The position numbers and the translations under genes were made by a program. 64,000 nucleotides of DNA from Halomonas jincaotanensis. Its GTDB lineage: Bacteria > Pseudomonadota > Gammaproteobacteria > Pseudomonadales > Halomonadaceae. The DNA is taken from the NCBI RefSeq assembly GCF_018448785.1, contig NZ_JAHCLU010000012.1, positions 62,001-126,000 of the forward strand, in the 5' to 3' direction. Under the pieces are notes generated by a model that was not told where the DNA came from, ran no database searches, and was given only the letters and a program-made list of their open reading frames with translations. Within the stretch, counting starts at the first letter, position 1; each line of letters begins with the position of its first letter. Shown piece by piece: positions 1 to 64,000 of this stretch.

Positions 1-370
1 ACAGCACCCGACCGGCGTATTTCTGGATCAGCCCCGGGGCCGGGGTGTGGTCGGCCTCCTCGAGCGGGTCGGTGCTGAAGCCGGGTATTGGCTCGGCTTC
101 TGCGTTCACCGGCAGCACCTGAAGCAGCAGCGGGTCGCGGCTGTCGCCAGGTCGGATACGGGCCAGATAGGCCTCGGGAACGCGGACCTCGAACAGGGCG
201 TGGCCGCGCTCGGCGCCGGGTAGCCAGGCATCGTCCAGGCCCAGCCGGCGGCAGAGTTCATGCGGATCGCGAATCGCTCGGGCCAGCTGGGTCTGCCAGG
301 GCGCCTGCACGGCCAGCGGTTGAGCCTCCCGGTCGGGACGCTGCAAAAGGGCAGGGCTTCGGGTTATCAT
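1..370 (-). CDS. epmB: EF-P beta-lysylation protein EpmB (lysine 2,3-aminomutase), N-terminal part
   Basis: The reverse strand reads open from an ATG at 370 to the window edge, giving about 123 N-terminal residues; the rest lies outside. The segment contains LFEVRVPEAYLARIR, DPLLLQVLPV and PGFSTDPLEEAD, which match the N-terminal part of the radical-SAM lysine 2,3-aminomutase EpmB. The CxxxCxxC iron-sulfur motif would lie beyond the edge. In the family, EpmB makes (R)-beta-lysine from lysine, which EpmA then attaches to EF-P. It is divergent from efp, as in E. coli, with a 105-bp shared upstream region (371-475). Identity is well supported by sequence and by neighbours. Confidence 0.88.
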   Translation of the reverse strand, partial: MITRSPALLQRPDREAQPLAVQAPWQTQLARAIRDPHELCRRLGLDDAWLPGAERGHALFEVRVPEAYLARIRPGDSRDPLLLQVLPVNAEAEPIPGFSTDPLEEADHTPAPGLIQKYAGRVL

Positions 371-475
371 GCGCCACACCAGTCAATGCGGGCGAGGGAT
401 CGACCTCGCAGAATGTCGTTTGCTTGCACGCCACCGCTTATCGTCGGGGGCGTGCTCGAATATGAGTGAGAAATC

Positions 476-1042
476 ATGGCGAACTATTCTACCAACGAAT
501 TCAAGGGCGGTCTGAAGGTGATGCTGGATGGCGATCCCTGCACGATCGTCGAGAACGAGCTCGTCAAGCCCGGAAAGGGCCAGGCCTTCAGCCGCGTGAA
601 GCTGCGTAACCTGATGACCGGCCGCGTCGGCGAGCGCACCTTCAAGTCGGGCGACTCCCTGGAAGGCGCCGACGTGCTCGAGCTTGAGATGGAGTACCTC
701 TACAACGATGGCGACATGTGGTATTTCATGAAGACGGATGGCTCGTTCGAACAGTACGCGGTAGAAAAGCGCGCCCTGGGCGACACCGAGAAGTGGCTCA
801 AGGAACAGGTGCCCTACACCGTGACACTGTGGAACGATAACGCCATTGCCGTCTCTCCTCCCAACTTTATCGAGCTGGAAGTCACCGAGACCGATCCCGG
901 CGTGAAAGGCGATACCGCCCAGGGTGGCTCCAAGCCGGCGACGCTCTCCTCGGGGGCGGTGGTTCGCGTGCCGCTGTTCATCAACGAGGGCGAGGTGTTG
1001 AAGGTCGACACACGTTCCGGCGATTACGTCAGTCGCGCGTAA
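476..1042 (+). CDS. efp: Translation elongation factor P
   Basis: This 188-residue protein has the normal EF-P length and the three-domain beta-barrel sequence. EF-P enters the ribosomal E site and relieves stalling at consecutive prolines. The modification loop is VKPGKGQAF with Lys34 at the position that receives beta-lysine in E. coli. The C-terminal part ends in the usual [12 protein letters not shown]. The start is the ATG at 476, preceded by GAGTGAGA. It sits between divergent epmB and co-oriented epmA, so target and both modifying enzymes are adjacent. Confidence 0.97.
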
Positions 1043-1083
1043 CGCAAGGCCCTCTCCTAGCGATGCTGAATCCGTCTCTGACG

Positions 1084-1104
1084 GGCCACGCCAAGGGCGT
1101 GGCC
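1084..1104 (+). terminator. Stem-loop between efp and epmA
   Basis: GGCCACGCC, a 3-nt loop AAG, then GGCGTGGCC form a perfect 9-bp stem between the efp stop and the epmA start. Only a weak T-rich stretch follows, so it may attenuate or process the message rather than fully terminate. Confidence 0.4.
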
Positions 1105-1128
1105 TTCGTGATTCTGGAGAAAAGAACC

Positions 1129-2103
1129 ATGGCCAGTGACTGGAGGCCTTCGGCCTCCATTGTGACCCTACGCGAGCGCGCGCGCCTGCTGGCCGAGGTC
1201 CGTGCCTTCTTCGCCGAGCGCGAGGTGCTGGAAGTGGAGACCCCGGTGCTGGGCCATGGCGGCAGCACCGATGTGCACCTCGCCTCGCTGTGCGTCGAGG
1301 CGACGACGTCCGCTGGTGGCGAGCGGCTCTGGCTTCAGACCTCGCCGGAATTTCACATGAAGCGTCTGTTGGCCGCCGGCAGCGGGCCGATCTTCCAGCT
1401 GGCGCGCAGCTTTCGCGACGCCGAGGTGGGAAGCCGCCACAACCTCGAATTCACCATGCTCGAGTGGTATCGGCCGGGGCTCGCGATGGAGGAGCTGATC
1501 GAGGAAACCGTCGAGCTGATCCGCAGGGTGCTTCCGCGCGACCCCGGGCCGGTGTGTCGGCGGCGCTACCGCGAGCTGTTTCGTGACGCGCTGGGCATCG
1601 ACCCCTTCACCGAACCCTTGCCGGCGCTACGTCGGCTGGCCGGTGAGACGGGCGGGCTGACGATGGCCGATAGTGATCGCGATGGCTGCCTGGATCTGCT
1701 GATGGGGCTGGTCATCGAGCCTCATCTTGGACGTGAGGGCATCGAGGTGGTGCTCGACTATCCGGCGAGCCAGGCGGCATTGGCACGGTGTCACCGCGAC
1801 TCTGAAGACGGCGAGTGGGTCGCGTCGCGCTTCGAGGTCTATCTGGCCGGACTTGAGCTCGCTAACGGCTATGACGAGCTCACCGAGGCCGCGGAACAGC
1901 GCGCGCGTTTCGAGCAAGACAGCGTAGTGCGACGTCGGCAGGGGCTGCCCGAGGTCGACATGGATGCACGACTGCTGGCGGCACTCGAACATGGCATGCC
2001 GCCCGGTAGCGGGGTGGCCCTGGGAATCGACAGGTTGATCCAGCTGGCGCTCGGAAAGCCACGGGTCGCGGATGTCATGGCCTTCGCTACCCCTCGCTGT
2101 TGA
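1129..2103 (+). CDS. epmA: EF-P--(R)-beta-lysine ligase EpmA
   Basis: This is a class II lysyl-tRNA-synthetase-like protein of 324 residues, close to E. coli EpmA (325). It lacks an N-terminal anticodon-binding domain and attaches beta-lysine to EF-P Lys34. Class II signatures include VLEVETPVL, the motif 2 region [11 protein letters not shown] followed by [10 protein letters not shown], and the motif 3 region GVALGIDRL. The reading frame is open from an ATG at 1063, but the ATG at 1129 is preferred: it follows GGAGAAAAGAACC and begins [11 protein letters not shown], which aligns with the E. coli N terminus. The 3' end overlaps convergent psd by 17 bp. Confidence 0.94.
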
Positions 2104-2938
2104 GGGGGAAGCTGCCCAGCGATGCACACACCCTCACCTTGGTCTTGGGCGCCAGGCGATCATCGAAGTCGACCTGGCCGGCGAAGGCCATCACCACGGT
2201 GGAGCCAAGCTTGAAGCGCCCCATCTCCTCGCCTTTTTCCAGCCTTACCGGCGTGTCGAAGCGGACACGCTGAACGTCGCCGGAAAGCGGTGTGACCTGG
2301 CCGGACCAGACCGTTTCGATGGCGGCAACGATCATCGCACCGACCAGCACCACTACCATTGGGCCGTACTCGGTATCGAAATGGCACACCAGCCGCTCGT
2401 TGCGCGCGAACAGGTTGGGGACATGGTCGGTGGTAGCCGAGTTGACCGAGAACAGCCGTCCGGGAACATAGACCATCTCGGTGAGCGTCCCGCCGAGCGG
2501 CATGTGTACACGGTGATAATCGCTTGGCGAGAGGTAGACGTTGGCATAGCTGCCGCCACGGTAGTGTCTCGCTGTTTCCGCGTCCCCGCCGAGCAGGTCG
2601 GCCATGGAGAAGCGCTGGCCCTTCGCCTGCAGCAGGTGGTCGGCTTCGATGGCACCGAACTGTGACAGGGTGCCGTCCGCGGGGGAAAGCAGTCCCTCTC
2701 CGAGGGGGCGGGCATCCGGCTTGAGTTCGCGGGTGAAGAAGTCGTTGAAGGTGGCGTAAGCCGTGTAATCCGGCTCGGCGGCCTCTCTCATGTCGACCTT
2801 GAACTGCTTGATGAAGGCCTTGATCAGAGCATTCTTGAGCCAGGTCAGACGACACTCGGCGAGTCGTCCCGTCAGCCTGGAAAGCAGATGGTGGGGAAGC
2901 GGATACTGGATCAGGGAAAAGAGCTTGGAAAATGACAA
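2087..2938 (-). CDS. psd: Phosphatidylserine decarboxylase
   Basis: The product (283 residues) decarboxylates phosphatidylserine to phosphatidylethanolamine at the inner membrane. The proenzyme cleavage motif LGST is at residues 244-247; Ser246 would become the pyruvoyl group after self-cleavage into beta and alpha chains. SPADG (Asp88) and YHRVH (His142/His145) supply the expected self-processing residues. The start is a TTG at 2938, with GAAGG about 10 nt upstream; the N terminus lines up with the E. coli protein there. It lies 15 bp downstream of rhdA and is probably the last gene of an rsgA-rhdA-psd operon. Confidence 0.95.
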
Positions 2939-2953
2939 GGGTGTGATTGCCTT

Positions 2954-3784
2954 CTATTTCTCGATGGGAGTGTCGTCGCGGTTGCCCCATTCCTTCCAGG
3001 AGCCCGCATAACCGCGAATCTTTTCGAACCCCAGCGCCTTGCCCACCAGCCAGGTGAAACCGCTGCGGTGATGGCTCTGACAATAGGTCGCCACTTCCAT
3101 GTCCGGCGTCAGGCCCAGGGCCTCAAGCTCGGTGATCAGCTCGGCGTAATCGCGAAGGCGTAGGGCGCGTTGTGGGTCCATGGCATGGGTCCATTCCATA
3201 TTCACGGCGCCGGGAATGTGACCGAGGTGCTTGTTGCTGCCCTTCTCGCCCAGGTATTCAGCTTTGGAGCGGGCGTCCCAGAGGGCGAAATCTCGATCAC
3301 CCAGTCGCTCCTGGATCTCGTGTCGGTCGATCGCCACTTCCGGGTGCATGATGGCGGCCTCGTAATCGCTGGCCGAGGGGGTGTGTGACTTGGTGGTAAG
3401 GGGGAGCGCATCTGCACGCCAGGCATGGATCCCGCCGTTGAGATAGGAGTAGCGGGTATGGCCGAGCAGCTCCAGCGTCCATAACAGCCTCCCGGCCCAG
3501 CCACCGCCTTCATCGTCGTAGGCGACTACGTGGGTGTCGCGCGTCAGCCCCAATGAGGAAAACAGCCCGGAGAGCGCTTCGGGCGAAGGGACATCATTGG
3601 GCACCTCGCCCTCGCCGCGAAGCAGCCGGCGATGGTCGAGAAACACGGCGCCGGGAACATGACCGTGGTCATAGCTTTCGGCCTTGGCCGGCACGTCGAT
3701 GATCAGTAGCGATGGCTCGTCAATATATGCCGCGAGCTGGTCGGGTTCGGCGATCAACGGCAGCAGATTGTCTTCGGAACTCAT
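2954..3784 (-). CDS. rhdA: Thiosulfate sulfurtransferase, RhdA-type rhodanese
   Basis: This is a tandem two-domain rhodanese of 276 residues. It transfers sulfane sulfur from a donor to an acceptor through an active-site cysteine persulfide. The first domain (about residues 10-130) is inactive; the second (about 150-276) carries Cys235 in CQSHHRS, very like the CQTHHR loop of Azotobacter RhdA and unlike the CGSGV-type loop of SseA. The frame is open to 3823, but the ATG at 3784 has AGGAGAC just upstream and begins at the family's usual position. It sits between rsgA and psd, which are adjacent in E. coli. The physiological donor and acceptor are not evident. Confidence 0.88.
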   Translation of the reverse strand: MSSEDNLLPLIAEPDQLAAYIDEPSLLIIDVPAKAESYDHGHVPGAVFLDHRRLLRGEGEVPNDVPSPEALSGLFSSLGLTRDTHVVAYDDEGGGWAGRLLWTLELLGHTRYSYLNGGIHAWRADALPLTTKSHTPSASDYEAAIMHPEVAIDRHEIQERLGDRDFALWDARSKAEYLGEKGSNKHLGHIPGAVNMEWTHAMDPQRALRLRDYAELITELEALGLTPDMEVATYCQSHHRSGFTWLVGKALGFEKIRGYAGSWKEWGNRDDTPIEK

Positions 3785-3811
3785 GGCAGTCTCCTGGCTC
3801 GGTTCTATGTG

Positions 3812-3843
3812 GCCTTTATTCAACGTAGCCTTTATTCACCGTA
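3812..3843. repeat. Tandem 16-bp duplication at the rsgA 3' end
   Basis: GCCTTTATTCAACGTA (3812-3827) is followed directly by GCCTTTATTCACCGTA (3828-3843), with one mismatch. The second copy covers the rsgA stop codon (3836-3838, read on the minus strand). Confidence 0.85.
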
Positions 3844-4987
3844 GCTTAGCGGGCGTTGAGGTCGCGGGGTCGTTGAGGCTGTCGACGATGCGTCGATAGC
3901 TGGCGAAACGTTCGGGGTGAATCTCGCCGCGTTCCACTGCGCCAAGCAGGGCGCAGCCAGGTTCATGGCGGTGGCGACAGTCCCGGAAATGGCATTGGCC
4001 GAGCCATTCATGAAATTCGATGAAGCCCTCGGCGACCTGTTGCTCGTCCAGATGCACCAGCCCGAACTCGCGGATGCCCGGCGAATCGATCAGCTGACCG
4101 CTATCGGCAAGGTCTTTGGCGGCAAGGTCATCGGAAGCATGGCCCTCTACGGCACGCTCCCCGGCGTCCGTGCCGGGCAACCGATACAGGCGGGCGGTAG
4201 TCGTGGTGTGGGTGCCCTTGCGTGAATCCTTGGACAGTGCCCCGATACGCAGTTCCTCGTCCGGCAGCAGGCGGTCGATCAACGACGATTTGCCCACCCC
4301 GCTCTGGCCGACGAAGACCGATGTGCGCCCGCCAAGCCGCTCACGCAGAGCGGTCAGGCCATCCTCCCGCGCGGTAGTGGAGGTCACCACCGCATAGCCC
4401 AGGGCCTCGTAGCTGCCGAGCAGGTCACGTATATTGCCGCCACCCTCGGGCAGCAGGTCGATCTTGTTCAACACCAGCACCGGGGCAATGCCGGTGGCCT
4501 CGGCGGCGACCAGGTAACGGTCGATCAGGTTGGCGTGCGGCGCGGGCTCAACGGCAAAGACGATGAGTATCTGGTCGATATTGGCGGCCACGGCCTTTAG
4601 CTGGCCGCGGGCGTCGGGGCGTTCCAGCACGCTGTCGCGTTCGCCGCGCGCGACCACCACGCCATCGACTGTTTGGCCGTCGGCATCGTGGGCGGCACGC
4701 CAGATCACGCGGTCGCCGGTGACCAGGCCCTCTAGATTGGCCCGCAGGTGGCAGCGTACTGTCTCACCGTCCTCACTGTCCTCACCGTTCTCAACGCGAC
4801 CTTCGGGCGCCACGTTCAGCGAGCGCCCGAAGTGGGCGACGACGCGGCCGGGTTGTTCGGGGCCATACTCTCCTGCGGCCAGCTTCTCGCTGTCGCGGTT
4901 GTCGTGCTTTTCGGCGCGCTTGGCACGTTCCGTCTGGACTTTCTCGACTCGCCAACGCTGCTGGCGACTCAGATTACGTTTGCTCAT
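3836..4987 (-). CDS. rsgA: Ribosome small-subunit biogenesis GTPase RsgA
   Basis: RsgA is a circularly permuted GTPase that checks late 30S maturation. In the 383-residue protein an N-terminal OB-fold is followed by G4 (NKID, 174-177), G1 (GQSGVGKSS, 227-235) and G3 (DSPG, 301-304), the permuted order of this family. A zinc site is formed by Cys332, Cys337, His339 and Cys345. The frame extends to 5068, but the ATG at 4987 begins MSKRNLSRQQRWRV, matching the E. coli start. About 25 extra acidic residues lie between the switch I threonines and DSPG. It is divergent from orn and heads rsgA-rhdA-psd. Confidence 0.94.
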   Translation of the reverse strand: MSKRNLSRQQRWRVEKVQTERAKRAEKHDNRDSEKLAAGEYGPEQPGRVVAHFGRSLNVAPEGRVENGEDSEDGETVRCHLRANLEGLVTGDRVIWRAAHDADGQTVDGVVVARGERDSVLERPDARGQLKAVAANIDQILIVFAVEPAPHANLIDRYLVAAEATGIAPVLVLNKIDLLPEGGGNIRDLLGSYEALGYAVVTSTTAREDGLTALRERLGGRTSVFVGQSGVGKSSLIDRLLPDEELRIGALSKDSRKGTHTTTTARLYRLPGTDAGERAVEGHASDDLAAKDLADSGQLIDSPGIREFGLVHLDEQQVAEGFIEFHEWLGQCHFRDCRHRHEPGCALLGAVERGEIHPERFASYRRIVDSLNDPATSTPAKLR

Positions 4988-5047
4988 GGGGGCCCGATGC
5001 TCGGTACAATGACGGCATTGTACCCACCTTGGGCTGCCCCTGTCGTC

Positions 5048-5092
5048 AGCCACCGTTCCTAAAGCCACCGTTCCTCAAGCCACCGTCCCTCA
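5048..5092. repeat. Three tandem copies of a 15-bp unit before orn
   Basis: The unit AGCCACCGTTCCTAA is present three times in a row (5048-5062, 5063-5077, 5078-5092), with one or two changes among copies. It lies in the divergent rsgA/orn promoter region. Confidence 0.85.
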
Positions 5093-5119
5093 AACAACAT
5101 TCGTCAAGGAAGTCTCTTC

Positions 5120-5710
5120 ATGTCCGCAAACGACACGCACGATCCGCGCACCAATCGCCTGGTGTGGATCGATCTGGAAATGACCGGGCTCGATCCAGAA
5201 CGCGAGCGCATCATCGAGGTCGCCACGTTGGTCACCGACAACGAGCTGAACCTGATCGCCGAAGGGCCGGTGCTCGCCGTCCATCAGCCGGAAGCCCTGC
5301 TGGCCGCCATGGACGACTGGAACCTCAAGACGCATGGCGAGTCGGGGTTGATCGAGCGGGTCAGGCAGAGCGAGATCGACGCCGCCGAGGCACAGCGCCG
5401 GACGCTGGCATTTCTTAACGCCTACGTCGCCCCCGGCAGCTCGCCCATGTGCGGCAACAGCGTGCATCAGGATCGCCGCTTTCTCGAACGCGAAATGCCG
5501 TCGCTGCTGGGCTTCTTCCATTACCGCAATCTCGATGTCTCGACCCTGAAGGAGCTGGCCAAGCGTTGGAATCCCGGCGCCATGGCCGGCTTCGAGAAGT
5601 CCGGTACGCACCTCGCCATGGACGACATCCGCGAGTCTGTCGCCGAGCTCGCCCATTACCGCACGACGTTCCTGATCGTGCCCGAGAACGCGCAAGACGC
5701 GTCGGCGTGA
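5120..5710 (+). CDS. orn: Oligoribonuclease
   Basis: This 196-residue DEDDh 3'-5' exoribonuclease degrades di- and short oligoribonucleotides, including pGpG from cyclic-di-GMP breakdown. [18 protein letters not shown] carries the first catalytic pair (Asp18, Glu20); later segments DIRESVAEL and [10 protein letters not shown] are typical of Orn. The ATG at 5120 follows AAGGAAG. Orn divergent from rsgA reproduces the E. coli arrangement. Confidence 0.97.
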
Positions 5711-5714
5711 CGTC

Positions 5715-6857
5715 TCACTCTGAAGCGATCAGCGCCTCGCGCTTGGCTCGCTGGCGGGCCAGGGCCCAGCGCACATGCTCGCGCACCAGGTCGGAGGGGT
5801 AGGGCAGGCGTGCCCGCAGGGCGGCTTCGACCGTCTCGCTCCACGGGGCGTTGCCGAGCCCTACCGCCAGGTTGCGCAGCCAGCGTTCGTAGCCGATACG
5901 GCGGATGGGGCTGCCGGCGGTCTTGACGAGGAATTCCTGCTCGCCCCAGGCGAATAGCGATACCAGGCTGGCTCGGTCCAGGTCATGGCGGGGAGCGAAG
6001 TCGGCCTCATGGCTCGCGCGGGTGAAGCGTGTGAAGGGACAGACCAGCTGACAGTCGTCGCAACCGAATACGCGATTGCCCATGGCTTCACGGTAGCGTT
6101 CGGGAATGGCGCCGAAGAGTTCGATGGTGAGGTAGGAAATACAGGCTCGGGCATCCACCACGCGGTCCTCGACGATGGCGCCGGTAGGGCAGGCGCTGCG
6201 ACAGGCGCTACAGCTGCCACAATGATCACCTTCGAAGGGCGCATCAACGGGTAGCGGCAGGTCGGTGTAGAGTTCGCCGAGAAAGAATAGTGACCCGGCC
6301 TTGGGGTGGAGCAACATGGCGTTCTTGCCGAACCAGCCAAGGCCGGCCTTGCGCGCCAGCGCGCGCTCCATCACCGGGGCGGAATCGACGAAGGCGCGAT
6401 AGCCGAAGGGCCCGGTTTCGGCCTCGATCCATTTCGCCAGGGTCGCCAGGCGCTTGCGCATCAGCTTGTGGTAGTCGCGGCCGGTGGCGTAGCGGGAGAC
6501 ATAAGCCTTCTGCGGCTGGCCAAGAACCTTGGTGGTTTCCACCTCGGGGGGCAGGTAGTCCAGGCGCACGCTGATTACCCGCACGGTGCCGGGGATCAGC
6601 TCCTCGGGCCTTGTGCGCCGGGTGCCGTGCTTGGCCATGAAGCCCATCTCGCCATGATGGCCCGCGGCGAGCCAACGCTCGAGGCGTGCCTCGTCGGCGG
6701 AGAGGTCGACATCGGTGATGCCGAGCTGCTGGAAGCCGAGCTCGCGTCCCCAGGTCTTGATGCGAGCGGCCAGGTCGTGTAAGTCGGGCTGAGCGTCGGC
6801 CAAGGTGTCGGGCTGCGTATGGGACATCATTGCGGACATCGTCACCGGGGCATGCAT
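5715..6857 (-). CDS. queG: Epoxyqueuosine reductase QueG
   Basis: QueG reduces epoxyqueuosine to queuosine in tRNA, using cobalamin and two [4Fe-4S] clusters. The frame gives 380 residues. Cluster ligands are Cys213, 216, 219 and 223 (CGSCSACRSACPTG) and Cys239 with Cys266, 269 and 273 (FGCDDCQLVCPFTR). The catalytic region around AFVDSAPVMERA (156-167) is intact. The exact start is uncertain: ATGs at 6857, 6839, 6830 and 6827 are all possible and none has a strong ribosome-binding site. It converges on orn, with 4 bp between the genes. cobO in this window also serves cobalamin metabolism. Confidence 0.95.
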   Translation of the reverse strand: MHAPVTMSAMMSHTQPDTLADAQPDLHDLAARIKTWGRELGFQQLGITDVDLSADEARLERWLAAGHHGEMGFMAKHGTRRTRPEELIPGTVRVISVRLDYLPPEVETTKVLGQPQKAYVSRYATGRDYHKLMRKRLATLAKWIEAETGPFGYRAFVDSAPVMERALARKAGLGWFGKNAMLLHPKAGSLFFLGELYTDLPLPVDAPFEGDHCGSCSACRSACPTGAIVEDRVVDARACISYLTIELFGAIPERYREAMGNRVFGCDDCQLVCPFTRFTRASHEADFAPRHDLDRASLVSLFAWGEQEFLVKTAGSPIRRIGYERWLRNLAVGLGNAPWSETVEAALRARLPYPSDLVREHVRWALARQRAKREALIASE

Positions 6858-6981
6858 GGGAGAAACCGCTATTTTGGAAACGTTATTGTGGAAAAACGGC
6901 TGATGCCACCTCTCGGCACTTGGCGAGAGGCGGTCAGTCCTTACACTGGATGATAAAGCATCACTTGCAGGGGAGACACCG

Positions 6982-8520
6982 ATGTCCGTCGCGTCATTCG
7001 CCCATCGCGCCGACCCGGGTCGTGCGCTCTACCGCGCCGAGCAGGTTCGAGAGCTCGACCGGCGTACCATCGCCGCCGGCATCGAGGGGTTTGCGCTGAT
7101 GCAGCGCGCCGCCGCCGCGGCCTGGCAGGACCTCAAGGCGCGCTGGCCCGGGGTGCGCGCGATCAGCGTGCTGTGCGGCGGCGGCAACAATGGCGGCGAT
7201 GGCCATGTGCTGGCGGCACTCGCCGCCGCCGAAGGATTGACAGTACAGCGCATTGTCCTCAAGCCCATCGAGGAACTCGGTGGCGATGCTCGCCGCGCCG
7301 CCGAGATGGCCTCGGCAGGCGGCGTGGCGGCGATTGACTGGCAGCCGGGGTTAACGCTGAGCGGTCAGGTGGTGGTCGATGCGCTGCTGGGAACGGGACT
7401 CACCGGCGAGGTGCGTGGCTCTTTCCGCGAGGTCATAGCGGCGGTCAACGAGAGCGACAAGCCGGTCTTGGCGATCGATATTCCCTCCGGGCTGCATGCC
7501 GATACCGGTGCGGCGTTGGGTCTGGCGATTCGCGCGACACTGACGGTGACCTTTATCGGCGACAAAGTTGGCCTGCATACCGGGGCAGCTCCGGCACATG
7601 TCGGTGAATTGGCATTCCGGGACCTCGAGGTCGATGCCGAGGCGGAGACGGACCTGGTGCCCGCGGCACGGCTGCTCGGGGCCGGGCTGGTTGCGGCTGC
7701 GATGCCGCCTCGTTCGCGTAGCGCGCACAAGGGCGCATTCGGCCATGCGCTGATACTCGGTGGCGCGCCGGGGTTCGGTGGCGCGGCGCTGCTTGCCGCG
7801 GAGGCCTGTGGGCGGCTGGGCGCCGGTAAAGTGAGCCTGGCGACCTCGCCCGAGCATGTTGTGGCTAGCCTGGTACGACGGCCCGAGGTGATGGTCCATG
7901 GTGTGCGCGGCTCGGGCGATCTGGGGGAGTTGCCGCACCAGGCCGATGCCCTGGTTGTCGGACCGGGGTTGGGGCAGGGCAGCTGGGGCCAGGGCATGCT
8001 GCAGGCGGCACTGGCAACCGGGAAGCCGCTGGTCGTGGACGCCGATGGCCTTAACCTGCTGGCGACACGCTTTAGTGGCGAGCGACGCGACGACTGGATT
8101 CTCACCCCGCATCCGGGCGAGGCGGCGCGACTGCTTGGGATCAGCGCGGACGAGGTGGAGGCCGATCGCCCCGCGGCGGTCCAGGCATTGCAACAACAGT
8201 TCGGTGGTGCGGTGGTGCTCAAGGGGGCCGGCAGCCTGGTAATCGGCCCCGAGGGGCTGGCCGTCTGCCCCTTCGGTAACCCGGGCATGGCCAGTGGCGG
8301 CATGGGCGATGTGCTCTCTGGCATGTTGGGCGCCCTGCTTGCCCAGCATTTTGTACCAGAGCAAGCCGCGAGGCTTGGGGTGTTGGTCCATGCCCTGGCC
8401 GCCGACATGGCCGCCGATGACGCCGGGGAGCGTGGCCTGCTGGCCGGCGATCTGGCATCCTATGCGCAACTATTGATCAACCCCGGGACTGGCGAGGACC
8501 ATGCTGCTGCAACTCGATGA
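6982..8520 (+). CDS. nnr: Bifunctional NAD(P)HX epimerase/dehydratase
   Basis: This enzyme repairs hydrated NADH and NADPH. The N-terminal YjeF domain (about 1-215) epimerises R- to S-NAD(P)HX and shows GGGNNGGDG at residues 66-74. The C-terminal ribokinase-like domain (about 225-505) is the ADP/ATP-dependent dehydratase, with ending signature NPGMASGGMGDVLSG. The length of 512 residues is normal for the fused form. The ATG at 6982 follows GGGGAGA. It overlaps tsaE by 20 bp, so the two are likely translated from one message, as in E. coli. Confidence 0.95.
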   Translation: MSVASFAHRADPGRALYRAEQVRELDRRTIAAGIEGFALMQRAAAAAWQDLKARWPGVRAISVLCGGGNNGGDGHVLAALAAAEGLTVQRIVLKPIEELGGDARRAAEMASAGGVAAIDWQPGLTLSGQVVVDALLGTGLTGEVRGSFREVIAAVNESDKPVLAIDIPSGLHADTGAALGLAIRATLTVTFIGDKVGLHTGAAPAHVGELAFRDLEVDAEAETDLVPAARLLGAGLVAAAMPPRSRSAHKGAFGHALILGGAPGFGGAALLAAEACGRLGAGKVSLATSPEHVVASLVRRPEVMVHGVRGSGDLGELPHQADALVVGPGLGQGSWGQGMLQAALATGKPLVVDADGLNLLATRFSGERRDDWILTPHPGEAARLLGISADEVEADRPAAVQALQQQFGGAVVLKGAGSLVIGPEGLAVCPFGNPGMASGGMGDVLSGMLGALLAQHFVPEQAARLGVLVHALAADMAADDAGERGLLAGDLASYAQLLINPGTGEDHAAATR

Positions 8521-9016
8521 TGAGAATTGCCAGGTCGGCTTCGGTGAAAGCCTGGGCCGGGCGCTTGGCGGGCATGGCCGGGTGCATCTGGCCGGCGAGC
8601 TTGGCGCCGGCAAGACGACACTGACCCGTGGCCTGCTGCGCGCCCATGGGTACATGGGCACGGTCAAGAGTCCGACCTATACGCTGGTGGAACCCTATGA
8701 GCTCGATGACGCGAGGATTTATCATTTCGATCTCTACCGCCTGGGTGATCCCGAAGAGCTTGAATTCATCGGTGGCCGCGACCTGCTGAGCGAGGACGCC
8801 CTTTGTGTCATCGAATGGCCGGAGCGTGGCGAAAGCTGGTTGCCGCCCTCGGATCTGAGCATTGAGCTCGCTATCGCCGGCAATGGACGCCATGCGCTTG
8901 TCTTGGCCAATAGCGAGCATGGCCATCGCGCGCTAGCGCGCCTACTGGCCGATCCAACACTGGACGCGATGATCGTGGATCGCCGCGAGTCTGACCAAAG
9001 AGGCATTAGGGCATGA
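8501..9016 (+). CDS. tsaE: tRNA threonylcarbamoyladenosine biosynthesis ATPase TsaE
   Basis: TsaE is the ATPase that supports the TsaB-TsaD complex in making t6A37 on ANN-decoding tRNAs. The 171-residue protein has a Walker A motif GELGAGKTT (about 32-40), followed by KSPTYTLVEPY and HFDLYRL, both diagnostic. It starts inside the 3' end of nnr (20-bp overlap) with GCGAGG upstream, and ends in an ATGA overlap with the amidase gene. Confidence 0.95.
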   Translation: MLLQLDDENCQVGFGESLGRALGGHGRVHLAGELGAGKTTLTRGLLRAHGYMGTVKSPTYTLVEPYELDDARIYHFDLYRLGDPEELEFIGGRDLLSEDALCVIEWPERGESWLPPSDLSIELAIAGNGRHALVLANSEHGHRALARLLADPTLDAMIVDRRESDQRGIRA

Positions 9017-10473
9017 TGACGCAACCGGTTCTTGTATTGCGTTGTCTGATGGCGGCGGGCCTGTTAATGGTGACGCTGCTGACGGCCGCGGCCCAGGCCG
9101 GCCAGGTCGACAATCTGCGGCTGTGGGCAGCCCCCGACCACGCGCGTCTGGTGTTCGACCTGGCCTCGCCCACCCAGGCCAATGTCTTTGCCCTGGACAA
9201 CCCGCGTCGCCTGGTCATCGATCTCGATGATAGCCGCATGGCTGCCGAAATCGCTGACCTGGATCTTTCCGGCAGTGCCATCAGCGAGTTACGAAGTGGT
9301 GTTCGCAATGGCAATGGCCTGCGGGTGGTGCTGGAGCTCGAGCGTGAGGTAGAGCCGCGCCATTTCACGCTGGCGCCAAACGATCAATACGGCCACCGTC
9401 TGGTGGTCGACCTCGAGTATCCCGGCGAAAGCGCCGTCGAGGATCCCATTGACCCCATCGAGTCGATGATTCGCGAGCAGGAGATCATCGCCAGTCGCGG
9501 CCAGACCATGGCTGAGAGCAGTTCCGGCCAGAACGCCTCGGCAGCCACCGAGGCCCTTAAACCGGCACAGCCGCACCCCCGGCGTGACATCATCGTCGCC
9601 ATCGATGCCGGGCATGGTGGCGAGGACCCTGGCGCCATCGGGCCCGCCGGCACGCGCGAGAAAGATGTGGTGATGGAGATTGCCAGGCGCCTGCAGGGGA
9701 TGGTCGATGACGCCGAGGGATTTCGCGCGGTGATGATCCGCGATGGCGACTATTACGTGGGACTGCGACAGCGGACCCGCATCGCGCGTGAACAGAAAGC
9801 CGATTTCTTCGTCTCCATTCATGCCGACGCCTTCAACAGCCCGCGCCCCAACGGCAGCTCGGTCTATGCGCTTTCCCAGCGTGGTGCGACGTCGGAGACC
9901 GCGCAGTGGCTGGCCGCCAGCGAGAACCAGGCCGATCTGATCGGTGGCGTCGACGGCAGCCTCTCCCTCGATGATAAGGACGAAGTGCTGCGGGGCGTGT
10001 TGCTCGACCTGACGATGACGGCAACCCTTAATGACTCCCTGACCATCGGCGGTCAGATGCTCGACCAACTCGGGCGCGTCAACCGGCTGCACAAGCCGAG
10101 GGTCGAGCAGGCCGGCTTCGTGGTGCTCAAGTCGCCGGACATCCCTTCGCTGTTGGTCGAGACGGGCTTCATCTCCAATCCACAGGAGGAGCGGCGCCTC
10201 AACGATGGCGGGCATCAGCAGAAGATGGCCGAGTCGATGTTCGGTGGCATTCGCAGTCATTTCCAGCGCAACCCGCCACCTGCCAGCCTGCTGGCCTGGC
10301 AGCGTGACCGGAACATCAACACCGATGACAACGACTATCGCATCCAGCCCGGCGATACCCTGTCGGAGATTGCCGCCCGTCACGATGTACCGGTGGCGCA
10401 TCTTCGCCAGGCCAACGAGCTCAACGGCGACGTGATTCGTGTGGGTCAGGTGCTGCGTATCCCTCGCTCATGA
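9013..10473 (+). CDS. amiB: N-acetylmuramoyl-L-alanine amidase with AMIN and LysM domains
   Basis: This periplasmic amidase cleaves septal peptidoglycan between MurNAc and L-alanine during daughter-cell separation. It has a signal peptide (about 1-29, ending AAQA), an AMIN domain (about 30-130), an Amidase_3 zinc catalytic domain (about 195-415, with IDAGHGGEDPGA, SIHADAF and VETGFISN) and a C-terminal LysM domain (about 440-484). The length is 486 residues. Synteny with tsaE and mutL matches E. coli amiB, hence the symbol; the LysM is as in pseudomonad AmiB. ATGs at 9013 and 9016 are both usable. Confidence 0.9.
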   Translation: MMTQPVLVLRCLMAAGLLMVTLLTAAAQAGQVDNLRLWAAPDHARLVFDLASPTQANVFALDNPRRLVIDLDDSRMAAEIADLDLSGSAISELRSGVRNGNGLRVVLELEREVEPRHFTLAPNDQYGHRLVVDLEYPGESAVEDPIDPIESMIREQEIIASRGQTMAESSSGQNASAATEALKPAQPHPRRDIIVAIDAGHGGEDPGAIGPAGTREKDVVMEIARRLQGMVDDAEGFRAVMIRDGDYYVGLRQRTRIAREQKADFFVSIHADAFNSPRPNGSSVYALSQRGATSETAQWLAASENQADLIGGVDGSLSLDDKDEVLRGVLLDLTMTATLNDSLTIGGQMLDQLGRVNRLHKPRVEQAGFVVLKSPDIPSLLVETGFISNPQEERRLNDGGHQQKMAESMFGGIRSHFQRNPPPASLLAWQRDRNINTDDNDYRIQPGDTLSEIAARHDVPVAHLRQANELNGDVIRVGQVLRIPRS

Positions 10474-10500
10474 CCAGGCGCTCAGGACCAGAAACGTAAT

Positions 10501-12462
10501 ATGACCGAGCCTCGACGCATCCGGGTTCTCGACCCACGGTTGACCAACCAGATTTCCGCCGGCGAGGTGGTGGAACGTCCTGCCTCGGTGGTCAAGGAAC
10601 TGGTGGAGAATGCCATCGATGCCGGCAGTCGACGCATCGAGCTGGAGCTGGAAGCCGGTGGTTCACGCCTGATTCGCGTGCGCGACGATGGCAGCGGTAT
10701 CGACGAGGAAGACCTGCCTCTGGCGCTGTCGCGCCATGCGACCAGCAAGATCCATTCCCTCGAGGAGCTAGAGGGCGTGGCAAGCCTGGGATTCCGGGGC
10801 GAGGCACTGGCCTCGATCGGCTCGGTATCGCGGCTTGAATTGACGTCCAATATCGACGACGACCCACGTAGCGGTTGGCGGGTGGTGGCCGAGGGACGGC
10901 TGATGGAGCCCCGCGTCAGCCCTGCTCCGCATCCACGCGGCACCTCGGTGACGGTGCGCGACCTCTTCTTTAATACCCCGGCGCGACGCAAGTTCCTGCG
11001 CACCGAGAAGACCGAGTTCGGCCACATCGAAGAGGCCTTTCGCCGCCAGGCGCTATCACGCTTCGACATCGGGTGGGTGCTGCGCCACAACCAGAAGACG
11101 CTGCATCAGCTCAAGCCCGGCGACGAACCGGTGGCCCGGGAGCGCCGCCTGCAGTCGCTACTCGGCAAGGCCTTCCTGGAGAACGCCCTGCATCTTGACC
11201 TGGAGGTCAGCGGCCTGCGTCTCTGGGGCTGGGTCGGCTTGCCGACCCACTCACGCGCCCAGGCGGACCAGCAGTATTTCTATGTCAACGGGCGTGTGGT
11301 GCGCGACCGCCTGGTCGCCCACGCCGTACGCCAGGCCTACCGGGACGTATTGTTTCACGGTCGCCACCCGGTCTTCGTGCTCTATCTGGATGTCGACCCG
11401 ACGCTGGTGGACGTCAACGTGCACCCCACCAAGCACGAGGTGCGTTTCCGCGACGGCCGCATGGTGCACGATTTCCTGTTCTCCAGCCTGCACCGGGCAT
11501 TGGGGGAGGCGCGTGCCGGTGACTATATCGCGCCGGCGGACGATGGAGCCGAGGCCGCGCCTCCATCGTCAGGAGGAAATGCGTCAGGTGTTGGGGCCCC
11601 AGGGGCCGCGTCACCAGGAATAGGGGAAAGTGACGGGCGCTGGGAGCAGCAGCCCATGTCACTGCCCGGACGCGAGGCGCAGCGTCAGCCGGTGGTCACG
11701 CCCAACCGCGTCAGGGCGTTCATGGAAGGCTATCGAGCGCTGCACCCCCAGCATGAGGAGAGCCTGTTGACCCCGCAGCCCCGCGCGCTTGACGCTGGCG
11801 GCACGGCGGAGGCGTCGGCGACACAGCAGACCACGGGGGAGTCAGGTCCCACCCTGCCCGAGGCGGACGATACCCGCGCGCCGCCGCTGGGTTATGCCCT
11901 GGCGCAGCTCAAGGGCATCTATATCCTCGCCGAGAGCGAGCGAGGGCTGATTCTGGTAGATATGCATGCCGCTCACGAGCGAATCGTCTACGAGGGCATG
12001 AAGACGCAGATCCAGGCGGGGTCGCTGCAGGCGCAGCCGCTGCTGATGCCCATCTCGCTGGCCGCCAGCCCGGCCGAGGTGGCGACCGCCGAGAGTGAGC
12101 ACGACGCCTTCGCCCGGTTTGGCGTCGAGCTCGACGTAGCCGGCCCCGAGACCTTGCTGGTGCGGCAGTTGCCGGTGATGCTCAGCGACGCCGATGTCGA
12201 GCCGCTGATCCGCGACATGCTGGCGGAGCTGGAGCGCTACGGGCGCTCCGACCGTCTGGAGGCGCACATCAATACCTTGCTGTCCACAATGGCTTGTCAC
12301 GGCAGTGTGCGCGCCAACCGGCGCCTGACCCTCGAGGAGATGAATGCCTTGCTGCGTGACATGGAGCGCACCGAGCGCAGCGGGCAGTGCAACCATGGCC
12401 GGCCCACCTGGACCGAGATGGGGCTTCGCGAGCTCGATCGCCTGTTCATGCGAGGCCAGTGA
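10501..12462 (+). CDS. mutL: DNA mismatch repair protein MutL, endonuclease type
   Basis: MutL links MutS mismatch recognition to strand removal. The N-terminal GHKL ATPase (about 1-335) shows [16 protein letters not shown] and [10 protein letters not shown] proline- and serine-rich linker spans about 340-460. The C-terminal domain has [12 protein letters not shown] (487-498), which fits the metal-binding endonuclease motif D-[QM]-H-A-x2-E-x4-E, plus ACH (598-600) and CNHGRPT (630-636). E. coli MutL, which works with MutH, lacks this motif, so this protein probably nicks DNA itself. The stop overlaps the miaA ATG by one base. Confidence 0.96.
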
Positions 12463-13424
12463 TGTTGGCAAGCCAGACAGCGTCCCCTCGAGACGATCGC
12501 CCTCTCGCCATCATGCTCGTGGGGCCCACCGCCGCCGGCAAGACCGACCTGGCCATTGCGCTCCACGAATGGCTGGGGCATGAGCTGATCAGTGTCGACT
12601 CGGCCATGGTCTATCGTGGCCTGGACATCGGTAGCGCCAAACCCTCCATGCAGGAGCTGGCACGCGCCCCTCATCGTCTGATCGACATCCGCGATCCTTC
12701 CATCCCCTATTCGGCCGGCGATTTCCGCGAGGACGCCCTGGGCGAAATGCGACAAATCAGCGCAGCTGGAGGGGTGCCGCTACTGGTGGGTGGCACCATG
12801 ATGTATTTCCAAAGGTTGCTCGAAGGCGAGGCCAATCTGCCTTCCGCCGACCCGGACGTGCGGGCCGAGCTGGAGCGCTGGCGTAAGCGTCAGGGGCTTG
12901 CCGCACTGCATGCCGAGCTTGCGCGCCTCGATCCACCGTCAGCGGCACGGATTCATCCCAACGACCCACAGCGCCTGATGCGGGCGCTGGAAGTGCATCG
13001 TTTGAGCGGTAGGCGTCTCAGCGACCTGTGGCATGAGCAGACGGACGAAACCTTTCCCTGGCGGACATTGTCGATAGGCTTAGCGCCTTTCGACAGGAAG
13101 GTGCTGCACACCAGAATAGCCGAGCGTTTCGCGACCATGCTCAGGGCCGGGCTGATCGAGGAGGTGGCCGCGCTGAAGGCGCGTCCCGAGCTGCATGCGG
13201 ACCTGCCGGCGATGAAAAGTGTCGGCTATCGTCAAGTGTGGGAGTACCTTGAGGGTGTCGTCGACATGCCGGAGCTTGAGCGGCGCGGGGTGATTGCAAC
13301 GCGTCAGCTCGCCAAGCGGCAGCTGACCTGGATGCGCAGCTGGAACGACTTGCACTGGATCGATAGCCTGGGTCCTAATCCTCTCGGCAAAGCGCTGAAA
13401 CTGGTGCGAGAATTCAGTAGTTAG
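12462..13424 (+). CDS. miaA: tRNA dimethylallyltransferase MiaA
   Basis: MiaA adds dimethylallyl to A37 of tRNAs reading UNN codons. The 320-residue product has a P-loop GPTAAGKTD near the N terminus, [13 protein letters not shown], and [14 protein letters not shown]. The frame is open from 12387 within mutL, but the ATG at 12462 overlaps the mutL stop (TGATG) and gives the normal N terminus. It lies between mutL and hfq as in enterobacteria. Confidence 0.95.
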
Positions 13425-13455
13425 CGTAAGATGAGGCCTTCGAACGGCCAGATGG

Positions 13456-13499
13456 TCAGGCCCTTTCGAGTAACACATCAGGCCCTTTCGGGTAACACA
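13456..13499. repeat. Tandem 22-bp duplication in the miaA-hfq gap
   Basis: Two adjacent 22-bp copies start with TCAGGCCCTTTCG and end with GTAACACA (13456-13477 and 13478-13499), differing by one base. They lie 67-110 bp upstream of hfq, in a position where they could influence its promoter or leader. Confidence 0.85.
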
Positions 13500-13565
13500 G
13501 AGCGCCGCGTCAGGCGCCGTTGCAACCATAATTTTAACCCCAGAGACAATTTCAGGGAGAGTAAC

Positions 13566-13817
13566 ATGTCCAAAGGGCAGTCCCTTCAAGACCCGTACCT
13601 GAACATTTTGCGCAAGGAGCGCATTCCGGTATCGATTTTTTTGGTCAACGGCATCAAGCTGCAGGGGCAGATCGAGTCTTTTGATCAATTTGTCATCCTG
13701 CTGCGTAATACCGTCAGTCAAATGGTCTACAAGCACGCTATTTCCACCGTGGTGCCGTCTCGCAACGTGCGTCTGCCGGTCCAGGATCCTGCGGCTCCGC
13801 AGGACATCGAAGGGTGA
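13566..13817 (+). CDS. hfq: RNA-binding protein Hfq
   Basis: Hfq is the hexameric Sm-like chaperone for small RNAs. The 83-residue protein has the Sm1 region ([19 protein letters not shown]) and Sm2 region ([12 protein letters not shown]) with the Gln8 and Phe42-type RNA-contact residues, and a short tail. The frame is open further upstream, but the ATG at 13566 follows AGGGAGAG and matches all Hfq N termini. hflX follows after 8 bp. Confidence 0.98.
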
Positions 13818-13825
13818 GGTACTGA

Positions 13826-15142
13826 TTGTTTTTTGAGCGTCCCGATGCCGGAGAAATGGCGGTCCTCGTTCATGTGGATTTTCATGACGAGCAGGAGCGC
13901 GAGGATCCTGGTGAATTCCTCGAACTGGTGCGTTCCGCAGGAGCCGAGCCGGCAACGCTGGTCACCGGCAGCCGGCAACGCCCCGATTCTCGGACCTTTG
14001 TGGGCTCCGGCAAGGTGGAAGAGCTGCGCGAGGCGCTGTCGGTTCATCATGCCGACCTGGTGATCTTTAACCATGCGATGAGCCCTTCCCAGGAACGCAA
14101 TGTCGAGCGCGCACTGAAGTGTCGTGTGCTCGACCGCACTGGCTTGATTCTGGATATCTTCGCCCAGCGTGCTCGTACACACGAGGGCAAGCTGCAAGTG
14201 GAGCTCGCTCAGCTCGAATACATGTCGACTCGTCTGGTGCGTGGCTGGACCCACCTGGAGCGCCAGAAGGGTGGCATCGGGCTTCGCGGTCCCGGCGAGA
14301 CTCAGCTCGAGACCGACCGGCGTCTGCTTCGCGGACGTATCAAATCGATCCACAAGCGACTCGACAAGGTGCGTAGCCAGCGCGATCAAAACCGCCGGGC
14401 GCGCTCGCGGGCGGAGATTCCCAGTGTCTCGCTGGTCGGCTATACCAATGCGGGCAAGTCAACGCTGTTCAACGCCCTGACGGCATCAAAGGTATATGCG
14501 GCCGACCAGCTCTTCGCTACGCTCGACCCGACTCTGCGTCGACTGGAAATCGAGGACGTGGGCCCGGTTGTGCTGGCCGACACCGTCGGCTTCATCCGTC
14601 ATCTACCGCACAAGCTGGTTGAGGCCTTTCGCGCCACGTTGCAGGAAGCCGCCGAGGCGAGCCTATTGGTGCATGTCATAGATGCTGCCGATCCCGACCG
14701 TGAGCTCAATATCTCCCAGGTCGAGGTGGTTCTCGATGAGATCGGTGCGCTGGAAGTGCCGACCCTCAAGGTGATGAACAAGATCGACTTGCTCGATAGC
14801 GCACCGCGTATCGAGCGCGACGGTGAGGGTCGTCCCGAGGTAGTGTGGTTGTCGGCTCGCGACAACAAGGGGCTGGAGCTGCTAGAGCAGGCACTTTCGG
14901 AATGCCTGGCCGATGATGTCATCGACTTCGAGCTCAGCCTGGCGCCGGAGCAGGGTCGTCTGCGGGCGGGTTTACACGAGCTTGGCGCGGTGCGTGAGGA
15001 GCGCTTCGACGACGCGGGACATTCCACTCTGGAGGTGCGGCTGCCGCGCCGCGATTTCATGCAGCTGATGGCACGCCTTGGCGAGAAAGCCGAAGACTAT
15101 CTTCCCCAGGCCCTGCAGGAACCGTCCGTATGGGAAGCATGA
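13826..15142 (+). CDS. hflX: Ribosome-associated GTPase HflX
   Basis: HflX splits stalled or heat-damaged 70S ribosomes. The 438-residue protein has the N-terminal HflX domain (TGSRQRPDSRTFVGSGK; DHAMSPSQERN-like segment), the linker with GGIGLRGPGETQLETDRR, and a G domain with GYTNAGKSTLFN, DTVGFI and NKID. The start is a TTG at 13826: the residues after it, FFERPDAGEMAVLVH, align with the E. coli start, and GAGGT lies upstream. It is the third gene of miaA-hfq-hflX. Confidence 0.95.
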   Translation: MFFERPDAGEMAVLVHVDFHDEQEREDPGEFLELVRSAGAEPATLVTGSRQRPDSRTFVGSGKVEELREALSVHHADLVIFNHAMSPSQERNVERALKCRVLDRTGLILDIFAQRARTHEGKLQVELAQLEYMSTRLVRGWTHLERQKGGIGLRGPGETQLETDRRLLRGRIKSIHKRLDKVRSQRDQNRRARSRAEIPSVSLVGYTNAGKSTLFNALTASKVYAADQLFATLDPTLRRLEIEDVGPVVLADTVGFIRHLPHKLVEAFRATLQEAAEASLLVHVIDAADPDRELNISQVEVVLDEIGALEVPTLKVMNKIDLLDSAPRIERDGEGRPEVVWLSARDNKGLELLEQALSECLADDVIDFELSLAPEQGRLRAGLHELGAVREERFDDAGHSTLEVRLPRRDFMQLMARLGEKAEDYLPQALQEPSVWEA

Positions 15143-15318
15143 GTGCAAGTTTGAGCAGAACCGCCCATGTAGGCGGTCGTGGCCCTGAGATACGGCAAGG
15201 CTGCACAACAATGAAGGGGTCACAAGGCGCCGTCTCCAGGCGCTGACAGGATCGCAACCGATGCCCGTCGCGGAATCTCTTCCGCCGCGGGACGCAACGC
15301 ATAGTGGAGAGAGGACGT

Positions 15319-16566
15319 ATGGCCTGGAATGAGCCTGGTGGTGGCAACCAGCACGACCCCTGGAGTGGTGGTGGCGGTCGACGCGGCGGTGGCAATGGTG
15401 GCGGCGGTGATAATAACCGCGGCGGCAACCAGGGGCCCCCGGATCTCGATGAAGCCCTGAAGAAATTTCAGGACAAGCTCAACGGTATGTTGGGTCGTGG
15501 CGGCAAGGGTGACAGGCCCGGCGGCTCTGGTGGCAAGAGTGGCGGTGGCAAACCGCGCAATGTCTTCACCCTGCCAGGGTTGTTGATCGTGGTGGCGCTG
15601 GCGATCTGGGCGGCGTCCGGCTTCTATCTGGTCGACCAGTCCGAGCGTGGTGTAGTGCTGCGTTTCGGCGAGTTCCAGGAAGTGGTGACGCCGGGGCTGC
15701 AGTGGAACCCGCCGCTGATCGATGATGTGCGCATGGTCAATGTGACGCGCGTGCGTTCCTTGACCCAGACCCAGTCGATGTTGACCCAGGACGAAAATAT
15801 CGTCTCGGTAGAAATCTCGGCGCAGTATCAGGTCGCCGATCCCCGGGATTATGTACTCAACGTGCGTGACCCCGAACTCAGTCTCGAAAATGCCTTGGAC
15901 TCGGCCCTGCGTCACGTGGTGGGTGGCACCGACATGATCGACATCCTGACTTCAGGACGTGAGATCCTCGGCAGCTCGGTCAACAGCCGGCTACAGTCGT
16001 ACCTCGACAGCTACGGTACCGGTATCCTTCTGCAGACGCTCAACGTCGAGTCCACCTCGCCGCCGACGGCTGTGCAGGATGCCTTCGATGATGTCATCCG
16101 TGCCCGCGAGGATCGCCAGCGCACCATCAACGAAGGCATGGCCTATGCCAACGCCATCATCCCCCAGGCGCAGGGTCAGGCCCAGCGTTTCGTCGAACAG
16201 GGTCAAGGCTATCGTGAATCCGTGGTGGCCGAGGCACAGGGCCAGGCCAACCGCTTCACCGCCCTGTTGACACAGTACGAAGACAACCCAGGCTTGATGC
16301 GCGAGCGTCTGTATCTCGATGCAATGGCCGAGGTGTACGGCAACACCGAGAAGGTGCTGGTCGACGTGCCCGGGGATAGTCCGCTGATGTACCTGCCGCT
16401 GGACCAGCGCCTCGGCGGTGGAAGTGGCGGGCAAGACAGCGATGCCAGACTCGGCGAGGAAGGCGAGCTTGATCCCCGTGTGCTGGAGCGGCTGCGCAGT
16501 ACGCAGTCGTCGAGCAACAGTGGCAGCAATAGCAACAGCAGTGGAATCCGCAGGGAGGGCCGCTAA
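15319..16566 (+). CDS. hflK: FtsH modulator HflK (SPFH domain)
   Basis: HflK forms with HflC a large membrane cage around the FtsH protease. The 415-residue protein has a glycine-rich cytoplasmic N terminus (about 1-80), one membrane segment (LLIVVALAIWAASGFYLV, about 90-107), an SPFH/band-7 domain and a coiled-coil region rich in Ala, Gln and Glu. The ATG at 15319 follows GAGAGAGGA; a GTG 15 bp upstream is less likely. The tail is rich in Ser, Asn and Gly. hflC begins directly after the stop. Confidence 0.95.
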   Translation: MAWNEPGGGNQHDPWSGGGGRRGGGNGGGGDNNRGGNQGPPDLDEALKKFQDKLNGMLGRGGKGDRPGGSGGKSGGGKPRNVFTLPGLLIVVALAIWAASGFYLVDQSERGVVLRFGEFQEVVTPGLQWNPPLIDDVRMVNVTRVRSLTQTQSMLTQDENIVSVEISAQYQVADPRDYVLNVRDPELSLENALDSALRHVVGGTDMIDILTSGREILGSSVNSRLQSYLDSYGTGILLQTLNVESTSPPTAVQDAFDDVIRAREDRQRTINEGMAYANAIIPQAQGQAQRFVEQGQGYRESVVAEAQGQANRFTALLTQYEDNPGLMRERLYLDAMAEVYGNTEKVLVDVPGDSPLMYLPLDQRLGGGSGGQDSDARLGEEGELDPRVLERLRSTQSSSNSGSNSNSSGIRREGR

Positions 16567-17448
16567 ATGATCAATAATCGTTCCCTGCTTATCGTCGGTG
16601 GCATCGCCGCTGTCGCCTGGTTGGCAAGCAACACCCTGTATGTGGTCGACGAGACCGAGCGAGCGGTCAAGCTGCGTTTCGGGGAAGTGATCGAGGAGAA
16701 CATCCAGCCGGGCCTGCATGCGAAGATTCCGATTACGCAGACCATCCGCAAGTTCGATACACGGGTGCTGACTCTGGATACCGATCCCAGTCGCTATCTG
16801 ACGCTCGAGCAGAAGGCCGTGATCGTCGACTCCTATGTCCAGTGGAAGGTGGTCAACCCCACGCGTTACTACGAGGCGACATCCGGGGATGAGTTGATGG
16901 CGATTCGGCTGATCCAGCCACGGGTCGATGAGAGCCTTCGTAACGAGTTTGGTCGCCTGGATCTGCAGCAGATCATCGCCGAGCGCCGCGATGACCTGAT
17001 GACCGGGCCGGCCGAGGATCTCGACGCACTGATGCGTGAGGAGCTGGGGGTGTCGATCCTGGATATCCGCGTCAAGCGCATCGACCTGCCCGAAGACGTC
17101 TCGGCCGCGGTCTATGACCGCATGCGCTCCGAGCGTGAACGTCAGGCACGGGAATGGCGTGCTCAGGGCCAGGAGGAGGCCGAGCGGATCCGCGCCAACG
17201 CCGATCGTCGTCGCCAAGTGCTGCTTGCTCAGGCTCAGGCGCGTTCCGAAACCTTGCGAGGTGAGGGCGACGCCGAGGCGGCAGGCATCTTCTCCGAGGC
17301 GTATGGTGAAGATGAAGAGTTCTTCAGCTTCTGGCGTAGCCTGAATGCGTATCGTGAGAGCTTCGAGGGCGATGGCAACATGCTGGTGCTCGATCCTTCG
17401 AGTGAATTCTTCCAGTACCTCAAGAGTCCGACTTCCACCGAGGAATGA
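16567..17448 (+). CDS. hflC: FtsH modulator HflC (SPFH domain)
   Basis: HflC is the partner of HflK. It has an N-terminal membrane anchor (about 4-24), the VDETERAVKLRFGEV start of the SPFH domain, and a charged helical part with REWRAQGQEEAERIRANA. The 293 residues are a normal length. The ATG follows the hflK stop without a gap, so translation is probably coupled to keep the two subunits balanced. Confidence 0.95.
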   Translation: MINNRSLLIVGGIAAVAWLASNTLYVVDETERAVKLRFGEVIEENIQPGLHAKIPITQTIRKFDTRVLTLDTDPSRYLTLEQKAVIVDSYVQWKVVNPTRYYEATSGDELMAIRLIQPRVDESLRNEFGRLDLQQIIAERRDDLMTGPAEDLDALMREELGVSILDIRVKRIDLPEDVSAAVYDRMRSERERQAREWRAQGQEEAERIRANADRRRQVLLAQAQARSETLRGEGDAEAAGIFSEAYGEDEEFFSFWRSLNAYRESFEGDGNMLVLDPSSEFFQYLKSPTSTEE

Positions 17449-17515
17449 CGCGTCGGCGGGTGGTACGCTACCCGCCTGTGGGGTTCATCCCGCACTCAAA
17501 CGTGGTAAGATCCTG

Positions 17516-17540
17516 AAACCGGGCGTGGCCCGGTTTTTTT
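17516..17540 (+). terminator. Rho-independent terminator after hflC
   Basis: AAACCGGGC, loop GTG, GCCCGGTTT form a 9-bp stem running into seven T residues. It separates the hflKC transcript from hisZ. A second hairpin without a T run (GGCGGGT...ACCCGCC) lies just upstream at about 17456-17477. Confidence 0.9.
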
Positions 17541-17601
17541 GTGGCCGTCATCTTCGATCTGGCTACCTCTGGGCAATTCATCGTCTTGCAGGATAATTTA
17601 C

Positions 17602-18801
17602 ATGACCATCGCTGACCGCTGGCTGCTGCCCGACGGCATGGATGAAGTGCTGCCGCCCCAGGCGAGCCGCATGGAAGAGCTCCGCCGAGCGCTGCTGGAT
17701 CTCTACCAACGTTGGGGCTACGACCAGGTGATGCCGCCGCCGGTCGAGTTTCTCGACTCGCTGCTGACCGGCACCGGTACCGATCTCGATCTGCAGACCT
17801 TTAAGCTCACTGACCAGCCGACCGGCCGAATGATGGGGGTCAGTGCCGATGTCACGCCCCAGGTGGCACGCATGGACTCACATTCCATGAAGCGCCAGGG
17901 GCCGGTTAGGCTGTGCTATTGCACCAATGTGCTGCGGGCCAAGGCCGATCAATATCAGGGTGGGCGCAGCCCGGTTCAGGTGGGTGTGGAGCTGTTCGGT
18001 CATGCCGGTCTGGAGGCCGACCTGGAAGTGCTCCAGCTGGCGCTAGCCAGCCTGAAAGCCGCCGGTGCATGCGAAGTTCACCTTGCCTTGGGGCATATTG
18101 GCATCTATCGCAGCCTAGTTCAGGCCGCCGGGCTCGATGCCGATCAAGAGCGGGCACTGTTCGCGGCGCTGGAACTCAAGTCGCCGGGCGAGTTGGCTGC
18201 CCGGGTCGAAGAGAGTGTCGACGACCCGGCCCTGGCCGAGATGTTCATGGCCCTGGGCCGCTTGCATGGTGGGCCGGAAGTACTCGAGGAGGCTCGCGAG
18301 GCCTTCGTCGAGGCGCCAGCACCCGTGGCTGCGGCGCTCGACCAGTTGCGCGCCCTGCAGCGTGGCGTGCTGGCCGAACATGCGGAGGTAGCGCTATACG
18401 TTGACCTGGCAGAGCTGCGCGGCTATCAGTATCACACGGGGATGATGTTTGCCGCGTACGCTCCGGGTTATGGCCAGGCATTGGCCAAGGGCGGGCGCTA
18501 CGACGATACTGGCCGCGCCTTCGGCCGTGCCCGGCCGGCCACCGGGTTTTCCATGGATCTGAAATTGCTCGCCACGCTGGTTTCGGCAGCGCCTGCCCGT
18601 GATGGCATCTGGGCGCCTGCCGAGGGGGGCGGACTGAGAGAGGCTGTCTCCGCATTGCGCGAGCGCGGTGAACGTGTCGTGCAGGCGCTGCCTGGCCAGC
18701 GCACCGGGCCCGAGGCGCACCGCTGCGACCGTATCCTGGAACACCGCAACGGCCATTGGGACGTGGTTTCCCTGACAAGTTCATCATCCGATCAGGCCTG
18801 A
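17602..18801 (+). CDS. hisZ: ATP phosphoribosyltransferase regulatory subunit HisZ
   Basis: HisZ is a histidyl-tRNA-synthetase paralogue that binds short-form HisG and activates the first step of histidine synthesis. The 399-residue protein starts WLLPDGMDEVLP, then shows class II core features (RMMGVSADVTPQVARMDSH; LRGYQYHTGMMFAAY) but is shorter than HisRS and lacks its anticodon domain. The ATG at 17602 follows AGGAT; the frame is open upstream through the terminator. Its presence implies that this organism uses a short HisG. purA follows. Confidence 0.93.
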   Translation: MTIADRWLLPDGMDEVLPPQASRMEELRRALLDLYQRWGYDQVMPPPVEFLDSLLTGTGTDLDLQTFKLTDQPTGRMMGVSADVTPQVARMDSHSMKRQGPVRLCYCTNVLRAKADQYQGGRSPVQVGVELFGHAGLEADLEVLQLALASLKAAGACEVHLALGHIGIYRSLVQAAGLDADQERALFAALELKSPGELAARVEESVDDPALAEMFMALGRLHGGPEVLEEAREAFVEAPAPVAAALDQLRALQRGVLAEHAEVALYVDLAELRGYQYHTGMMFAAYAPGYGQALAKGGRYDDTGRAFGRARPATGFSMDLKLLATLVSAAPARDGIWAPAEGGGLREAVSALRERGERVVQALPGQRTGPEAHRCDRILEHRNGHWDVVSLTSSSSDQA

Positions 18802-20166
<1,365 letters not shown>

Positions 20167-20193
20167 GCATCCCTCGTCATCGGCAGAAATAGC

Positions 20194-20217
20194 AAAGGCG
20201 CCCGAGAGGGCGCCTTT
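20194..20217. terminator. Bidirectional terminator between purA and cobO
   Basis: AAAGGCGCCC, loop GAGA, GGGCGCCTTT form a perfect 10-bp stem with a GNRA loop. It lies between convergent genes and can act on both strands. Confidence 0.88.
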
Positions 20218-20247
20218 CGCGATTAATGACTCGGGGTGTCGAGCGAT

Positions 20248-20847
20248 TCAGTAATCGATGCCGCGCCTGGCCTGAAGGCCGTTATTGAAGGCGTGGCGGA
20301 CTTCCTGCATCTCGGTGACGGTATCGGCCATGGCGGTGAGCTCGCGATGCGCATTGCGGCCGGTGATGATCACGGTCTGTTCCGGTGGCCGATTCTCCAG
20401 CGCCTGTTTGACGGTGGCGATGTCCAGGTAGCCGAACTTGAGCATGTAGGTGATCTCGTCGAGCACCACCAGGTAGACCGCGGGGTCGGCCAGCAGGCGT
20501 TCGGCCTCGACCCACACCTCGCCGCAGGCGCGGGTGTCGGCCTCGCGGTTCTGGGTATCCCAGGTAAAGCCAGTGGCCATGATGGCTACGTCGAGGTTGG
20601 GATCCTCTTCCAGGCGGTCGCGCTCGCCGCACTCCCATAGCCCCTTGATGAACTGCACCACGCCCACTCGGTAACCGTAGCCCAGGGCCCGTGTCACGGT
20701 TCCCCAGGCCGCGGTGGTCTTGCCCTTGCCGTTGCCGGTGAACACCAGCAACAGGCCGCGCTGCTCGGTGGCGCTCGCCACTTTCTCGTCGACCCGGGCC
20801 TTGAGTTTCTGCATGGACTGCTGGTGGCGGGATTCTCGATCGCTCAT
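20248..20847 (-). CDS. cobO: Cob(I)yrinic acid a,c-diamide adenosyltransferase
   Basis: This CobA/CobO/BtuR-type enzyme adds the adenosyl group of ATP to cob(I)alamin or its precursors. The 199-residue product has P-loop GNGKGKTT at about 38-45, then FIKGLWECGERD and VVLDEITYMLKFGYL. The ATG at 20847 matches E. coli BtuR; another ATG lies one codon earlier. It lies 57 bp downstream of the ATP-grasp gene on the same strand. No cobalamin riboswitch was recognised upstream. Confidence 0.95.
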   Translation of the reverse strand: MSDRESRHQQSMQKLKARVDEKVASATEQRGLLLVFTGNGKGKTTAAWGTVTRALGYGYRVGVVQFIKGLWECGERDRLEEDPNLDVAIMATGFTWDTQNREADTRACGEVWVEAERLLADPAVYLVVLDEITYMLKFGYLDIATVKQALENRPPEQTVIITGRNAHRELTAMADTVTEMQEVRHAFNNGLQARRGIDY

Positions 20848-20904
20848 CATGGCTCCTCGACATTGGAAGGGGATCGCGAAGCGTACGTCATTTGCCGTCG
20901 CTCG

Positions 20905-22416
20905 TCAGCCGGCAGGCGTCTTACGAGCCTCGCGCACCCGCGCTTCCAAGCGTGCCAGGAAAACGCCCATGATCCGCTCATAAAGCGTGCGACCGAGGAT
21001 CGCATCCTCGACGCCGGCATCCACGTTGGGGTTGTCGTTGACCTCGATCACCACCACCCGCTCCCCGGCCTGCTTGAGATCCACGCCGTAAAGGCCGTTG
21101 CCGATCAGCCGCGTCGCCTTAAGCGCCGCCTTGATCACGCCCTTGGGTACCTCGGCGGGATCATGGGTCGTGAAACCTCCACTTCTCACCCGAGCGCCGG
21201 AATGGTCGTAAATCTGCCAGTGCCCGCGGGCCATGTAGTAACGACTGGCAAACAGCACCTGTCCGTCGAGCACGCCGATGCGCCAGTCATATTCAGTCGG
21301 TAGCCACTCCTGAAGCAGCAGTAGGGCGGAGTCCTGAAACAGGCGGCGGGCCTCGGGCTCTAGTTGCGCCAACGATTCGATCTTGACGATGCCGCGCGAG
21401 AAGGCGCCATCGGGAATCTTCAGGACCAGCGGGAAGCTCAGCCCGGCAACTCGCTCGGCCAGCGGACGCCGGTCGCGTCGCTTGAGCAACACACCTTCTG
21501 GCGCCGGCACGCCGCGAGCTTGCAGTAACGCATGCAGATAGACCTTATTGGTACAGCGCAGGATGTCCTGCGGCGCGTCGATCACCACTAGCCCCTCGTG
21601 CTCGGCCTGGCGCGCCATGCGATAGGTGTGGTGATCCAGCGCGGTAGTCTCGCGAATGAAGAGTGCGTCGAATTCTGCCAGGCGTCCCGCGTCGCGCTTG
21701 GTTATAAGTGATACGTCGATCCCCTGTTTGCGCCCCGCGCGGATGAAGGCCTTGAGCGCGCTGCGGTTGCTGGGCGGGAGGGCCTCCTGGGGTTCGACGA
21801 GAATCGCCAGGTCGAAGCGGTAGCGCCGCCGCGCCTTGGGGGTTCGCCACACCTTGCGCGAATGGCGGTTGAGCGCGACGGCGAAGCGGTCCTGTTCGTC
21901 GACGTTAAGGTCGCGCAGTCGCAAGGGCTTGAGGCTGGCCAGCCGCCAGAGATCATGCCGACGTTCCAGGCGGGCCTCGAGCAGCGGGCAGGGGAGTCGC
22001 TCGAACAGCTTGCGGGCGAGCTTGGCCAGCTCGGGCAGCAGGCATTCGCCGAACAGCAGACGTAACGAGAGGCGGTCACCTGAAAGCGAGCCACGCCGGG
22101 CCAGCTCGCTGAGCAGTGGCGCAATATCATCGAGTTGCAGGTCGATGAGTGCCTTGCGCGACAGGGCGTTGAGTGTCTCGACCGTAGGTATCGCCCGCTG
22201 TCCGCGTGCCTGTGCCAGCAGCGAGACATAGTAGCCAGTGCCCAGATAATCGAGCTCGCCGCACAGGTTGATCACATGGGTGGATCGCTCCTGGTTGGCA
22301 GTATCGCCATGGCGGCGATCCAGGGAGAGAAAATCGTCGGCGGTGATCAGGTCTTCCGAAGGGTAATAGGGTTGCCAATCTTCCAGACGGTCGACGACGA
22401 TGCGTAAGGGACACAT
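20905..22416 (-). CDS. RimK-family ATP-grasp ligase with N-terminal RLAN domain
   Basis: The 503-residue protein has an N-terminal RimK-like region (RLAN; starting RIVVDRLEDWQPYYPSEDLI) and a C-terminal ATP-grasp domain (about 270-490) with PLVLKIPDGAFSRGI, LLQEWLPTEYDWRIGV and metal-binding EVNDNPN (458-464). Such enzymes join a carboxylate to an amine through an acyl phosphate; the substrate here is unknown. The frame reaches 22506, but the ATG at 22416, after AGGAAA, gives the usual start. The divergent neighbour is a GNAT protein. Related ligases are often next to GNAT or GNAT/C39-peptidase proteins, which suggests peptide or amino-acid conjugation. Confidence 0.85.
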   Translation of the reverse strand: MCPLRIVVDRLEDWQPYYPSEDLITADDFLSLDRRHGDTANQERSTHVINLCGELDYLGTGYYVSLLAQARGQRAIPTVETLNALSRKALIDLQLDDIAPLLSELARRGSLSGDRLSLRLLFGECLLPELAKLARKLFERLPCPLLEARLERRHDLWRLASLKPLRLRDLNVDEQDRFAVALNRHSRKVWRTPKARRRYRFDLAILVEPQEALPPSNRSALKAFIRAGRKQGIDVSLITKRDAGRLAEFDALFIRETTALDHHTYRMARQAEHEGLVVIDAPQDILRCTNKVYLHALLQARGVPAPEGVLLKRRDRRPLAERVAGLSFPLVLKIPDGAFSRGIVKIESLAQLEPEARRLFQDSALLLLQEWLPTEYDWRIGVLDGQVLFASRYYMARGHWQIYDHSGARVRSGGFTTHDPAEVPKGVIKAALKATRLIGNGLYGVDLKQAGERVVVIEVNDNPNVDAGVEDAILGRTLYERIMGVFLARLEARVREARKTPAG

Positions 22417-22598
22417 GAGGGGTTTCCTGGAAGATAAGCCGGAAGACGAGACGGGGCGAGATGTGGGCAAGTCCGTTAGCATGACCGTGAGGCTCGTTAT
22501 CAACAAGCGGAATCAGAAATGAAAATATTTCATGTAGAGACGGCTGACAGTGACTCACGTGATGGCCACAATCACAGCCACTGATCAGGAGACAAGAC

Positions 22599-23072
22599 AT
22601 GACTGTCAGTCTGCGCCAGGCCACTTCCCGCGACCTGGATGCCATCTATCGCCTGGAGCAACTCGCCTTCAGCGGTGATCGCTTCAGCCGTCGCCAGCTC
22701 TGGCACCTGCTGAATCGGGCCAATGCCGAGACGCGCGTGGCAGAAGATGAAACCGGCCGCCTTTTGGGTTACGCCACGGTATTGCTTCGTCAGAATAGCC
22801 GGCGCGCTCGACTCTACTCCTTCTGCGTTCACCCCGAGGCTCGGGGAAGCGGCCTCGGAAGGCGCCTGCTGGAGGCAGTGGAAGCCGTGGCTCGCGAGCG
22901 TGGACGTGATGTGTTGGGACTGGAGGTGAGAGTCGACAATCGCGTGGCGCTGGGGCTTTACCGGCGCATGGGCTTTCGTCTGGAGGCCTGGCTCGAGGCT
23001 TATTATGAAGATGGCAGCGCTGGCTGGCAGATGGCGAAGCTACTCACACCGCCGGTCGAGGCCGCGTCCTGA
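22599..23072 (+). CDS. GNAT family N-acetyltransferase
   Basis: This single-domain GNAT protein (157 residues) has the acetyl-CoA pyrophosphate loop RGSGLG (82-87) and the C-terminal pattern NRVALGLYRRMGF. It resembles RimI-like enzymes that acetylate amino groups of proteins or small peptides. The C39 peptidase domain fused to many GNAT partners of RLAN ATP-grasp ligases is absent. The ATG at 22599 follows CAGGAGAC. It is divergent from the ATP-grasp gene, with about 180 bp between starts, so the two may share regulation. Confidence 0.85.
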   Translation: MTVSLRQATSRDLDAIYRLEQLAFSGDRFSRRQLWHLLNRANAETRVAEDETGRLLGYATVLLRQNSRRARLYSFCVHPEARGSGLGRRLLEAVEAVARERGRDVLGLEVRVDNRVALGLYRRMGFRLEAWLEAYYEDGSAGWQMAKLLTPPVEAAS

Positions 23073-23183
23073 TTCGTGGGCTGATAAACTCGTTGCCGTT
23101 CACGCCGCTGTGTGTGGTTCATCGCAGCGTCGCTAATCATTACCTCGTCGTCATCCAGGTTCGTCGTCATACAGGAAAGCGCC

Positions 23184-23669
23184 ATGCCCTCTTTCGATAT
23201 CGTCTCCGAGTTCGACCGTCACGAAGCCAGCAACGCCGTTGATCAGGCCAACCGCGAAATCCAGACGCGCTTCGACTTCAAGGGCGTCACCGCGAGCTTC
23301 GAGCTCAGCGGTGAGACGGTCGCGCTGGAGGCCGAGGTCGACTTCCAGCTAAAGCAGATGCTCGATGTGCTGCGTAACAAGCTGATCGGTCGGGGTATCG
23401 ATGCGCGCTGCATGGACGTTCAGGAGCCGGTGCTCTCCGGCGTGCGGGCCCGTCAGGAGGTGATCCTCAAGCAGGGCCTCGACGCCAAGGAAGCCAAGGA
23501 CGTGGTCAAGCGTATCAAGGACAGCAAGCTCAAGGTGCAGGCGCAGATTCAGGGCGAGAAGGTCCGGGTGACCGGCAAGAAACGCGACGATCTTCAGGCG
23601 GTGATGGCGTTGCTGCGGGGGGAGGGTGGCCCTGAGCTGCCGCTGCAATTCGACAACTTTCGCGACTGA
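23184..23669 (+). CDS. yajQ: YajQ family cyclic-di-GMP-binding protein
   Basis: The 161-residue product is a full-length YajQ protein with two ferredoxin-like domains. It begins [21 protein letters not shown] and contains TRFDFKG and the C-terminal [10 protein letters not shown], all characteristic. Some family members bind cyclic-di-GMP or nucleic acids; the role here cannot be inferred. The frame is open from 23112, but the ATG at 23184 after AGGAAAG is the conserved start. Confidence 0.93.
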
Positions 23670-23721
23670 CAGCGAAGGTGTGCCAGCAAAGGCTGATTCA
23701 GGTCAAGTTCGCTTTAGTACA

Positions 23722-23749
23722 CTTGGAAAAGAGCGCTTTCGCCACCAAT
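23722..23749 (+). promoter_or_regulatory. Possible sigma-32 promoter of hsp20
   Basis: CTTGGAA (23722-23728), 13 bp, then CCACCAAT (23742-23749) partly fit the heat-shock consensus CTTGAAA...CCCCATnT. The match is imperfect, but position and gene function agree. Confidence 0.4.
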
Positions 23750-23799
23750 ACTGTGACTGAAAAAGGGAACTAGCCCTTGGGAATTGCGTAATGTGTTCA

Positions 23800-23814
23800 G
23801 ACACAGGAGGTGTC
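23800..23814 (+). promoter_or_regulatory. Hairpin with the hsp20 Shine-Dalgarno sequence in its loop
   Basis: GACAC, AGGAG, GTGTC would form a short stem-loop just before the ATG at 23817, with the ribosome-binding AGGAG in the loop and its last G in the stem. Small heat-shock genes often have RNA thermometers, so a temperature-dependent role is possible. Confidence 0.35.
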
Positions 23815-23816
23815 GT

Positions 23817-24353
23817 ATGAATCTACAGAAGTTTTCTCCCTGGAATTGGTTTAAGAGCGAGGCGAACGACGCCCCGTCCAGTGCTTCACCGGTTGAGCAA
23901 CCACGCGGTGCCGAATTGTCGCCGATGTTGGGCATGCATCAAGAGCTAGACCGCTGGATGGGCAACGTCATGCGCCAATTCGGCATGCCCTCGCCGGAGG
24001 GGCGCCTCGGCGATATGCCGGCGCTGCTGCGTCCGCAGCTCGATATAGCCGAGAGCGACCGGGAGTACGTGATTACCATCGAGGTGCCTGGCGTCGACGA
24101 GAAGGACGTCAAGCTGAACCTCGACGGTAAGCAGCTCATCATTGAGGGCGAGAAACGTCAGGAGAACAAGACCGAGGAGGATCGCTACCAGCGTATTGAG
24201 CGCTCCTACGGTAGTTTCCGCCGCGTGCTCGATCTTCCGGCGGATGCCAAGGCCGAGGATATCAAGGCCTCCTTCGCCAACGGTGTCCTGACGGTGAACG
24301 TGCCGCGCAGCGGCGAGGTAACGTCCAGTCGTCGCGAGATTCCCATCCAGTAG
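23817..24353 (+). CDS. Hsp20/alpha-crystallin family small heat-shock protein
   Basis: The 178-residue protein is an ATP-independent holdase. A variable N-terminal region (about 1-70) is followed by the alpha-crystallin domain (about 75-170) with PQLDIAESDREYVITIEVPG and FANGVLTVNVPR; the C terminus REIPIQ carries the I-x-I tail motif for oligomer assembly. The ATG at 23817 has a perfect AGGAGGT seven bases upstream. A terminator follows at 24375. Confidence 0.95.
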   Translation: MNLQKFSPWNWFKSEANDAPSSASPVEQPRGAELSPMLGMHQELDRWMGNVMRQFGMPSPEGRLGDMPALLRPQLDIAESDREYVITIEVPGVDEKDVKLNLDGKQLIIEGEKRQENKTEEDRYQRIERSYGSFRRVLDLPADAKAEDIKASFANGVLTVNVPRSGEVTSSRREIPIQ

Positions 24354-24374
24354 ACCGCATTGCGTTTCTCTTCG

Positions 24375-24396
24375 GCCCGCCCCACGGCGGGCTTTT
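24375..24396 (+). terminator. Rho-independent terminator after hsp20
   Basis: GCCCGCC, loop CCAC, GGCGGGC and TTTT form a typical short GC-rich terminator, 22 bp after the hsp20 stop. Confidence 0.85.
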
Positions 24397-24528
24397 CTCT
24401 GTACGCGCGATAACTGCCGTCATAGACACAGCCGATTGGCAAGGCGGTAGTGAATGCGCTTGAATGGACGTGTCAGTCCCGCCATCATTCTCGGCGGTGG
24501 TTACGAAGGCTAGATCGGGAGGACGTTC

Positions 24529-24906
24529 ATGCCGTCATTGCGTCGTGCGGCCTATCTCGCTCTCGCCTGGGTGAGCTTTGCGCTGGGCGTGATCGGTGCC
24601 TTCCTGCCGCTGATGCCGACGACCTGTTTCATGCTGCTGGCCGTCTGGGCAGCCTCTCGAGGGTCGCCACGTTTTGCCGACTGGATACGCGATCATCCGC
24701 GCTTCGGCCCGGCTGTTATCGCCTGGGAGGATGAGGGAGCGATTCCTCGGTATGCCAAATGGCTGGCCGTCGTCATGCTCGGTGTGTCGATGCTGGTGCT
24801 TGTCTTCACCGTTGGCATTCTGTGGCTCAAACTCACCCTGATTGCAGGGCTCTCGTTGATCGGGGTGTGGATCTTCACGCGGCCCGAACCTGCCATCAGC
24901 TCCTGA
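24529..24906 (+). CDS. ybaN: YbaN family (DUF454) inner-membrane protein
   Basis: This 125-residue protein has about four hydrophobic segments (approximately 8-24, 28-45, 78-97, 100-117) and the DUF454 signature GVIGAFLPLMPTTCFML, followed by FADWIRDHPRFGP. Its function is not established. GGGAGGACGTTC precedes the ATG. It is a single gene between hsp20 and pepN. Confidence 0.88.
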   Translation: MPSLRRAAYLALAWVSFALGVIGAFLPLMPTTCFMLLAVWAASRGSPRFADWIRDHPRFGPAVIAWEDEGAIPRYAKWLAVVMLGVSMLVLVFTVGILWLKLTLIAGLSLIGVWIFTRPEPAISS

Positions 24907-25014
24907 CGTTGCGTGGTAGGGTGTTCTTCCGAGGACCCGCCACGATCGTTGTTTTGGGATAAGCGGCAGCGGCGCCGTACAATGTTTGGTAATTCCAGAC
25001 AGGAGCCTTACTGA

Positions 25015-27645
25015 ATGTCCGAACCGCAGCCGACCTACCTGAGCGACTACCGGCCTCCCGCCTATCGCGTGACGCACACCGAGCTGACGTTCGACCTCGA
25101 CCCATTAGCGACGCGCGTCAAGGCACGCCTGCATCTGGATCGCCATCCCGAGCATGGTCCCGGCACTGCGCTGATGCTCGACGGCGAACAGCTGACCCTC
25201 AAGGCCATTGCCATCGACGGGCAGCCGCTGGACGATGATGAGTATGCGCTGTCGGATGCGGGGTTGACGATACACCGCGTTCCAGAACGCTTCCTGCTCG
25301 ACACCGAGGTGGAAATTGCGCCAGAGGCGAACACCGCCCTCGAGGGCCTCTATCTCTCCAATGGTATGTACTGTACACAGTGCGAGGCCGAAGGATTTCG
25401 GCGCATCACCTATTACCCGGACCGTCCGGACGTGATGGCGACCTTCTCCACCACGGTTATCGGCGAGACCGCCCACTTGCCCATCCTGCTTTCCAACGGC
25501 AATCCGGTGGAGCGTGGCGAACTGCCCGGCGGTCGCCATTTCGCCACCTGGGACGATCCGCACCCAAAGCCCAGCTACCTGTTCGCGCTGGTGGCCGGCG
25601 ACCTGAAAAAGGTCGAGGACGGTTTCACTACCATGAGTGGGCGCGACGTGACGCTGCAGATATGGGTGGAAGAGGAGAATCTCGACAAGACCGAGCATGC
25701 CATGGCGTCCCTGAAGCGTGCCATGAAATGGGACGAGGACACCTACGGTCGTGAGTACGACCTCGACCTGTTCATGATCGTCGCGGTCAACGACTTCAAC
25801 ATGGGCGCGATGGAAAACAAGGGGCTCAACATCTTCAACTCGGCGGCGGTGCTGACCCATCCGCATACCGCGACCGATGCGGCCTTCCAGCAGGTAGAGG
25901 GAATCGTTGCCCACGAATACTTCCATAACTGGTCGGGCAACCGGGTGACCTGCCGCGACTGGTTTCAGTTATCGCTCAAGGAAGGCTTCACGGTCTTTCG
26001 CGACCAGTGTTTCAGTGCCGATACCAACTCGGCCCCGGTCAAGCGGATTCAGGACGTCTCCTTCTTCCGCACCGCCCAGTTCGCCGAGGACGCCGGCCCC
26101 ACGGCGCACCCGATTCGGCCGGATCACTACATCGAGATCACCAATTTTTACACCCTGACCATCTACGAGAAGGGTGCCCAGGTGGTGCGCATGTTGAGCA
26201 ACCTTCTGGGTTGGGAGGCCTTCCGGCGCGGCAGCGATCTGTATTTCGAGCGCTACGATGGCCAGGCGGTGACGATCGAGGACTTCGTCGGCTGCATGGC
26301 GGAGGTGTCGGGTCTTGACCTTTCCCAGTTCATGCGCTGGTACTCGCAGGCCGGTACGCCGGAAATCGATACACATGGTGAGTACGACTACGCCAAGTGC
26401 GAGTATCGCCTGGTGCTGCGACAGCGGATTCCGGCGACGCCCGGCCAGCCCGACAAGCAGCCGCTGTACATTCCGCTGCGCCTTGGCCTGGTGGGCACCA
26501 AGTCCGGCCGTGACCTGCCGCTGACCCTGGACGGCGAGTCGCTGGGCAGCGATGCGGTGATCCATCTGCGCGAGGAGGAGCAGGAATTTGTGTTCACCGA
26601 TGTCACCGAGGCGCCGGTGCCGTCGCTGCTGCGTGGGTTCTCCGCTCCGGTGAAGTTGCGCTTCCCCTATGGCCGTGAGGACCTGGCCTTCCTGCTGCAG
26701 CACGACTCGGATGATTTCAACCGCTGGGATGCCGGCCAGCGACTGGCCATGCTGGCCCTGGAAGACTTGATCGCCGCGCATCGCAATGGGGTCGAGAAGG
26801 TCATGGATACCCGGGTGGTGGACGCCTTCCGCAGCCTGCTGGCTGACGAGGCCGACGACAAGGCAGTGCTTGCCGAAATGCTGACACTGCCCACCGAGGC
26901 CTATATTGCCGAGCAGCAGGCGCTGGTGGATGTCGATGCCATTCATGCCGCTCGCGAATTCGTCAAGCAGTCCTTGGCGCTGGCACTGCGTGATGACTTC
27001 CTGCGCCTCTTTGAAGAGAACCGCTCCGACGTGGCGTATGCCCCGATACCTGAACAGATCGCCCAGCGCAGCCTCAAGAACGTGGCGCTTGCCTACCTGA
27101 TGGCGATCGAGGAAGAGGAGGGCATCGAACTGGCGCGCGCCCAGTTCAATGCCGACCACAACATGACCGATGTGCGCCATGCTCTGACTCTACTGGTTCA
27201 CAGCTCGCGTACCGATATCGCCGAGCCGGCACTCAAGGCCTTCGGAGAGGCATGGGCCCACGACCCGCTGGTCATGGATCAATGGTTCAGCATTCAGGTG
27301 ACCCGCCCCCAGGCGGATGCCCTGGAACGGGTCAAGTTCCTGATGAATCATCCCGCCTTCTCGCTCAAGAACCCCAACAAGGTGCGCGCCTTGATTGGTG
27401 CCTTTGCGCAGAATCGGGTCAACTTCCATCGTCTCGATGGCGCCGGCTACCGGCTACTCGCCGACGTGGTGATCACACTCAACACACTCAACCCGGAGAT
27501 TGCGGCCAGGATCATTATGCCGCTGACGCGCTGGCAGCGTTTCGAGGAGCCGCGCCAGGAACTCATGAAAGCCGAGCTCGAACGCATCCGTGTCGAGGAG
27601 CTTTCGCCCAATGTCTACGAAGTTGTCGAGAAGGCCTTGGCGTAA
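25015..27645 (+). CDS. pepN: Aminopeptidase N
   Basis: This M1 metallopeptidase (876 residues) removes N-terminal amino acids in the cytoplasm. The exopeptidase motif GAMEN is at 264-268 and the zinc motif HEYFHNW begins at His300, with the distal glutamate in LKEGFTVFRD. The C-terminal alpha-helical domain is complete. The ATG at 25015 follows AGGAGCC. A long hairpin follows the gene. Confidence 0.97.
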   Translation: MSEPQPTYLSDYRPPAYRVTHTELTFDLDPLATRVKARLHLDRHPEHGPGTALMLDGEQLTLKAIAIDGQPLDDDEYALSDAGLTIHRVPERFLLDTEVEIAPEANTALEGLYLSNGMYCTQCEAEGFRRITYYPDRPDVMATFSTTVIGETAHLPILLSNGNPVERGELPGGRHFATWDDPHPKPSYLFALVAGDLKKVEDGFTTMSGRDVTLQIWVEEENLDKTEHAMASLKRAMKWDEDTYGREYDLDLFMIVAVNDFNMGAMENKGLNIFNSAAVLTHPHTATDAAFQQVEGIVAHEYFHNWSGNRVTCRDWFQLSLKEGFTVFRDQCFSADTNSAPVKRIQDVSFFRTAQFAEDAGPTAHPIRPDHYIEITNFYTLTIYEKGAQVVRMLSNLLGWEAFRRGSDLYFERYDGQAVTIEDFVGCMAEVSGLDLSQFMRWYSQAGTPEIDTHGEYDYAKCEYRLVLRQRIPATPGQPDKQPLYIPLRLGLVGTKSGRDLPLTLDGESLGSDAVIHLREEEQEFVFTDVTEAPVPSLLRGFSAPVKLRFPYGREDLAFLLQHDSDDFNRWDAGQRLAMLALEDLIAAHRNGVEKVMDTRVVDAFRSLLADEADDKAVLAEMLTLPTEAYIAEQQALVDVDAIHAAREFVKQSLALALRDDFLRLFEENRSDVAYAPIPEQIAQRSLKNVALAYLMAIEEEEGIELARAQFNADHNMTDVRHALTLLVHSSRTDIAEPALKAFGEAWAHDPLVMDQWFSIQVTRPQADALERVKFLMNHPAFSLKNPNKVRALIGAFAQNRVNFHRLDGAGYRLLADVVITLNTLNPEIAARIIMPLTRWQRFEEPRQELMKAELERIRVEELSPNVYEVVEKALA

Positions 27646-27667
27646 CCGCCCGACGCAGGACCCGTCA

Positions 27668-27700
27668 ACGACAACGCCGCCTTTGAGGCGGCGTTGTCGT
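27668..27700. terminator. Long hairpin between convergent pepN and small membrane gene
   Basis: ACGACAACGCCGCC, loop TTTGA and its exact complement form a perfect 14-bp stem. There is no long T run, but its place between convergent genes suggests bidirectional termination. Confidence 0.75.
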
Positions 27701-27725
27701 CTGTAAAGGGTAACAGGGTGAAACG

Positions 27726-28013
27726 CTAGTTGATCAGCCAGCTAAGCACGAGCACAGCCAGCAGCCACCAGATCAAAGCGGCAATCAGACCCCCACGGGT
27801 AATGGCACGCAGGCCTTTCCAGAGCAACCACAGACCGATGATCAACACACCCAGGCTGACCAGCGAAGGGGCGATGCCCAGTGATTCGGAGAGCCCGCTC
27901 AGGAAACCTCCGACGGAGTCGCCCAGATTGGCAAAGAGGTTGGTCAGTAGGTCGACCAGAAAACGGATGATGTCGCCTATGGTGCTGCCGAGCCAAGCAA
28001 AGAAATCTGTCAT
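27726..28013 (-). CDS. Small two-helix membrane protein, unknown
   Basis: I do not recognise this 95-residue protein. It has an amphipathic N-terminal half (FFAWLGSTIGDIIRFLVDLL, then Gly/Ser-rich residues) and two membrane segments (about 48-66 and 72-94). It begins 16 bp after the stop of the CBS gene, on the same strand, so it is probably the last gene of the DUF1538-P-II-CBS operon. It could be a small accessory subunit; this is inference from position only. Confidence 0.65.
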   Translation of the reverse strand: MTDFFAWLGSTIGDIIRFLVDLLTNLFANLGDSVGGFLSGLSESLGIAPSLVSLGVLIIGLWLLWKGLRAITRGGLIAALIWWLLAVLVLSWLIN

Positions 28014-28029
28014 TAATAGGGTTCCAGCA

Positions 28030-28416
28030 TCACTCGATCAGGTCCATGACGGTCCCGACGATGTCATCCATGGTCACCAGGCCGAGCAATCGGTTGTCGT
28101 CGAGCACCAGCACGCGCTTCACCACGCTGCTGGTCATCAGGCTGGCTACGTGTTTCACGTCGAGCGATTCGCCGACTCCGATTGCCGGTTTGGCGCACAC
28201 ATCGTAGACGTTGATCAGGTCGATGTCGCCGTTCTCGGCGACGATCGTCTTGAGAATGTTGGTATAGGTGATCAGGCCCCAGGCGTCGTGGGGGTCCTGT
28301 TGTTCGACGACTAGACATTTGAGGCGATGACGCTTCATGAGCCCGAGTGCATCGCGCAGGGTGGCGAAAGGCGACACCGTTACCGGGTCGCGCATCATGA
28401 TGTCCTTGACCAGCAT
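28030..28416 (-). CDS. Two-CBS-domain protein
   Basis: The 128 residues consist of two CBS domains (about 1-60 and 70-128), beginning MLVKDIMMRDPVTVSP and ending GLVTMDDIVGTVMDLIE. Paired CBS domains bind adenine nucleotides and regulate partner enzymes or channels. No catalytic domain is present. The ATG at 28416 has GGAGAGA upstream; a start at 28449 overlapping the P-II gene is also possible. It lies between the P-II-like gene and the small membrane gene and may sense nucleotides for the membrane protein of this operon. Confidence 0.85.
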   Translation of the reverse strand: MLVKDIMMRDPVTVSPFATLRDALGLMKRHRLKCLVVEQQDPHDAWGLITYTNILKTIVAENGDIDLINVYDVCAKPAIGVGESLDVKHVASLMTSSVVKRVLVLDDNRLLGLVTMDDIVGTVMDLIE

Positions 28417-28438
28417 GGTGTCTCTCCGTCGGTTGGGT

Positions 28439-28789
28439 TCAGTGCTCATGCCTGAGTTGTTCCTCGAAGCGCCTGACCTGGGACATATCGATGCCGCCCA
28501 GGTGTTCCACGGGAAGCGTCATGACCAGGCCTTGTGAGTCGTCACCGGCGGGGTTGAGGACCTTGCGTATGGCCTTGAGTACTTTGAGGGACAGGCTTTT
28601 TTCTAGCGTTATCAACAGCACGCTCTGGCTGCCTTCAAACGTCAGGCCAAAGAAGGTCTTCTTGCGTTCGCCGCCGATGCCACGGCCTGACATCAGCGTC
28701 ATGCCCACGGCCCCGGCGTTGGTGGCGGCATCGATGCACGCCTTCTCGAGCTCCTCCGGAGCGATGGCGACCAGTAGAGAAAATTTCAT
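28439..28789 (-). CDS. P-II-like signalling protein
   Basis: The 116-residue protein is annotated from its P-II-like fold pattern: beta-strand start MKFSLLVAIAPEELEKACIDAA, a short loop SGRGIGGERKKTFFG, and LITLEKSLSLKVLKAI. It lacks the canonical long T-loop and the Tyr51 uridylylation site of GlnB/GlnK, so it belongs to the atypical PII-like group that usually regulates an adjacent transporter. Its ATG overlaps the stop of the DUF1538 gene by 4 bp (ATGA), which indicates translational coupling. The ligand is unknown. Confidence 0.8.
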   Translation of the reverse strand: MKFSLLVAIAPEELEKACIDAATNAGAVGMTLMSGRGIGGERKKTFFGLTFEGSQSVLLITLEKSLSLKVLKAIRKVLNPAGDDSQGLVMTLPVEHLGGIDMSQVRRFEEQLRHEH

Positions 28790-30282
28790 GTCGTCTTGCC
28801 TCTCGTTTTCATCACGCGCTCCATCAGAATGGCATAGCTCATTACGGTCACAATAGGAAAGATCGAGGCGAAGGCGATCAGACCAAAGCCATCGATCAGC
28901 ACGTTACGACCATCAATCTGACTGGCTAAACCAATGCCCAGCGCCGTCACTAATGGCACCGTCACCTCGGAGGTGGTGACGCCCCCTAGGTCAAAGGCCA
29001 GGGCCACGATGTAGCGGGGTGCCAGCGCTGTCAGCACGATCACCAGCAGGTAGCCGCCGATAATATAATGGTGGATGGAGTCGCCGGTGATGATGCGATG
29101 CACGCCGATGGTGATGCCGATGGCGACACCCAGCGCGACCAGCAGCCGGATCACGTTGCCCTGGATCTTCCCGGCGGCGGCCTCCTCGGCCTGCTGGCCT
29201 ACGGCGAGCAGCGCCGGCTCGGCCATGGTGGTGGCGAAACCGATACAGAAGGCGAACAGATAGACCCATAACCAGCTGTCCAGGGCGATCAGCTGCTCCG
29301 CCATGTTGCGACCGATCGGGAAGAGCCCCAGCTTGAGGCCTACTACGAAGGCGTAGAGCCCGATGATCACCAGCGCGAAGCCGGTCGCTACCCTGAGTGG
29401 GTTGGCCATTGGCCGCTGGAGAACGAGGTACTGGAAGAACAGGATCACCAGGATGATCGGCAGCACGTCGCGCAGCATGGAGAACAGCTCGAGTATCATC
29501 GCCATCACGCCACCGGGTGCCTCGACTTTCGCCTGGGTGTCGATCAGCGCGGCATTCCCTGCCGCGTTGCCCGGGTCGCCGAAGACCAGAATGCCGTAGA
29601 GCTGCACGCTGATCATGGGCACCATCACCGCCAATGCCACCAGGCCGAAGCCGTCGATCAATGGGTTTCGCCCCTGGATCGAGGAGGCCAAGCCGATGCC
29701 CAAGGCAGCGATCAGCGGAACGGTCACGATGTTGGTGGTCACACCGCCAGAGTCGTAGGCCAGCCCGACGATTTCCTCAGGGGCGAAGAAGGTGACGGCC
29801 ACGACGGACATGTAGCCGATGATCATGTACCAGTGTAGCGGGTGGCCGAGAATCACTCGAAACACCCCCAGCGCCATGACCAAGCCGACCGAGGAGGCGA
29901 CGATCAGCCTCAGAGTCAGCGCGTCGATGCGACCTCCGCTGATCTGCGAGGCTTGTTCGGCAACGGCGATCAAGGCCGGTTCCGCGACGACGGCCGAAAA
30001 ACCTATCGCGAAGCCGAATAGCATCAGGATCGGCATCGAACCACGGCGAGCGAACTGGTTGGCTAGTCGTTTGCCGACCGGAAAGATGCTCAGTTCGAGT
30101 CCCCTAAGAAAGAGCGCCACGCCAAGAGCGACGATCAACAGGCCGACCGCCATGGCCAGGCCACCCTCCGGCCACTGGCGTAGTAGAAAGGTCTGGAAGG
30201 CCACCACCACCAGGATGATGGGCAACAGGTTGCGCAGTGCGTGGAGCAGCGCGTGGGCGAAGTCCCTGAGTTGTTCAGCCAA
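28786..30282 (-). CDS. DUF1538 integral membrane protein
   Basis: The protein has about 12 hydrophobic segments in two homologous halves (about 1-235 and 265-495). Each half carries AEPAL, GGVTT followed by a VTVPL segment, then GLAS and GRN with LIDGFGL, at about 100/354, 179/433 and 204/458. This is an inverted- or direct-repeat transporter design, but the substrate is unknown. The frame is open to a GTG at 30357; the TTG at 30282 is preferred because GAGGGGG lies just upstream and the protein then begins at the first hydrophobic region. It heads an operon with the P-II-like, CBS and small membrane genes. Confidence 0.82.
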   Translation of the reverse strand: MAEQLRDFAHALLHALRNLLPIILVVVAFQTFLLRQWPEGGLAMAVGLLIVALGVALFLRGLELSIFPVGKRLANQFARRGSMPILMLFGFAIGFSAVVAEPALIAVAEQASQISGGRIDALTLRLIVASSVGLVMALGVFRVILGHPLHWYMIIGYMSVVAVTFFAPEEIVGLAYDSGGVTTNIVTVPLIAALGIGLASSIQGRNPLIDGFGLVALAVMVPMISVQLYGILVFGDPGNAAGNAALIDTQAKVEAPGGVMAMILELFSMLRDVLPIILVILFFQYLVLQRPMANPLRVATGFALVIIGLYAFVVGLKLGLFPIGRNMAEQLIALDSWLWVYLFAFCIGFATTMAEPALLAVGQQAEEAAAGKIQGNVIRLLVALGVAIGITIGVHRIITGDSIHHYIIGGYLLVIVLTALAPRYIVALAFDLGGVTTSEVTVPLVTALGIGLASQIDGRNVLIDGFGLIAFASIFPIVTVMSYAILMERVMKTRGKTT

Positions 30283-30395
30283 GACCGACCCCCTCTTTTC
30301 CCTGTTATCTACCAACCTCGCCGGCCATGCCGCTCGGGACGGGGAAATACGAGCCACAATCTATCATCAATGACCTGCCCGGCTGCAGAGTGAGC

Positions 30396-30409
30396 TTGAT
30401 GTGAATCAA
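30396..30409 (-). promoter_or_regulatory. Perfect ANR/FNR box upstream of the DUF1538 operon
   Basis: TTGATGTGAATCAA is an exact match to the TTGAT-N4-ATCAA consensus for the oxygen sensors FNR/ANR (and extends to CTTGAT...ATCAAG). It lies 114 bp upstream of the DUF1538 start. An A+T-richer stretch follows about 22 bp after it on the minus strand, near the expected -10 position for an activated promoter. Confidence 0.7.
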
Positions 30410-30424
30410 GGTTCGCTTTTTCCA

Positions 30425-32029
30425 TCAGCCCAACTGGCGTGAAATGGATTCGACACCGGACTCCTCGGCGGCGCTGTCAGCCAGCGCCCGACCTGCCTCG
30501 TCGTAGACGTGGAAGACCGCATTGGCCCCGAGCGCCATTATCGGCTCGATCTCCTCGGGGTATTCGACGATTGCGGTGATGCGCCCTCTGAAGGCACGTG
30601 ACTTCAGCTGCTTCAGGGCGAAGAGGTTGCCCGCATGGTGGGGCATAGCGAGTACGACCATCTGGACGCCATGGGACATCAGCAGCTTGTCCCAGAAATC
30701 CGAGTCGACGGCATCGCCCTCGAGAATGTTGAAGCCGCGCTTGCCGAGAGTCTCGACGGTATGGGTGTTGCTGTCGATGCCCAGCACGCGGAGACCGTAT
30801 TCCTTCTGCAGGCGACGGTAGACGCTGCGGCCGATGCGACCCATGCCCAGCACCACGGCCTCGGCGTCGCCGACCTCGATGGGCCGGTCGCGGGGTGCCA
30901 GTTGCCGAGGGTCGTGCTGCGGTAGCCTGGATTCGATCCGGCGATAGATTCCTTCGCTGAAGCCATTGAGGATGGCTGAGGCAGCGAAGCTGATGGCCAC
31001 GGCCAGCGACAGGACGACCAGCCACTGATCGTTCAGCCAGCCGCTGGCGACGGCGATGGTGCCCACGATGAGGCCGAACTCCGAGTAGTTGGACAGGCTG
31101 AGCGTAGCCAGCACTGAGGTCCGGTTGCGCATGGGAAAGCGCAAGAAGATGAACTGATAGAGCAGACTCTTCAGCGGTAGTACGACCACCAGCATCAGGG
31201 CCATGCCGAGGTGCGTCCAGTTCGGCATAGCGGTCAACCCGAGGTTCAGGAAGAAGCCCACCAGCAGCAGTTCCTTGAGGTTGAACATTGATCGGGCGAG
31301 GTTCTGCGCCGAGGAGTGTGGTGCCAGCAGCAGCCCAATAATCAGGGCTCCAAGGTCGCCCTTCACGCCGACCGACTCGAAGAGCGAGTAGCCCAGCACC
31401 AGGGCCAGCAGCATGCCGAACAGGATCTGCATCTCGCCGTGGCCGAGCCGGTCGAGCAGGGTGCGCAGGAGCGGCGCCAAAGGGATCAGCAGCACCAGGC
31501 CCAGGGCCCAGGGGCTTGGCAACTCACCGGTGGAGGCTGTCAGAAAGAAGACGGCAAAGATGTCCTGCATGATCAGTACGCCGATGGCCAGGCGCCCGTA
31601 GGCGGTCTGGCTTTCGCTGCGCTTGTCGAGAATCTTGACCACGAAGACGGTGCTGGAGAAGCTCAGCGCGAAGCCCAGCAGGGGGAGGGTTTGCCAGCCG
31701 GCGCCGTCCAGCAGGCCTAGCCCTAGTCCCAGCCACTTGAACAGCGACAGCAACGTCACCATCAGCAGCGTCGATGCCAACATGTGCAGGGAGGCACTCC
31801 CCCAGACATCCCGCCGCAGCAGGGTGCGCACGTCGAGCTTCTGGCCGATGGTGAAGAGCAGCAAAGTGACGCCGATGCCGGACAGGGTCTCGAGTAACGG
31901 TGTCTTGTCGTAGCCCAGGGCGTTGAGCGCGAAGCCGGCGACCAGGAAACCCACCAGGGGCGGTAGCCGCAGGGCCATGGCTGCGAAGCCACCGACGAAG
32001 GCTGCCAGAAGAAAGGCCGGGTTGATCAT
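30425..32029 (-). CDS. CPA2-family cation:proton antiporter with RCK/TrkA-N domain
   Basis: The 534-residue protein has about 12 membrane segments (1-355) with the CPA2 pattern LLFTIGQKLDVRTLL and MQD (154-156), followed by a cytoplasmic Rossmann domain with GMGRIG (395-400). It resembles YbaL/KefB-like potassium or sodium/proton antiporters, in which the nucleotide domain gates transport. It lies upstream of the DUF1538 operon on the same strand, but the ANR box between them suggests separate control. The transported ion cannot be told from sequence. Confidence 0.88.
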   Translation of the reverse strand: MINPAFLLAAFVGGFAAMALRLPPLVGFLVAGFALNALGYDKTPLLETLSGIGVTLLLFTIGQKLDVRTLLRRDVWGSASLHMLASTLLMVTLLSLFKWLGLGLGLLDGAGWQTLPLLGFALSFSSTVFVVKILDKRSESQTAYGRLAIGVLIMQDIFAVFFLTASTGELPSPWALGLVLLIPLAPLLRTLLDRLGHGEMQILFGMLLALVLGYSLFESVGVKGDLGALIIGLLLAPHSSAQNLARSMFNLKELLLVGFFLNLGLTAMPNWTHLGMALMLVVVLPLKSLLYQFIFLRFPMRNRTSVLATLSLSNYSEFGLIVGTIAVASGWLNDQWLVVLSLAVAISFAASAILNGFSEGIYRRIESRLPQHDPRQLAPRDRPIEVGDAEAVVLGMGRIGRSVYRRLQKEYGLRVLGIDSNTHTVETLGKRGFNILEGDAVDSDFWDKLLMSHGVQMVVLAMPHHAGNLFALKQLKSRAFRGRITAIVEYPEEIEPIMALGANAVFHVYDEAGRALADSAAEESGVESISRQLG

Positions 32030-32161
32030 GCACAGTCCAGTTCAGCACGCTTCGGGAAGACAGACAGTGTAGGGAAGACGTAAAGTAAATGACATGCCCT
32101 TCCACCATTCGGTGGGGCGCGTAAATGTGCGCCAAGACCAGGAAATCTTCAGGGAGTTGAC

Positions 32162-33097
32162 ATGATTTCGCTCATTCTAAACGGCATGAAGGCCCAGTTG
32201 CCGGCGGTGAGGGAGGCCGTTAATGCGCGTCGCAAGGCAGGTGATGTTTTCGAGGTGTTCGTGACCTGGGAGCCGGGCGATGCGGCGCGTATGGCTGAGC
32301 AGGCAGGCAAGACGGGAGTGAAACGACTAATTGCCGGAGGCGGCGACGGCACGGTCAACGAGGTTGTTAAAGGCCTCATGCGATTGCCGCGGGGGCGCCG
32401 TCCCGAGTTGGGAATCCTGCCTCTGGGCAGTGCCAACGACTTGGCGACCTCGGTGGGGTTGCCACTGGATGCCGAGCCGGCCCTGGGGGCGGCCATGCAG
32501 CTGGACGCCTTTCCCGTGGATGTGCCGCGGCTCGGTGATCACTATTATCTGAACATGGCCAGCGGCGGCTTCGGTCCGGAAATCACCTCGTCCACTCCCA
32601 AGACACTCAAGCGCCTCCTCGGCGGAGGCGCCTATTCGTTGATCGGCGCCCTGCGTGCCTGGCAATACAAGCTCTATCCAGGCCAACTGGAGTGGGAGGG
32701 AGGAAAGCGCCGCGCCTCACTGTTTCTTCTCGCCATCGGTAATGGTATTCAGGCCGGGGGAGGACAACCGCTGACGCCGGAAGCCAAGCTTGATGATGGC
32801 CTGCTTGACGTCCTGGTCATTCGCGACTTCAAGGGCCTGTCACAAATGCGGCAGGTCATCGCCGAGCTTCAGTCTCGTCCCCGGCAGGGTGAGTTCGTCG
32901 ATGTCTTTCGCACCCCCTGGCTGACGTTCGAGGGTGATGTCGAGCTACCCATCACCCTCGACGGTGAGCCCTGCCAGCGCCAGGAGTTTCGCGTCGAGCT
33001 AGACCCAGGGGCACTGTCTCTGGTGCTTCCCCCCGACTGCGCTCTGCTGTCCCGCGAGCGACCGGACACGTCCGCTCAGCTGGCCAGCCGACAATAG
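32162..33097 (+). CDS. yegS: Lipid kinase YegS
   Basis: This diacylglycerol-kinase-like lipid kinase has 311 residues, with the nucleotide-binding GGGDGT at 59-64 and LGILPLGSANDLATS, characteristic of YegS/DgkB. It probably phosphorylates phosphatidylglycerol or diacylglycerol. The ATG follows CAGGGAG. Confidence 0.92.
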   Translation: MISLILNGMKAQLPAVREAVNARRKAGDVFEVFVTWEPGDAARMAEQAGKTGVKRLIAGGGDGTVNEVVKGLMRLPRGRRPELGILPLGSANDLATSVGLPLDAEPALGAAMQLDAFPVDVPRLGDHYYLNMASGGFGPEITSSTPKTLKRLLGGGAYSLIGALRAWQYKLYPGQLEWEGGKRRASLFLLAIGNGIQAGGGQPLTPEAKLDDGLLDVLVIRDFKGLSQMRQVIAELQSRPRQGEFVDVFRTPWLTFEGDVELPITLDGEPCQRQEFRVELDPGALSLVLPPDCALLSRERPDTSAQLASRQ

Positions 33098-33146
33098 TCG
33101 CGGCATGATAGCGACTGACATTGGTCAAACAACGGAGGATCCTCCC

Positions 33147-33575
33147 ATGCTGACGCCTTTCCATCTCGCCGTTCAGGTCCGTGACCTGGCGGAAGCGTGT
33201 GGCTTTTACGGAGACCTGCTGGGTTGCCCGCAGGGCCGCTCCAGCGATACCTGGGTCGATTTCAATCTCTTCGGTCATCAGTTCGTTTGCCATCTCAATC
33301 CGGCCCTGGGCGACAAGGGCATCGATGATCACCGTAACCCTGTTGACGGTCATGGCGTCCCGGTGCCCCACTTTGGCGTAGTGTTGGAAATGAGCGATTG
33401 GGAGGCGCTGGTAGACCGGCTGACCGCGTCAGGGGTGCGTTTCGAGATCGAGCCCTACATCCGGTTTCGCGGCGAACCCGGTGAACAAGCCACCATGTTC
33501 TTCCGTGACCCCAGTGGTAATGCGCTGGAGTTCAAGGCGTTTCGCGATATTGCCGGGCAACTGTTTGCCACATGA
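33147..33575 (+). CDS. VOC (glyoxalase/bleomycin resistance) family protein
   Basis: The 142-residue protein contains one VOC domain with FHLAVQVRDLAEACGFYGDLLG at the start and DPSGNALEFKAF at the end, where the metal-binding His and Glu normally lie. Substrate is not predictable; the family includes extradiol dioxygenases, lyases and resistance proteins. The frame is open from 33105, but the ATG at 33147 follows GGAGGATCC. Confidence 0.85.
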   Translation: MLTPFHLAVQVRDLAEACGFYGDLLGCPQGRSSDTWVDFNLFGHQFVCHLNPALGDKGIDDHRNPVDGHGVPVPHFGVVLEMSDWEALVDRLTASGVRFEIEPYIRFRGEPGEQATMFFRDPSGNALEFKAFRDIAGQLFAT

Positions 33576-33644
33576 CGGTTCACATCGCCTTGCGGGAGGG
33601 CTGTCGCTCTGCTGCAATATGGTCTTTTCGTCAGGAGCAAGAGG

Positions 33645-34460
33645 ATGGCAATGAAACCCTGGATACCGCTGGTCATGGCCCTGAGTCTGGGTCTCGCTGG
33701 CTGTGGCAATGGTGAGGACGAGCCCGAGCCGTCCCAGACGCAGCCGAGCCAGCCTGAAGCGGAACAGGAGGCTCAGGAAACGCCTGAGGCATCGGACGCC
33801 GCGGCCTCTGAGGAGGGCGATGCTGCTACTTCCGAGGCGCCACCTGATGACGACACTGCACCGGATTCGGCGTCTGCGACGGACAGCAATGCCAATTCCG
33901 ATGGACAGACGGCAGAGGACAACGAGGCCGCGGCAAGCGATGACGACGAGGCCGCGGCAAGCGATGACGACGAGATGGAGGCCGACGCCGAAACGACACT
34001 CGGGGAATCGCCGGGGACCAGCCTTGAGGGGGACGAGGCGTTACCCGGAGAAACCACTACCGATGACGTGGATGCCATCATCGAGGAGCAGGAGCGCCGC
34101 TTCGATGAGGCCAGCCAGCGTATCGACGAGCAGTTCGAGCAGGTGGAAAGTCAGCCCGCTGTACCTGACAGCCTCGACGAAGAGTCGCTTGACTCGGAAA
34201 TGGAGTCGATCGACGATATCGGCTCAACGATCGATGAGGAGGCAGCACGAGCGGGCGAGCCCACCAGCAGTGATATCGATGCCATCATTGAAGAGCAGGA
34301 GCGGCGCTTCGAGGAAGCCAGTCGACGCCTGGAAGAACAGTTCGAGCAAGTCGGAGAAGATGAGATCCCCGAACTGGAACCTATGGAGATCGATGAGCCA
34401 CTGGAAATCGACGAACCGATGGACAGCGACGAACCTGCTGCGTTCGACGAATCACCCTGA
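33645..34460 (+). CDS. Highly acidic repeat-containing lipoprotein, unknown
   Basis: This 271-residue protein has a lipoprotein signal peptide with lipobox LAGC (Cys20). The mature part is dominated by Glu, Asp, Ser, Ala and Pro. Two copies of a charged helix with AIIEEQERRF and EQFEQV lie at about 141-168 and 210-236, and the tail has repeated IDEP/SDEP units. EAAASDDD is tandemly duplicated at about 94-109. No enzymatic domain is recognised. An ATG two codons later (33651) is also possible. The basic frame overlapping it (33703-34497) is a shadow. A flexible, periplasmic, strongly anionic protein fits a halophile, but a role cannot be assigned. Confidence 0.75.
   Translation: MAMKPWIPLVMALSLGLAGCGNGEDEPEPSQTQPSQPEAEQEAQETPEASDAAASEEGDAATSEAPPDDDTAPDSASATDSNANSDGQTAEDNEAAASDDDEAAASDDDEMEADAETTLGESPGTSLEGDEALPGETTTDDVDAIIEEQERRFDEASQRIDEQFEQVESQPAVPDSLDEESLDSEMESIDDIGSTIDEEAARAGEPTSSDIDAIIEEQERRFEEASRRLEEQFEQVGEDEIPELEPMEIDEPLEIDEPMDSDEPAAFDESP
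33924..33971 (+). repeat. Exact 24-bp tandem duplication in the acidic lipoprotein gene
   Basis: The 24-bp unit beginning GAGGCCGCGGCAAGCG occurs twice without a mismatch (33924-33947, 33948-33971) and encodes two copies of EAAASDDD in frame. The lack of divergence indicates a recent duplication. Confidence 0.9.
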
Positions 34461-34513
34461 GCTTGCACTGCCGACACATCTTGGCCGCCTGTCGTAAAAC
34501 CTGGCGTCATAAA

Positions 34514-34539
34514 GAAGGCCCACCATCTGGTGGGCCTTC
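34514..34539. terminator. Terminator between acidic lipoprotein and csp genes
   Basis: GAAGGCCCACCA and TGGTGGGCCTTC form a near-uninterrupted 12-bp stem with a two-base loop (effectively a slightly larger loop). It lies between convergent genes and may serve both. Confidence 0.8.
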
Positions 34540-34650
34540 CTGTTTCTCGCTACATGCTTATGGCCGCGAATATTGTCTGGTTTGCTTAAAGTAGCTTGTT
34601 AGCCGGACAGGGTCGGACCGCTGCAGCGCCGTTCCACCGGAGAGGGTAGC

Positions 34651-34857
34651 TCAGTTGGCGAGACGGATATTGGAGGCCTGAAGGCCCTTCTTGCCTTGGG
34701 TGACCTCGAAGGAGACCTTCTGGCCATCCTGCAGGCTCTTGAAACCTTCAGCCTGAATTTCGGAGAAGTGGGCAAACAGATCATCCCCGCCGTCATCGGG
34801 AGAAATGAAGCCGTAGCCTTTAGTGTCGTTGAACCACTTGACAGTGCCAGTTGCCAT
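34651..34857 (-). CDS. Cold-shock protein, CspA family
   Basis: This 68-residue single OB-fold protein binds single-stranded RNA and DNA. It begins [20 protein letters not shown], containing RNP1 (KGYGFI), and carries RNP2 (DLFAHF, 26-31). Whether it is cold-induced or constitutive cannot be told from the protein. A 298-bp gap upstream is long enough for the extended leader of cold-shock genes. Confidence 0.95.
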
Positions 34858-35155
34858 CGTCGATTTCCTTAACTTACGGTAATAATCATACAGGGCACCC
34901 GAGGTGGTTCGAGGGCCCCAAATGTACAGGTGTCACAAGAAAAAATACGTAAACGGCTTATCGACGGAGTCGAGGTGCCATCGACGAACTTTACTCTCAA
35001 CCCTGCACAGCGGTAGGAGCGCAACACTTGCTCAAGGCCGTCAGGCCCTTCGCTTCGGTCGTTTTTACCTCCCGCAAAAGTTACTCTAGTTGCATAGCCG
35101 CCATGCGTCCAGCAACGGAATTGCGCATTTTTTTCATCTTCACGCGAGCCTTGTT
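34858..35155. other. Non-coding gap between csp and LysE genes
   Basis: This gap holds the divergent upstream regions of csp and the exporter. No convincing ORF (the frame 34904-35089 looks random), tRNA or terminator was seen. The part next to csp probably contains its promoter and leader. Confidence 0.5.
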
Positions 35156-35800
35156 ATGTGGATGGATGACCAATTCTGGTCTTTTCTGGTGGCCATCACC
35201 TTGTTGACCGTTAGCCCTGGGGTCGACACCTTGCTGGTTATCCGCAACACCGCGCGAGGTGGCATGCGCGATGGCATACTCACCAGCCTGGCCATTAGTT
35301 GTGGGCTCTTCGTGCATGCCGGAGTGTCGGCACTGGGTATCTCGTTGATCCTCTTGCAATCGGCCTGGGCCTTCGGTCTTCTCAAGCTTGCCGGGGCCGC
35401 CTATCTAATCTGGCTGGGGGTGACGAGCCTGTTGGCAGCGCGTCGTGGCAAGAGATTGGTGCTGAACGAGAGCCCTAATGATTATCCGCGGGAGTCAGCC
35501 TGGCGACCGTTGCGCGAAGGATTTCTCTCCAATGTGCTCAACCCCAAGACGGTGGTCTTCTACATGGCCTTCCTGCCACAGTTCATTGCCCCAAGCGATC
35601 CCGCGCTCGCCAAGTCATTGTGGCTCGCCGGCGTGCATTTCATGATTGCCAATGCCTGGCAGGTGGCAATTGCCATGATGGTCGGTACTGCCGGCGGATG
35701 GCTGGGAAGCCCGCGGTTCGCTCGCTGGCTCAATGGCGTCACGGGAGCCGTGCTGGTCGCACTGGGCGTGAAACTGGCGTTGCAGCGACTCCCTGGCTAA
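35156..35800 (+). CDS. LysE/RhtB family amino-acid exporter
   Basis: The 214-residue protein has the six-helix LysE/RhtB pattern, with the motif LTVSPGVDTLLVIRNTARGG near the N terminus and FLSNVLNPKTVVFYMAFLPQF in the middle. Members export lysine, threonine, homoserine or similar molecules. The frame is open from 35090; ATGs at 35156 and 35162 better match the family. It converges on slt. Confidence 0.88.
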   Translation: MWMDDQFWSFLVAITLLTVSPGVDTLLVIRNTARGGMRDGILTSLAISCGLFVHAGVSALGISLILLQSAWAFGLLKLAGAAYLIWLGVTSLLAARRGKRLVLNESPNDYPRESAWRPLREGFLSNVLNPKTVVFYMAFLPQFIAPSDPALAKSLWLAGVHFMIANAWQVAIAMMVGTAGGWLGSPRFARWLNGVTGAVLVALGVKLALQRLPG

Positions 35801-35834
35801 CGCCGGGAGCTGTCACAAGCGAACTGCTCACCCA

Positions 35835-37811
35835 TCATTTTCGTGCCAGCAGCGAAACGTCGTAGCGCACGGTCTTCTCGGTATCACTCAGCATCGAGAC
35901 CCCCTCGCTGTTACCGTCGTTGGCGAGACTTTCGAATATCGCCCGATAGGAAAGGACCGCCTGGACGTAGGCACGTGTCTCGCGGAAGGGAATACTCTCG
36001 ACGAACAGGTCGAACTCCTGCGGAGCCTCTCGCAGCCAACGATCGACCCGGCCAGGGCCAGCATTGTAGGCGGCGGTGGCGGCGAGGCGGTTGCCCTGAT
36101 AGCGGTCCAACATGTCGCGGATGTAGGTGCTGCCGAGCCGGATGTTGGTTTCGGGGTCAAGCACTCCGTACGGGCCGGGATCGGCGATGCCCAGTTGGCG
36201 GCTGAGTTGGGTGGCGGTGGCCGGCATCACTTGCATCAGGCCCCGTGCGCCGGCAGGGGAAAGGGCTGCAGGGTTGTAGGCACTCTCGCGACGCGCGATG
36301 CCCATCAGCAGGTAGGGATCGACACCGTTCTGCTGCCCCCAGTGAATAAAGTCGTCGCGATAGGCCTCGGGAAAGCGCCAATTCAGCGCGTCCCACATGC
36401 CGCCGGCGATGGTGGTCTGAACCAACTTGGCCAGCCAGCCGCGGCGCTGGGCATAATCCGCCATGGCCCTTGCCTCACGCGGACTGGCGTTGGCCACTGC
36501 GCGATACCATTCACTGCCGGCCAGGCCTGGTTCACCGATGCGCATCAGAGCCTCCGTGCGCCGAACCACTGGCCAGTTCGCCACCTCTCGTCGGTAATCG
36601 TCGTCGAAGCCGTTGCGCTCCAGGTTCAGGGCGTAGGGGCGCTCGAGGCGGTCGGCCGCGGCGAAGCCGTAGAAGCTGCGCTGATCGGCGGCGGCGGCAT
36701 AGGCAGACTCTGCCGTGACAGGATCGCCGAGCCGTTCGAGGGCCCGACCCAGCCAGTACTGCCAACGGGCGTCCCGGCGAGGATCGTCGGGCATGCGATG
36801 GATCCAGTCGATCACGGCCTGCCAGTCGCGTTCGGCCAGGGCATCGCGAACCCGCAGCTCCAGCAGCTCGGGGTCTGCGAGCCGCGCCACGGTGTCGTCG
36901 GTCCAGCCCCGATGACGGTCGGTATCGCGCACCAACGCATAAAAAGCCAGATCGCGCTCAATGGTTTCTCGATGCCTAGCATCGATTGACAAGTGTGGCG
37001 CGATCTTGTGCCAGGCCTCCAGCGCGGCTTCGGTGTCGGCCCGGGTGAAGCCGTGCATGGCCGCGGCGAAGAGCGGGCCGCTGCCCCGGCAGTCGGGACC
37101 GATGCAGGTGGGGATGCGGGTCACGGCGCTATAATCCTTCTGCAGCCGCTCGAGAGCGGCACGTCCATCCTGCCAGCGGCTACCGAGCATGCGATCGAGA
37201 TAGCGCATCAGGCCGGTTTCGCCGGCTCGCCAGGCCAGCATCTTGCGCGCCCAGACGTCTTCTTCGCCGATCTCGTCCCTGTCGCGCAGGGCCTGAAAGA
37301 GCGCATCGCAGGCTTCCGGCTGGGAGCGTCCCACTTGCCACAGCTTGCGACCACCTTCTGCGGCGACTTGTGGCTCCCGATCGAGTATGGCCGAATAGTA
37401 GTGGCATTGACGCTCAGTCCCTTCGGGAACACCGTCGGCGACGGCCAGCAGGTCGTCGTAGCGACCGGCTTCCCCATAGCGAGCGATCGCTTGGCCGCGC
37501 ATCCAGTCACTGAGCGGTGAATCCGCATAACGCTCGAGGTAGGCTAGCACCTCCTGCGGGTCGGCATGGGGGAGGCGTTGAAGCAGTCCGTGATAGGCCA
37601 CGTAGCCAATCAAGACATGGTCCTCGATGGCGACGTGATCGATCTCCTGCCATTGTTTCTGGCGGGCCGCGTCCAGCGCCTCGCGCATGGCGTCGTCGTT
37701 CGTCTGTGCCACTGCCGGTGACAGCGTGCCCAGCAAAATGACCGTTACCAGGGCGTGCCGGCAACGATGCCAGTCACGAGGCCATTCACGAGAGAAGAGG
37801 CGTGCAGGCAT
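35835..37811 (-). CDS. slt: Soluble lytic murein transglycosylase Slt70
   Basis: Slt cleaves the MurNAc-GlcNAc bond in peptidoglycan and forms 1,6-anhydro products. The 658-residue protein has a signal peptide (about 1-36, SPAVA), a long alpha-superhelical U-domain (about 40-480) and a C-terminal catalytic domain with Glu509 in ARRESAYNP, followed by SPAGARGLMQVMP and AYNAGP. It is divergent from the DUF1232 gene. Confidence 0.95.
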   Translation of the reverse strand: MPARLFSREWPRDWHRCRHALVTVILLGTLSPAVAQTNDDAMREALDAARQKQWQEIDHVAIEDHVLIGYVAYHGLLQRLPHADPQEVLAYLERYADSPLSDWMRGQAIARYGEAGRYDDLLAVADGVPEGTERQCHYYSAILDREPQVAAEGGRKLWQVGRSQPEACDALFQALRDRDEIGEEDVWARKMLAWRAGETGLMRYLDRMLGSRWQDGRAALERLQKDYSAVTRIPTCIGPDCRGSGPLFAAAMHGFTRADTEAALEAWHKIAPHLSIDARHRETIERDLAFYALVRDTDRHRGWTDDTVARLADPELLELRVRDALAERDWQAVIDWIHRMPDDPRRDARWQYWLGRALERLGDPVTAESAYAAAADQRSFYGFAAADRLERPYALNLERNGFDDDYRREVANWPVVRRTEALMRIGEPGLAGSEWYRAVANASPREARAMADYAQRRGWLAKLVQTTIAGGMWDALNWRFPEAYRDDFIHWGQQNGVDPYLLMGIARRESAYNPAALSPAGARGLMQVMPATATQLSRQLGIADPGPYGVLDPETNIRLGSTYIRDMLDRYQGNRLAATAAYNAGPGRVDRWLREAPQEFDLFVESIPFRETRAYVQAVLSYRAIFESLANDGNSEGVSMLSDTEKTVRYDVSLLARK

Positions 37812-37979
37812 CTGGGATCCCTCATGAGATTAAGTAATCGATTATAGTGGTTATCCTCGCCGATGAGGGGGTAGATGAGTAGTGTCGCAAATAGGCGACA
37901 GTGACTGAAAGGCATGTCGGTGCGCCAGTAAAGCACCCGTGGTCGGTGGGGTTGTCGGAGTCAGCAAGGAGGAGACGAA

Positions 37980-38309
37980 ATGGCCAAGAAAGGCGGTTTG
38001 ACACTAGTCGGTCGATTGAGGCGCCGTTCTCGGATGCTGGGGCAGATGGCCGGGGCGCTCAAATGGTTTTTGCCCATGACCCGCGATGTGCTGAGTGGGC
38101 GTTACCGACCGGTGCCATGGCGTGCGTTCGGCTGGATGCTGGCGGCGCTGGCCTATCTAATATCGCCCCTCGACCTGATTCCCGACTTTATCATGCTGCT
38201 GGGCCTGGTCGACGATGTCTTCATTGTCGGCTGGCTGCTCACGCGCGTCGACATGGCGCTTTCGGACTACCGTCAGTGGCGTGGAGCGAAAGACGTTCCG
38301 GTCGAATAG
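37980..38309 (+). CDS. YkvA family (DUF1232) membrane protein
   Basis: This 109-residue protein has a basic N terminus and the DUF1232 core AYLISPLDLIPDFIMLLGLVDD (about 58-79, forming hydrophobic helices). The function of the family is unknown. AAGGAGGAGAC precedes the ATG closely. It lies about 100 bp before htpG, whose heat-shock promoter sits between them. Confidence 0.85.
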   Translation: MAKKGGLTLVGRLRRRSRMLGQMAGALKWFLPMTRDVLSGRYRPVPWRAFGWMLAALAYLISPLDLIPDFIMLLGLVDDVFIVGWLLTRVDMALSDYRQWRGAKDVPVE

Positions 38310-38313
38310 CACG

Positions 38314-38341
38314 CTTGAAATCCGCTCGTCGAACCCCATAT
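38314..38341 (+). promoter_or_regulatory. Sigma-32 heat-shock promoter of htpG
   Basis: CTTGAAA (38314-38320), 13 bp, then CCCCATAT (38334-38341) match the RpoH consensus CTTGAAA-N(11-16)-CCCCATnT almost exactly. The -10 lies 70 bp before the htpG ATG. Confidence 0.88.
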
Positions 38342-38410
38342 CCCCTTCAGTCTTGAGATCGCCGGTGCTCCTGCGCCGTCGTGATGTGCACTCGATGAGG
38401 GATTTCATAC

Positions 38411-40315
38411 ATGACTACCGCTACGCGTGAAGAGACGCTGGGCTTTCAGACCGAAGTCAAGCAGCTTCTCAACCTGATGATCAACTCGCTGTACTCCAAC
38501 CGGGAGATATTCCTGCGCGAGTTGATCTCCAATGCCGCCGACGCCTGCGACAAGCTGCGCTATCAAGCGTTGGACAACGATGCGCTTTATGAAGGCGACA
38601 GCGAACTGCGCGTCGAAATCGAGCATGATGCCGAGGCCGGCACCGTCACTCTGCGCGACAACGGCATCGGCATGAATCGCGATGAGGTAATCGAGAATCT
38701 CGGCACCATCGCTCGTAGTGGCACCGCCGAGTTCCTCAAGCAACTCTCCGGCGAACAGCAAAAGGACGCGCGGCTGATCGGCCAGTTCGGCGTCGGCTTC
38801 TATTCCAGCTTCATCGTCGCCGATGAAGTCACGGTGCGTACCCGCAAGGCCGGCACCGACAAGTCCGAGGGTGTTGAGTGGCAGTCGAAGGGCGAAGGCG
38901 AATTCACCGTCGCCGACGTCGAGCGGGACCTGCACGGCACCGAGATCACTCTGCATCTCAAGGAGGACGCGAAGGAGTTTGCCGACGACTTCCGTCTGCA
39001 GAGCCTGGTGCGCAAGTACTCGGATCACATCGAGGTGCCGGTTCGCATGCCGAAGGTCGAGACGGCCAAGGATGAAGACGGCAATGCCATAGAAGGCAGC
39101 GAGACGACCACCTGGGAAACGGTGAACGAGGCCACAGCTCTCTGGGTGCGCCCCAAGAGCGAGATTTCCGACGAGGAATACAAGGCCTTCTACAAGCATG
39201 TGGCCCACGATTTCAGCGACCCGTTGGTCTGGAGCCACAACAAGGTCGAGGGCAAGCTCGAGTACGTAAGCTTGCTTTACGTGCCGGGTCGCGCGCCCTT
39301 CGACCTTTACGAGCGCGATGGCGCCCGCGGTGTGAAACTCTATGTGCAGCGCGTCTTCATCATGGACGATGCCGAGCAGTTCTTGCCGCTGTACCTGCGC
39401 TTCATCAAGGGCGTGCTGGATACACGTGAGCTGTCGCTCAATGTGTCGCGTGAGCTACTGCAGCAGGACCCCAAGGTCGAGAAGATCAAGAGTGCCTTGA
39501 CCAAGCGGGCGCTGGATATGCTCAAGAAGCTTGCCAAGGACCCGGAAGGCTATCAGACCTTCTGGAACACCTTCGGCAGCGTGCTCAAGGAAGGGCCGGC
39601 AGAGGACTATGCCAACCGCGACAAGATCGCCTCGCTGCTGCGCTTCTCCTCCACCCACACCGACAGCACCACTCAGGATCAGTCCCTGGCTCAGTACGTT
39701 GAGCGCATGAAGGAAGGGCAGCAGAAGATCTATTACATCGTCGCCGATGGTTTCAACGCGACCAAGAATAGTCCTCATCTGGAAATCTTCCGCAAGAAGG
39801 GCATCGAGGTTCTGCTGATGCACGATCGCATCGATGAGTGGCTGATGAGCCATCTCACCGAGTTCGAGGGCAAGAGCTTCGTTGATGTGGCCAAGGGCGA
39901 TCTCGACCTCGGCGACGTCGAGGACGAAGAGGAAAAACAGGCGCAGGAAGACACTGCCAAGGCCAAGGAGGGGTTGGTCAAACGCGTCAAGGAGGCCCTC
40001 GGGGACGAGGTGCAGGAAGTGAAAGTCACTCACCGCCTTACCGACTCGCCGGCCTGTGTGGTGCTGCCGGAACACGAAATGGGCTTTCAGATGCGGCGCA
40101 TCATGGAGGCCGCGGGCCAGAAGATGCCGGAGGTCAAGCCGATTCTCGAGCTTAATCCCGAGCATGCACTGGTCGCGCGCCTCGAAAGCGTCGAGGGCGA
40201 GGGATTTGCGGATCTCGCCCGCATCCTGCTGGATCAGGCGATTCTGGCTGAAGGCGGCCATCTCGACGATCCCGCTGCCTACGTCAAGCGCCTCAATGCG
40301 CTATTGACCGCCTGA
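38411..40315 (+). CDS. htpG: Chaperone HtpG (Hsp90)
   Basis: The 634-residue protein is a bacterial Hsp90. The GHKL ATP-binding domain shows [24 protein letters not shown] and GQFGVGFYS; the middle and dimerisation domains are complete. It works with DnaK in protein remodelling under stress. A near-perfect sigma-32 promoter lies upstream and a terminator downstream, so it is a single-gene heat-shock transcript. Confidence 0.97.
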
Positions 40316-40352
40316 ACCTACGCCTGCTAGGCAGACAACACTATGTCCTGAT

Positions 40353-40382
40353 ACCCCCGCTGATCGATCGGTCAGCGGGGGT
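40353..40382 (+). terminator. Terminator after htpG
   Basis: ACCCCCGCTGA, an 8-nt loop and TCAGCGGGGGT form an 11-bp stem 38 bp after the htpG stop. The T stretch is poor, but the stem is strong. Confidence 0.75.
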
Positions 40383-40635
40383 GTTGCGTTGTGCGGCGCG
40401 GTATTATTCGGGTTTTCGGCGATCGCCTGCTAACATTCGCCATTATTACCAGCGAGACGCCTGTATCGACAGGGCGCTGCCGCAGCAAGCAAATCGCCGG
40501 GGGACTGGAGTCTACGTTGAAAGCTTGTCAGCTCGATGCGCGGTTCCTCGGCTTGTGCGAGGGTGTCAGCTACGGTAAGAGTGGCACACGGGAATCATTC
40601 AATAACGATCAAGGCCTGCTACAGGGGGATCGAAC
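40383..40635 (+). other. Upstream region of pntAB without a clear gene
   Basis: Short overlapping frames (such as 40381-40578 and 40391-40639) have no recognisable protein and no good start signals. The stretch probably holds the pntAB promoter and leader; no consensus promoter stood out. Confidence 0.45.
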
Positions 40636-42207
40636 GTGAAGATCGGAGCACCCAAAGAGAGTGCTCGGGGGGAGGCGCGTGTCGCGCTGACCCCGGAGAG
40701 CGCAAAGCAGATTCAAAAGCTGGGACACGAGTCCCTGGTCGAGACCGGTGCCGGTATCGCGGCCGGTTTCGATGACGAGGCCTACCGCGAGGCCGGCGTC
40801 ACGGTCGTCGACAATGCCGAGGCACTCTGGACCGAGGCGGACATCGTCATCAAGGTCCGTGAGCCTTCCGACGCGGAGGCCGAGCGCCTGCGTCAGGGCC
40901 AGACGCTGATTTCCTTCTTCTGGCCGGCCCAGAACGAGGCGTTGCTCGACAAGTGCAAGGCCCAGGGCGCCACCGTCATCGCCATGGACATGGTGCCGCG
41001 CATCTCGCGGGCGCAGAAGATGGACGCGTTGTCCTCGATGGCCAACATCGCGGGCTATCGCGCAGTGATCGAGGCGGGCAACAACTTCGGACGCTTCTTT
41101 ACCGGCCAGGTGACGGCGGCCGGCAAGGTGCCGCCAGCCAAGGTGCTGATCGTCGGTGCCGGGGTGGCAGGGCTTTCCGCCATTGGCACCGCCGCGAGCC
41201 TGGGGGCCGTGGTGCGCGCCTTCGACGTGCGTCCTGAAGTGGCCGAGCAGATCGAATCGATGGGTGCCGAATTCCTGTTTCTCGATTTCGAGGACTCTCA
41301 GGACGGCTCGGAAAGCGGGGGTTATGCCGCGCCTTCCTCGCCGGAATTTCGTGAGAAGCAGCTCGAATGCTTCCGCGAGCAGGCGCCGGAGGTCGATATC
41401 GTCATCACCACCGCGCTGATCCCAGGTCGGCCAGCCCCCAAGCTGTGGCTCGAGGACATGGTCAAGGCCATGAAACCGGGCTCGGTGGTCATCGACCTGG
41501 CGGCCGAGAAGGGCGGCAACTGCGACCTGACCCAGCCCGACGAGAAGGTAGTCTCCGACAATGGCGTGACCATCGTCGGCTACACCGATTTCCCGTCGCG
41601 CATGGCCACCCAGTCCTCGCTGCTCTACGCCACCAACGTGCGTCACATGCTCACCGATCTCACGCCCGAGAAGGACGGGGTGGTGGTTCATGACATGGAA
41701 GACGACGTGATTCGCGGTGCTACGGTGACCCATCAGGGCGAGATCACCTTCCCGCCGCCGCCGCCCAAGGTCAAGGCAATCGCCGCCGCCAAGCCCAAGG
41801 AGAAGGTCAAGGAGCCGACGCCCGAAGAGAAGAAGGCCGCCGAGCTCGCCACCTTCAAGGCCCAGACCAAGCGCCAGGCGACCCTTCTGGGAGTGGGTGG
41901 CGTTGTGATGTTGCTGCTCGGCCAAGTGGCGCCGGCGTCTTTTATGCAGCATTTCATCGTCTTCGTGCTGGCCTGTTTCGTCGGTTTCCAGGTCATCTGG
42001 GGTGTGAGTCACTCGCTGCATACACCGCTGATGGCGGTCACCAATGCGATCTCGGGCATCATCATTCTCGGCGCGATCCTGCAGATCGGCTCCGGTAGCG
42101 TCGTGGTGGGGATACTCGCAGCGATCTCGGTGCTGATCGCGTCCATCAATATCGTGGGTGGCTTCCTGGTGACACGCCGGATGCTGGCCATGTTCCAGAA
42201 ATCCTGA
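40636..42207 (+). CDS. pntA: NAD(P) transhydrogenase subunit alpha
   Basis: This proton-translocating transhydrogenase couples hydride transfer between NADH and NADP+ to proton flow. The 523-residue single-chain alpha subunit has the NAD(H)-binding domain I (about 1-380; EVRV-like AL(T)[13 protein letters not shown] near the start and VGAGVAGL near residue 173) and three to four C-terminal membrane helices (about 410-515). A Lys/Pro/Ala-rich linker lies between. The start is a GTG at 40636 after CAGGGGGA. pntB follows after 16 bp. Confidence 0.95.
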
Positions 42208-42223
42208 GCGGCGGAGAAACGAT

Positions 42224-43669
42224 ATGTTGGGTCAAGGATTCGTATCTGCCGCGGCAATCGCGGCGAGCGTACTGTTCATCCTCTCACTGGGGGGGCTGAG
42301 TAATCAGGAAAAGGCCAAGCGGGCCGTCTGGTACGGCATCGTGGGTATGGCGGTGGCGGTCTTCTTTACCGCCTTCGGGCCGGGCATCGGCGGCTACTGG
42401 TGGATGATCCCGATGATGATCATCGGCTCCGCGGTCGGCTGGTACGTGGCCAAGCGGGTGGCCATGACCGAGATGCCACAGCTGGTGGCGGCGCTACACA
42501 GCTTCGTCGGCCTGGCGGCGGTGTTCGTGGCCTGGAGCGCCGACCTCGAGCGTCGGCGCGTCATGGCAGCGCGGGCCGTCGATGCCTCGATGGAAGAGTT
42601 CTCGGCCTTTGCCGCCCTGGTCGCCACCAAGGCGCCGGATGAGTTGACATTCCTGCAGGGGGAAGTGGTATTCGCCATTTTCATCGGTGCGGTAACCTTT
42701 ACCGGCTCGGTGATCGCCTTCGGTAAGCTCGCCGGCAAGGTCGATGGCAAGGCCAAGCAACTCCCGGGTGGGCATATGCTCAACGCGGGCGCCGCTGTGC
42801 TTTGCCTGCTGCTGGCCATTGCCTACATGGCAGGGGCGGGGTTCTGGACGCTGCTGTTACTGGCGGCACTCTCTTTCTTCATCGGCTATCACCTGATCAT
42901 GGGCATCGGCGGCGCCGACATGCCGGTGGTGGTGTCGATGCTCAACAGCTATTCGGGCTGGGCGGCGGCGGCCGTCGGCTTCACGCTCTCCAATGACCTG
43001 TTGATCGTGACCGGTGCCCTGGTGGGGTCTTCGGGTGCGATCCTCTCCTACATCATGTGCAAGGCGATGAACCGCAACTTCATCAGTGTCATCCTGGGGG
43101 GTTTCGGTAGCGCGAGTTCCGGCGAATCGGCCGCCATGGAAGGCGAGCAGGTCGCTATCGACGCCGGTGGTGTGGCCAGCGCCCTCAATGATGCTGACAG
43201 CGTGATCATCGTGCCGGGCTACGGCATGGCGGTGGCGCAGGCACAGAATGCGGTCAGCGAACTGGTCCGCAAGTTGCGCAGTGCCGGCAAGAACGTTCGT
43301 TTTGGCATCCACCCGGTGGCCGGGCGCCTCCCGGGCCACATGAACGTGCTGCTGGCCGAGGCCAAGGTGCCCTATGACATCGTGCTGGAAATGGACGAAA
43401 TCAACGATGACTTCCCCGACACCGACGTGGTGATCGTCATCGGCTCTAACGACATCGTCAATCCGGCTGCCGAGGAAGACCCCAACAGCCCCATCGCCGG
43501 CATGCCCGTCCTCAAGGTATGGGAGGCCAAGCAGGTCTTCGTGAGCAAGCGTGGCCAGGGAACCGGCTACTCCGGCATCGAGAACCCGCTGTTCTACAAG
43601 GAGAACACGCGGATGTTCTATGGGGACGCCAGAGCGAGCATCGATTCGCTGTTGCACCTGATCGACTGA
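42224..43669 (+). CDS. pntB: NAD(P) transhydrogenase subunit beta
   Basis: The 481-residue beta subunit has eight to nine membrane helices (about 1-260) and the NADP(H)-binding domain III (about 300-481), with [15 protein letters not shown] and [21 protein letters not shown]. It completes the PntAB enzyme, a major source of NADPH. A strong terminator follows. Confidence 0.97.
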
Positions 43670-43687
43670 CGGAAGCCTTGCCTCTTG

Positions 43688-43712
43688 ACGCCCCCTCGCT
43701 GGGGGCGTTTTT
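43688..43712 (+). terminator. Rho-independent terminator after pntB
   Basis: ACGCCCCC, a 5-nt loop, GGGGGCGT and a run of five T form a classical terminator, 19 bp after the pntB stop. Confidence 0.92.
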
Positions 43713-43769
43713 CGTTACACTACCTGTATCGTCTTCCTTTCAATCATCATCACTATATTCGGTGTGAAC

Positions 43770-44837
43770 ATGTCCGACGTTACCATGCGGGTGGCAGTGC
43801 TCGGCGGCGGCAGCTTCGGCACGGCACTTGCCAGCATCGCTGCCGACAACGGGGCTCGGGTATGCCAGTGGCTGCGCGATCCCGACCTGGCCGCGCAAAT
43901 CAACCGCGAACATCGTAATGGCCGGTATCTGCCCGATTACGCCATCAATCCCGCCGTGACCGCTTCCACCGAGATGGCCGTGGTGCTGGAGGGGGCCGAG
44001 CTGGTGCTGGTTGCCATTCCTTCCCAGGCTTTTCGTGAGGTAGTACGCCAGGCACGACCCTGGCTCAACGCCGAGCAGATACTCGTCAGTACCACCAAGG
44101 GCATCCAGGAAGATGGCTTCAAGCTGATGAGCCAGATCCTCGAGGAGGAAACCGGCTTTGTGCATATCGGTGTCATTTCCGGTCCCAACCTGGCCTCCGA
44201 GGTGGCCCAGAAGCAGCTCACCGCCACGGTGATCGCCAGCGATGACCCCGAGACCCGCACTCGCGTCCAGACGGCACTGGGCTGTGACTACTTCCGTGTG
44301 TATGCCAGCAACGACCGCTTCGGGGTAGAACTTGGTGGTGCGCTCAAGAATCTCTACGCGATAGCCGCCGGCATGGCCGCCGCACTCGGCATGGGCGAAA
44401 ATACCCGCAGCATGCTGATGACCCGTGCGCTGGCCGAGATGGGGCGATTCGCCGTCGCGCGTGGTGCCAACCCCATGACCTTCCTGGGACTGGCGGGGGT
44501 CGGCGACTTGATCGTGACCTGTTCCTCGAACCTGTCGCGCAATTATCGCGTTGGCTTTGCACTGGGCGAGGGCAAGACTCTGGATGAGGCCGTGGCGTCG
44601 CTCGGCCAGGTGGCCGAAGGTGTCAACACGGTACGCCTGGTACGCGAAAAGGCGCACGAGGACGGGGTTTACATGCCACTCGCCGAGGGGCTTTACCAGG
44701 TGCTTTTCAACGGCGTGCCGGCGCGCGAGATGGCGCGCCTGCTGATGCGTGGCGAGCAGAGCAGCGATGTGGAATTCGTGCTGCCACGGGAGGACGTCAA
44801 ACAGGACCGCCGCGACGCGGGAGCGCGTAATGACTGA
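43770..44837 (+). CDS. gpsA: Glycerol-3-phosphate dehydrogenase [NAD(P)+]
   Basis: GpsA reduces dihydroxyacetone phosphate to sn-glycerol-3-phosphate for phospholipid synthesis. The 355-residue protein has the Rossmann start [23 protein letters not shown] and the catalytic-lysine region [19 protein letters not shown] two codons earlier (43764) and an ATG at 43785 are alternative starts. It overlaps sixA by 8 bp. Confidence 0.95.
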
Positions 44838-45330
44838 GCGACTATTGATCATGCGTCACGGTCAGGCAGCGCCGGGCCAGCCGGATACGGCGCGAGAGCT
44901 GACACGAGAGGGATGCCAAGAGGTTAGGCATATCGCGGCCTGGCTATCGGGACGGGACGATCTCGACCTGGCCCGGTTACGCCTGGTGGCCAGCCCCTAC
45001 GCGCGGGCTCATCAGACTGCCGAACTGGTCGCTGAAGGGCTGGCTATCGCGCGACCGCAGCGCGATATCGAGACGCTCGAGATCATCACCCCCGATGATC
45101 CCCCTGACACCGTGCTGGATTGGTTGCTCGAGCAGGGTGACGAGCGCCCGGTGCTGATCGTCAGCCACATGCCGCTGGTCGGCGCGCTCACCGGCTTGTT
45201 GGTAGATGGGCGAGCCGACGGCGGCCCGACCTTCCCCACGGGGGCCATCGCTGAACTGACCACCGACATTCCTGCCGCCGGCTGTGCTCGCCTCGCTCGA
45301 TTCACTGCCCCCGCTGATATTGCCGATTAA
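44830..45330 (+). CDS. sixA: Phosphohistidine phosphatase SixA
   Basis: This histidine-phosphatase-superfamily protein (166 residues) has the catalytic RHG at 9-11 (IMRHGQA) and a second motif SHMPLVG. In E. coli SixA dephosphorylates phosphohistidine proteins of the PTS-Ntr and Arc systems. The frame is open from 44749, but the ATG at 44830, overlapping the gpsA 3' end, begins the conserved protein. Confidence 0.92.
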
Positions 45331-45411
45331 GGAGCCCTCCTGCCGGCCCGATATTTAGCGGGGGTGGCGGGCTCGAGGTGGTGATGGAAGCCGATAGCGC
45401 AAATTGACGGG

Positions 45412-46359
45412 CTATATCAGCCCGAGCAGCTTCAAGGCGAAAATGCCCGCGGTGACGGACAGACTTGCCATCAACGTGCTGATGGCGATGATATTGGCCG
45501 CCAGCTTGGCATTGCCGCCCATCGCCTTGACCATGACGAAGCTGGCCGCCGCCGTCGGGCTGGCAAAGAAGAGAAACAGCAGCCCCAGCTCACGCCCCGA
45601 AAATCCCACCAGCCAGGCACCGCCGGTCGCAAGAATGGGCAGGGTCACCATCTTCAGCAGGCTGGCGCCTACGGCAGGGCCGTAGGATTGACGCAGGGCA
45701 TTCACCGAGAGCGTTGCGCCAATGCAGATAAGCGCCAATGGCAGGGTCAACGACGCGAAATATTCACCCGAGGTCATCAGCCAGCCAGGCAGGCCTATCT
45801 CCAGCATTGCGAAGGGCAGCGCCGTTAGTACGGCCAGTATCAAGGGATTGCGCGCGACATGCTTGACGATGCTGTGCCAGTTGGCCTCCTTGCCCGGCCG
45901 ATACGCGGCGAGCACAATCACCGACAGGACGTTATAACTCAGAATCACCACTCCCAGCAGCAACCCACCGGCCGAGAGTCCATAGTCGCCGTACATGCTT
46001 GCCGCCAGCGCAAGCCCGACGATACCGCAGTTACCGCGAAACGCTCCCTGTACGTAGACGCCACGCTCGGCATGGCTCACCCGCCACAGGGCCCAGGCCC
46101 AACTGATCAGAAAGCTTGCCAGGGTCGCCAGCGCAAAATAGACCATCAGCCATGGATGGAAGGCCGTCTCGATGTCGGCCTTGATTAGGCTCAGGAAGAT
46201 CAGAGTCGGCATGGTGGCCTTGAACACCAGCGCCGAGGCGGTGGCAACGAAGCCCTGGTCGATCCAGCCGACGCGTTTGAGCACCAGGCCGATAAACACC
46301 ATGGCGAACACCGGGAGAGTGATCTCCAGTGTGCCGAGAAAGATCTCGAGAGGGCTCAT
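45412..46359 (-). CDS. AEC (auxin efflux carrier) family transporter
   Basis: The 315-residue membrane protein has ten hydrophobic segments in two five-helix halves. It begins PLEIFLGTLEITLPVFAMVF, and GLVLKRVGWID and GNCGIVGLALA are typical of bacterial AEC proteins such as malate or malonate transporters. It is divergent from the galactarate/glucarate operon. The substrate may be a carboxylate, but that is inference from context. Confidence 0.87.
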   Translation of the reverse strand: MSPLEIFLGTLEITLPVFAMVFIGLVLKRVGWIDQGFVATASALVFKATMPTLIFLSLIKADIETAFHPWLMVYFALATLASFLISWAWALWRVSHAERGVYVQGAFRGNCGIVGLALAASMYGDYGLSAGGLLLGVVILSYNVLSVIVLAAYRPGKEANWHSIVKHVARNPLILAVLTALPFAMLEIGLPGWLMTSGEYFASLTLPLALICIGATLSVNALRQSYGPAVGASLLKMVTLPILATGGAWLVGFSGRELGLLFLFFASPTAAASFVMVKAMGGNAKLAANIIAISTLMASLSVTAGIFALKLLGLI

Positions 46360-46494
46360 TCGCTGGTGGGTCGCATCAAGAGGTAGGCGTTGGGCATGGG
46401 TGAGGCTCGTCTTCGTTTGGCGTCAGGATATCGCTATCGAGGTCCAGGAGCGACGACCTGCAATCCAGCATATGCATCCCGGCTCACGCATTCA

Positions 46495-46573
46495 ACTTTA
46501 GTCGCGATCATCGCGAAGTTACTTGCGGGGCCATAGCCTTATCATTATCTTTCGAGTTGTATGATGTATGACA
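46495..46573 (+). promoter_or_regulatory. Promoter/operator module A of operon kdgD1-tctCBA-garD-gudD
   Basis: The module has an upstream element ACTTTAGTC (from 46495) running into the palindrome TCGCGATCATCGCGA (46502-46516), -35 TTGCGG (46523-46528), a 17-bp spacer, -10 TATCTT (46546-46551) and, 5 bp later, TTGTATGATGTATGACA (46557-46573). The last site contains a TGTATGA direct repeat and covers the likely start of transcription, as a repressor operator would. Modules B and C repeat the geometry exactly. The rest of the 320-bp gap (46360-46679) holds the AEC promoter region and the kdgD1 leader. Confidence 0.8.
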
Positions 46574-46679
46574 GCAAGTCGCGCTCGGTTGTTGTCCATC
46601 TCCGAGACAGGGCGATACAGCGTAATCCCTATGCTGTCGCTAAAGCAGGCCAAATTGACGCGCAAAAGAGGATGACCGG

Positions 46680-47597
46680 GTGAAATTTTCAGTAGACGAG
46701 GTGACACGCGCCCTGGGGGATGGATTGCTCTCCTTTCCCATCACCGACTTCGACGAACAGGGCAACTTCGATCCCGACAGCTACCGCCAGCGCCTGTCGT
46801 GGTTTATCAGCCATGACATTTCGGCCGTCTTTGTCGCCGGCGGGACGGGCGAGTTCTTCAACCTGACGCTCGAGGAATACCGTGAGATCGTCACCCTGGC
46901 GGTCGAAGTGGTGGACGGCAAGTTGCCGGTCATTGCCAGTGCCGGCTTGAGCGTCGGCAGCGGCAAGGCCTTCGCCAAGGCCGCCGAAGAGGCGGGCGCC
47001 GACGGGATCCTGCTGATGCCGCCCTACCTGACGGAGTGCCCTCAGGATGGCCTGGTCGAGTATGCCCGGCAGATCTGCGATGCCACCTCGATCAATGTCG
47101 TTTACTACAATCGTGGCAACGGCATTTTGACTGCCGCCTCAGTCCAGGCACTGGCCGACAGCTGCGCCAATCTCATCGCGCTCAAGGACGGCAAGGGTGA
47201 CATCCAGGCGCTGAACAAGATCGTCAAGACGGTCGGGGATCGTCTGGTCTATATCGGGGGCGTCCCCACCGCCGAAATCTTCGCCGAGGCGTATCTCTCC
47301 ATCGGCGTCAATACGTACTCATCGGCCGTGTTCAACTTCGTGCCGGACATGGCCGTGACGTTCTACAAGGAACTGCGCAAGGGCAACAGTGAAGCCGTCA
47401 AGCAGATCACCAACGACTTCTTCATTCCCTTCGTGGATCTCAGGGATCGGAAGGCCGGCTATGCGGTCAGCCTGATCAAGTCCGGGGCCGAGATCATCGG
47501 TCGCCCGGCGGGCAGTGTTCGTGCACCGCTGAGCATGCCGACTTCCGAGGAGCGCCAGCAGCTCGAAAAGCTGATTGGTATCGCCAAGCAACGTTAA
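46680..47597 (+). CDS. kdgD: 5-dehydro-4-deoxyglucarate dehydratase, copy 1
   Basis: KdgD dehydrates and decarboxylates 5-dehydro-4-deoxyglucarate to 2-oxoglutarate semialdehyde, the meeting point of galactarate, glucarate and hexuronate oxidation. The 305-residue protein is in the DapA aldolase family, with GGTGEFF (54-60), Tyr143 in VVYYNRGN and the Schiff-base Lys169 in IALKDGKGD. The start is a GTG after AAGAGGA. A 97% identical paralogue lies at 54048. It leads the operon with a TTT transporter, garD and gudD. Confidence 0.95.
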   Translation: MKFSVDEVTRALGDGLLSFPITDFDEQGNFDPDSYRQRLSWFISHDISAVFVAGGTGEFFNLTLEEYREIVTLAVEVVDGKLPVIASAGLSVGSGKAFAKAAEEAGADGILLMPPYLTECPQDGLVEYARQICDATSINVVYYNRGNGILTAASVQALADSCANLIALKDGKGDIQALNKIVKTVGDRLVYIGGVPTAEIFAEAYLSIGVNTYSSAVFNFVPDMAVTFYKELRKGNSEAVKQITNDFFIPFVDLRDRKAGYAVSLIKSGAEIIGRPAGSVRAPLSMPTSEERQQLEKLIGIAKQR

Positions 47598-47625
47598 AAC
47601 GACAACGCGTTAATGAGGTGAAAGA

Positions 47626-48681
47626 ATGACTGTATCCAAGAAGACCCTGGCAGGACTGAGCTCCGCCGTCGTCATGGCATCCATGACCTTCGGCGCCGGC
47701 GTCGCCATGGCTCAGGATGGCCCGCTGCGTGGCAACATCCGGGTCGTCATCGGCTCCACGTCGACCGGGGGTGACACCTACCAGAACTCCACCATCGTGG
47801 TGGACAAGCTAGCTGAGCAGCTCGATCTCAACATGAAGGTCGATGCCGTCGGCGCAAGTTCGGCGTTCCGCACCCTGGACCGGGACTCTCGCGGCAATAC
47901 CCTGATGATCTTCCACGATCAGTCCTACCTGGGCTACCTGTATGGCGTGGAGGGCTACGACAATATCTTCGAGAAGTATACCGTCGGGCCGACCGTTGCC
48001 ATTAATCCGGGCAATGCCTACCTGGTCCCCAAGAACTCTCCGTACGAGACGCTGAATGACATCATTGAGGCCGTGGGGAACGGGGAAGAGGTGCGCGTCG
48101 CCATCCAGCCGGGTGGTGTCTCCGAGATCGGCTTCAGTGCCCTGAAGAACGCCATCTCCATCGAGCACCCGGGGCAGGAAGACAACCTGGTCGCCGTGAA
48201 CACTGGCTCCCAGTCGGACAAGAACCAGCAGCTCTTCGATGGCCAGGCGGACCTGATCAACGGCACCGTGCAGGCCAACGAGCAGTACACTCGCCTGCCG
48301 GAGGACGATCAGAAGGCCATGCGCTTTGTGTGGCTGACGGCGCGTCAGGATACCATCGAACAGGCACCGGAAGAGGGCCTGGGCCAGACCACCCGCGAAC
48401 AGCTCCTGGAGTACGTGGAGCCCAACGTACACGTCACCATGGGAGACGACGAGACGTTCACCTTCGACAAGGAATTCTTCTTCCTTTACAACAAGGATAT
48501 GGACCCGGCCATCGTGGACCAGATCGACGAGGCCCTCACCGAGATCTATGCCGAAGGCGAGATCCAGGAAGTCCAGAAGAACTCCTTCTTCATCCCCAAC
48601 TTCAAGCCTTCCGATGAGGCTTCCGAGTATCTGCAAGAGAAGATGTCTCGCTACGAAGAGATCATCGAAAACATCCAGTAA
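47626..48681 (+). CDS. TTT transporter periplasmic binding protein (TctC/Bug), system 1
   Basis: The 351-residue secreted protein has a signal peptide (about 1-29, AMA) and a TctC/Bug-type fold, with RVVIGSTSTGGDTYQN at the ligand-binding start. It would capture the substrate for the adjacent TctBA. Its place between kdgD and garD/gudD suggests galactarate or glucarate. GAGGTG precedes the ATG. It is only distantly similar to the system 2 binding protein at 62428. Confidence 0.88.
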   Translation: MTVSKKTLAGLSSAVVMASMTFGAGVAMAQDGPLRGNIRVVIGSTSTGGDTYQNSTIVVDKLAEQLDLNMKVDAVGASSAFRTLDRDSRGNTLMIFHDQSYLGYLYGVEGYDNIFEKYTVGPTVAINPGNAYLVPKNSPYETLNDIIEAVGNGEEVRVAIQPGGVSEIGFSALKNAISIEHPGQEDNLVAVNTGSQSDKNQQLFDGQADLINGTVQANEQYTRLPEDDQKAMRFVWLTARQDTIEQAPEEGLGQTTREQLLEYVEPNVHVTMGDDETFTFDKEFFFLYNKDMDPAIVDQIDEALTEIYAEGEIQEVQKNSFFIPNFKPSDEASEYLQEKMSRYEEIIENIQ

Positions 48682-48796
48682 GTGATCCGGCATCGGCGGC
48701 GTCATTGTCGCCGATGTTCCCTCCCTGCCGTATGGCGTGAATCGCTATAGAAACAATGCCGGGCAGGATGCCCTCCTGCTCATTCCCGGAGCCACT

Positions 48797-49240
48797 ATGG
48801 AATCAGGTCTCTCAAGTCTGCTCAGCGTCTCGATAGATTTCGAGACATCCCACCTGTTCTTCCCGAGGATCATCCACTGGACTCTGGCGGGACTTTTCGC
48901 CGTCATCCTGGTCACCAGGGTGCTTCCCTTCTTGGCCGCGGTGACACGAGGAGAGCGCACTCTGCCCATCGTGGGAGAGCGCATGGATGGCCTGCGTTTT
49001 TTCGGCACCTTGGCCCTGATCGTAGCCTATTTCTACCTGATGACGGTGGTGGGCGACATCTTCCCCTACACGGGCTACGGCTTCCTGTTCGTCTCGATGG
49101 CATTCGTTTTCCTGATGTCGCTGATGTACATGCACGAATGGACGAAGAAGAGCGTGACCATCGTAGTGATCAATGCCGTCGTCGCCCCTAGTCTGGCCTG
49201 GTACGTGCTGGCCAAGCTGTTCACTATCACCCTGCCGTGA
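48797..49240 (+). CDS. TTT transporter small membrane subunit (TctB), system 1
   Basis: The 147-residue protein has four hydrophobic segments and is placed between tctC and tctA, as TctB subunits are. The sequence is not strongly like well-known TctB proteins, so the call rests largely on size, topology and position. The frame is open from 48737; the ATG at 48797 follows GGAGCC. It overlaps an upstream GTG frame of tctA. Confidence 0.8.
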   Translation: MESGLSSLLSVSIDFETSHLFFPRIIHWTLAGLFAVILVTRVLPFLAAVTRGERTLPIVGERMDGLRFFGTLALIVAYFYLMTVVGDIFPYTGYGFLFVSMAFVFLMSLMYMHEWTKKSVTIVVINAVVAPSLAWYVLAKLFTITLP

Positions 49241-49257
49241 CCGAAGCGAGCGCCACC

Positions 49258-50820
49258 ATGGAATTCCTGTCACTTCTCGACATCACTTTCTTTCTTCTTG
49301 CCGGATTCGGGGCCCTAGTCGGCATCATTTTCGGCGCCATTCCCGGCATGACCGCCACCATGGCGGTGGCGGTCTGCCTGCCGCTGACCTATGCCCTGGG
49401 TCTGCACCACGGCCTGGCACTGCTGCTCGGCCTCTACGTGGGTGGAATCTCCGGTGGGATGGTGCCGGCGGTACTGCTGAATATTCCCGGTACGCCGTCC
49501 TCGATTACCACCACTTTCGATGGCTACCCTATGGCCCGCAAGGGAGAAGGGGAGAAGGCGCTGAAAGTGTGCGTCATCGCGTCGGTGGTCGGCGGGCTTG
49601 TCAGCGCCGCTGTGCTCTTCCTGTTCGCTCCCATGCTGGCCGACTTCTCGATCAAGTTCTCCTACGTGGAGAAGTTCCTGATCATCCTGCTGGCATTGAG
49701 TGTCATTGCCTCACTGTCGAGCAGCATGTTGATCGGCATCTTTAGCGGGGTCATCGGCATCTGGCTGAGCCTGATCGGCGACTACAGCATCTCCGATGGC
49801 GGTAACGGCAAGACCCGGTTGATGTTCGACTTCATGGAGCCCTATCTTTTCGAAGGGTTCTCGCTGCTACCGGTGCTGATCGGCATCTTCGGTATCTCCA
49901 CCATCCTGCTCGAAGCCGAGAAAGGAGTGAAGAGCGACACGGCCAACGAGCGTATCAAGATCGGCAAGGGGAGCCACTTCTCGCTTTCGATCTTCAAGGG
50001 GCGCATGACCAACCTGATGCGTTCGTCCTTCATCGGTACCTTCGTTGGCATGCTGCCTGGGGTTGGCGGCAGTGCCGCTTCAGTGCTGGCCTATACCCAG
50101 GAGAAGAACCTGGCGCGGGACTCGAGTGAGATGGGCAAGGGGGCGCCTCAGGGTCTGATCGCCTCGGAGTCGGCCAACAATGCGCTGACCGGTGGCGCCC
50201 TGATTCCACTGCTCTCCCTCGGCATTCCCGGTGACTCCACCACTGCGGTGCTGATCGGTGCCTTTACCCTCCAGGGCATCCAGGTGGGGCCGCTGTTCAT
50301 CCCGGAAAATCCCGAGACCTGGTACGTCATGATGACGGCGCTGGTATTCGCCAACATCGTGATGTTCTTTCTGATGTTCTATGCCATCAAGCACATTGCC
50401 AAGGTGGTGATGGTGCCCAAGCATATCCTCTACCCGATCATCGTGATGATGTGCGTGGTGGGAGCCTATGCCATCAATTACGGCATCATGTTCGACGTCT
50501 GGACCCTGTTGATCTTCGGCATCCTGGGCTATCTGGTCCAGAAGGTCGGCCTGGAGGTCGCCCCGCTGATCATCGGCTTCATCCTGGGAAGTCAGGCAGA
50601 GATCTACTTCGTCAAGAGCCTCGAGTCATTCGGAACTTTTTCCATCTTCTTCACCAAGAGCCCCATCGCGGTGGTGCTGTGGCTGCTGATCCTGGCCTCG
50701 GTGATCTTCTCGATTGTCATGGGGTTCAAATCTCGCGCCAGGGAGAAGATGGAGCTGACCCAGATCTCTGGCAGCACGCAAACTGATTCTGGAAAACGTC
50801 ATGACACAAATAGCCGCTAA
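49258..50820 (+). CDS. TTT transporter large membrane subunit (TctA), system 1
   Basis: This protein (520 residues from the ATG) has about 11-12 membrane segments and the TctA signatures [21 protein letters not shown] and [19 protein letters not shown]. It forms the sodium- or proton-driven permease with TctB. A GTG at 49237 that overlaps the tctB stop is an alternative start. The 3' end overlaps garD by 20 bp, so transporter and enzyme are translationally linked. Confidence 0.93.
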
Positions 50821-52369
50821 TGCCCGGGTGATTCGGGTGCACCCGAACGATAATGTCGCCATCGTGGTCGAGCGCGGTGGCCTTACCGAAGGCACTGCCA
50901 TCGAGGGCGGCGTCACCACTACGATGGCCATTCCCCAGGGCCATAAGGTAGCGCTGGTAGCGCTAGCCGAGGGCGATCGGATAATTCGCTACGGCGAGGT
51001 CATCGGCACGGCGGTGTCGGCCATCTGCCGTGGCGGTCACGTCAACGAGACCAACGTGCGCCTGCCCACCGCCCCGGCGCTCGGTGAATTGCCCCTGGCC
51101 ACCCGCGAGCCACCCGCAGTAGAAGCACTTGAGGGGTATACCTTCGAGGGTTTTCGCAACCCGGATGGCAGTGTCGGCACCAAGAACGTGCTCGGTATCA
51201 CGACCAGCGTGCAGTGCGTGGCCGGTACCGTCGATTACGTGGTGCAGCGGATCAAGCATGAGATGCTGCCGCGCTTCCCAAACGTCGACGACGTGGTAGG
51301 CCTCAATCATTCCTATGGCTGCGGCGTGGCGATCAATGCGCCGGCCGCCGTGGTACCGATCCGTACCCTCAGGAACATCGCCCTTAATCCCAACTTCGGT
51401 AACGAGGTGATGGTGATCGGGCTAGGTTGCGAGAAATTGCAGCCCTCCACCCTGATCGATGACAAGCCGGTCAAGATCTACGAGAACACCGAAGCGGCGA
51501 ATCCGGACGCCAACGTGTTGAGCCTTCAGGATGAATCCTTCCACGGCTTCGGCGAAATGGTCGAGGGCATTCTGGCCATGGCCGAGCGTCACCTGGAGCG
51601 TCTCGATCGGCGCCGTCGCGAGACCTGTCCGGTGTCCGATCTGGCGGTCGGGATGCAATGCGGTGGCAGCGACGCCTTCTCCGGCGTGACCGCCAACCCT
51701 GCCGTGGGCTTCGCCACCGACTTGATCGTGCGAGCCGGGGGCAGCGTGATGTTCTCCGAGGTCACCGAGGTGCGTGATGCCATTCACCTGTTGACGCCGA
51801 GGGCGGTCGACCGCGAGGTGGGCCAGGCGCTGGTCGATCAGATGGCCTGGTACGACGACTACCTGGCCCAGGGCCAGGCGGACCGCAGCGCCAACCCCTC
51901 GCCCGGCAACAAGAAGGGCGGCCTCAGCAACGTGGTCGAGAAGGCGCTGGGCTCGGTGATCAAGTCGGGTAACTCACCCATCGTTGACGTCATCGGTCCC
52001 GGTGAGCGACTGCGTCGGCGAGGCCTGACTTTCGCCGCTACCCCGGCCAGCGACTTCATCTGCGGCACCCTGCAACTCGCCGCCGGCATGAACCTGCAGG
52101 TCTTCACCACCGGTCGCGGTACGCCCTACAACCTGTCCATGGCGCCGGTCATCAAGGTCTCCAGCAATTCGACGCTGGGACGGCGCTGGTTCGACCTGAT
52201 CGATCTCGATGCGGGACGCATTGCCACCGGCGAAGCCAGTATCGAGGACGTCGGCTGGGAGCTCTTTCACCTGATCCTGGAGGTCGCCAGCGGCCGGCAG
52301 CGCGTCGCCGCCGAGCGTCTCGGTCTCTACAACGATCTGGTGCTGTTCAACCCGGCGCCGGTCACCTGA
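50801..52369 (+). CDS. garD: Galactarate dehydratase
   Basis: GarD dehydrates galactarate (mucate) to 5-dehydro-4-deoxyglucarate. The 522-residue protein belongs to the UxaA/GarD family, with an N-terminal SAF-like domain (about 1-100) and the large catalytic domain containing [31 protein letters not shown] and [11 protein letters not shown]; the cysteines are likely iron ligands. The length equals that of E. coli GarD. It feeds the product directly to KdgD encoded in the same operon. Confidence 0.93.
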
Positions 52370-52406
52370 TGCTCGACATCACAACATTTTTTGCGAGGCA
52401 AGACCC

Positions 52407-53732
52407 ATGTTTCCCAAGATCACCAAGATGAATATCGTGCCCGTCGCGGGCTACGACGGCTTTCTGCTGAACCTCAGCGGCGGCCATGCGCCCTGGTTTG
52501 TTCGATGTGTCGTGGTATTGGAGGATAGCGCTGGCAACAAGGGCGTAGGCGAGATCCCGTCCAGTGACGGTATTCTCAAGGGTCTCGAGCAGTGCCGTTC
52601 GCTGATCGAGGGCGCTCAGGTCAACGAGATGAAAAAGGTTCTGAGCCAGGCCCGTCAGGTGCTCTCGCGTAACGGGCCCGAAGAACGGGGGCGCCAGACC
52701 TTCGATCTGCGCGTGGCCGTGCACGTCGTCACCGCCATCGAATCGGCGCTGTTTGACCTCTTCGGCCAGGCGCTCGGGATGCCCGTGGCCGATCTCCTGG
52801 GGCAGTACGGCCGCCAGCGCGATGAGGTCGAAGCGCTTGGCTACCTGTTCCTGCTCGGCGACCCGGACAAGACCGATCTGCCGTATCCGAAGACGACCGA
52901 CCCGGTCGATGCCTGGGACGAGGTACGCTACCGCGAGGCGATGACGCCGGATGCCGTGGCCAACCTGGCCAAGGCCGCCTTTGATCGCTACGGCTTCAAG
53001 GACTTCAAGCTCAAGGGTGGCGTGCTGCCTGGCGAGGAAGAGGCCGACTGCATTCGTGCCTTGCACGAGGCCTTCCCCGAGGCGCGTCTGACGCTGGACC
53101 CCAATGGCGCCTGGAGCCTCGAGGAGGCGGTGCGGGTGTTGGAGCCGATCAAGGGGCTATTGAGCTACGCCGAGGATCCCTGTGGTCAGGAGGGCGGATT
53201 CTCGGGCCGCGAGACCATGGCCGAATTCAAGAAGCGCACCGGCCTTCCTACGGCCACCAACATGATCGCCACCGACTACAAGCAGCTCAAGCTGGCGGTT
53301 CAGCTTAACGCCGTGGACATTCCCCTGGCCGACTGTCACTTCTGGACCATGCAGGGGGCAGTCGCGGTAGGGGAGCTTTGCAACGAGTGGGGCATGACCT
53401 GGGGCTCGCACAGCAACAACCATTTCGACATCTCGCTGGCGATGATGACGCATGTGGCAGCGGCGTGTCCCGGCGAGATCACGGCCATCGATACGCACTG
53501 GATCTGGCAAGACGGGCAACGCATCACCCAGGAACCGCTGACAATCCGCGATGGCAAGTTGACGGTCCCGAAGACGCCTGGTCTGGGGATCACGCTGGAC
53601 GAGGACAAGTTGATGGAGGCGCATCAACTCTACCGTCAGCTGGATGTCGGTCAGCGCGACGACGCCATGGCGATGCAGTTTCTGATACCGGGGTGGTCTT
53701 TCGATCCGAAGCGGCCAGCCCTCGTTCGTTAG
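52407..53732 (+). CDS. gudD: Glucarate dehydratase
   Basis: GudD is an enolase-superfamily enzyme that dehydrates D-glucarate (and L-idarate) to 5-dehydro-4-deoxyglucarate. The 441-residue protein has Lys201/Lys203 in FKLKGG, metal-ligand Asp231 in LDPNGAW and His339 in GSHSNNHFD, the GlucD catalytic pattern. GCGAGGCAAG precedes the ATG. It is the last gene of operon A, so this operon handles both common C6 aldarates. Confidence 0.96.
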
Positions 53733-53778
53733 AGCTTTCAGGCGTATTCAGTGACATGAGCGATCCTATTGTGTAACA

Positions 53779-53815
53779 GCACTGGGGCTTGCCTCCTTCG
53801 GGTTCTCCCCAGTGC
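53779..53815 (+). terminator. Stem-loop after gudD
   Basis: GCACTGGGG and CCCCAGTGC form a 9-bp stem with a 19-nt loop, 46 bp after the gudD stop. There is no T run, so termination strength is uncertain. Confidence 0.5.
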
Positions 53816-53861
53816 GTCACTATCATGCTTGGTCAGTAAGGAAGATAAAGATGAGCATTCA

Positions 53862-53940
53862 ACTTTGGTCACGATTATCGTGAAGTCGCTTGCGGAACCA
53901 CAAGACCAACACTACCTTGAAGGTTGTATGATGTATGACA
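53862..53940 (+). promoter_or_regulatory. Promoter/operator module B of the kdgD2-TRAP-uronate operon
   Basis: The same parts occur with the same spacing as in module A: ACTTTGGTC (from 53862) with perfect palindrome TCACGATTATCGTGA (53869-53883), TTGCGG (53890-53895), 17 bp, TACCTT (53913-53918), 5 bp and TTGTATGATGTATGACA (53924-53940). The A and B palindromes differ at paired positions that keep the symmetry, which points to a dimeric DNA-binding protein. The remainder of the 315-bp gap (53733-54047) is the post-gudD stem-loop and the kdgD2 leader. Confidence 0.8.
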
Positions 53941-54047
53941 AAAAGACGTAGCATTTAGTTATCCATCCATGAGACTCCGCAACAGAAACCAAATCTTCTG
54001 CTGTAGTTAAGAAGAAGCCACATTGACGCGCAAAAGAGGACGACCGG

Positions 54048-54962
54048 GTGAAATTTTCAGTAGACGAGGTGACACGCGCCCTGGGGGATGGATTGCTCTC
54101 CTTTCCCATCACCGACTTCGACGAGCAGGGCAACTTCGATCCCGACAGCTATCGCCAGCGCCTGACGTGGTTTATCAGCCACGACATTTCGGCCGTCTTT
54201 GTCGCCGGCGGGACGGGCGAGTTCTTCAACCTGACCCTCGAGGAGTTCCGTGAGATCGTCACCCTGGCGGTCGAAGTGGTGGACGGCAAGTTGCCGGTGA
54301 TTGCCAGTGCCGGCTTGAGCGTCGGCAGCGGCAAGGCCTTCGCCAAGGCGGCGGAAGAGGCGGGCGCCGACGGGATCCTGCTGATGCCGCCCTACCTGAC
54401 CGAGTGTCCCCAGGATGGCCTGGTCGAGTATGCCCGGCAGATCTGCGATGCCACCTCGCTCAATGTCGTTTACTACAACCGCGGCAACGGCATTTTGACT
54501 GCCGCCTCCGTCCAGGCACTGGCCGACAGCTGCGCCAATTTCATCGCGCTCAAGGACGGCAAGGGTGACATCCAGGCGCTGAACAAGATCGTCAAGACGG
54601 TCGGGGATCGTCTGGTCTATATCGGGGGCGTCCCCACCGCCGAAATCTTCGCCGAGGCGTATCTGTCCATCGGCGTCAATACGTACTCATCGGCCGTGTT
54701 CAACTTCGTTCCGGACATGGCCGTGACGTTCTACAAGGAACTGCGCAAGGGCAACAGTGAAGCCGTCAAGCAGATCACCAACGACTTCTTCATTCCCTTC
54801 GTGGACCTCAGGGATCGGAAGGCCGGCTATGCGGTCAGCCTGATCAAGGCGGGCGCCGAGCTCATCGGTCGCCCGGCGGGAAGTGTCCGGGCGCCGCTGA
54901 GCATGCCGACTTCCGAGGAGCGCCAGCAGCTCGAAAAGCTGATTGGCAGTGTCAAGCAGTAA
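54048..54962 (+). CDS. kdgD: 5-dehydro-4-deoxyglucarate dehydratase, copy 2
   Basis: This 304-residue paralogue of the enzyme at 46680 differs by eight substitutions and one missing C-terminal residue. The catalytic Lys169, Tyr143 and GGTGE are unchanged, so both copies should be active. The start is again a GTG, and the similarity extends at least 26 bp upstream (54022). It heads the operon with the TRAP transporter and uronate-oxidation genes, giving each route its own KdgD. Confidence 0.95.
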   Translation: MKFSVDEVTRALGDGLLSFPITDFDEQGNFDPDSYRQRLTWFISHDISAVFVAGGTGEFFNLTLEEFREIVTLAVEVVDGKLPVIASAGLSVGSGKAFAKAAEEAGADGILLMPPYLTECPQDGLVEYARQICDATSLNVVYYNRGNGILTAASVQALADSCANFIALKDGKGDIQALNKIVKTVGDRLVYIGGVPTAEIFAEAYLSIGVNTYSSAVFNFVPDMAVTFYKELRKGNSEAVKQITNDFFIPFVDLRDRKAGYAVSLIKAGAELIGRPAGSVRAPLSMPTSEERQQLEKLIGSVKQ

Positions 54963-55001
54963 TCAAACTTCGCCAGTTTCATCAAAGAAAGGTTTACTGA
55001 A

Positions 55002-56000
55002 ATGCAAACAAAGACAATCAGAGCAGGTGCACTACTCCCCGCTACCACCATCGTAGCTTCGATGATGCTGTTTGCCGCCCCAGTTCAAGCAGAAGATTGG
55101 AGAGGGTGGAATATTCACCCACCAGGTTATCCAAATACCGTTGCCTTGGAAGCCTTCGCAGAAGCGGTAGGAGAAAAGACGGAGGGCCGAGTCACCGCTC
55201 AGGTCTACAACAATGCGGTACTGGGTGATCAACCCGATGCCATTGAGCAGACACGCAGCGGTGCACTGGATTTCGCCAACTTCAACATGGGACCCATGGG
55301 ACCCATCGTCAACGAAACCAACGTGCTTTCCCTGCCCTTTATCTTCGACAGTGTCGACCACATGCACACCGTCATGGATGGAGAAATCGGCGACCGTTTC
55401 GCCGAGGCATTGGCCGAAAAGAATCTGATCGCCTTGTCATGGTTTGACTCTGGTGCAAGGAGTCTCTACAACACCGAGCGTCCGATTCATACACCCGAGG
55501 ACGTCCAGGGACTCAAGATTCGGGTCATGAATAACGATCTTTACGTAAACATGATCGAGGCATTGGGAGGCAATGCCACGCCGATGGCTTATGGAGAAGT
55601 TTATCAGAGTCTGACAACCGGCGTACTGGATGGAGCCGAGAACAACTATCCATCATTCGAGTCGAGTAACCACTATGAAGCTGTCGGTTACTATTCCCTG
55701 ACTGAGCATCTTATTATTCCCGAGTGCCTATGTATTGCAAAGGCAAGCTGGGAAGCCCTTTCAGATGAAGATCAGACCATCATCGAAGAGGAAGCCGTGA
55801 AAGCTTCTCAAATGCAGCGTGAGCTTTGGGTAAAGAGCTCGCAGGAAAGCCGCCAGAAGGTCCTGGATGCAGGGGTCGAGATCAATGAAGTGGAAGATAA
55901 GGCCGCTTTCCAGGAGTTGATGCAGCCCGTCTATGCGGAGTTCATTGCTGAAAACCCCGAGCTGGAATCGCTGATCGACGATATCCGGACCACCGAGTAA
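55002..56000 (+). CDS. TRAP transporter substrate-binding protein DctP
   Basis: The 332-residue secreted protein has a signal peptide (about 1-27, VQA) and the DctP fold, with GLKIRVMNNDLYVNMIEALG, AYGEVYQSLTTGVLDGAENN and Arg residues expected to bind a carboxylate. The neighbours suggest hexuronate uptake. The coding sequence is visibly richer in A and T than the surrounding genes, which may reflect a separate origin. Confidence 0.93.
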   Translation: MQTKTIRAGALLPATTIVASMMLFAAPVQAEDWRGWNIHPPGYPNTVALEAFAEAVGEKTEGRVTAQVYNNAVLGDQPDAIEQTRSGALDFANFNMGPMGPIVNETNVLSLPFIFDSVDHMHTVMDGEIGDRFAEALAEKNLIALSWFDSGARSLYNTERPIHTPEDVQGLKIRVMNNDLYVNMIEALGGNATPMAYGEVYQSLTTGVLDGAENNYPSFESSNHYEAVGYYSLTEHLIIPECLCIAKASWEALSDEDQTIIEEEAVKASQMQRELWVKSSQESRQKVLDAGVEINEVEDKAAFQELMQPVYAEFIAENPELESLIDDIRTTE

Positions 56001-56063
56001 CATTTTATCAATACCACTCTCCCGGCAAATGACCTCTGCCGGGAGATCACAAGGAATGACCAC

Positions 56064-56600
56064 GTGACTACCTCCCCCGAAACGTCGGAAGAGGGCAGGG
56101 ACTCCCCACCAGAAAGCAGCGTAGATCGACTCCTGGATAGTATTGCCGCTTTCTGTCTCTGGACGGGAGGCATCCTTCTCGTCGCCCTCATCATCATTTT
56201 TGGTTGGCTGGTCTTCGGCCGGTATGTACTAAACGACACGCCGACATGGGTGGAACAGGCAGCCTTGGTAATGATCGTCTATATCACCTGCCTTGGGGCT
56301 GCAGCCGGCGTGCGCTACAACACTCATCTCAATATCGATTTCATACGCGAAGGCCTCCCCGCTCCCATCAATCGCGCAATGCATCACCTTGCTGACCTCT
56401 TCGTATTGATGTTCGGAGGCTTCATGGCCCAACAGGGATGGGGATTGGTGATGACGAATCTGGAGAGGGCCATCCCAATGATCGGTCTGTCTGAAAGCTG
56501 GCGAGCGGCACCCCTTGTGGTCTGCGGTGTGCTCATGGTTCTTTTCTCGGGCGCCAATATTTGCAAGCGAATTTTTGCCCAAGAAATGAAGAGGAACTAA
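56064..56600 (+). CDS. TRAP transporter small membrane subunit DctQ
   Basis: The 178-residue protein has four hydrophobic segments after a charged N terminus, with WVEQAALVMIVYITCLGAA and ARYNTHLNIDF-like residues (VRYNTHLNID) typical of DctQ. The start is a GTG at 56064 after AAGGA; the ATG eight bases earlier opens only a three-codon frame. dctM starts 2 bp after the stop. Confidence 0.92.
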   Translation: MTTSPETSEEGRDSPPESSVDRLLDSIAAFCLWTGGILLVALIIIFGWLVFGRYVLNDTPTWVEQAALVMIVYITCLGAAAGVRYNTHLNIDFIREGLPAPINRAMHHLADLFVLMFGGFMAQQGWGLVMTNLERAIPMIGLSESWRAAPLVVCGVLMVLFSGANICKRIFAQEMKRN

Positions 56601-56602
56601 CT

Positions 56603-57883
56603 ATGGGACTGATCATACTTTTCGGGATCTTCTTTCTGGGATTGATCGTCGGTGCGCCAGTGGCCTTTGCCGTGGGTCTGGCCGCCATCGCCGCCTTTAT
56701 CTATGAAGGCTTGCCTCTGTTCGTCGCCTTTCAGCGTATTCTCTCCGGGATATCCGTTTTTTCATTGTTGGCGATTCCCTTCTTTATTTTCGCAGGCGAG
56801 CTGATGCTGCATGGCGGGATCTCCACCCGCCTGGTGCGACTCGCCTCGGCGATGGTCGGCAGGATCCGCGGCGGTCTGGGCATGGTAAACATCTTTGCCT
56901 CCATGCTGTTCGGGGGCATTTCGGGTTCAGCAGTGGCAGACACGTCGGCACTCGGGTCCATTCTGGTGCCTATCATGAAGGAAAAGGGTTACGACGCAGA
57001 TTACGCCGTCAACGTGACGGTGACATCCTCGGTTGCCGGGGTAGTGATACCGCCCAGCCACAACATGATTCTCTACGCGGTAGCTGCGGGTGGCGGCATC
57101 TCGGTGACCCAGCTTTTCATCGCGGGTATCGTACCTGGCATCCTGATGTGCCTGACCCTGGCCGTGGCGGCCTATGTCGTCGCAGTGAAGCGCGGCTATA
57201 AGGGAGAAGCCTTTCCCGGCTGGCGTGCCCTTGTGATCAGCATGGCGGTTGCCCTGCCAGGGCTCCTCACCGCAGTGATCATCGTCGGTGGGGTCCTCTC
57301 GGGGATCCTGACGGTGACCGAGTCGGGGGCGTTCGGTGCCATCTATGCAGTGGTGGTGACTGGGCTTGTCTATCGTGAGCTGAAATGGGAACCCTTCAAG
57401 GTCGCCGTACTCCAGTCCGTCAAGACGACTTCCCTAGTGATGATTCTCGTGGGCTGTGCCTCGGCATTCTCCTACTTGCTCGCACTCTACAATGTCCCGG
57501 AGATGCTGACATCGGGCCTCATGGCGATTTCCGATCGACCCCTCGTCATCTTCCTGATGCTCAATCTCATTCTGCTGGTGCTGGGAATGATCATGGACAT
57601 GGCGGCGCTGATATTGATCTGCACGCCGATCTTTCTTCCCGTGGCAATGGAGTTCGGCATGGACCCGATCCAGTTCGGGATCATCCTGATGATGAACCTG
57701 GGGCTGGGTCTTTGTACGCCACCCGTGGGGGCCTGTCTCTTCGTAGGCTGCGTGATAGGAAAGATCAAGATCGAGCAGGCGGTGCGCACCATCTGGCCAT
57801 TCTATCTTGCTCTTCTTGTCGCCTTGATGCTCGTAACCTATGTCCCGGCGATCTCCCTGACGCTACCTGGCATGTTCGATTGA
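56603..57883 (+). CDS. TRAP transporter large membrane subunit DctM
   Basis: The 426-residue permease has about 12 membrane segments and the DctM hallmarks FIFAGELMLHGGIS, FGGISGSAVADTSALGS and PPSHNMI. It is the sodium-coupled channel partner of DctPQ. The frame is open from 56561, but the ATG at 56603 after GAGGAA gives the standard length. Confidence 0.94.
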   Translation: MGLIILFGIFFLGLIVGAPVAFAVGLAAIAAFIYEGLPLFVAFQRILSGISVFSLLAIPFFIFAGELMLHGGISTRLVRLASAMVGRIRGGLGMVNIFASMLFGGISGSAVADTSALGSILVPIMKEKGYDADYAVNVTVTSSVAGVVIPPSHNMILYAVAAGGGISVTQLFIAGIVPGILMCLTLAVAAYVVAVKRGYKGEAFPGWRALVISMAVALPGLLTAVIIVGGVLSGILTVTESGAFGAIYAVVVTGLVYRELKWEPFKVAVLQSVKTTSLVMILVGCASAFSYLLALYNVPEMLTSGLMAISDRPLVIFLMLNLILLVLGMIMDMAALILICTPIFLPVAMEFGMDPIQFGIILMMNLGLGLCTPPVGACLFVGCVIGKIKIEQAVRTIWPFYLALLVALMLVTYVPAISLTLPGMFD

Positions 57884-57906
57884 TACTTTTTCATGGATTC
57901 ACGTAA

Positions 57907-59043
57907 ATGAAAGTAGAAGCTGTACATACCCATATCCTCGACCACAGGCTGGATACGACCTTCGAGAGTGCTTCCATGCATTTTGCCCGTCGCCAACACT
58001 GCCTGGTCGAGGTGGTCTGTGATGATGGCACCATCGGTTGGGGCGAGTGCCTGGGGCCGGCGAAGTTAAATGCTGCGGTCGTCGAAGCCTATGCGGCGGC
58101 TTTGATCGGTCAGGATCCATTACAAACAGAAAAAATATGGCTTGAGCTTTACAACCGCCTGCGTGACCAAGGGCAGCGAGGCCTGACCGTTACCGCCTTG
58201 AGTGGCATCGATATTGCGCTCTGGGATATCAAGGGCAAGCATTTCGGGGCGTCCATCTCCATGCTATTGGGCGGGCGCTTCCGTGACAGTGTGCGTGCCT
58301 ATGCCACCGGTTCCTTCCGGCGTGAAGGTGTCGACCGAGTCGAGGACATTTCGCGTGAAGTCGCGGGCTATCGGCAGCAGGGGTTTCATGCCGTAAAGAT
58401 CAAGATCGGCTTCGATGTCGAGGAGGACCTGCGTGTCATCGAGGCGGTGCGCGAATCCATCGGGCCTGACGTGCGCCTGATGATCGACGCCAACCATGGC
58501 TACGATTATTTGGAGGCGGTGGAGGTGGGCAGGCGTGCCGCGCATTTTGGCGTCGACTGGTTCGAGGAACCGGTACTGCCGGAGCATATTTCAGCCTATC
58601 GTGCCGTGCGCGCCGATCAACCGATCCCCGTGGCGGGAGGCGAAACCTGGCACGGCCGTTATGCCATGCTCGAACCCTTGTCGACCCGCGCCGTGGATAT
58701 TCTGCAACCCGACATCTGCGGGGTAGGAGGCTTCACCGAGATTCGTCGAGTGGCCGACATGGCGGCCACGCACGGCGTGCGCCTGGTGCCGCATGTCTGG
58801 GGCACGGCCGTGTGCCTGGCCGCTAGCCTGCAACTCATGGCCGCGATGCTGCCCAATCCACCTCGTCGTAACCCGATCGAGCCCATCCTTGAATTTGATC
58901 GCACGGAGAACCCGTTCCGTCAGGCCGTCGTGCAAACGCCGATCGAGCATGACCAAGGCGTGGTGCGCATCCCGGACGGCCCTGGCCTGGGTATCGAGAT
59001 CAACCGCGACGCGTTGCGCCAATTCGCTTTGAAGGAGACATGA
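57907..59043 (+). CDS. gci: D-galactarolactone cycloisomerase-like enolase-superfamily enzyme
   Basis: This mandelate-racemase-subgroup protein has 378 residues, the length of Agrobacterium Gci. It shows Lys164-x-Lys166 (VKIKIG), metal ligands Asp194, Glu220 and Glu246, and His296 in VPHVWGT. Gci opens D-galactaro-1,4-lactone to 3-deoxy-2-keto-hexarate (5-dehydro-4-deoxyglucarate). With the adjacent lactone isomerase and udh the assignment is good, but a galactarate or talarate dehydratase activity cannot be excluded. It overlaps the next gene by 4 bp. Confidence 0.82.
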   Translation: MKVEAVHTHILDHRLDTTFESASMHFARRQHCLVEVVCDDGTIGWGECLGPAKLNAAVVEAYAAALIGQDPLQTEKIWLELYNRLRDQGQRGLTVTALSGIDIALWDIKGKHFGASISMLLGGRFRDSVRAYATGSFRREGVDRVEDISREVAGYRQQGFHAVKIKIGFDVEEDLRVIEAVRESIGPDVRLMIDANHGYDYLEAVEVGRRAAHFGVDWFEEPVLPEHISAYRAVRADQPIPVAGGETWHGRYAMLEPLSTRAVDILQPDICGVGGFTEIRRVADMAATHGVRLVPHVWGTAVCLAASLQLMAAMLPNPPRRNPIEPILEFDRTENPFRQAVVQTPIEHDQGVVRIPDGPGLGIEINRDALRQFALKET

Positions 59044-59909
59044 GCGTGTCAGAGATTCCTGTCAACACTCGGCCGCTCGATGGCCCGGCACCCAAGCTCA
59101 AGGCGCCGGCCGGGGCCACCGACTGCCATATTCACCTGTACCTGCCCGGCTACGAGGCCCAGCCTGGCGGTCCGAAGATTCCCGAACTGGCAACGGTCGC
59201 GGATTATCGCAAGTTCCAGCGCTGGCTGTCGCTGGAGCGTGTGGTGGTCACCCAACCCAACGCTTATCAGCGTGACAACAGTGCACTGCTCGCGGCGCTC
59301 GATCAGTTGGGCACCGATAACGCGCGTGGCGTTGCCGCGGTGACGCCCGAGACCCCGGCCGGCGACCTGCAGGCGTGGCACGAAAAGGGCGTGCGCGGGG
59401 CACGGATCATGAATCTGCCGGGTGGCGCGGTCACCAACGATGAGATGCTCGCCGTCGAGCAACGAATCCGCCCGCTGGGTTGGCACCTGATGGTGCAGTT
59501 CAACGGCTGCAAGCTGAACGACTATCTTGACGACCTGCGACGTATTGAAGGCGAGTACATCATCGACCATATCGGCAAGTTCATGCCACCGGTGCCGGCG
59601 GACGATGCCCGGGTCGACGAGATCCTGCGGCTACTCGATCGCGGCAATGCCTGGTTCAAGATCTGCGCCGGCTATGAAGCCAGCCAGACTGGCGGTCCCG
59701 ACTACGCGGATATCGGGGCGATCGCCAAACGAGTCATCGACCACGCGCCCGAGCGCATCATCTGGGGTTCCAACTGGCCGCACGTCGGTGTGCCGCGCGA
59801 GCAGTACCCCGACGATACCGAGCAGCTCGACGTGTTACTCCACTGGGCGCCTGAAGCGTTGCACCGCCAGATCCTGGTGGATAATCCGGCGAAACTATAC
59901 GGCTTCTAG
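59040..59909 (+). CDS. gli: D-galactarolactone isomerase-like amidohydrolase
   Basis: The 289-residue TIM-barrel amidohydrolase has His30-x-His32 (DCHIHLY) and a late GSNWPHVG aspartate-type motif region. Agrobacterium GLI, of this family, converts galactaro-1,5-lactone (the Udh product) to the 1,4-lactone used by Gci. The gene order gci-gli-udh next to kdgD supports that role. It could instead be a simple lactonase or 2-pyrone-dicarboxylate lactonase homologue; context makes that less likely. Confidence 0.82.
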   Translation: MSVSEIPVNTRPLDGPAPKLKAPAGATDCHIHLYLPGYEAQPGGPKIPELATVADYRKFQRWLSLERVVVTQPNAYQRDNSALLAALDQLGTDNARGVAAVTPETPAGDLQAWHEKGVRGARIMNLPGGAVTNDEMLAVEQRIRPLGWHLMVQFNGCKLNDYLDDLRRIEGEYIIDHIGKFMPPVPADDARVDEILRLLDRGNAWFKICAGYEASQTGGPDYADIGAIAKRVIDHAPERIIWGSNWPHVGVPREQYPDDTEQLDVLLHWAPEALHRQILVDNPAKLYGF

Positions 59910-59987
59910 TCGTCCTGCGCTGTTTTGTGACTGGCGCACGGTCTTGGCGATGGCCGTGCGTTTCGAACATCAAAAAGGAGTGTTTTC

Positions 59988-60788
59988 ATGTTGAACCGAA
60001 TCCTGGTGACGGGAGCCGCCGGTGGCCTGGGGCAGGCCCTTCGTCCCCATCTGCCGCGACTGGCCCGTCGGATCAGGCTGTCGGACGTGGCTGATCTCGG
60101 TGAGGCGGCCGATCATGAAGAACTGGTTCACGCCGACCTGGCCGATACCGAGGCTGTCAGTGGCCTGGTAGCAGATTGCGATGGAGTCATTCACCTGGGC
60201 GGCATGTCGGTCGAGACGCCATGGGAAAGCATTCTCCAGGCCAATATCATCGGCACCTACAACCTCTATGAGGCGGCTCGACAGCTGGGCAAGCCACGTG
60301 TTGTCTTCGCCAGCTCCAACCACACCATCGGCTTTTATCCGCGTACCACGCGCATCGACACCGAAGTGCCGCATCGCCCCGATTCCCTGTATGGCGTCTC
60401 CAAGTGCTTCGGCGAGGATCTGGCGAGCCTCTATTTCCACAAGTTCGGCATCGAGACGCTGAGCGTGCGGATCGGCTCCTGCTTCCCCAAGCCGGCCGAT
60501 GCTCGCATGATGGCCACCTGGATGAGCGTCGAGGACTTCGTGAGCCTGCTTGAGCGTGCCTTCGTGGCGCCGAAACTGGGCAATACGGTGGTCTATGGCG
60601 CCTCGGACAACCAGGAGACATGGTGGGACAACAGCCGGGTGGCCTTCCTCGGCTGGGTGCCCAAGGACAGCTCGGAGCCCTGGCGCGAGGAGATCGCGCA
60701 GCAATCCGTGCAGCCTCCCGATGATCCCGCCGTCGTCTATCAAGGCGGTAAGTTCGTCACCTTCGGTCATCCGGATGACCGAAGGTGA
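59988..60788 (+). CDS. udh: Uronate dehydrogenase
   Basis: Udh oxidises D-galacturonate or D-glucuronate to the aldarolactone with NAD+. The 266-residue SDR protein has GAAGGLG (9-15) for NAD binding, VFASSNHTIGFYP and catalytic Tyr135-x3-Lys139 (YGVSK). The ATG follows AAGGAG. It supplies the lactone to Gli and Gci, so operon B encodes uptake to KdgD apart from the final dehydrogenase. Confidence 0.93.
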   Translation: MLNRILVTGAAGGLGQALRPHLPRLARRIRLSDVADLGEAADHEELVHADLADTEAVSGLVADCDGVIHLGGMSVETPWESILQANIIGTYNLYEAARQLGKPRVVFASSNHTIGFYPRTTRIDTEVPHRPDSLYGVSKCFGEDLASLYFHKFGIETLSVRIGSCFPKPADARMMATWMSVEDFVSLLERAFVAPKLGNTVVYGASDNQETWWDNSRVAFLGWVPKDSSEPWREEIAQQSVQPPDDPAVVYQGGKFVTFGHPDDRR

Positions 60789-60789
60789 C
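60756..60789. repeat. Perfect 34-bp palindrome spanning the udh stop codon
   Basis: Seventeen bases beginning GTCACCTTCGG are followed directly by their exact complement, ending at 60789. The udh TGA (60786-60788) lies in the right arm. In RNA this would be a 15-bp or longer hairpin with a minimal loop. No T run follows. Confidence 0.9.
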
Positions 60790-60822
60790 ATATAGCGCTT
60801 TGCATGTCGCCCGGAGGCACCC

Positions 60823-61848
60823 ATGGATGATCAAGTAAGACTTTCGCTAGACGAAGCCTGGGCACTAAGCGTCGATATTCTCGAGCGGCATGGTTTCTCG
60901 TCGGCACATGCTGCCGCCATCGCCCGAAGCGTGGTAGCGGCCCAGCGCGACGAGTGTCACTCGCATGGCCTGTATCGACTCCTCGATTGCGTTCGCACCG
61001 TCAGGCATGGCGGAGTTGACCCGTGTGCCGTTCCTGAAGTGATCGACCAGGCGTCGGGTGTGGTGAGTGTGGATGCGCGAAGAGGGTGTTCGCTATTGGC
61101 CTTCGAGACTGGCCGGAAACATCTAATCGACAAGGCCCGTGCCAATGGAGTAGCGGTCCTGGCGGTCAACAACGCCTTTCACTTCTCGGCGTTGTGGCCT
61201 GAGGTTGAATCTCTGGCGGAACAGGGTTTGGTGGCGCTGGCGATGACACCGAGCCATGCCTATGTCGCGCCAGCCGGGGGGCAGTCGCCGCTGTTGGGCA
61301 CCAACCCTATCGCCTTCGCCTGGCCGCGGCCGGATGGCCTACCATTCGCCTTTGATTTCGCCACGAGTATGGTGGCGCGCGGCGAGGTCGAACTCCACCG
61401 TCGGGCAGGGAAGAGCCTTCCGGAAGGCTGGGCGCTGGATGGAGAGGGGCAACCGGCGACAGACCCCACAACCGCTCTGGCGGGCGCGCTGCTGCCTTTC
61501 GGTGGCCACAAGGGGTCGGCCCTGTCGATCATGATCGAACTACTTGCCGGGCCGCTGATCGGTGATCGCTTGGGCCACCAGACCCGACCGGCGGACGGGA
61601 GCGGGAAGGGAGCGCCGCAGCATGGTGAATTCATCCTGGCCATGGATCCAGGTGCCTTTCTCGGTGCGGACGCCGAGACGCACCTGCGCCAGGCCGAGGC
61701 TTTATTCGAAGGGGTCATCGCACAGGGTGCCCGCCTGCCGTCGCAGCGTCGCCATGCCGCCAGGAAGCGTAGCCAGGCCGAGGGCATGACGATTCCCTCC
61801 GAGCTGTATGAAGAATTGGTGCATCTCAGGAATAGCGACGGGACCTAG
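60823..61848 (+). CDS. Ldh family (malate/L-lactate/ureidoglycolate-type) NAD(P)-dependent oxidoreductase
   Basis: The 341-residue protein belongs to the LDH2/MDH2 fold, with SHGLYRL, AVNNAFHFSALWPEVE, PLLGTNPIAFA and LPFGGHKGSALSIMIELLAG. Members reduce or oxidise 2-keto/2-hydroxy acids, including 2,3-diketogulonate and piperideine-2-carboxylate. The length and motifs are complete. GGAGGC precedes the ATG. It is the last gene of operon B, but no known step of the uronate pathway needs it; the substrate is not assigned. Confidence 0.85.
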   Translation: MDDQVRLSLDEAWALSVDILERHGFSSAHAAAIARSVVAAQRDECHSHGLYRLLDCVRTVRHGGVDPCAVPEVIDQASGVVSVDARRGCSLLAFETGRKHLIDKARANGVAVLAVNNAFHFSALWPEVESLAEQGLVALAMTPSHAYVAPAGGQSPLLGTNPIAFAWPRPDGLPFAFDFATSMVARGEVELHRRAGKSLPEGWALDGEGQPATDPTTALAGALLPFGGHKGSALSIMIELLAGPLIGDRLGHQTRPADGSGKGAPQHGEFILAMDPGAFLGADAETHLRQAEALFEGVIAQGARLPSQRRHAARKRSQAEGMTIPSELYEELVHLRNSDGT

Positions 61849-61986
61849 GCGCTTCTCGTGATGATCGGTCAAATCCGACTGGCTTCCAGCCAGTAATATA
61901 GGTGTGTTTCCCAGGATTTCCGGATGGGATATTGTGCCGGTCGACGGCATTATCGAGTGACCCGGGCCCGGGCAGTTAACAAGAAT

Positions 61987-62019
61987 AAGGGAAGCCCTGG
62001 TGTTGAGCTTCCCTTTTTT
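61987..62019 (+). terminator. Rho-independent terminator at the end of operon B
   Basis: AAGGGAAGC, an 11-nt loop, GCTTCCCTT and a T run close the operon about 140 bp after the Ldh-family stop. Confidence 0.85.
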
Positions 62020-62180
62020 ACAGTGAGGCTGGTATTGACTGCGCCCATTTTCTGACTTTGGCCGACTTGATGATTTATACAGTGGACGAGGCGGTGATAA
62101 TTCTTGAAATCGCGCGTCTTATCAACGATAAATAATATTCATTAATCGCCAAAATGGCGGCAAGATCGACCCGGTATTAA

Positions 62181-62259
62181 ACTTTAGTCTCGATTTCGTT
62201 CCTCTTTCTTGCGGCATGGGTCCGTACAGACTAGCTTGTACTTTGTATGATGTATGACA
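62181..62259 (+). promoter_or_regulatory. Promoter/operator module C of the second TTT operon
   Basis: The same spacing is kept: ACTTTAGTC (from 62181), TTGCGG (62209-62214), 17 bp, TAGCTT (62232-62237), 5 bp and TTGTATGATGTATGACA (62243-62259). The upstream palindrome is degenerate here, with CGAT but no good second arm. Before it, 61849-62180 contains the operon B terminator and an A+T-rich stretch without genes; the leader runs on to 62427. Confidence 0.8.
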
Positions 62260-62427
62260 TGTTGTGGTTTGCTACGACACCATCGACATCTACGTACGCT
62301 GACGGTTCGAAAGTCTTTTATCCGATAGCTACAAGTACTGCAAGTTGTCTTCGCCGATTAGTAGCTAGAATAATCTGTGTGCCAAGTCATTTTTAGCTTG
62401 GTGTGTGAAAAAATAGGAGTAGGCATA

Positions 62428-63405
62428 ATGTACAAGAAACCCATTCTGACGCTAGCTGGTGTTATCGCATTATCCACGATGGCCGGGGCAGTGCAGGCCG
62501 ATTATCCTGAGCGCGACATTCGAGTGATTGTCCCTTGGGGTGCGGGTGGTGGTACCGATGGCATCGTGCGCAAACTGACAAGCATTGCCGAAGATAGCCT
62601 CGATGTTTCCATGTATGTGGAAAATATCGAGGGGGGCGTTAGTGCCACCGGTATTGGCCAGGTCATGAGCTCTCGTCCAGATGGCTATACCATTGGCGCG
62701 CTTACCTATGACAGCATCGTAACCGTACCTTGGCAAGGGATGTTGCCGAGCTACAAGATGGACAGGCTGAAACTGATTGCACGAGTGACGAGCGAGCCCG
62801 ACGCTATCGTGGTGGATGCCGATTCCGATTATGAAACGATTCATGATCTGATCGAGGCGGCCAAGGCAGATCCGGGTGAGGTTCGCGTTGCCATCCAGAA
62901 TCTGGGCGGGCGAATCCACCTGGCGATTCTGCAGTTGCAGGAGCTGACCGATACGGAATTCAGGATCGTCTCTTATCCAGGCGGTGCAGCCCCACAGAAG
63001 GAGGCCATCCTGTCCGACGAGGTCGATGTCGCTCTGACCAGTCTGGGCGATTTTTCCAATCTTCTGGAAGATGGCACCGTGCGGGGTCTCGTCGAGTTCT
63101 CGGATACCCAGAACCCCACTTATCCCGAGGTGCCCACCACGGTGGATGAGGGGATCGATCTGCAGATTGGCAGCTTCATCGTCTTCGCGGCACCGGCGGA
63201 TACCCCGGACGTGGCCATCGAGGTGCTGGAAAACGCTTACCAGACGGCGTACGACAGCGATGAGTTTCAGGAGTGGGTGGCCAATGTCGGGGTAACACCC
63301 AACTGGCTGGGGACCGATGAGGTGACTCCCTGGGCCGAGGAAACGGCCGAGTCGCTGTTCGATGAAATGGATGCGCTGGTCGAAGCCGGCATCATGTCCA
63401 AGTAA
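62428..63405 (+). CDS. TTT transporter periplasmic binding protein (TctC/Bug), system 2
   Basis: The 325-residue secreted protein has a signal peptide (about 1-23, VQA) and the Bug pattern YPERDIRVIVPWGAGGGTDG, followed by a domain with GEVRVAIQNLGG. The frame is open from 62377, but the ATG at 62428 follows TAGGAG. The shared operator suggests a sugar acid as ligand, perhaps a different one from system 1. Confidence 0.93.
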   Translation: MYKKPILTLAGVIALSTMAGAVQADYPERDIRVIVPWGAGGGTDGIVRKLTSIAEDSLDVSMYVENIEGGVSATGIGQVMSSRPDGYTIGALTYDSIVTVPWQGMLPSYKMDRLKLIARVTSEPDAIVVDADSDYETIHDLIEAAKADPGEVRVAIQNLGGRIHLAILQLQELTDTEFRIVSYPGGAAPQKEAILSDEVDVALTSLGDFSNLLEDGTVRGLVEFSDTQNPTYPEVPTTVDEGIDLQIGSFIVFAAPADTPDVAIEVLENAYQTAYDSDEFQEWVANVGVTPNWLGTDEVTPWAEETAESLFDEMDALVEAGIMSK

Positions 63406-63493
63406 TCGACAGCATAAGACAGCATAAAGAGTATAACCAACGTGGCACCGGCGTCCGGTGCCACGAGGTCTTCCTACAAAGGGTTCTGAGTCA

Positions 63494-63964
63494 ATGAACA
63501 ACGTCGAACGATTCAGAAAGTCGGCGGTGCTGTTCCCAGTCTTCCTGCTAATCTTGACCACGATCTACCTGGCAGAAGCATTAAGCATACGCTCGCAGTT
63601 TGGCGGTGACACCATTGTGGGACCGCGTTTCATGCCCATCCTCATGGCGATCATCATGTATGTGGCGCTTATCGTCGTGCTGGTGGGTGAGTTGCGTCGA
63701 GACGAGGAGTCGGCATCCAGTGGCTCCTTCCTCAGGCCGTTGCTGGTAGTTGTGGCGACGGGCATTTATATCGCGCTATTCCGTCCCTTGGGTTATGTGC
63801 CTGCCACCTTGGGTTTCGTGATAGCCCTGTTTCTTATCTTTGACTTCGAAAGGCGACGCCCCGCTTTCTTCGCATTCTATGTGATTGCCGTGACAGCTCT
63901 CTTTTACGGCTTGTTTGCCGGTGTTTTTGGGGTGCGGCTGCCCCCTGTGTTAGGAGGATTCTGA
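63494..63964 (+). CDS. TTT transporter small membrane subunit (TctB), system 2
   Basis: The 156-residue protein has four membrane segments, with TIVGPRFMPILMAIIMYV and LLVVVATGIYIALFRPLGYV, typical of TctB. The ATG at 63494 gives the standard N terminus. The stop overlaps the tctA ATG by one base (TGATG). Confidence 0.9.
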   Translation: MNNVERFRKSAVLFPVFLLILTTIYLAEALSIRSQFGGDTIVGPRFMPILMAIIMYVALIVVLVGELRRDEESASSGSFLRPLLVVVATGIYIALFRPLGYVPATLGFVIALFLIFDFERRRPAFFAFYVIAVTALFYGLFAGVFGVRLPPVLGGF

Positions 63965-64000
63965 TGGAGACGTTTATCAGTTTCCTGGGCGGTTTTGGTG
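63964..64000 (+). CDS. TTT transporter large subunit (TctA), system 2, first residues only
   Basis: An ATG at 63964 after TAGGAGGATT opens a frame METFISFLGGFG that continues to the window end. Position after tctB makes it tctA; only 12 residues are visible. Confidence 0.75.
   Translation, partial: METFISFLGGFG

Follow-up and report, generated by a model that had tools for sequence, protein, structure and literature searches.

Three sugar-acid promoters of Halomonas jincaotanensis pair a predicted GguR-type operator with a possible CrbR/ErdR-type activator box

Three operons for sugar-acid uptake and breakdown in Halomonas jincaotanensis are each preceded by what we read, with a probability of roughly 0.6, as a sigma-70 promoter with two inputs: a GguR-type operator at the expected transcription start and an upstream box for a CrbR/ErdR-type activator. 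Inspection of the 64,000-nt stretch analysed here (the window) revealed modules at 46495, 53862 and 62181 that share one order of elements, namely ACTTTRGTC, TTGCGG 28 bp from its start, a 17-bp spacer, TANCTT, 5 bp and TTGTATGATGTATGACA, with TATCTT, TACCTT and TAGCTT as the -10 boxes of modules 1, 2 and 3. The earlier note had described three identically spaced modules with an unchanged 17-mer, and both the boxes and their spacing were borne out exactly. The features are listed below; scores refer to the ACTU position weight matrix (PWM) discussed later.

46494..46503, + strand: module 1 upstream box AACTTTAGTC, ACTU-like, distal, centred at about -60; PWM score 9.4
46523..46551, + strand: module 1 sigma-70-type promoter TTGCGG-17-TATCTT
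46557..46573, + strand: module 1 17-bp operator TTGTATGATGTATGACA, predicted GguR site, spanning roughly -2 to +15 on the predicted promoter
46680..53732, + strand: operon 1, with kdgD1, the TctC-position protein (47626), TctB, TctA, garD and gudD
53861..53870, + strand: module 2 upstream box AACTTTGGTC; PWM score 5.4, under the 95% level (6.28)
53890..53918, + strand: module 2 promoter TTGCGG-17-TACCTT
53924..53940, + strand: module 2 17-bp operator TTGTATGATGTATGACA
54048..61848, + strand: operon 2, with kdgD2, TRAP dctPQM, an enolase-family protein, an amidohydrolase, udh and an Ldh_2-family dehydrogenase
62180..62189, + strand: module 3 upstream box AACTTTAGTC; PWM score 7.5
62209..62237, + strand: module 3 promoter TTGCGG-17-TAGCTT
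62243..62259, + strand: module 3 17-bp operator TTGTATGATGTATGACA
62377..64000, + strand: first part of operon 3, with TctC (62377) and TctB (63458)

The genes agree with the linked functions already named for these operons, which comprise two TTT systems, one TRAP system, kdgD, garD, gudD and udh. Within operon 1, the TctC-position protein at 47626 matched nothing in Pfam or NCBIfam, and gudD scored 692.6 bits, under the model cut-off of 828.7. The enolase-family protein of operon 2 resembles PDB 4ggb, its amidohydrolase 4mup and its uronate dehydrogenase (udh) 3ay3 and 3rft, while operon 3 continues past the window with TctA and then a TPP enzyme. A sigma-54 reading of the promoters was dropped on inspection by eye.

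The differing bases between the constant parts had been taken as a sign of selection, an argument that stands for module 3, which is independent of both other copies and matches modules 1 and 2 at just 10 and 14 of the 41 other positions. It is weaker for modules 1 and 2, since these are related outside the constant parts, with 22 of the 41 positions alike, 69% identity from the box to the kdgD start and 96.3% DNA identity between their kdgD genes. The same relatedness is what would speak for functionless modules that are alike through recent duplication alone; we give this explanation almost no credence, as module 3 differs elsewhere and as the conservation of the 17-mer across genera (15 of the 24 sampled, with differing flanks) already contradicts it.

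The 17-mer itself is rare. Allowing up to 3 mismatches, we observed 3 matches in the window against 0.04 expected, a count reached by 0 of 100 shuffles. Across the 4.13-Mb genome, a search at up to 2 mismatches returned those three sites and no further match (reversed-pattern control, 1), and relaxing this to 3 mismatches raised the count to 7 (control, 2), including a site at the start of the regulator gene described below. Among relatives, the 17-mer was found with at most 1 mismatch in 113 of 201 genomes of the same family, and it occurs in 2 of 273 further genomes from a sample of the class. Regions were also drawn from 60 of the other 112 genomes that carry the operator, for the most part ones with operator and regulator listed close together, a choice that favours linked cases. 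With the window added and at most 2 mismatches allowed, we found 104 operator-like sites and set aside 7 for which no cluster gene could be recognised in the next 600 bp. Of the 97 sites that were counted, 63 precede kdgD, 11 tctC-like genes, 10 dctP, 7 gudD-like genes, 3 the regulator and 3 others; since similarity to the 17-mer was the search criterion, the conservation of the 17-mer among these sites is in part a selection effect. The promoter spacer is 17 bp at 64 of 67 sites in the relatives and the window.

The earlier note had placed the regulator outside the window and considered a nearby GntR or LysR/IclR-type protein plausible. A GntR/FCD regulator gene does lie 4.9 kb past the window end (contig C4:130903-131697), encoding a GntR-type helix-turn-helix domain (PF00392, 72.3 bits) and an FCD domain (PF07729, 87.4 bits). 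At its own start, the palindrome CTGTATGACATCATACAG (C4:130906-130923) forms a symmetric version of the 17-mer site, and a similar TGTATGA-NN-TCATACA-like site (at least 12 of 14 positions) is found near the start of 11 of 58 regulator ORFs. In the 201 family genomes, motif and regulator occur together in 112, the motif alone in 1, the regulator alone in 15 and neither in 73 (Fisher p = 2e-38, with kinship ignored; this value overstates the association because related genomes are not independent). The regulator is present in 55 of the 60 fetched regions, most of which had been selected to include it, and operators lie away from it in at least four fetched genomes (L140, L147, L148 and L149). 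A second FCD regulator on the same contig occurs in 197 of the 201 genomes and, being near-universal, cannot account for the distribution of the 17-mer. We scanned 17 of 19 representatives of recurring ORF families (at least 180 aa, in at least 4 regions) with Pfam for other regulators near the operators and detected no DNA-binding domain, 7 of the 17 having no Pfam match of any kind. Collectively, gene content, the nearby GntR gene, co-occurrence in 201 genomes and genome-wide rarity give good sequence support to the proposal that these operons form a sugar-acid regulon whose repressor operator covers the expected start, and the GntR/FCD repressor very probably recognises the 17-mer.

This regulator shares its domain family with the GntR/FCD repressors LldR, NanR, PdhR, ExuR and UxuR but is none of them, since its NCBIfam scores fall far under the model cut-offs. 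In E. coli, galactarate and glucarate genes are controlled by CdaR/SdaR, which serves the same pathway from a different regulator family. The repressor half of the design was predicted before, in 2017: the available part of PMC5507952 describes a GguR regulon, of the GntR family, in Halomonas sp. HL-48 and HL-93. The orthologue of our regulator in HL-48 is 74% identical, the 17-mer lies upstream of kdgD there, and the cluster order kdgD-tctCBA-garD-gudD-regulator fits the GguR cluster as presented in that part. Both systems have a GntR-family regulator clustered with galactarate/glucarate genes and a TTT transporter (the FCD domain being known from the present scan), and operon 2 resembles a GguR-regulated HL-93 operon, given in the same excerpt, that encodes Udh, Gli, Gci and a TRAP transporter. 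In contrast, three operons here share one operator, a second TTT system included, and the portion of PMC5507952 at hand gives neither an operator sequence nor an upstream activator. Given the co-occurrence of regulator orthologues with the 17-mer and the fit of the HL-48 cluster, the likeliest reading of the 17-mer is as operator of a regulator of known kind, GguR, and the cluster-encoded regulator very probably corresponds to the GguR of that Halomonas prediction. The exact 17-mer had no occurrence in the open-licence literature.

If the predicted promoter is right, the 17-mer spans approximately the first 16 transcribed bases, a placement that would also suit an RNA element at the 5' end of the transcript. 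We regard an RNA element as very improbable, however, as in four counted promoters the operator is shifted 6 to 7 bp upstream, into the -10 box, and as the regulator gene carries a symmetric, DNA-type version.

We assign the upstream box, whose role the earlier note had left unassigned, the palindromic consensus RACYTTRGTC; it keeps strict phase with a poor -35 box. TTG follows at 29 or 30 bp in 67 of 70 sites (29 bp in the window), whereas the distance from box to operator spans 56 to 70 bp; the constant 79-bp module spacing is thus a property of this genome and not a rule among its relatives. A second box lies 13 or 14 bp before TTG in 19 of 22 sites, and some promoters carry a stronger copy 16 bp closer to the -35 box. 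The box and TTG at the window spacing occur only twice more in this genome (control, 2), which speaks against the two-input reading. Among 29 loci examined, a distal box followed by TTGAC-17-TANCTT stands without an operator upstream of unlinked tctC genes, identified by protein at L154, L156, L160, L162, L165 and L171 and by leader at L161. Because the box keeps its distance to the -35 box and can stand at an unlinked transporter gene that lacks the operator, we do not count ACTTTRGTC towards the repressor site; it looks like the site of an activator. Such near-invariant spacing could also reflect contact with polymerase, the box then acting as an UP element or similar promoter component, with repression at the 17-mer as the sole regulation; this is improbable, the box being a palindrome with G and C rather than an A/T tract, and one whose stronger copy lies 16 bp nearer in some promoters. 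For the string ACTTTGGTC, the open-licence matches listed contained, by title or abstract start, nothing on such a promoter.

An activator site of this form resembles the ACTU motif of CrbS/R (MxtR/ErdR), an acetate-utilisation system of Pseudomonas and others according to the accessible sections of PMC5715377 and PMC8402216. Both have a palindromic ACYWWNGTC core ahead of a sigma-70 promoter. With a PWM built from 20 published 17-mers, 82 of the 97 sites exceeded the 95% shuffle level, as did modules 1 and 3 but not module 2 in the window; a PWM restricted to the four experimentally identified published targets placed 65 of 97 above the 95% level of random 90-mers. When the 90-bp upstream stretches of other cluster ORFs served as background, 80 of 97 sites exceeded the 95% level and just 13 of 97 the 99% level. 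The excerpts of PMC5715377 place ACTU of P. fluorescens acs at -52 to -36, immediately before the -35 box, which is approximately where the second box lies; the window boxes sit about 16 bp further upstream and are paired with a repressor operator. Those sections name acs, actP and a small number of further targets, none of them sugar-acid operons.

On another contig of this genome, a crbR-like gene adjoins acs and a crbS-like gene for a 1314-aa hybrid kinase, an arrangement that likens it to CrbS/R. The CrbR candidate has Response_reg and GerE domains, with ErdR as its best NCBIfam match (269.7 bits, below the cut-off of 390). PAS, HisKA, HATPase and receiver domains were found in the kinase; SSF gave a weak match in the genome search (9e-6) and is unlisted for the protein at 1e-5, whereas a kinase of the CrbS type would combine SLC5 and STAC domains. 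The acs leader of this genome carries an ACTU-like site, TTCTACCAATGTCTAAA (PWM 11.4), which a consensus scan requiring 14 of 17 positions did not list, and five further leaders (L167, L168, L170, L173 and L176) carry TCATACCAATGTCTAAR (7.6 to 8.8). A separate box match upstream of acs in the same five loci was discarded as support for CrbR because it sits, in 5 of 5, inside the last codons of the preceding gene. CrbR matched in 201 of 201 family genomes, a universality by which its presence discriminates nothing.

The box may instead be bound by another regulator, such as a TTT-linked protein of the TctD-like OmpR family or of IclR type, or a CrbR paralogue, with the 17-mer still a GguR-type operator; we judge this unlikely, if the most serious of the alternatives. 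The operator-free boxes at unlinked tctC are in its favour, and at L160 TctC (81.8 bits) adjoins an IclR-type helix-turn-helix protein (46.7 bits) and an OmpR-type response regulator that could be real partners; many family genomes also hold a second CrbR-like match. However, the box precedes the TRAP operon and gudD-like genes as well, some genomes that carry the operator (for example G020, G074 and G111) show a single CrbR match, and on the ACTU PWM the boxes at tctC reach 6.1 to 10.8. LuxR-type dimers prefer a single palindrome and OmpR-type proteins usually direct repeats, and the box is a single, ACTU-like palindrome. A related system with a direct-repeat site appears in the available text of PMC9100948.

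Returning to the two-input promoter, we infer binding, repression, activation and the inducer from these patterns as follows. In each module two separate inputs would act on one sigma-70 promoter. Without inducer, the GntR/FCD repressor on the 17-mer would block the galactarate, glucarate and hexuronate uptake and breakdown operons, probably controlling its own gene through the symmetric site. The activator at RACYTTRGTC would most likely be CrbR/ErdR, the LuxR-type response regulator of CrbS/R (MxtR/ErdR), so that the promoters would fire when this activator is on and sugar acid has released GguR. With somewhat less than even confidence, we propose that CrbS/R of the Halomonadaceae directly activates sugar-acid operons through a -35-phased ACTU-type site while GguR gates the same promoters. 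The suggested link between the upstream box and the acetate switch appears to be new: open-licence searches returned nothing for CrbR together with Halomonas, nothing for CrbR together with glucarate (under the name CrbR only, not ErdR or MxtR), and, by title, ACTU only for acetate in Pseudomonas.

The analysis gives a previously predicted repressor regulon concrete form as a candidate switch defined by sequence, with its regulator named, in 113 of the 201 sampled family genomes. Halomonas species serve as production hosts, and a promoter with defined activator and repressor sites could therefore have practical use. Whether an acetate-sensing two-component system extends past acetate genes to sugar-acid catabolism becomes testable, and if the proposal is true, sugar-acid use in these bacteria would be subordinate to a global carbon signal.

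The three modules that the earlier note had described at 46495, 53862 and 62181, each an upstream box, a sigma-70-type promoter and a 17-bp operator (17-mer), are present exactly as claimed at the sequence level. The 17-mer is enriched in the window, with 3 copies against 0.04 expected by chance, and a whole-genome search (4.13 Mb assembly in 60 contigs; the window is C4:62001-126000) confined it to these modules at up to 2 mismatches.

Operons of the window
46680-53732: operon 1; kdgD1, a protein in the TctC position, TctB, TctA, garD, gudD
54048-61848: operon 2; kdgD2, TRAP dctPQM, enolase-family protein, amidohydrolase, uronate dehydrogenase, Ldh_2-family dehydrogenase
62377 onward: operon 3; TctC, TctB, then TctA and a TPP enzyme past the end of the window

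The operon 1 protein in the TctC position gave no Pfam or NCBIfam match, and its gudD scored 692.6 bits against a model cut-off of 828.7. In operon 2, the enolase-family protein is very close to PDB 4ggb/4hpn and the amidohydrolase close to 4mup, structures 4ggb and 4mup being galactarolactone cycloisomerase and galactarolactone isomerase; the uronate dehydrogenase matches 3ay3 and 3rft. In one relative (L092), the third transporter operon is missing and the udh operon is followed by the TPP and regulator genes. The kdgD copies (46680-47597 and 54048-54962) share 96.3% DNA identity, versus 69% from box to kdgD start and 53% in the 150 bp 5' of the box, a difference suggesting that the coding part was duplicated or underwent gene conversion.

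Of the GntR or LysR/IclR-type regulators previously thought plausible nearby, a GntR/FCD gene lies 4.9 kb beyond the end of the window (L004:6903-7697, in the fetched regulator region), one of 17 matches in an FCD search of this genome. Its product has 264 aa, or probably 245 aa if translation begins at an inner start. With 3 mismatches allowed, a fourth 17-mer-like match appears at the start of this gene, overlapping the palindrome CTGTATGACATCATACAG; palindrome and 17-mer have the same outer geometry, TGTA-N8-KACA. Among 58 regulator ORFs from 55 fetched regions and L004, 11 carry a similar symmetric site (at least 12/14 positions); these are 75 to 100% identical to this genome's regulator, and many equally similar ORFs are without the site. 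The regulator is present in 55/60 fetched regions, the closest among sampled relatives being that of G177 (92%); operators do not adjoin it in L140, L147, L148 and L149, and the L107 region stops short of it.

Across 97 operator sites, whose selection by likeness to the 17-mer bears on core conservation, the core GTATGATGTA varies at only 3 cells, and the ends vary more. The 17-mer (at most 1 mismatch) occurs in 113 of 201 family genomes, with no reversed-pattern control among the matches listed; in the class sample it occurs in 2/273 other genomes, with one mismatch each, and is absent from one further family member. A regulator orthologue (E 1e-40) is found in 127/201, giving 112 genomes with both, 1 with the motif only, 15 with the regulator only and 73 with neither (110, 3, 12 and 76 with a stricter orthologue set). 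The Fisher p-value for this pairing is inflated because the genomes share ancestry, and pathway genes would pair with the 17-mer too. The regulator is singled out because it is the sole DNA-binding protein found recurring around the operators and has its own symmetric site. The 17-mer is thus very probably the operator of GguR, the GntR-family repressor of which our regulator is the probable counterpart. The repressor half is of a known kind, since a 2017 study (PMC5507952) had already predicted a GguR regulon for Halomonas.

In 70 sites with a distal box (at least 8/10 matches, within the distal range), the box-to-TTG distance is 29 or 30 bp in 67, 64 of which have a -10 at spacer 17; the box-to-operator distance ranges from 56 to 70 bp, mostly 62-64. 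Because the former is nearly constant while the latter varies, the box belongs with the promoter as a unit separate from the operator. Of the 22 sites with a second, GACCATGGTC-type palindrome, 19 have it 13/14 bp upstream of TTG. Palindromes TCGCGATCATCGCGA and TCACGATTATCGTGA, with matched changes on both arms, lie between box and -35 in copies 1 and 2 (~46502-46516 and ~53869-53883), and copy 3 is without one. Seven further sites (L107, L112, L118, L124, L129, L133, L141) belong to another class of promoter: the distal box is missing, and a TTAGNCTAAAGTCTAGA- or TTAGCCTAATGTCTAYA-type site stands directly ahead of the operator, at a distance of ~21 bp. Within 41 genus genomes, RACYTTRGTC-N19/20-TTG gave 95 matches in 37, against 49 in 27 for the reversed control, so many single box-TTG matches are chance. 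Unlinked tctC stands behind box plus TTGAC-17-TANCTT, with no operator, at 6 of 29 loci examined. In L154, L156, L160, L161, L162, L165 and L171, the unlinked tctC that follows this box and promoter has a conserved leader (about GGAACGTTGTTCTGCCTTACAGAATTGTAAG); in L160 the gene adjoins IclR-type and OmpR-type regulators.

The box resembles the core of ACTU, the motif of the LuxR-type acetate-use activator CrbR of P. fluorescens, where TACTACCATCGTCGAAT in acs is needed for CrbR-dependent activation (PMC5715377). We scored all 97 sites with an ACTU PWM built from 20 published 17-mers, coming from a source table in which only 3/23 rows pass the authors' q < 0.05 (PMC5715377). Mean best score was 9.85 versus 0.34 in dinucleotide shuffles, with 82, 59 and 18 sites above the 95%, 99% and 99.9% shuffle levels; when the 90 bp preceding each of 515 other cluster ORFs served as background, 80 exceeded 95% and only 13 exceeded 99%. 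With a PWM from the paper's four experimentally identified targets alone, 65/97 (random 90-mers) and 62/97 (other ORFs) exceeded 95%. The window boxes scored 9.4, 5.4 and 7.5 (copies 1 to 3). A CrbR-like regulator occurs in 201/201 family genomes; here acs, a LuxR-type regulator (best NCBIfam match ErdR) and a 1314-aa hybrid kinase, with a weak SSF domain match, lie side by side. The acs leader holds an ACTU-like site, TTCTACCAATGTCTAAA (L243:3236-3252, score 11.4), of the form expected for CrbR control. We regard CrbR as a candidate activator at roughly even odds.

In a limited literature search, no paper linked CrbR to Halomonas or glucarate, and those naming the ACTU motif dealt with acetate. 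We read the modules as promoters probably activated by CrbR or a similar protein that have gained a GguR operator at the start point.
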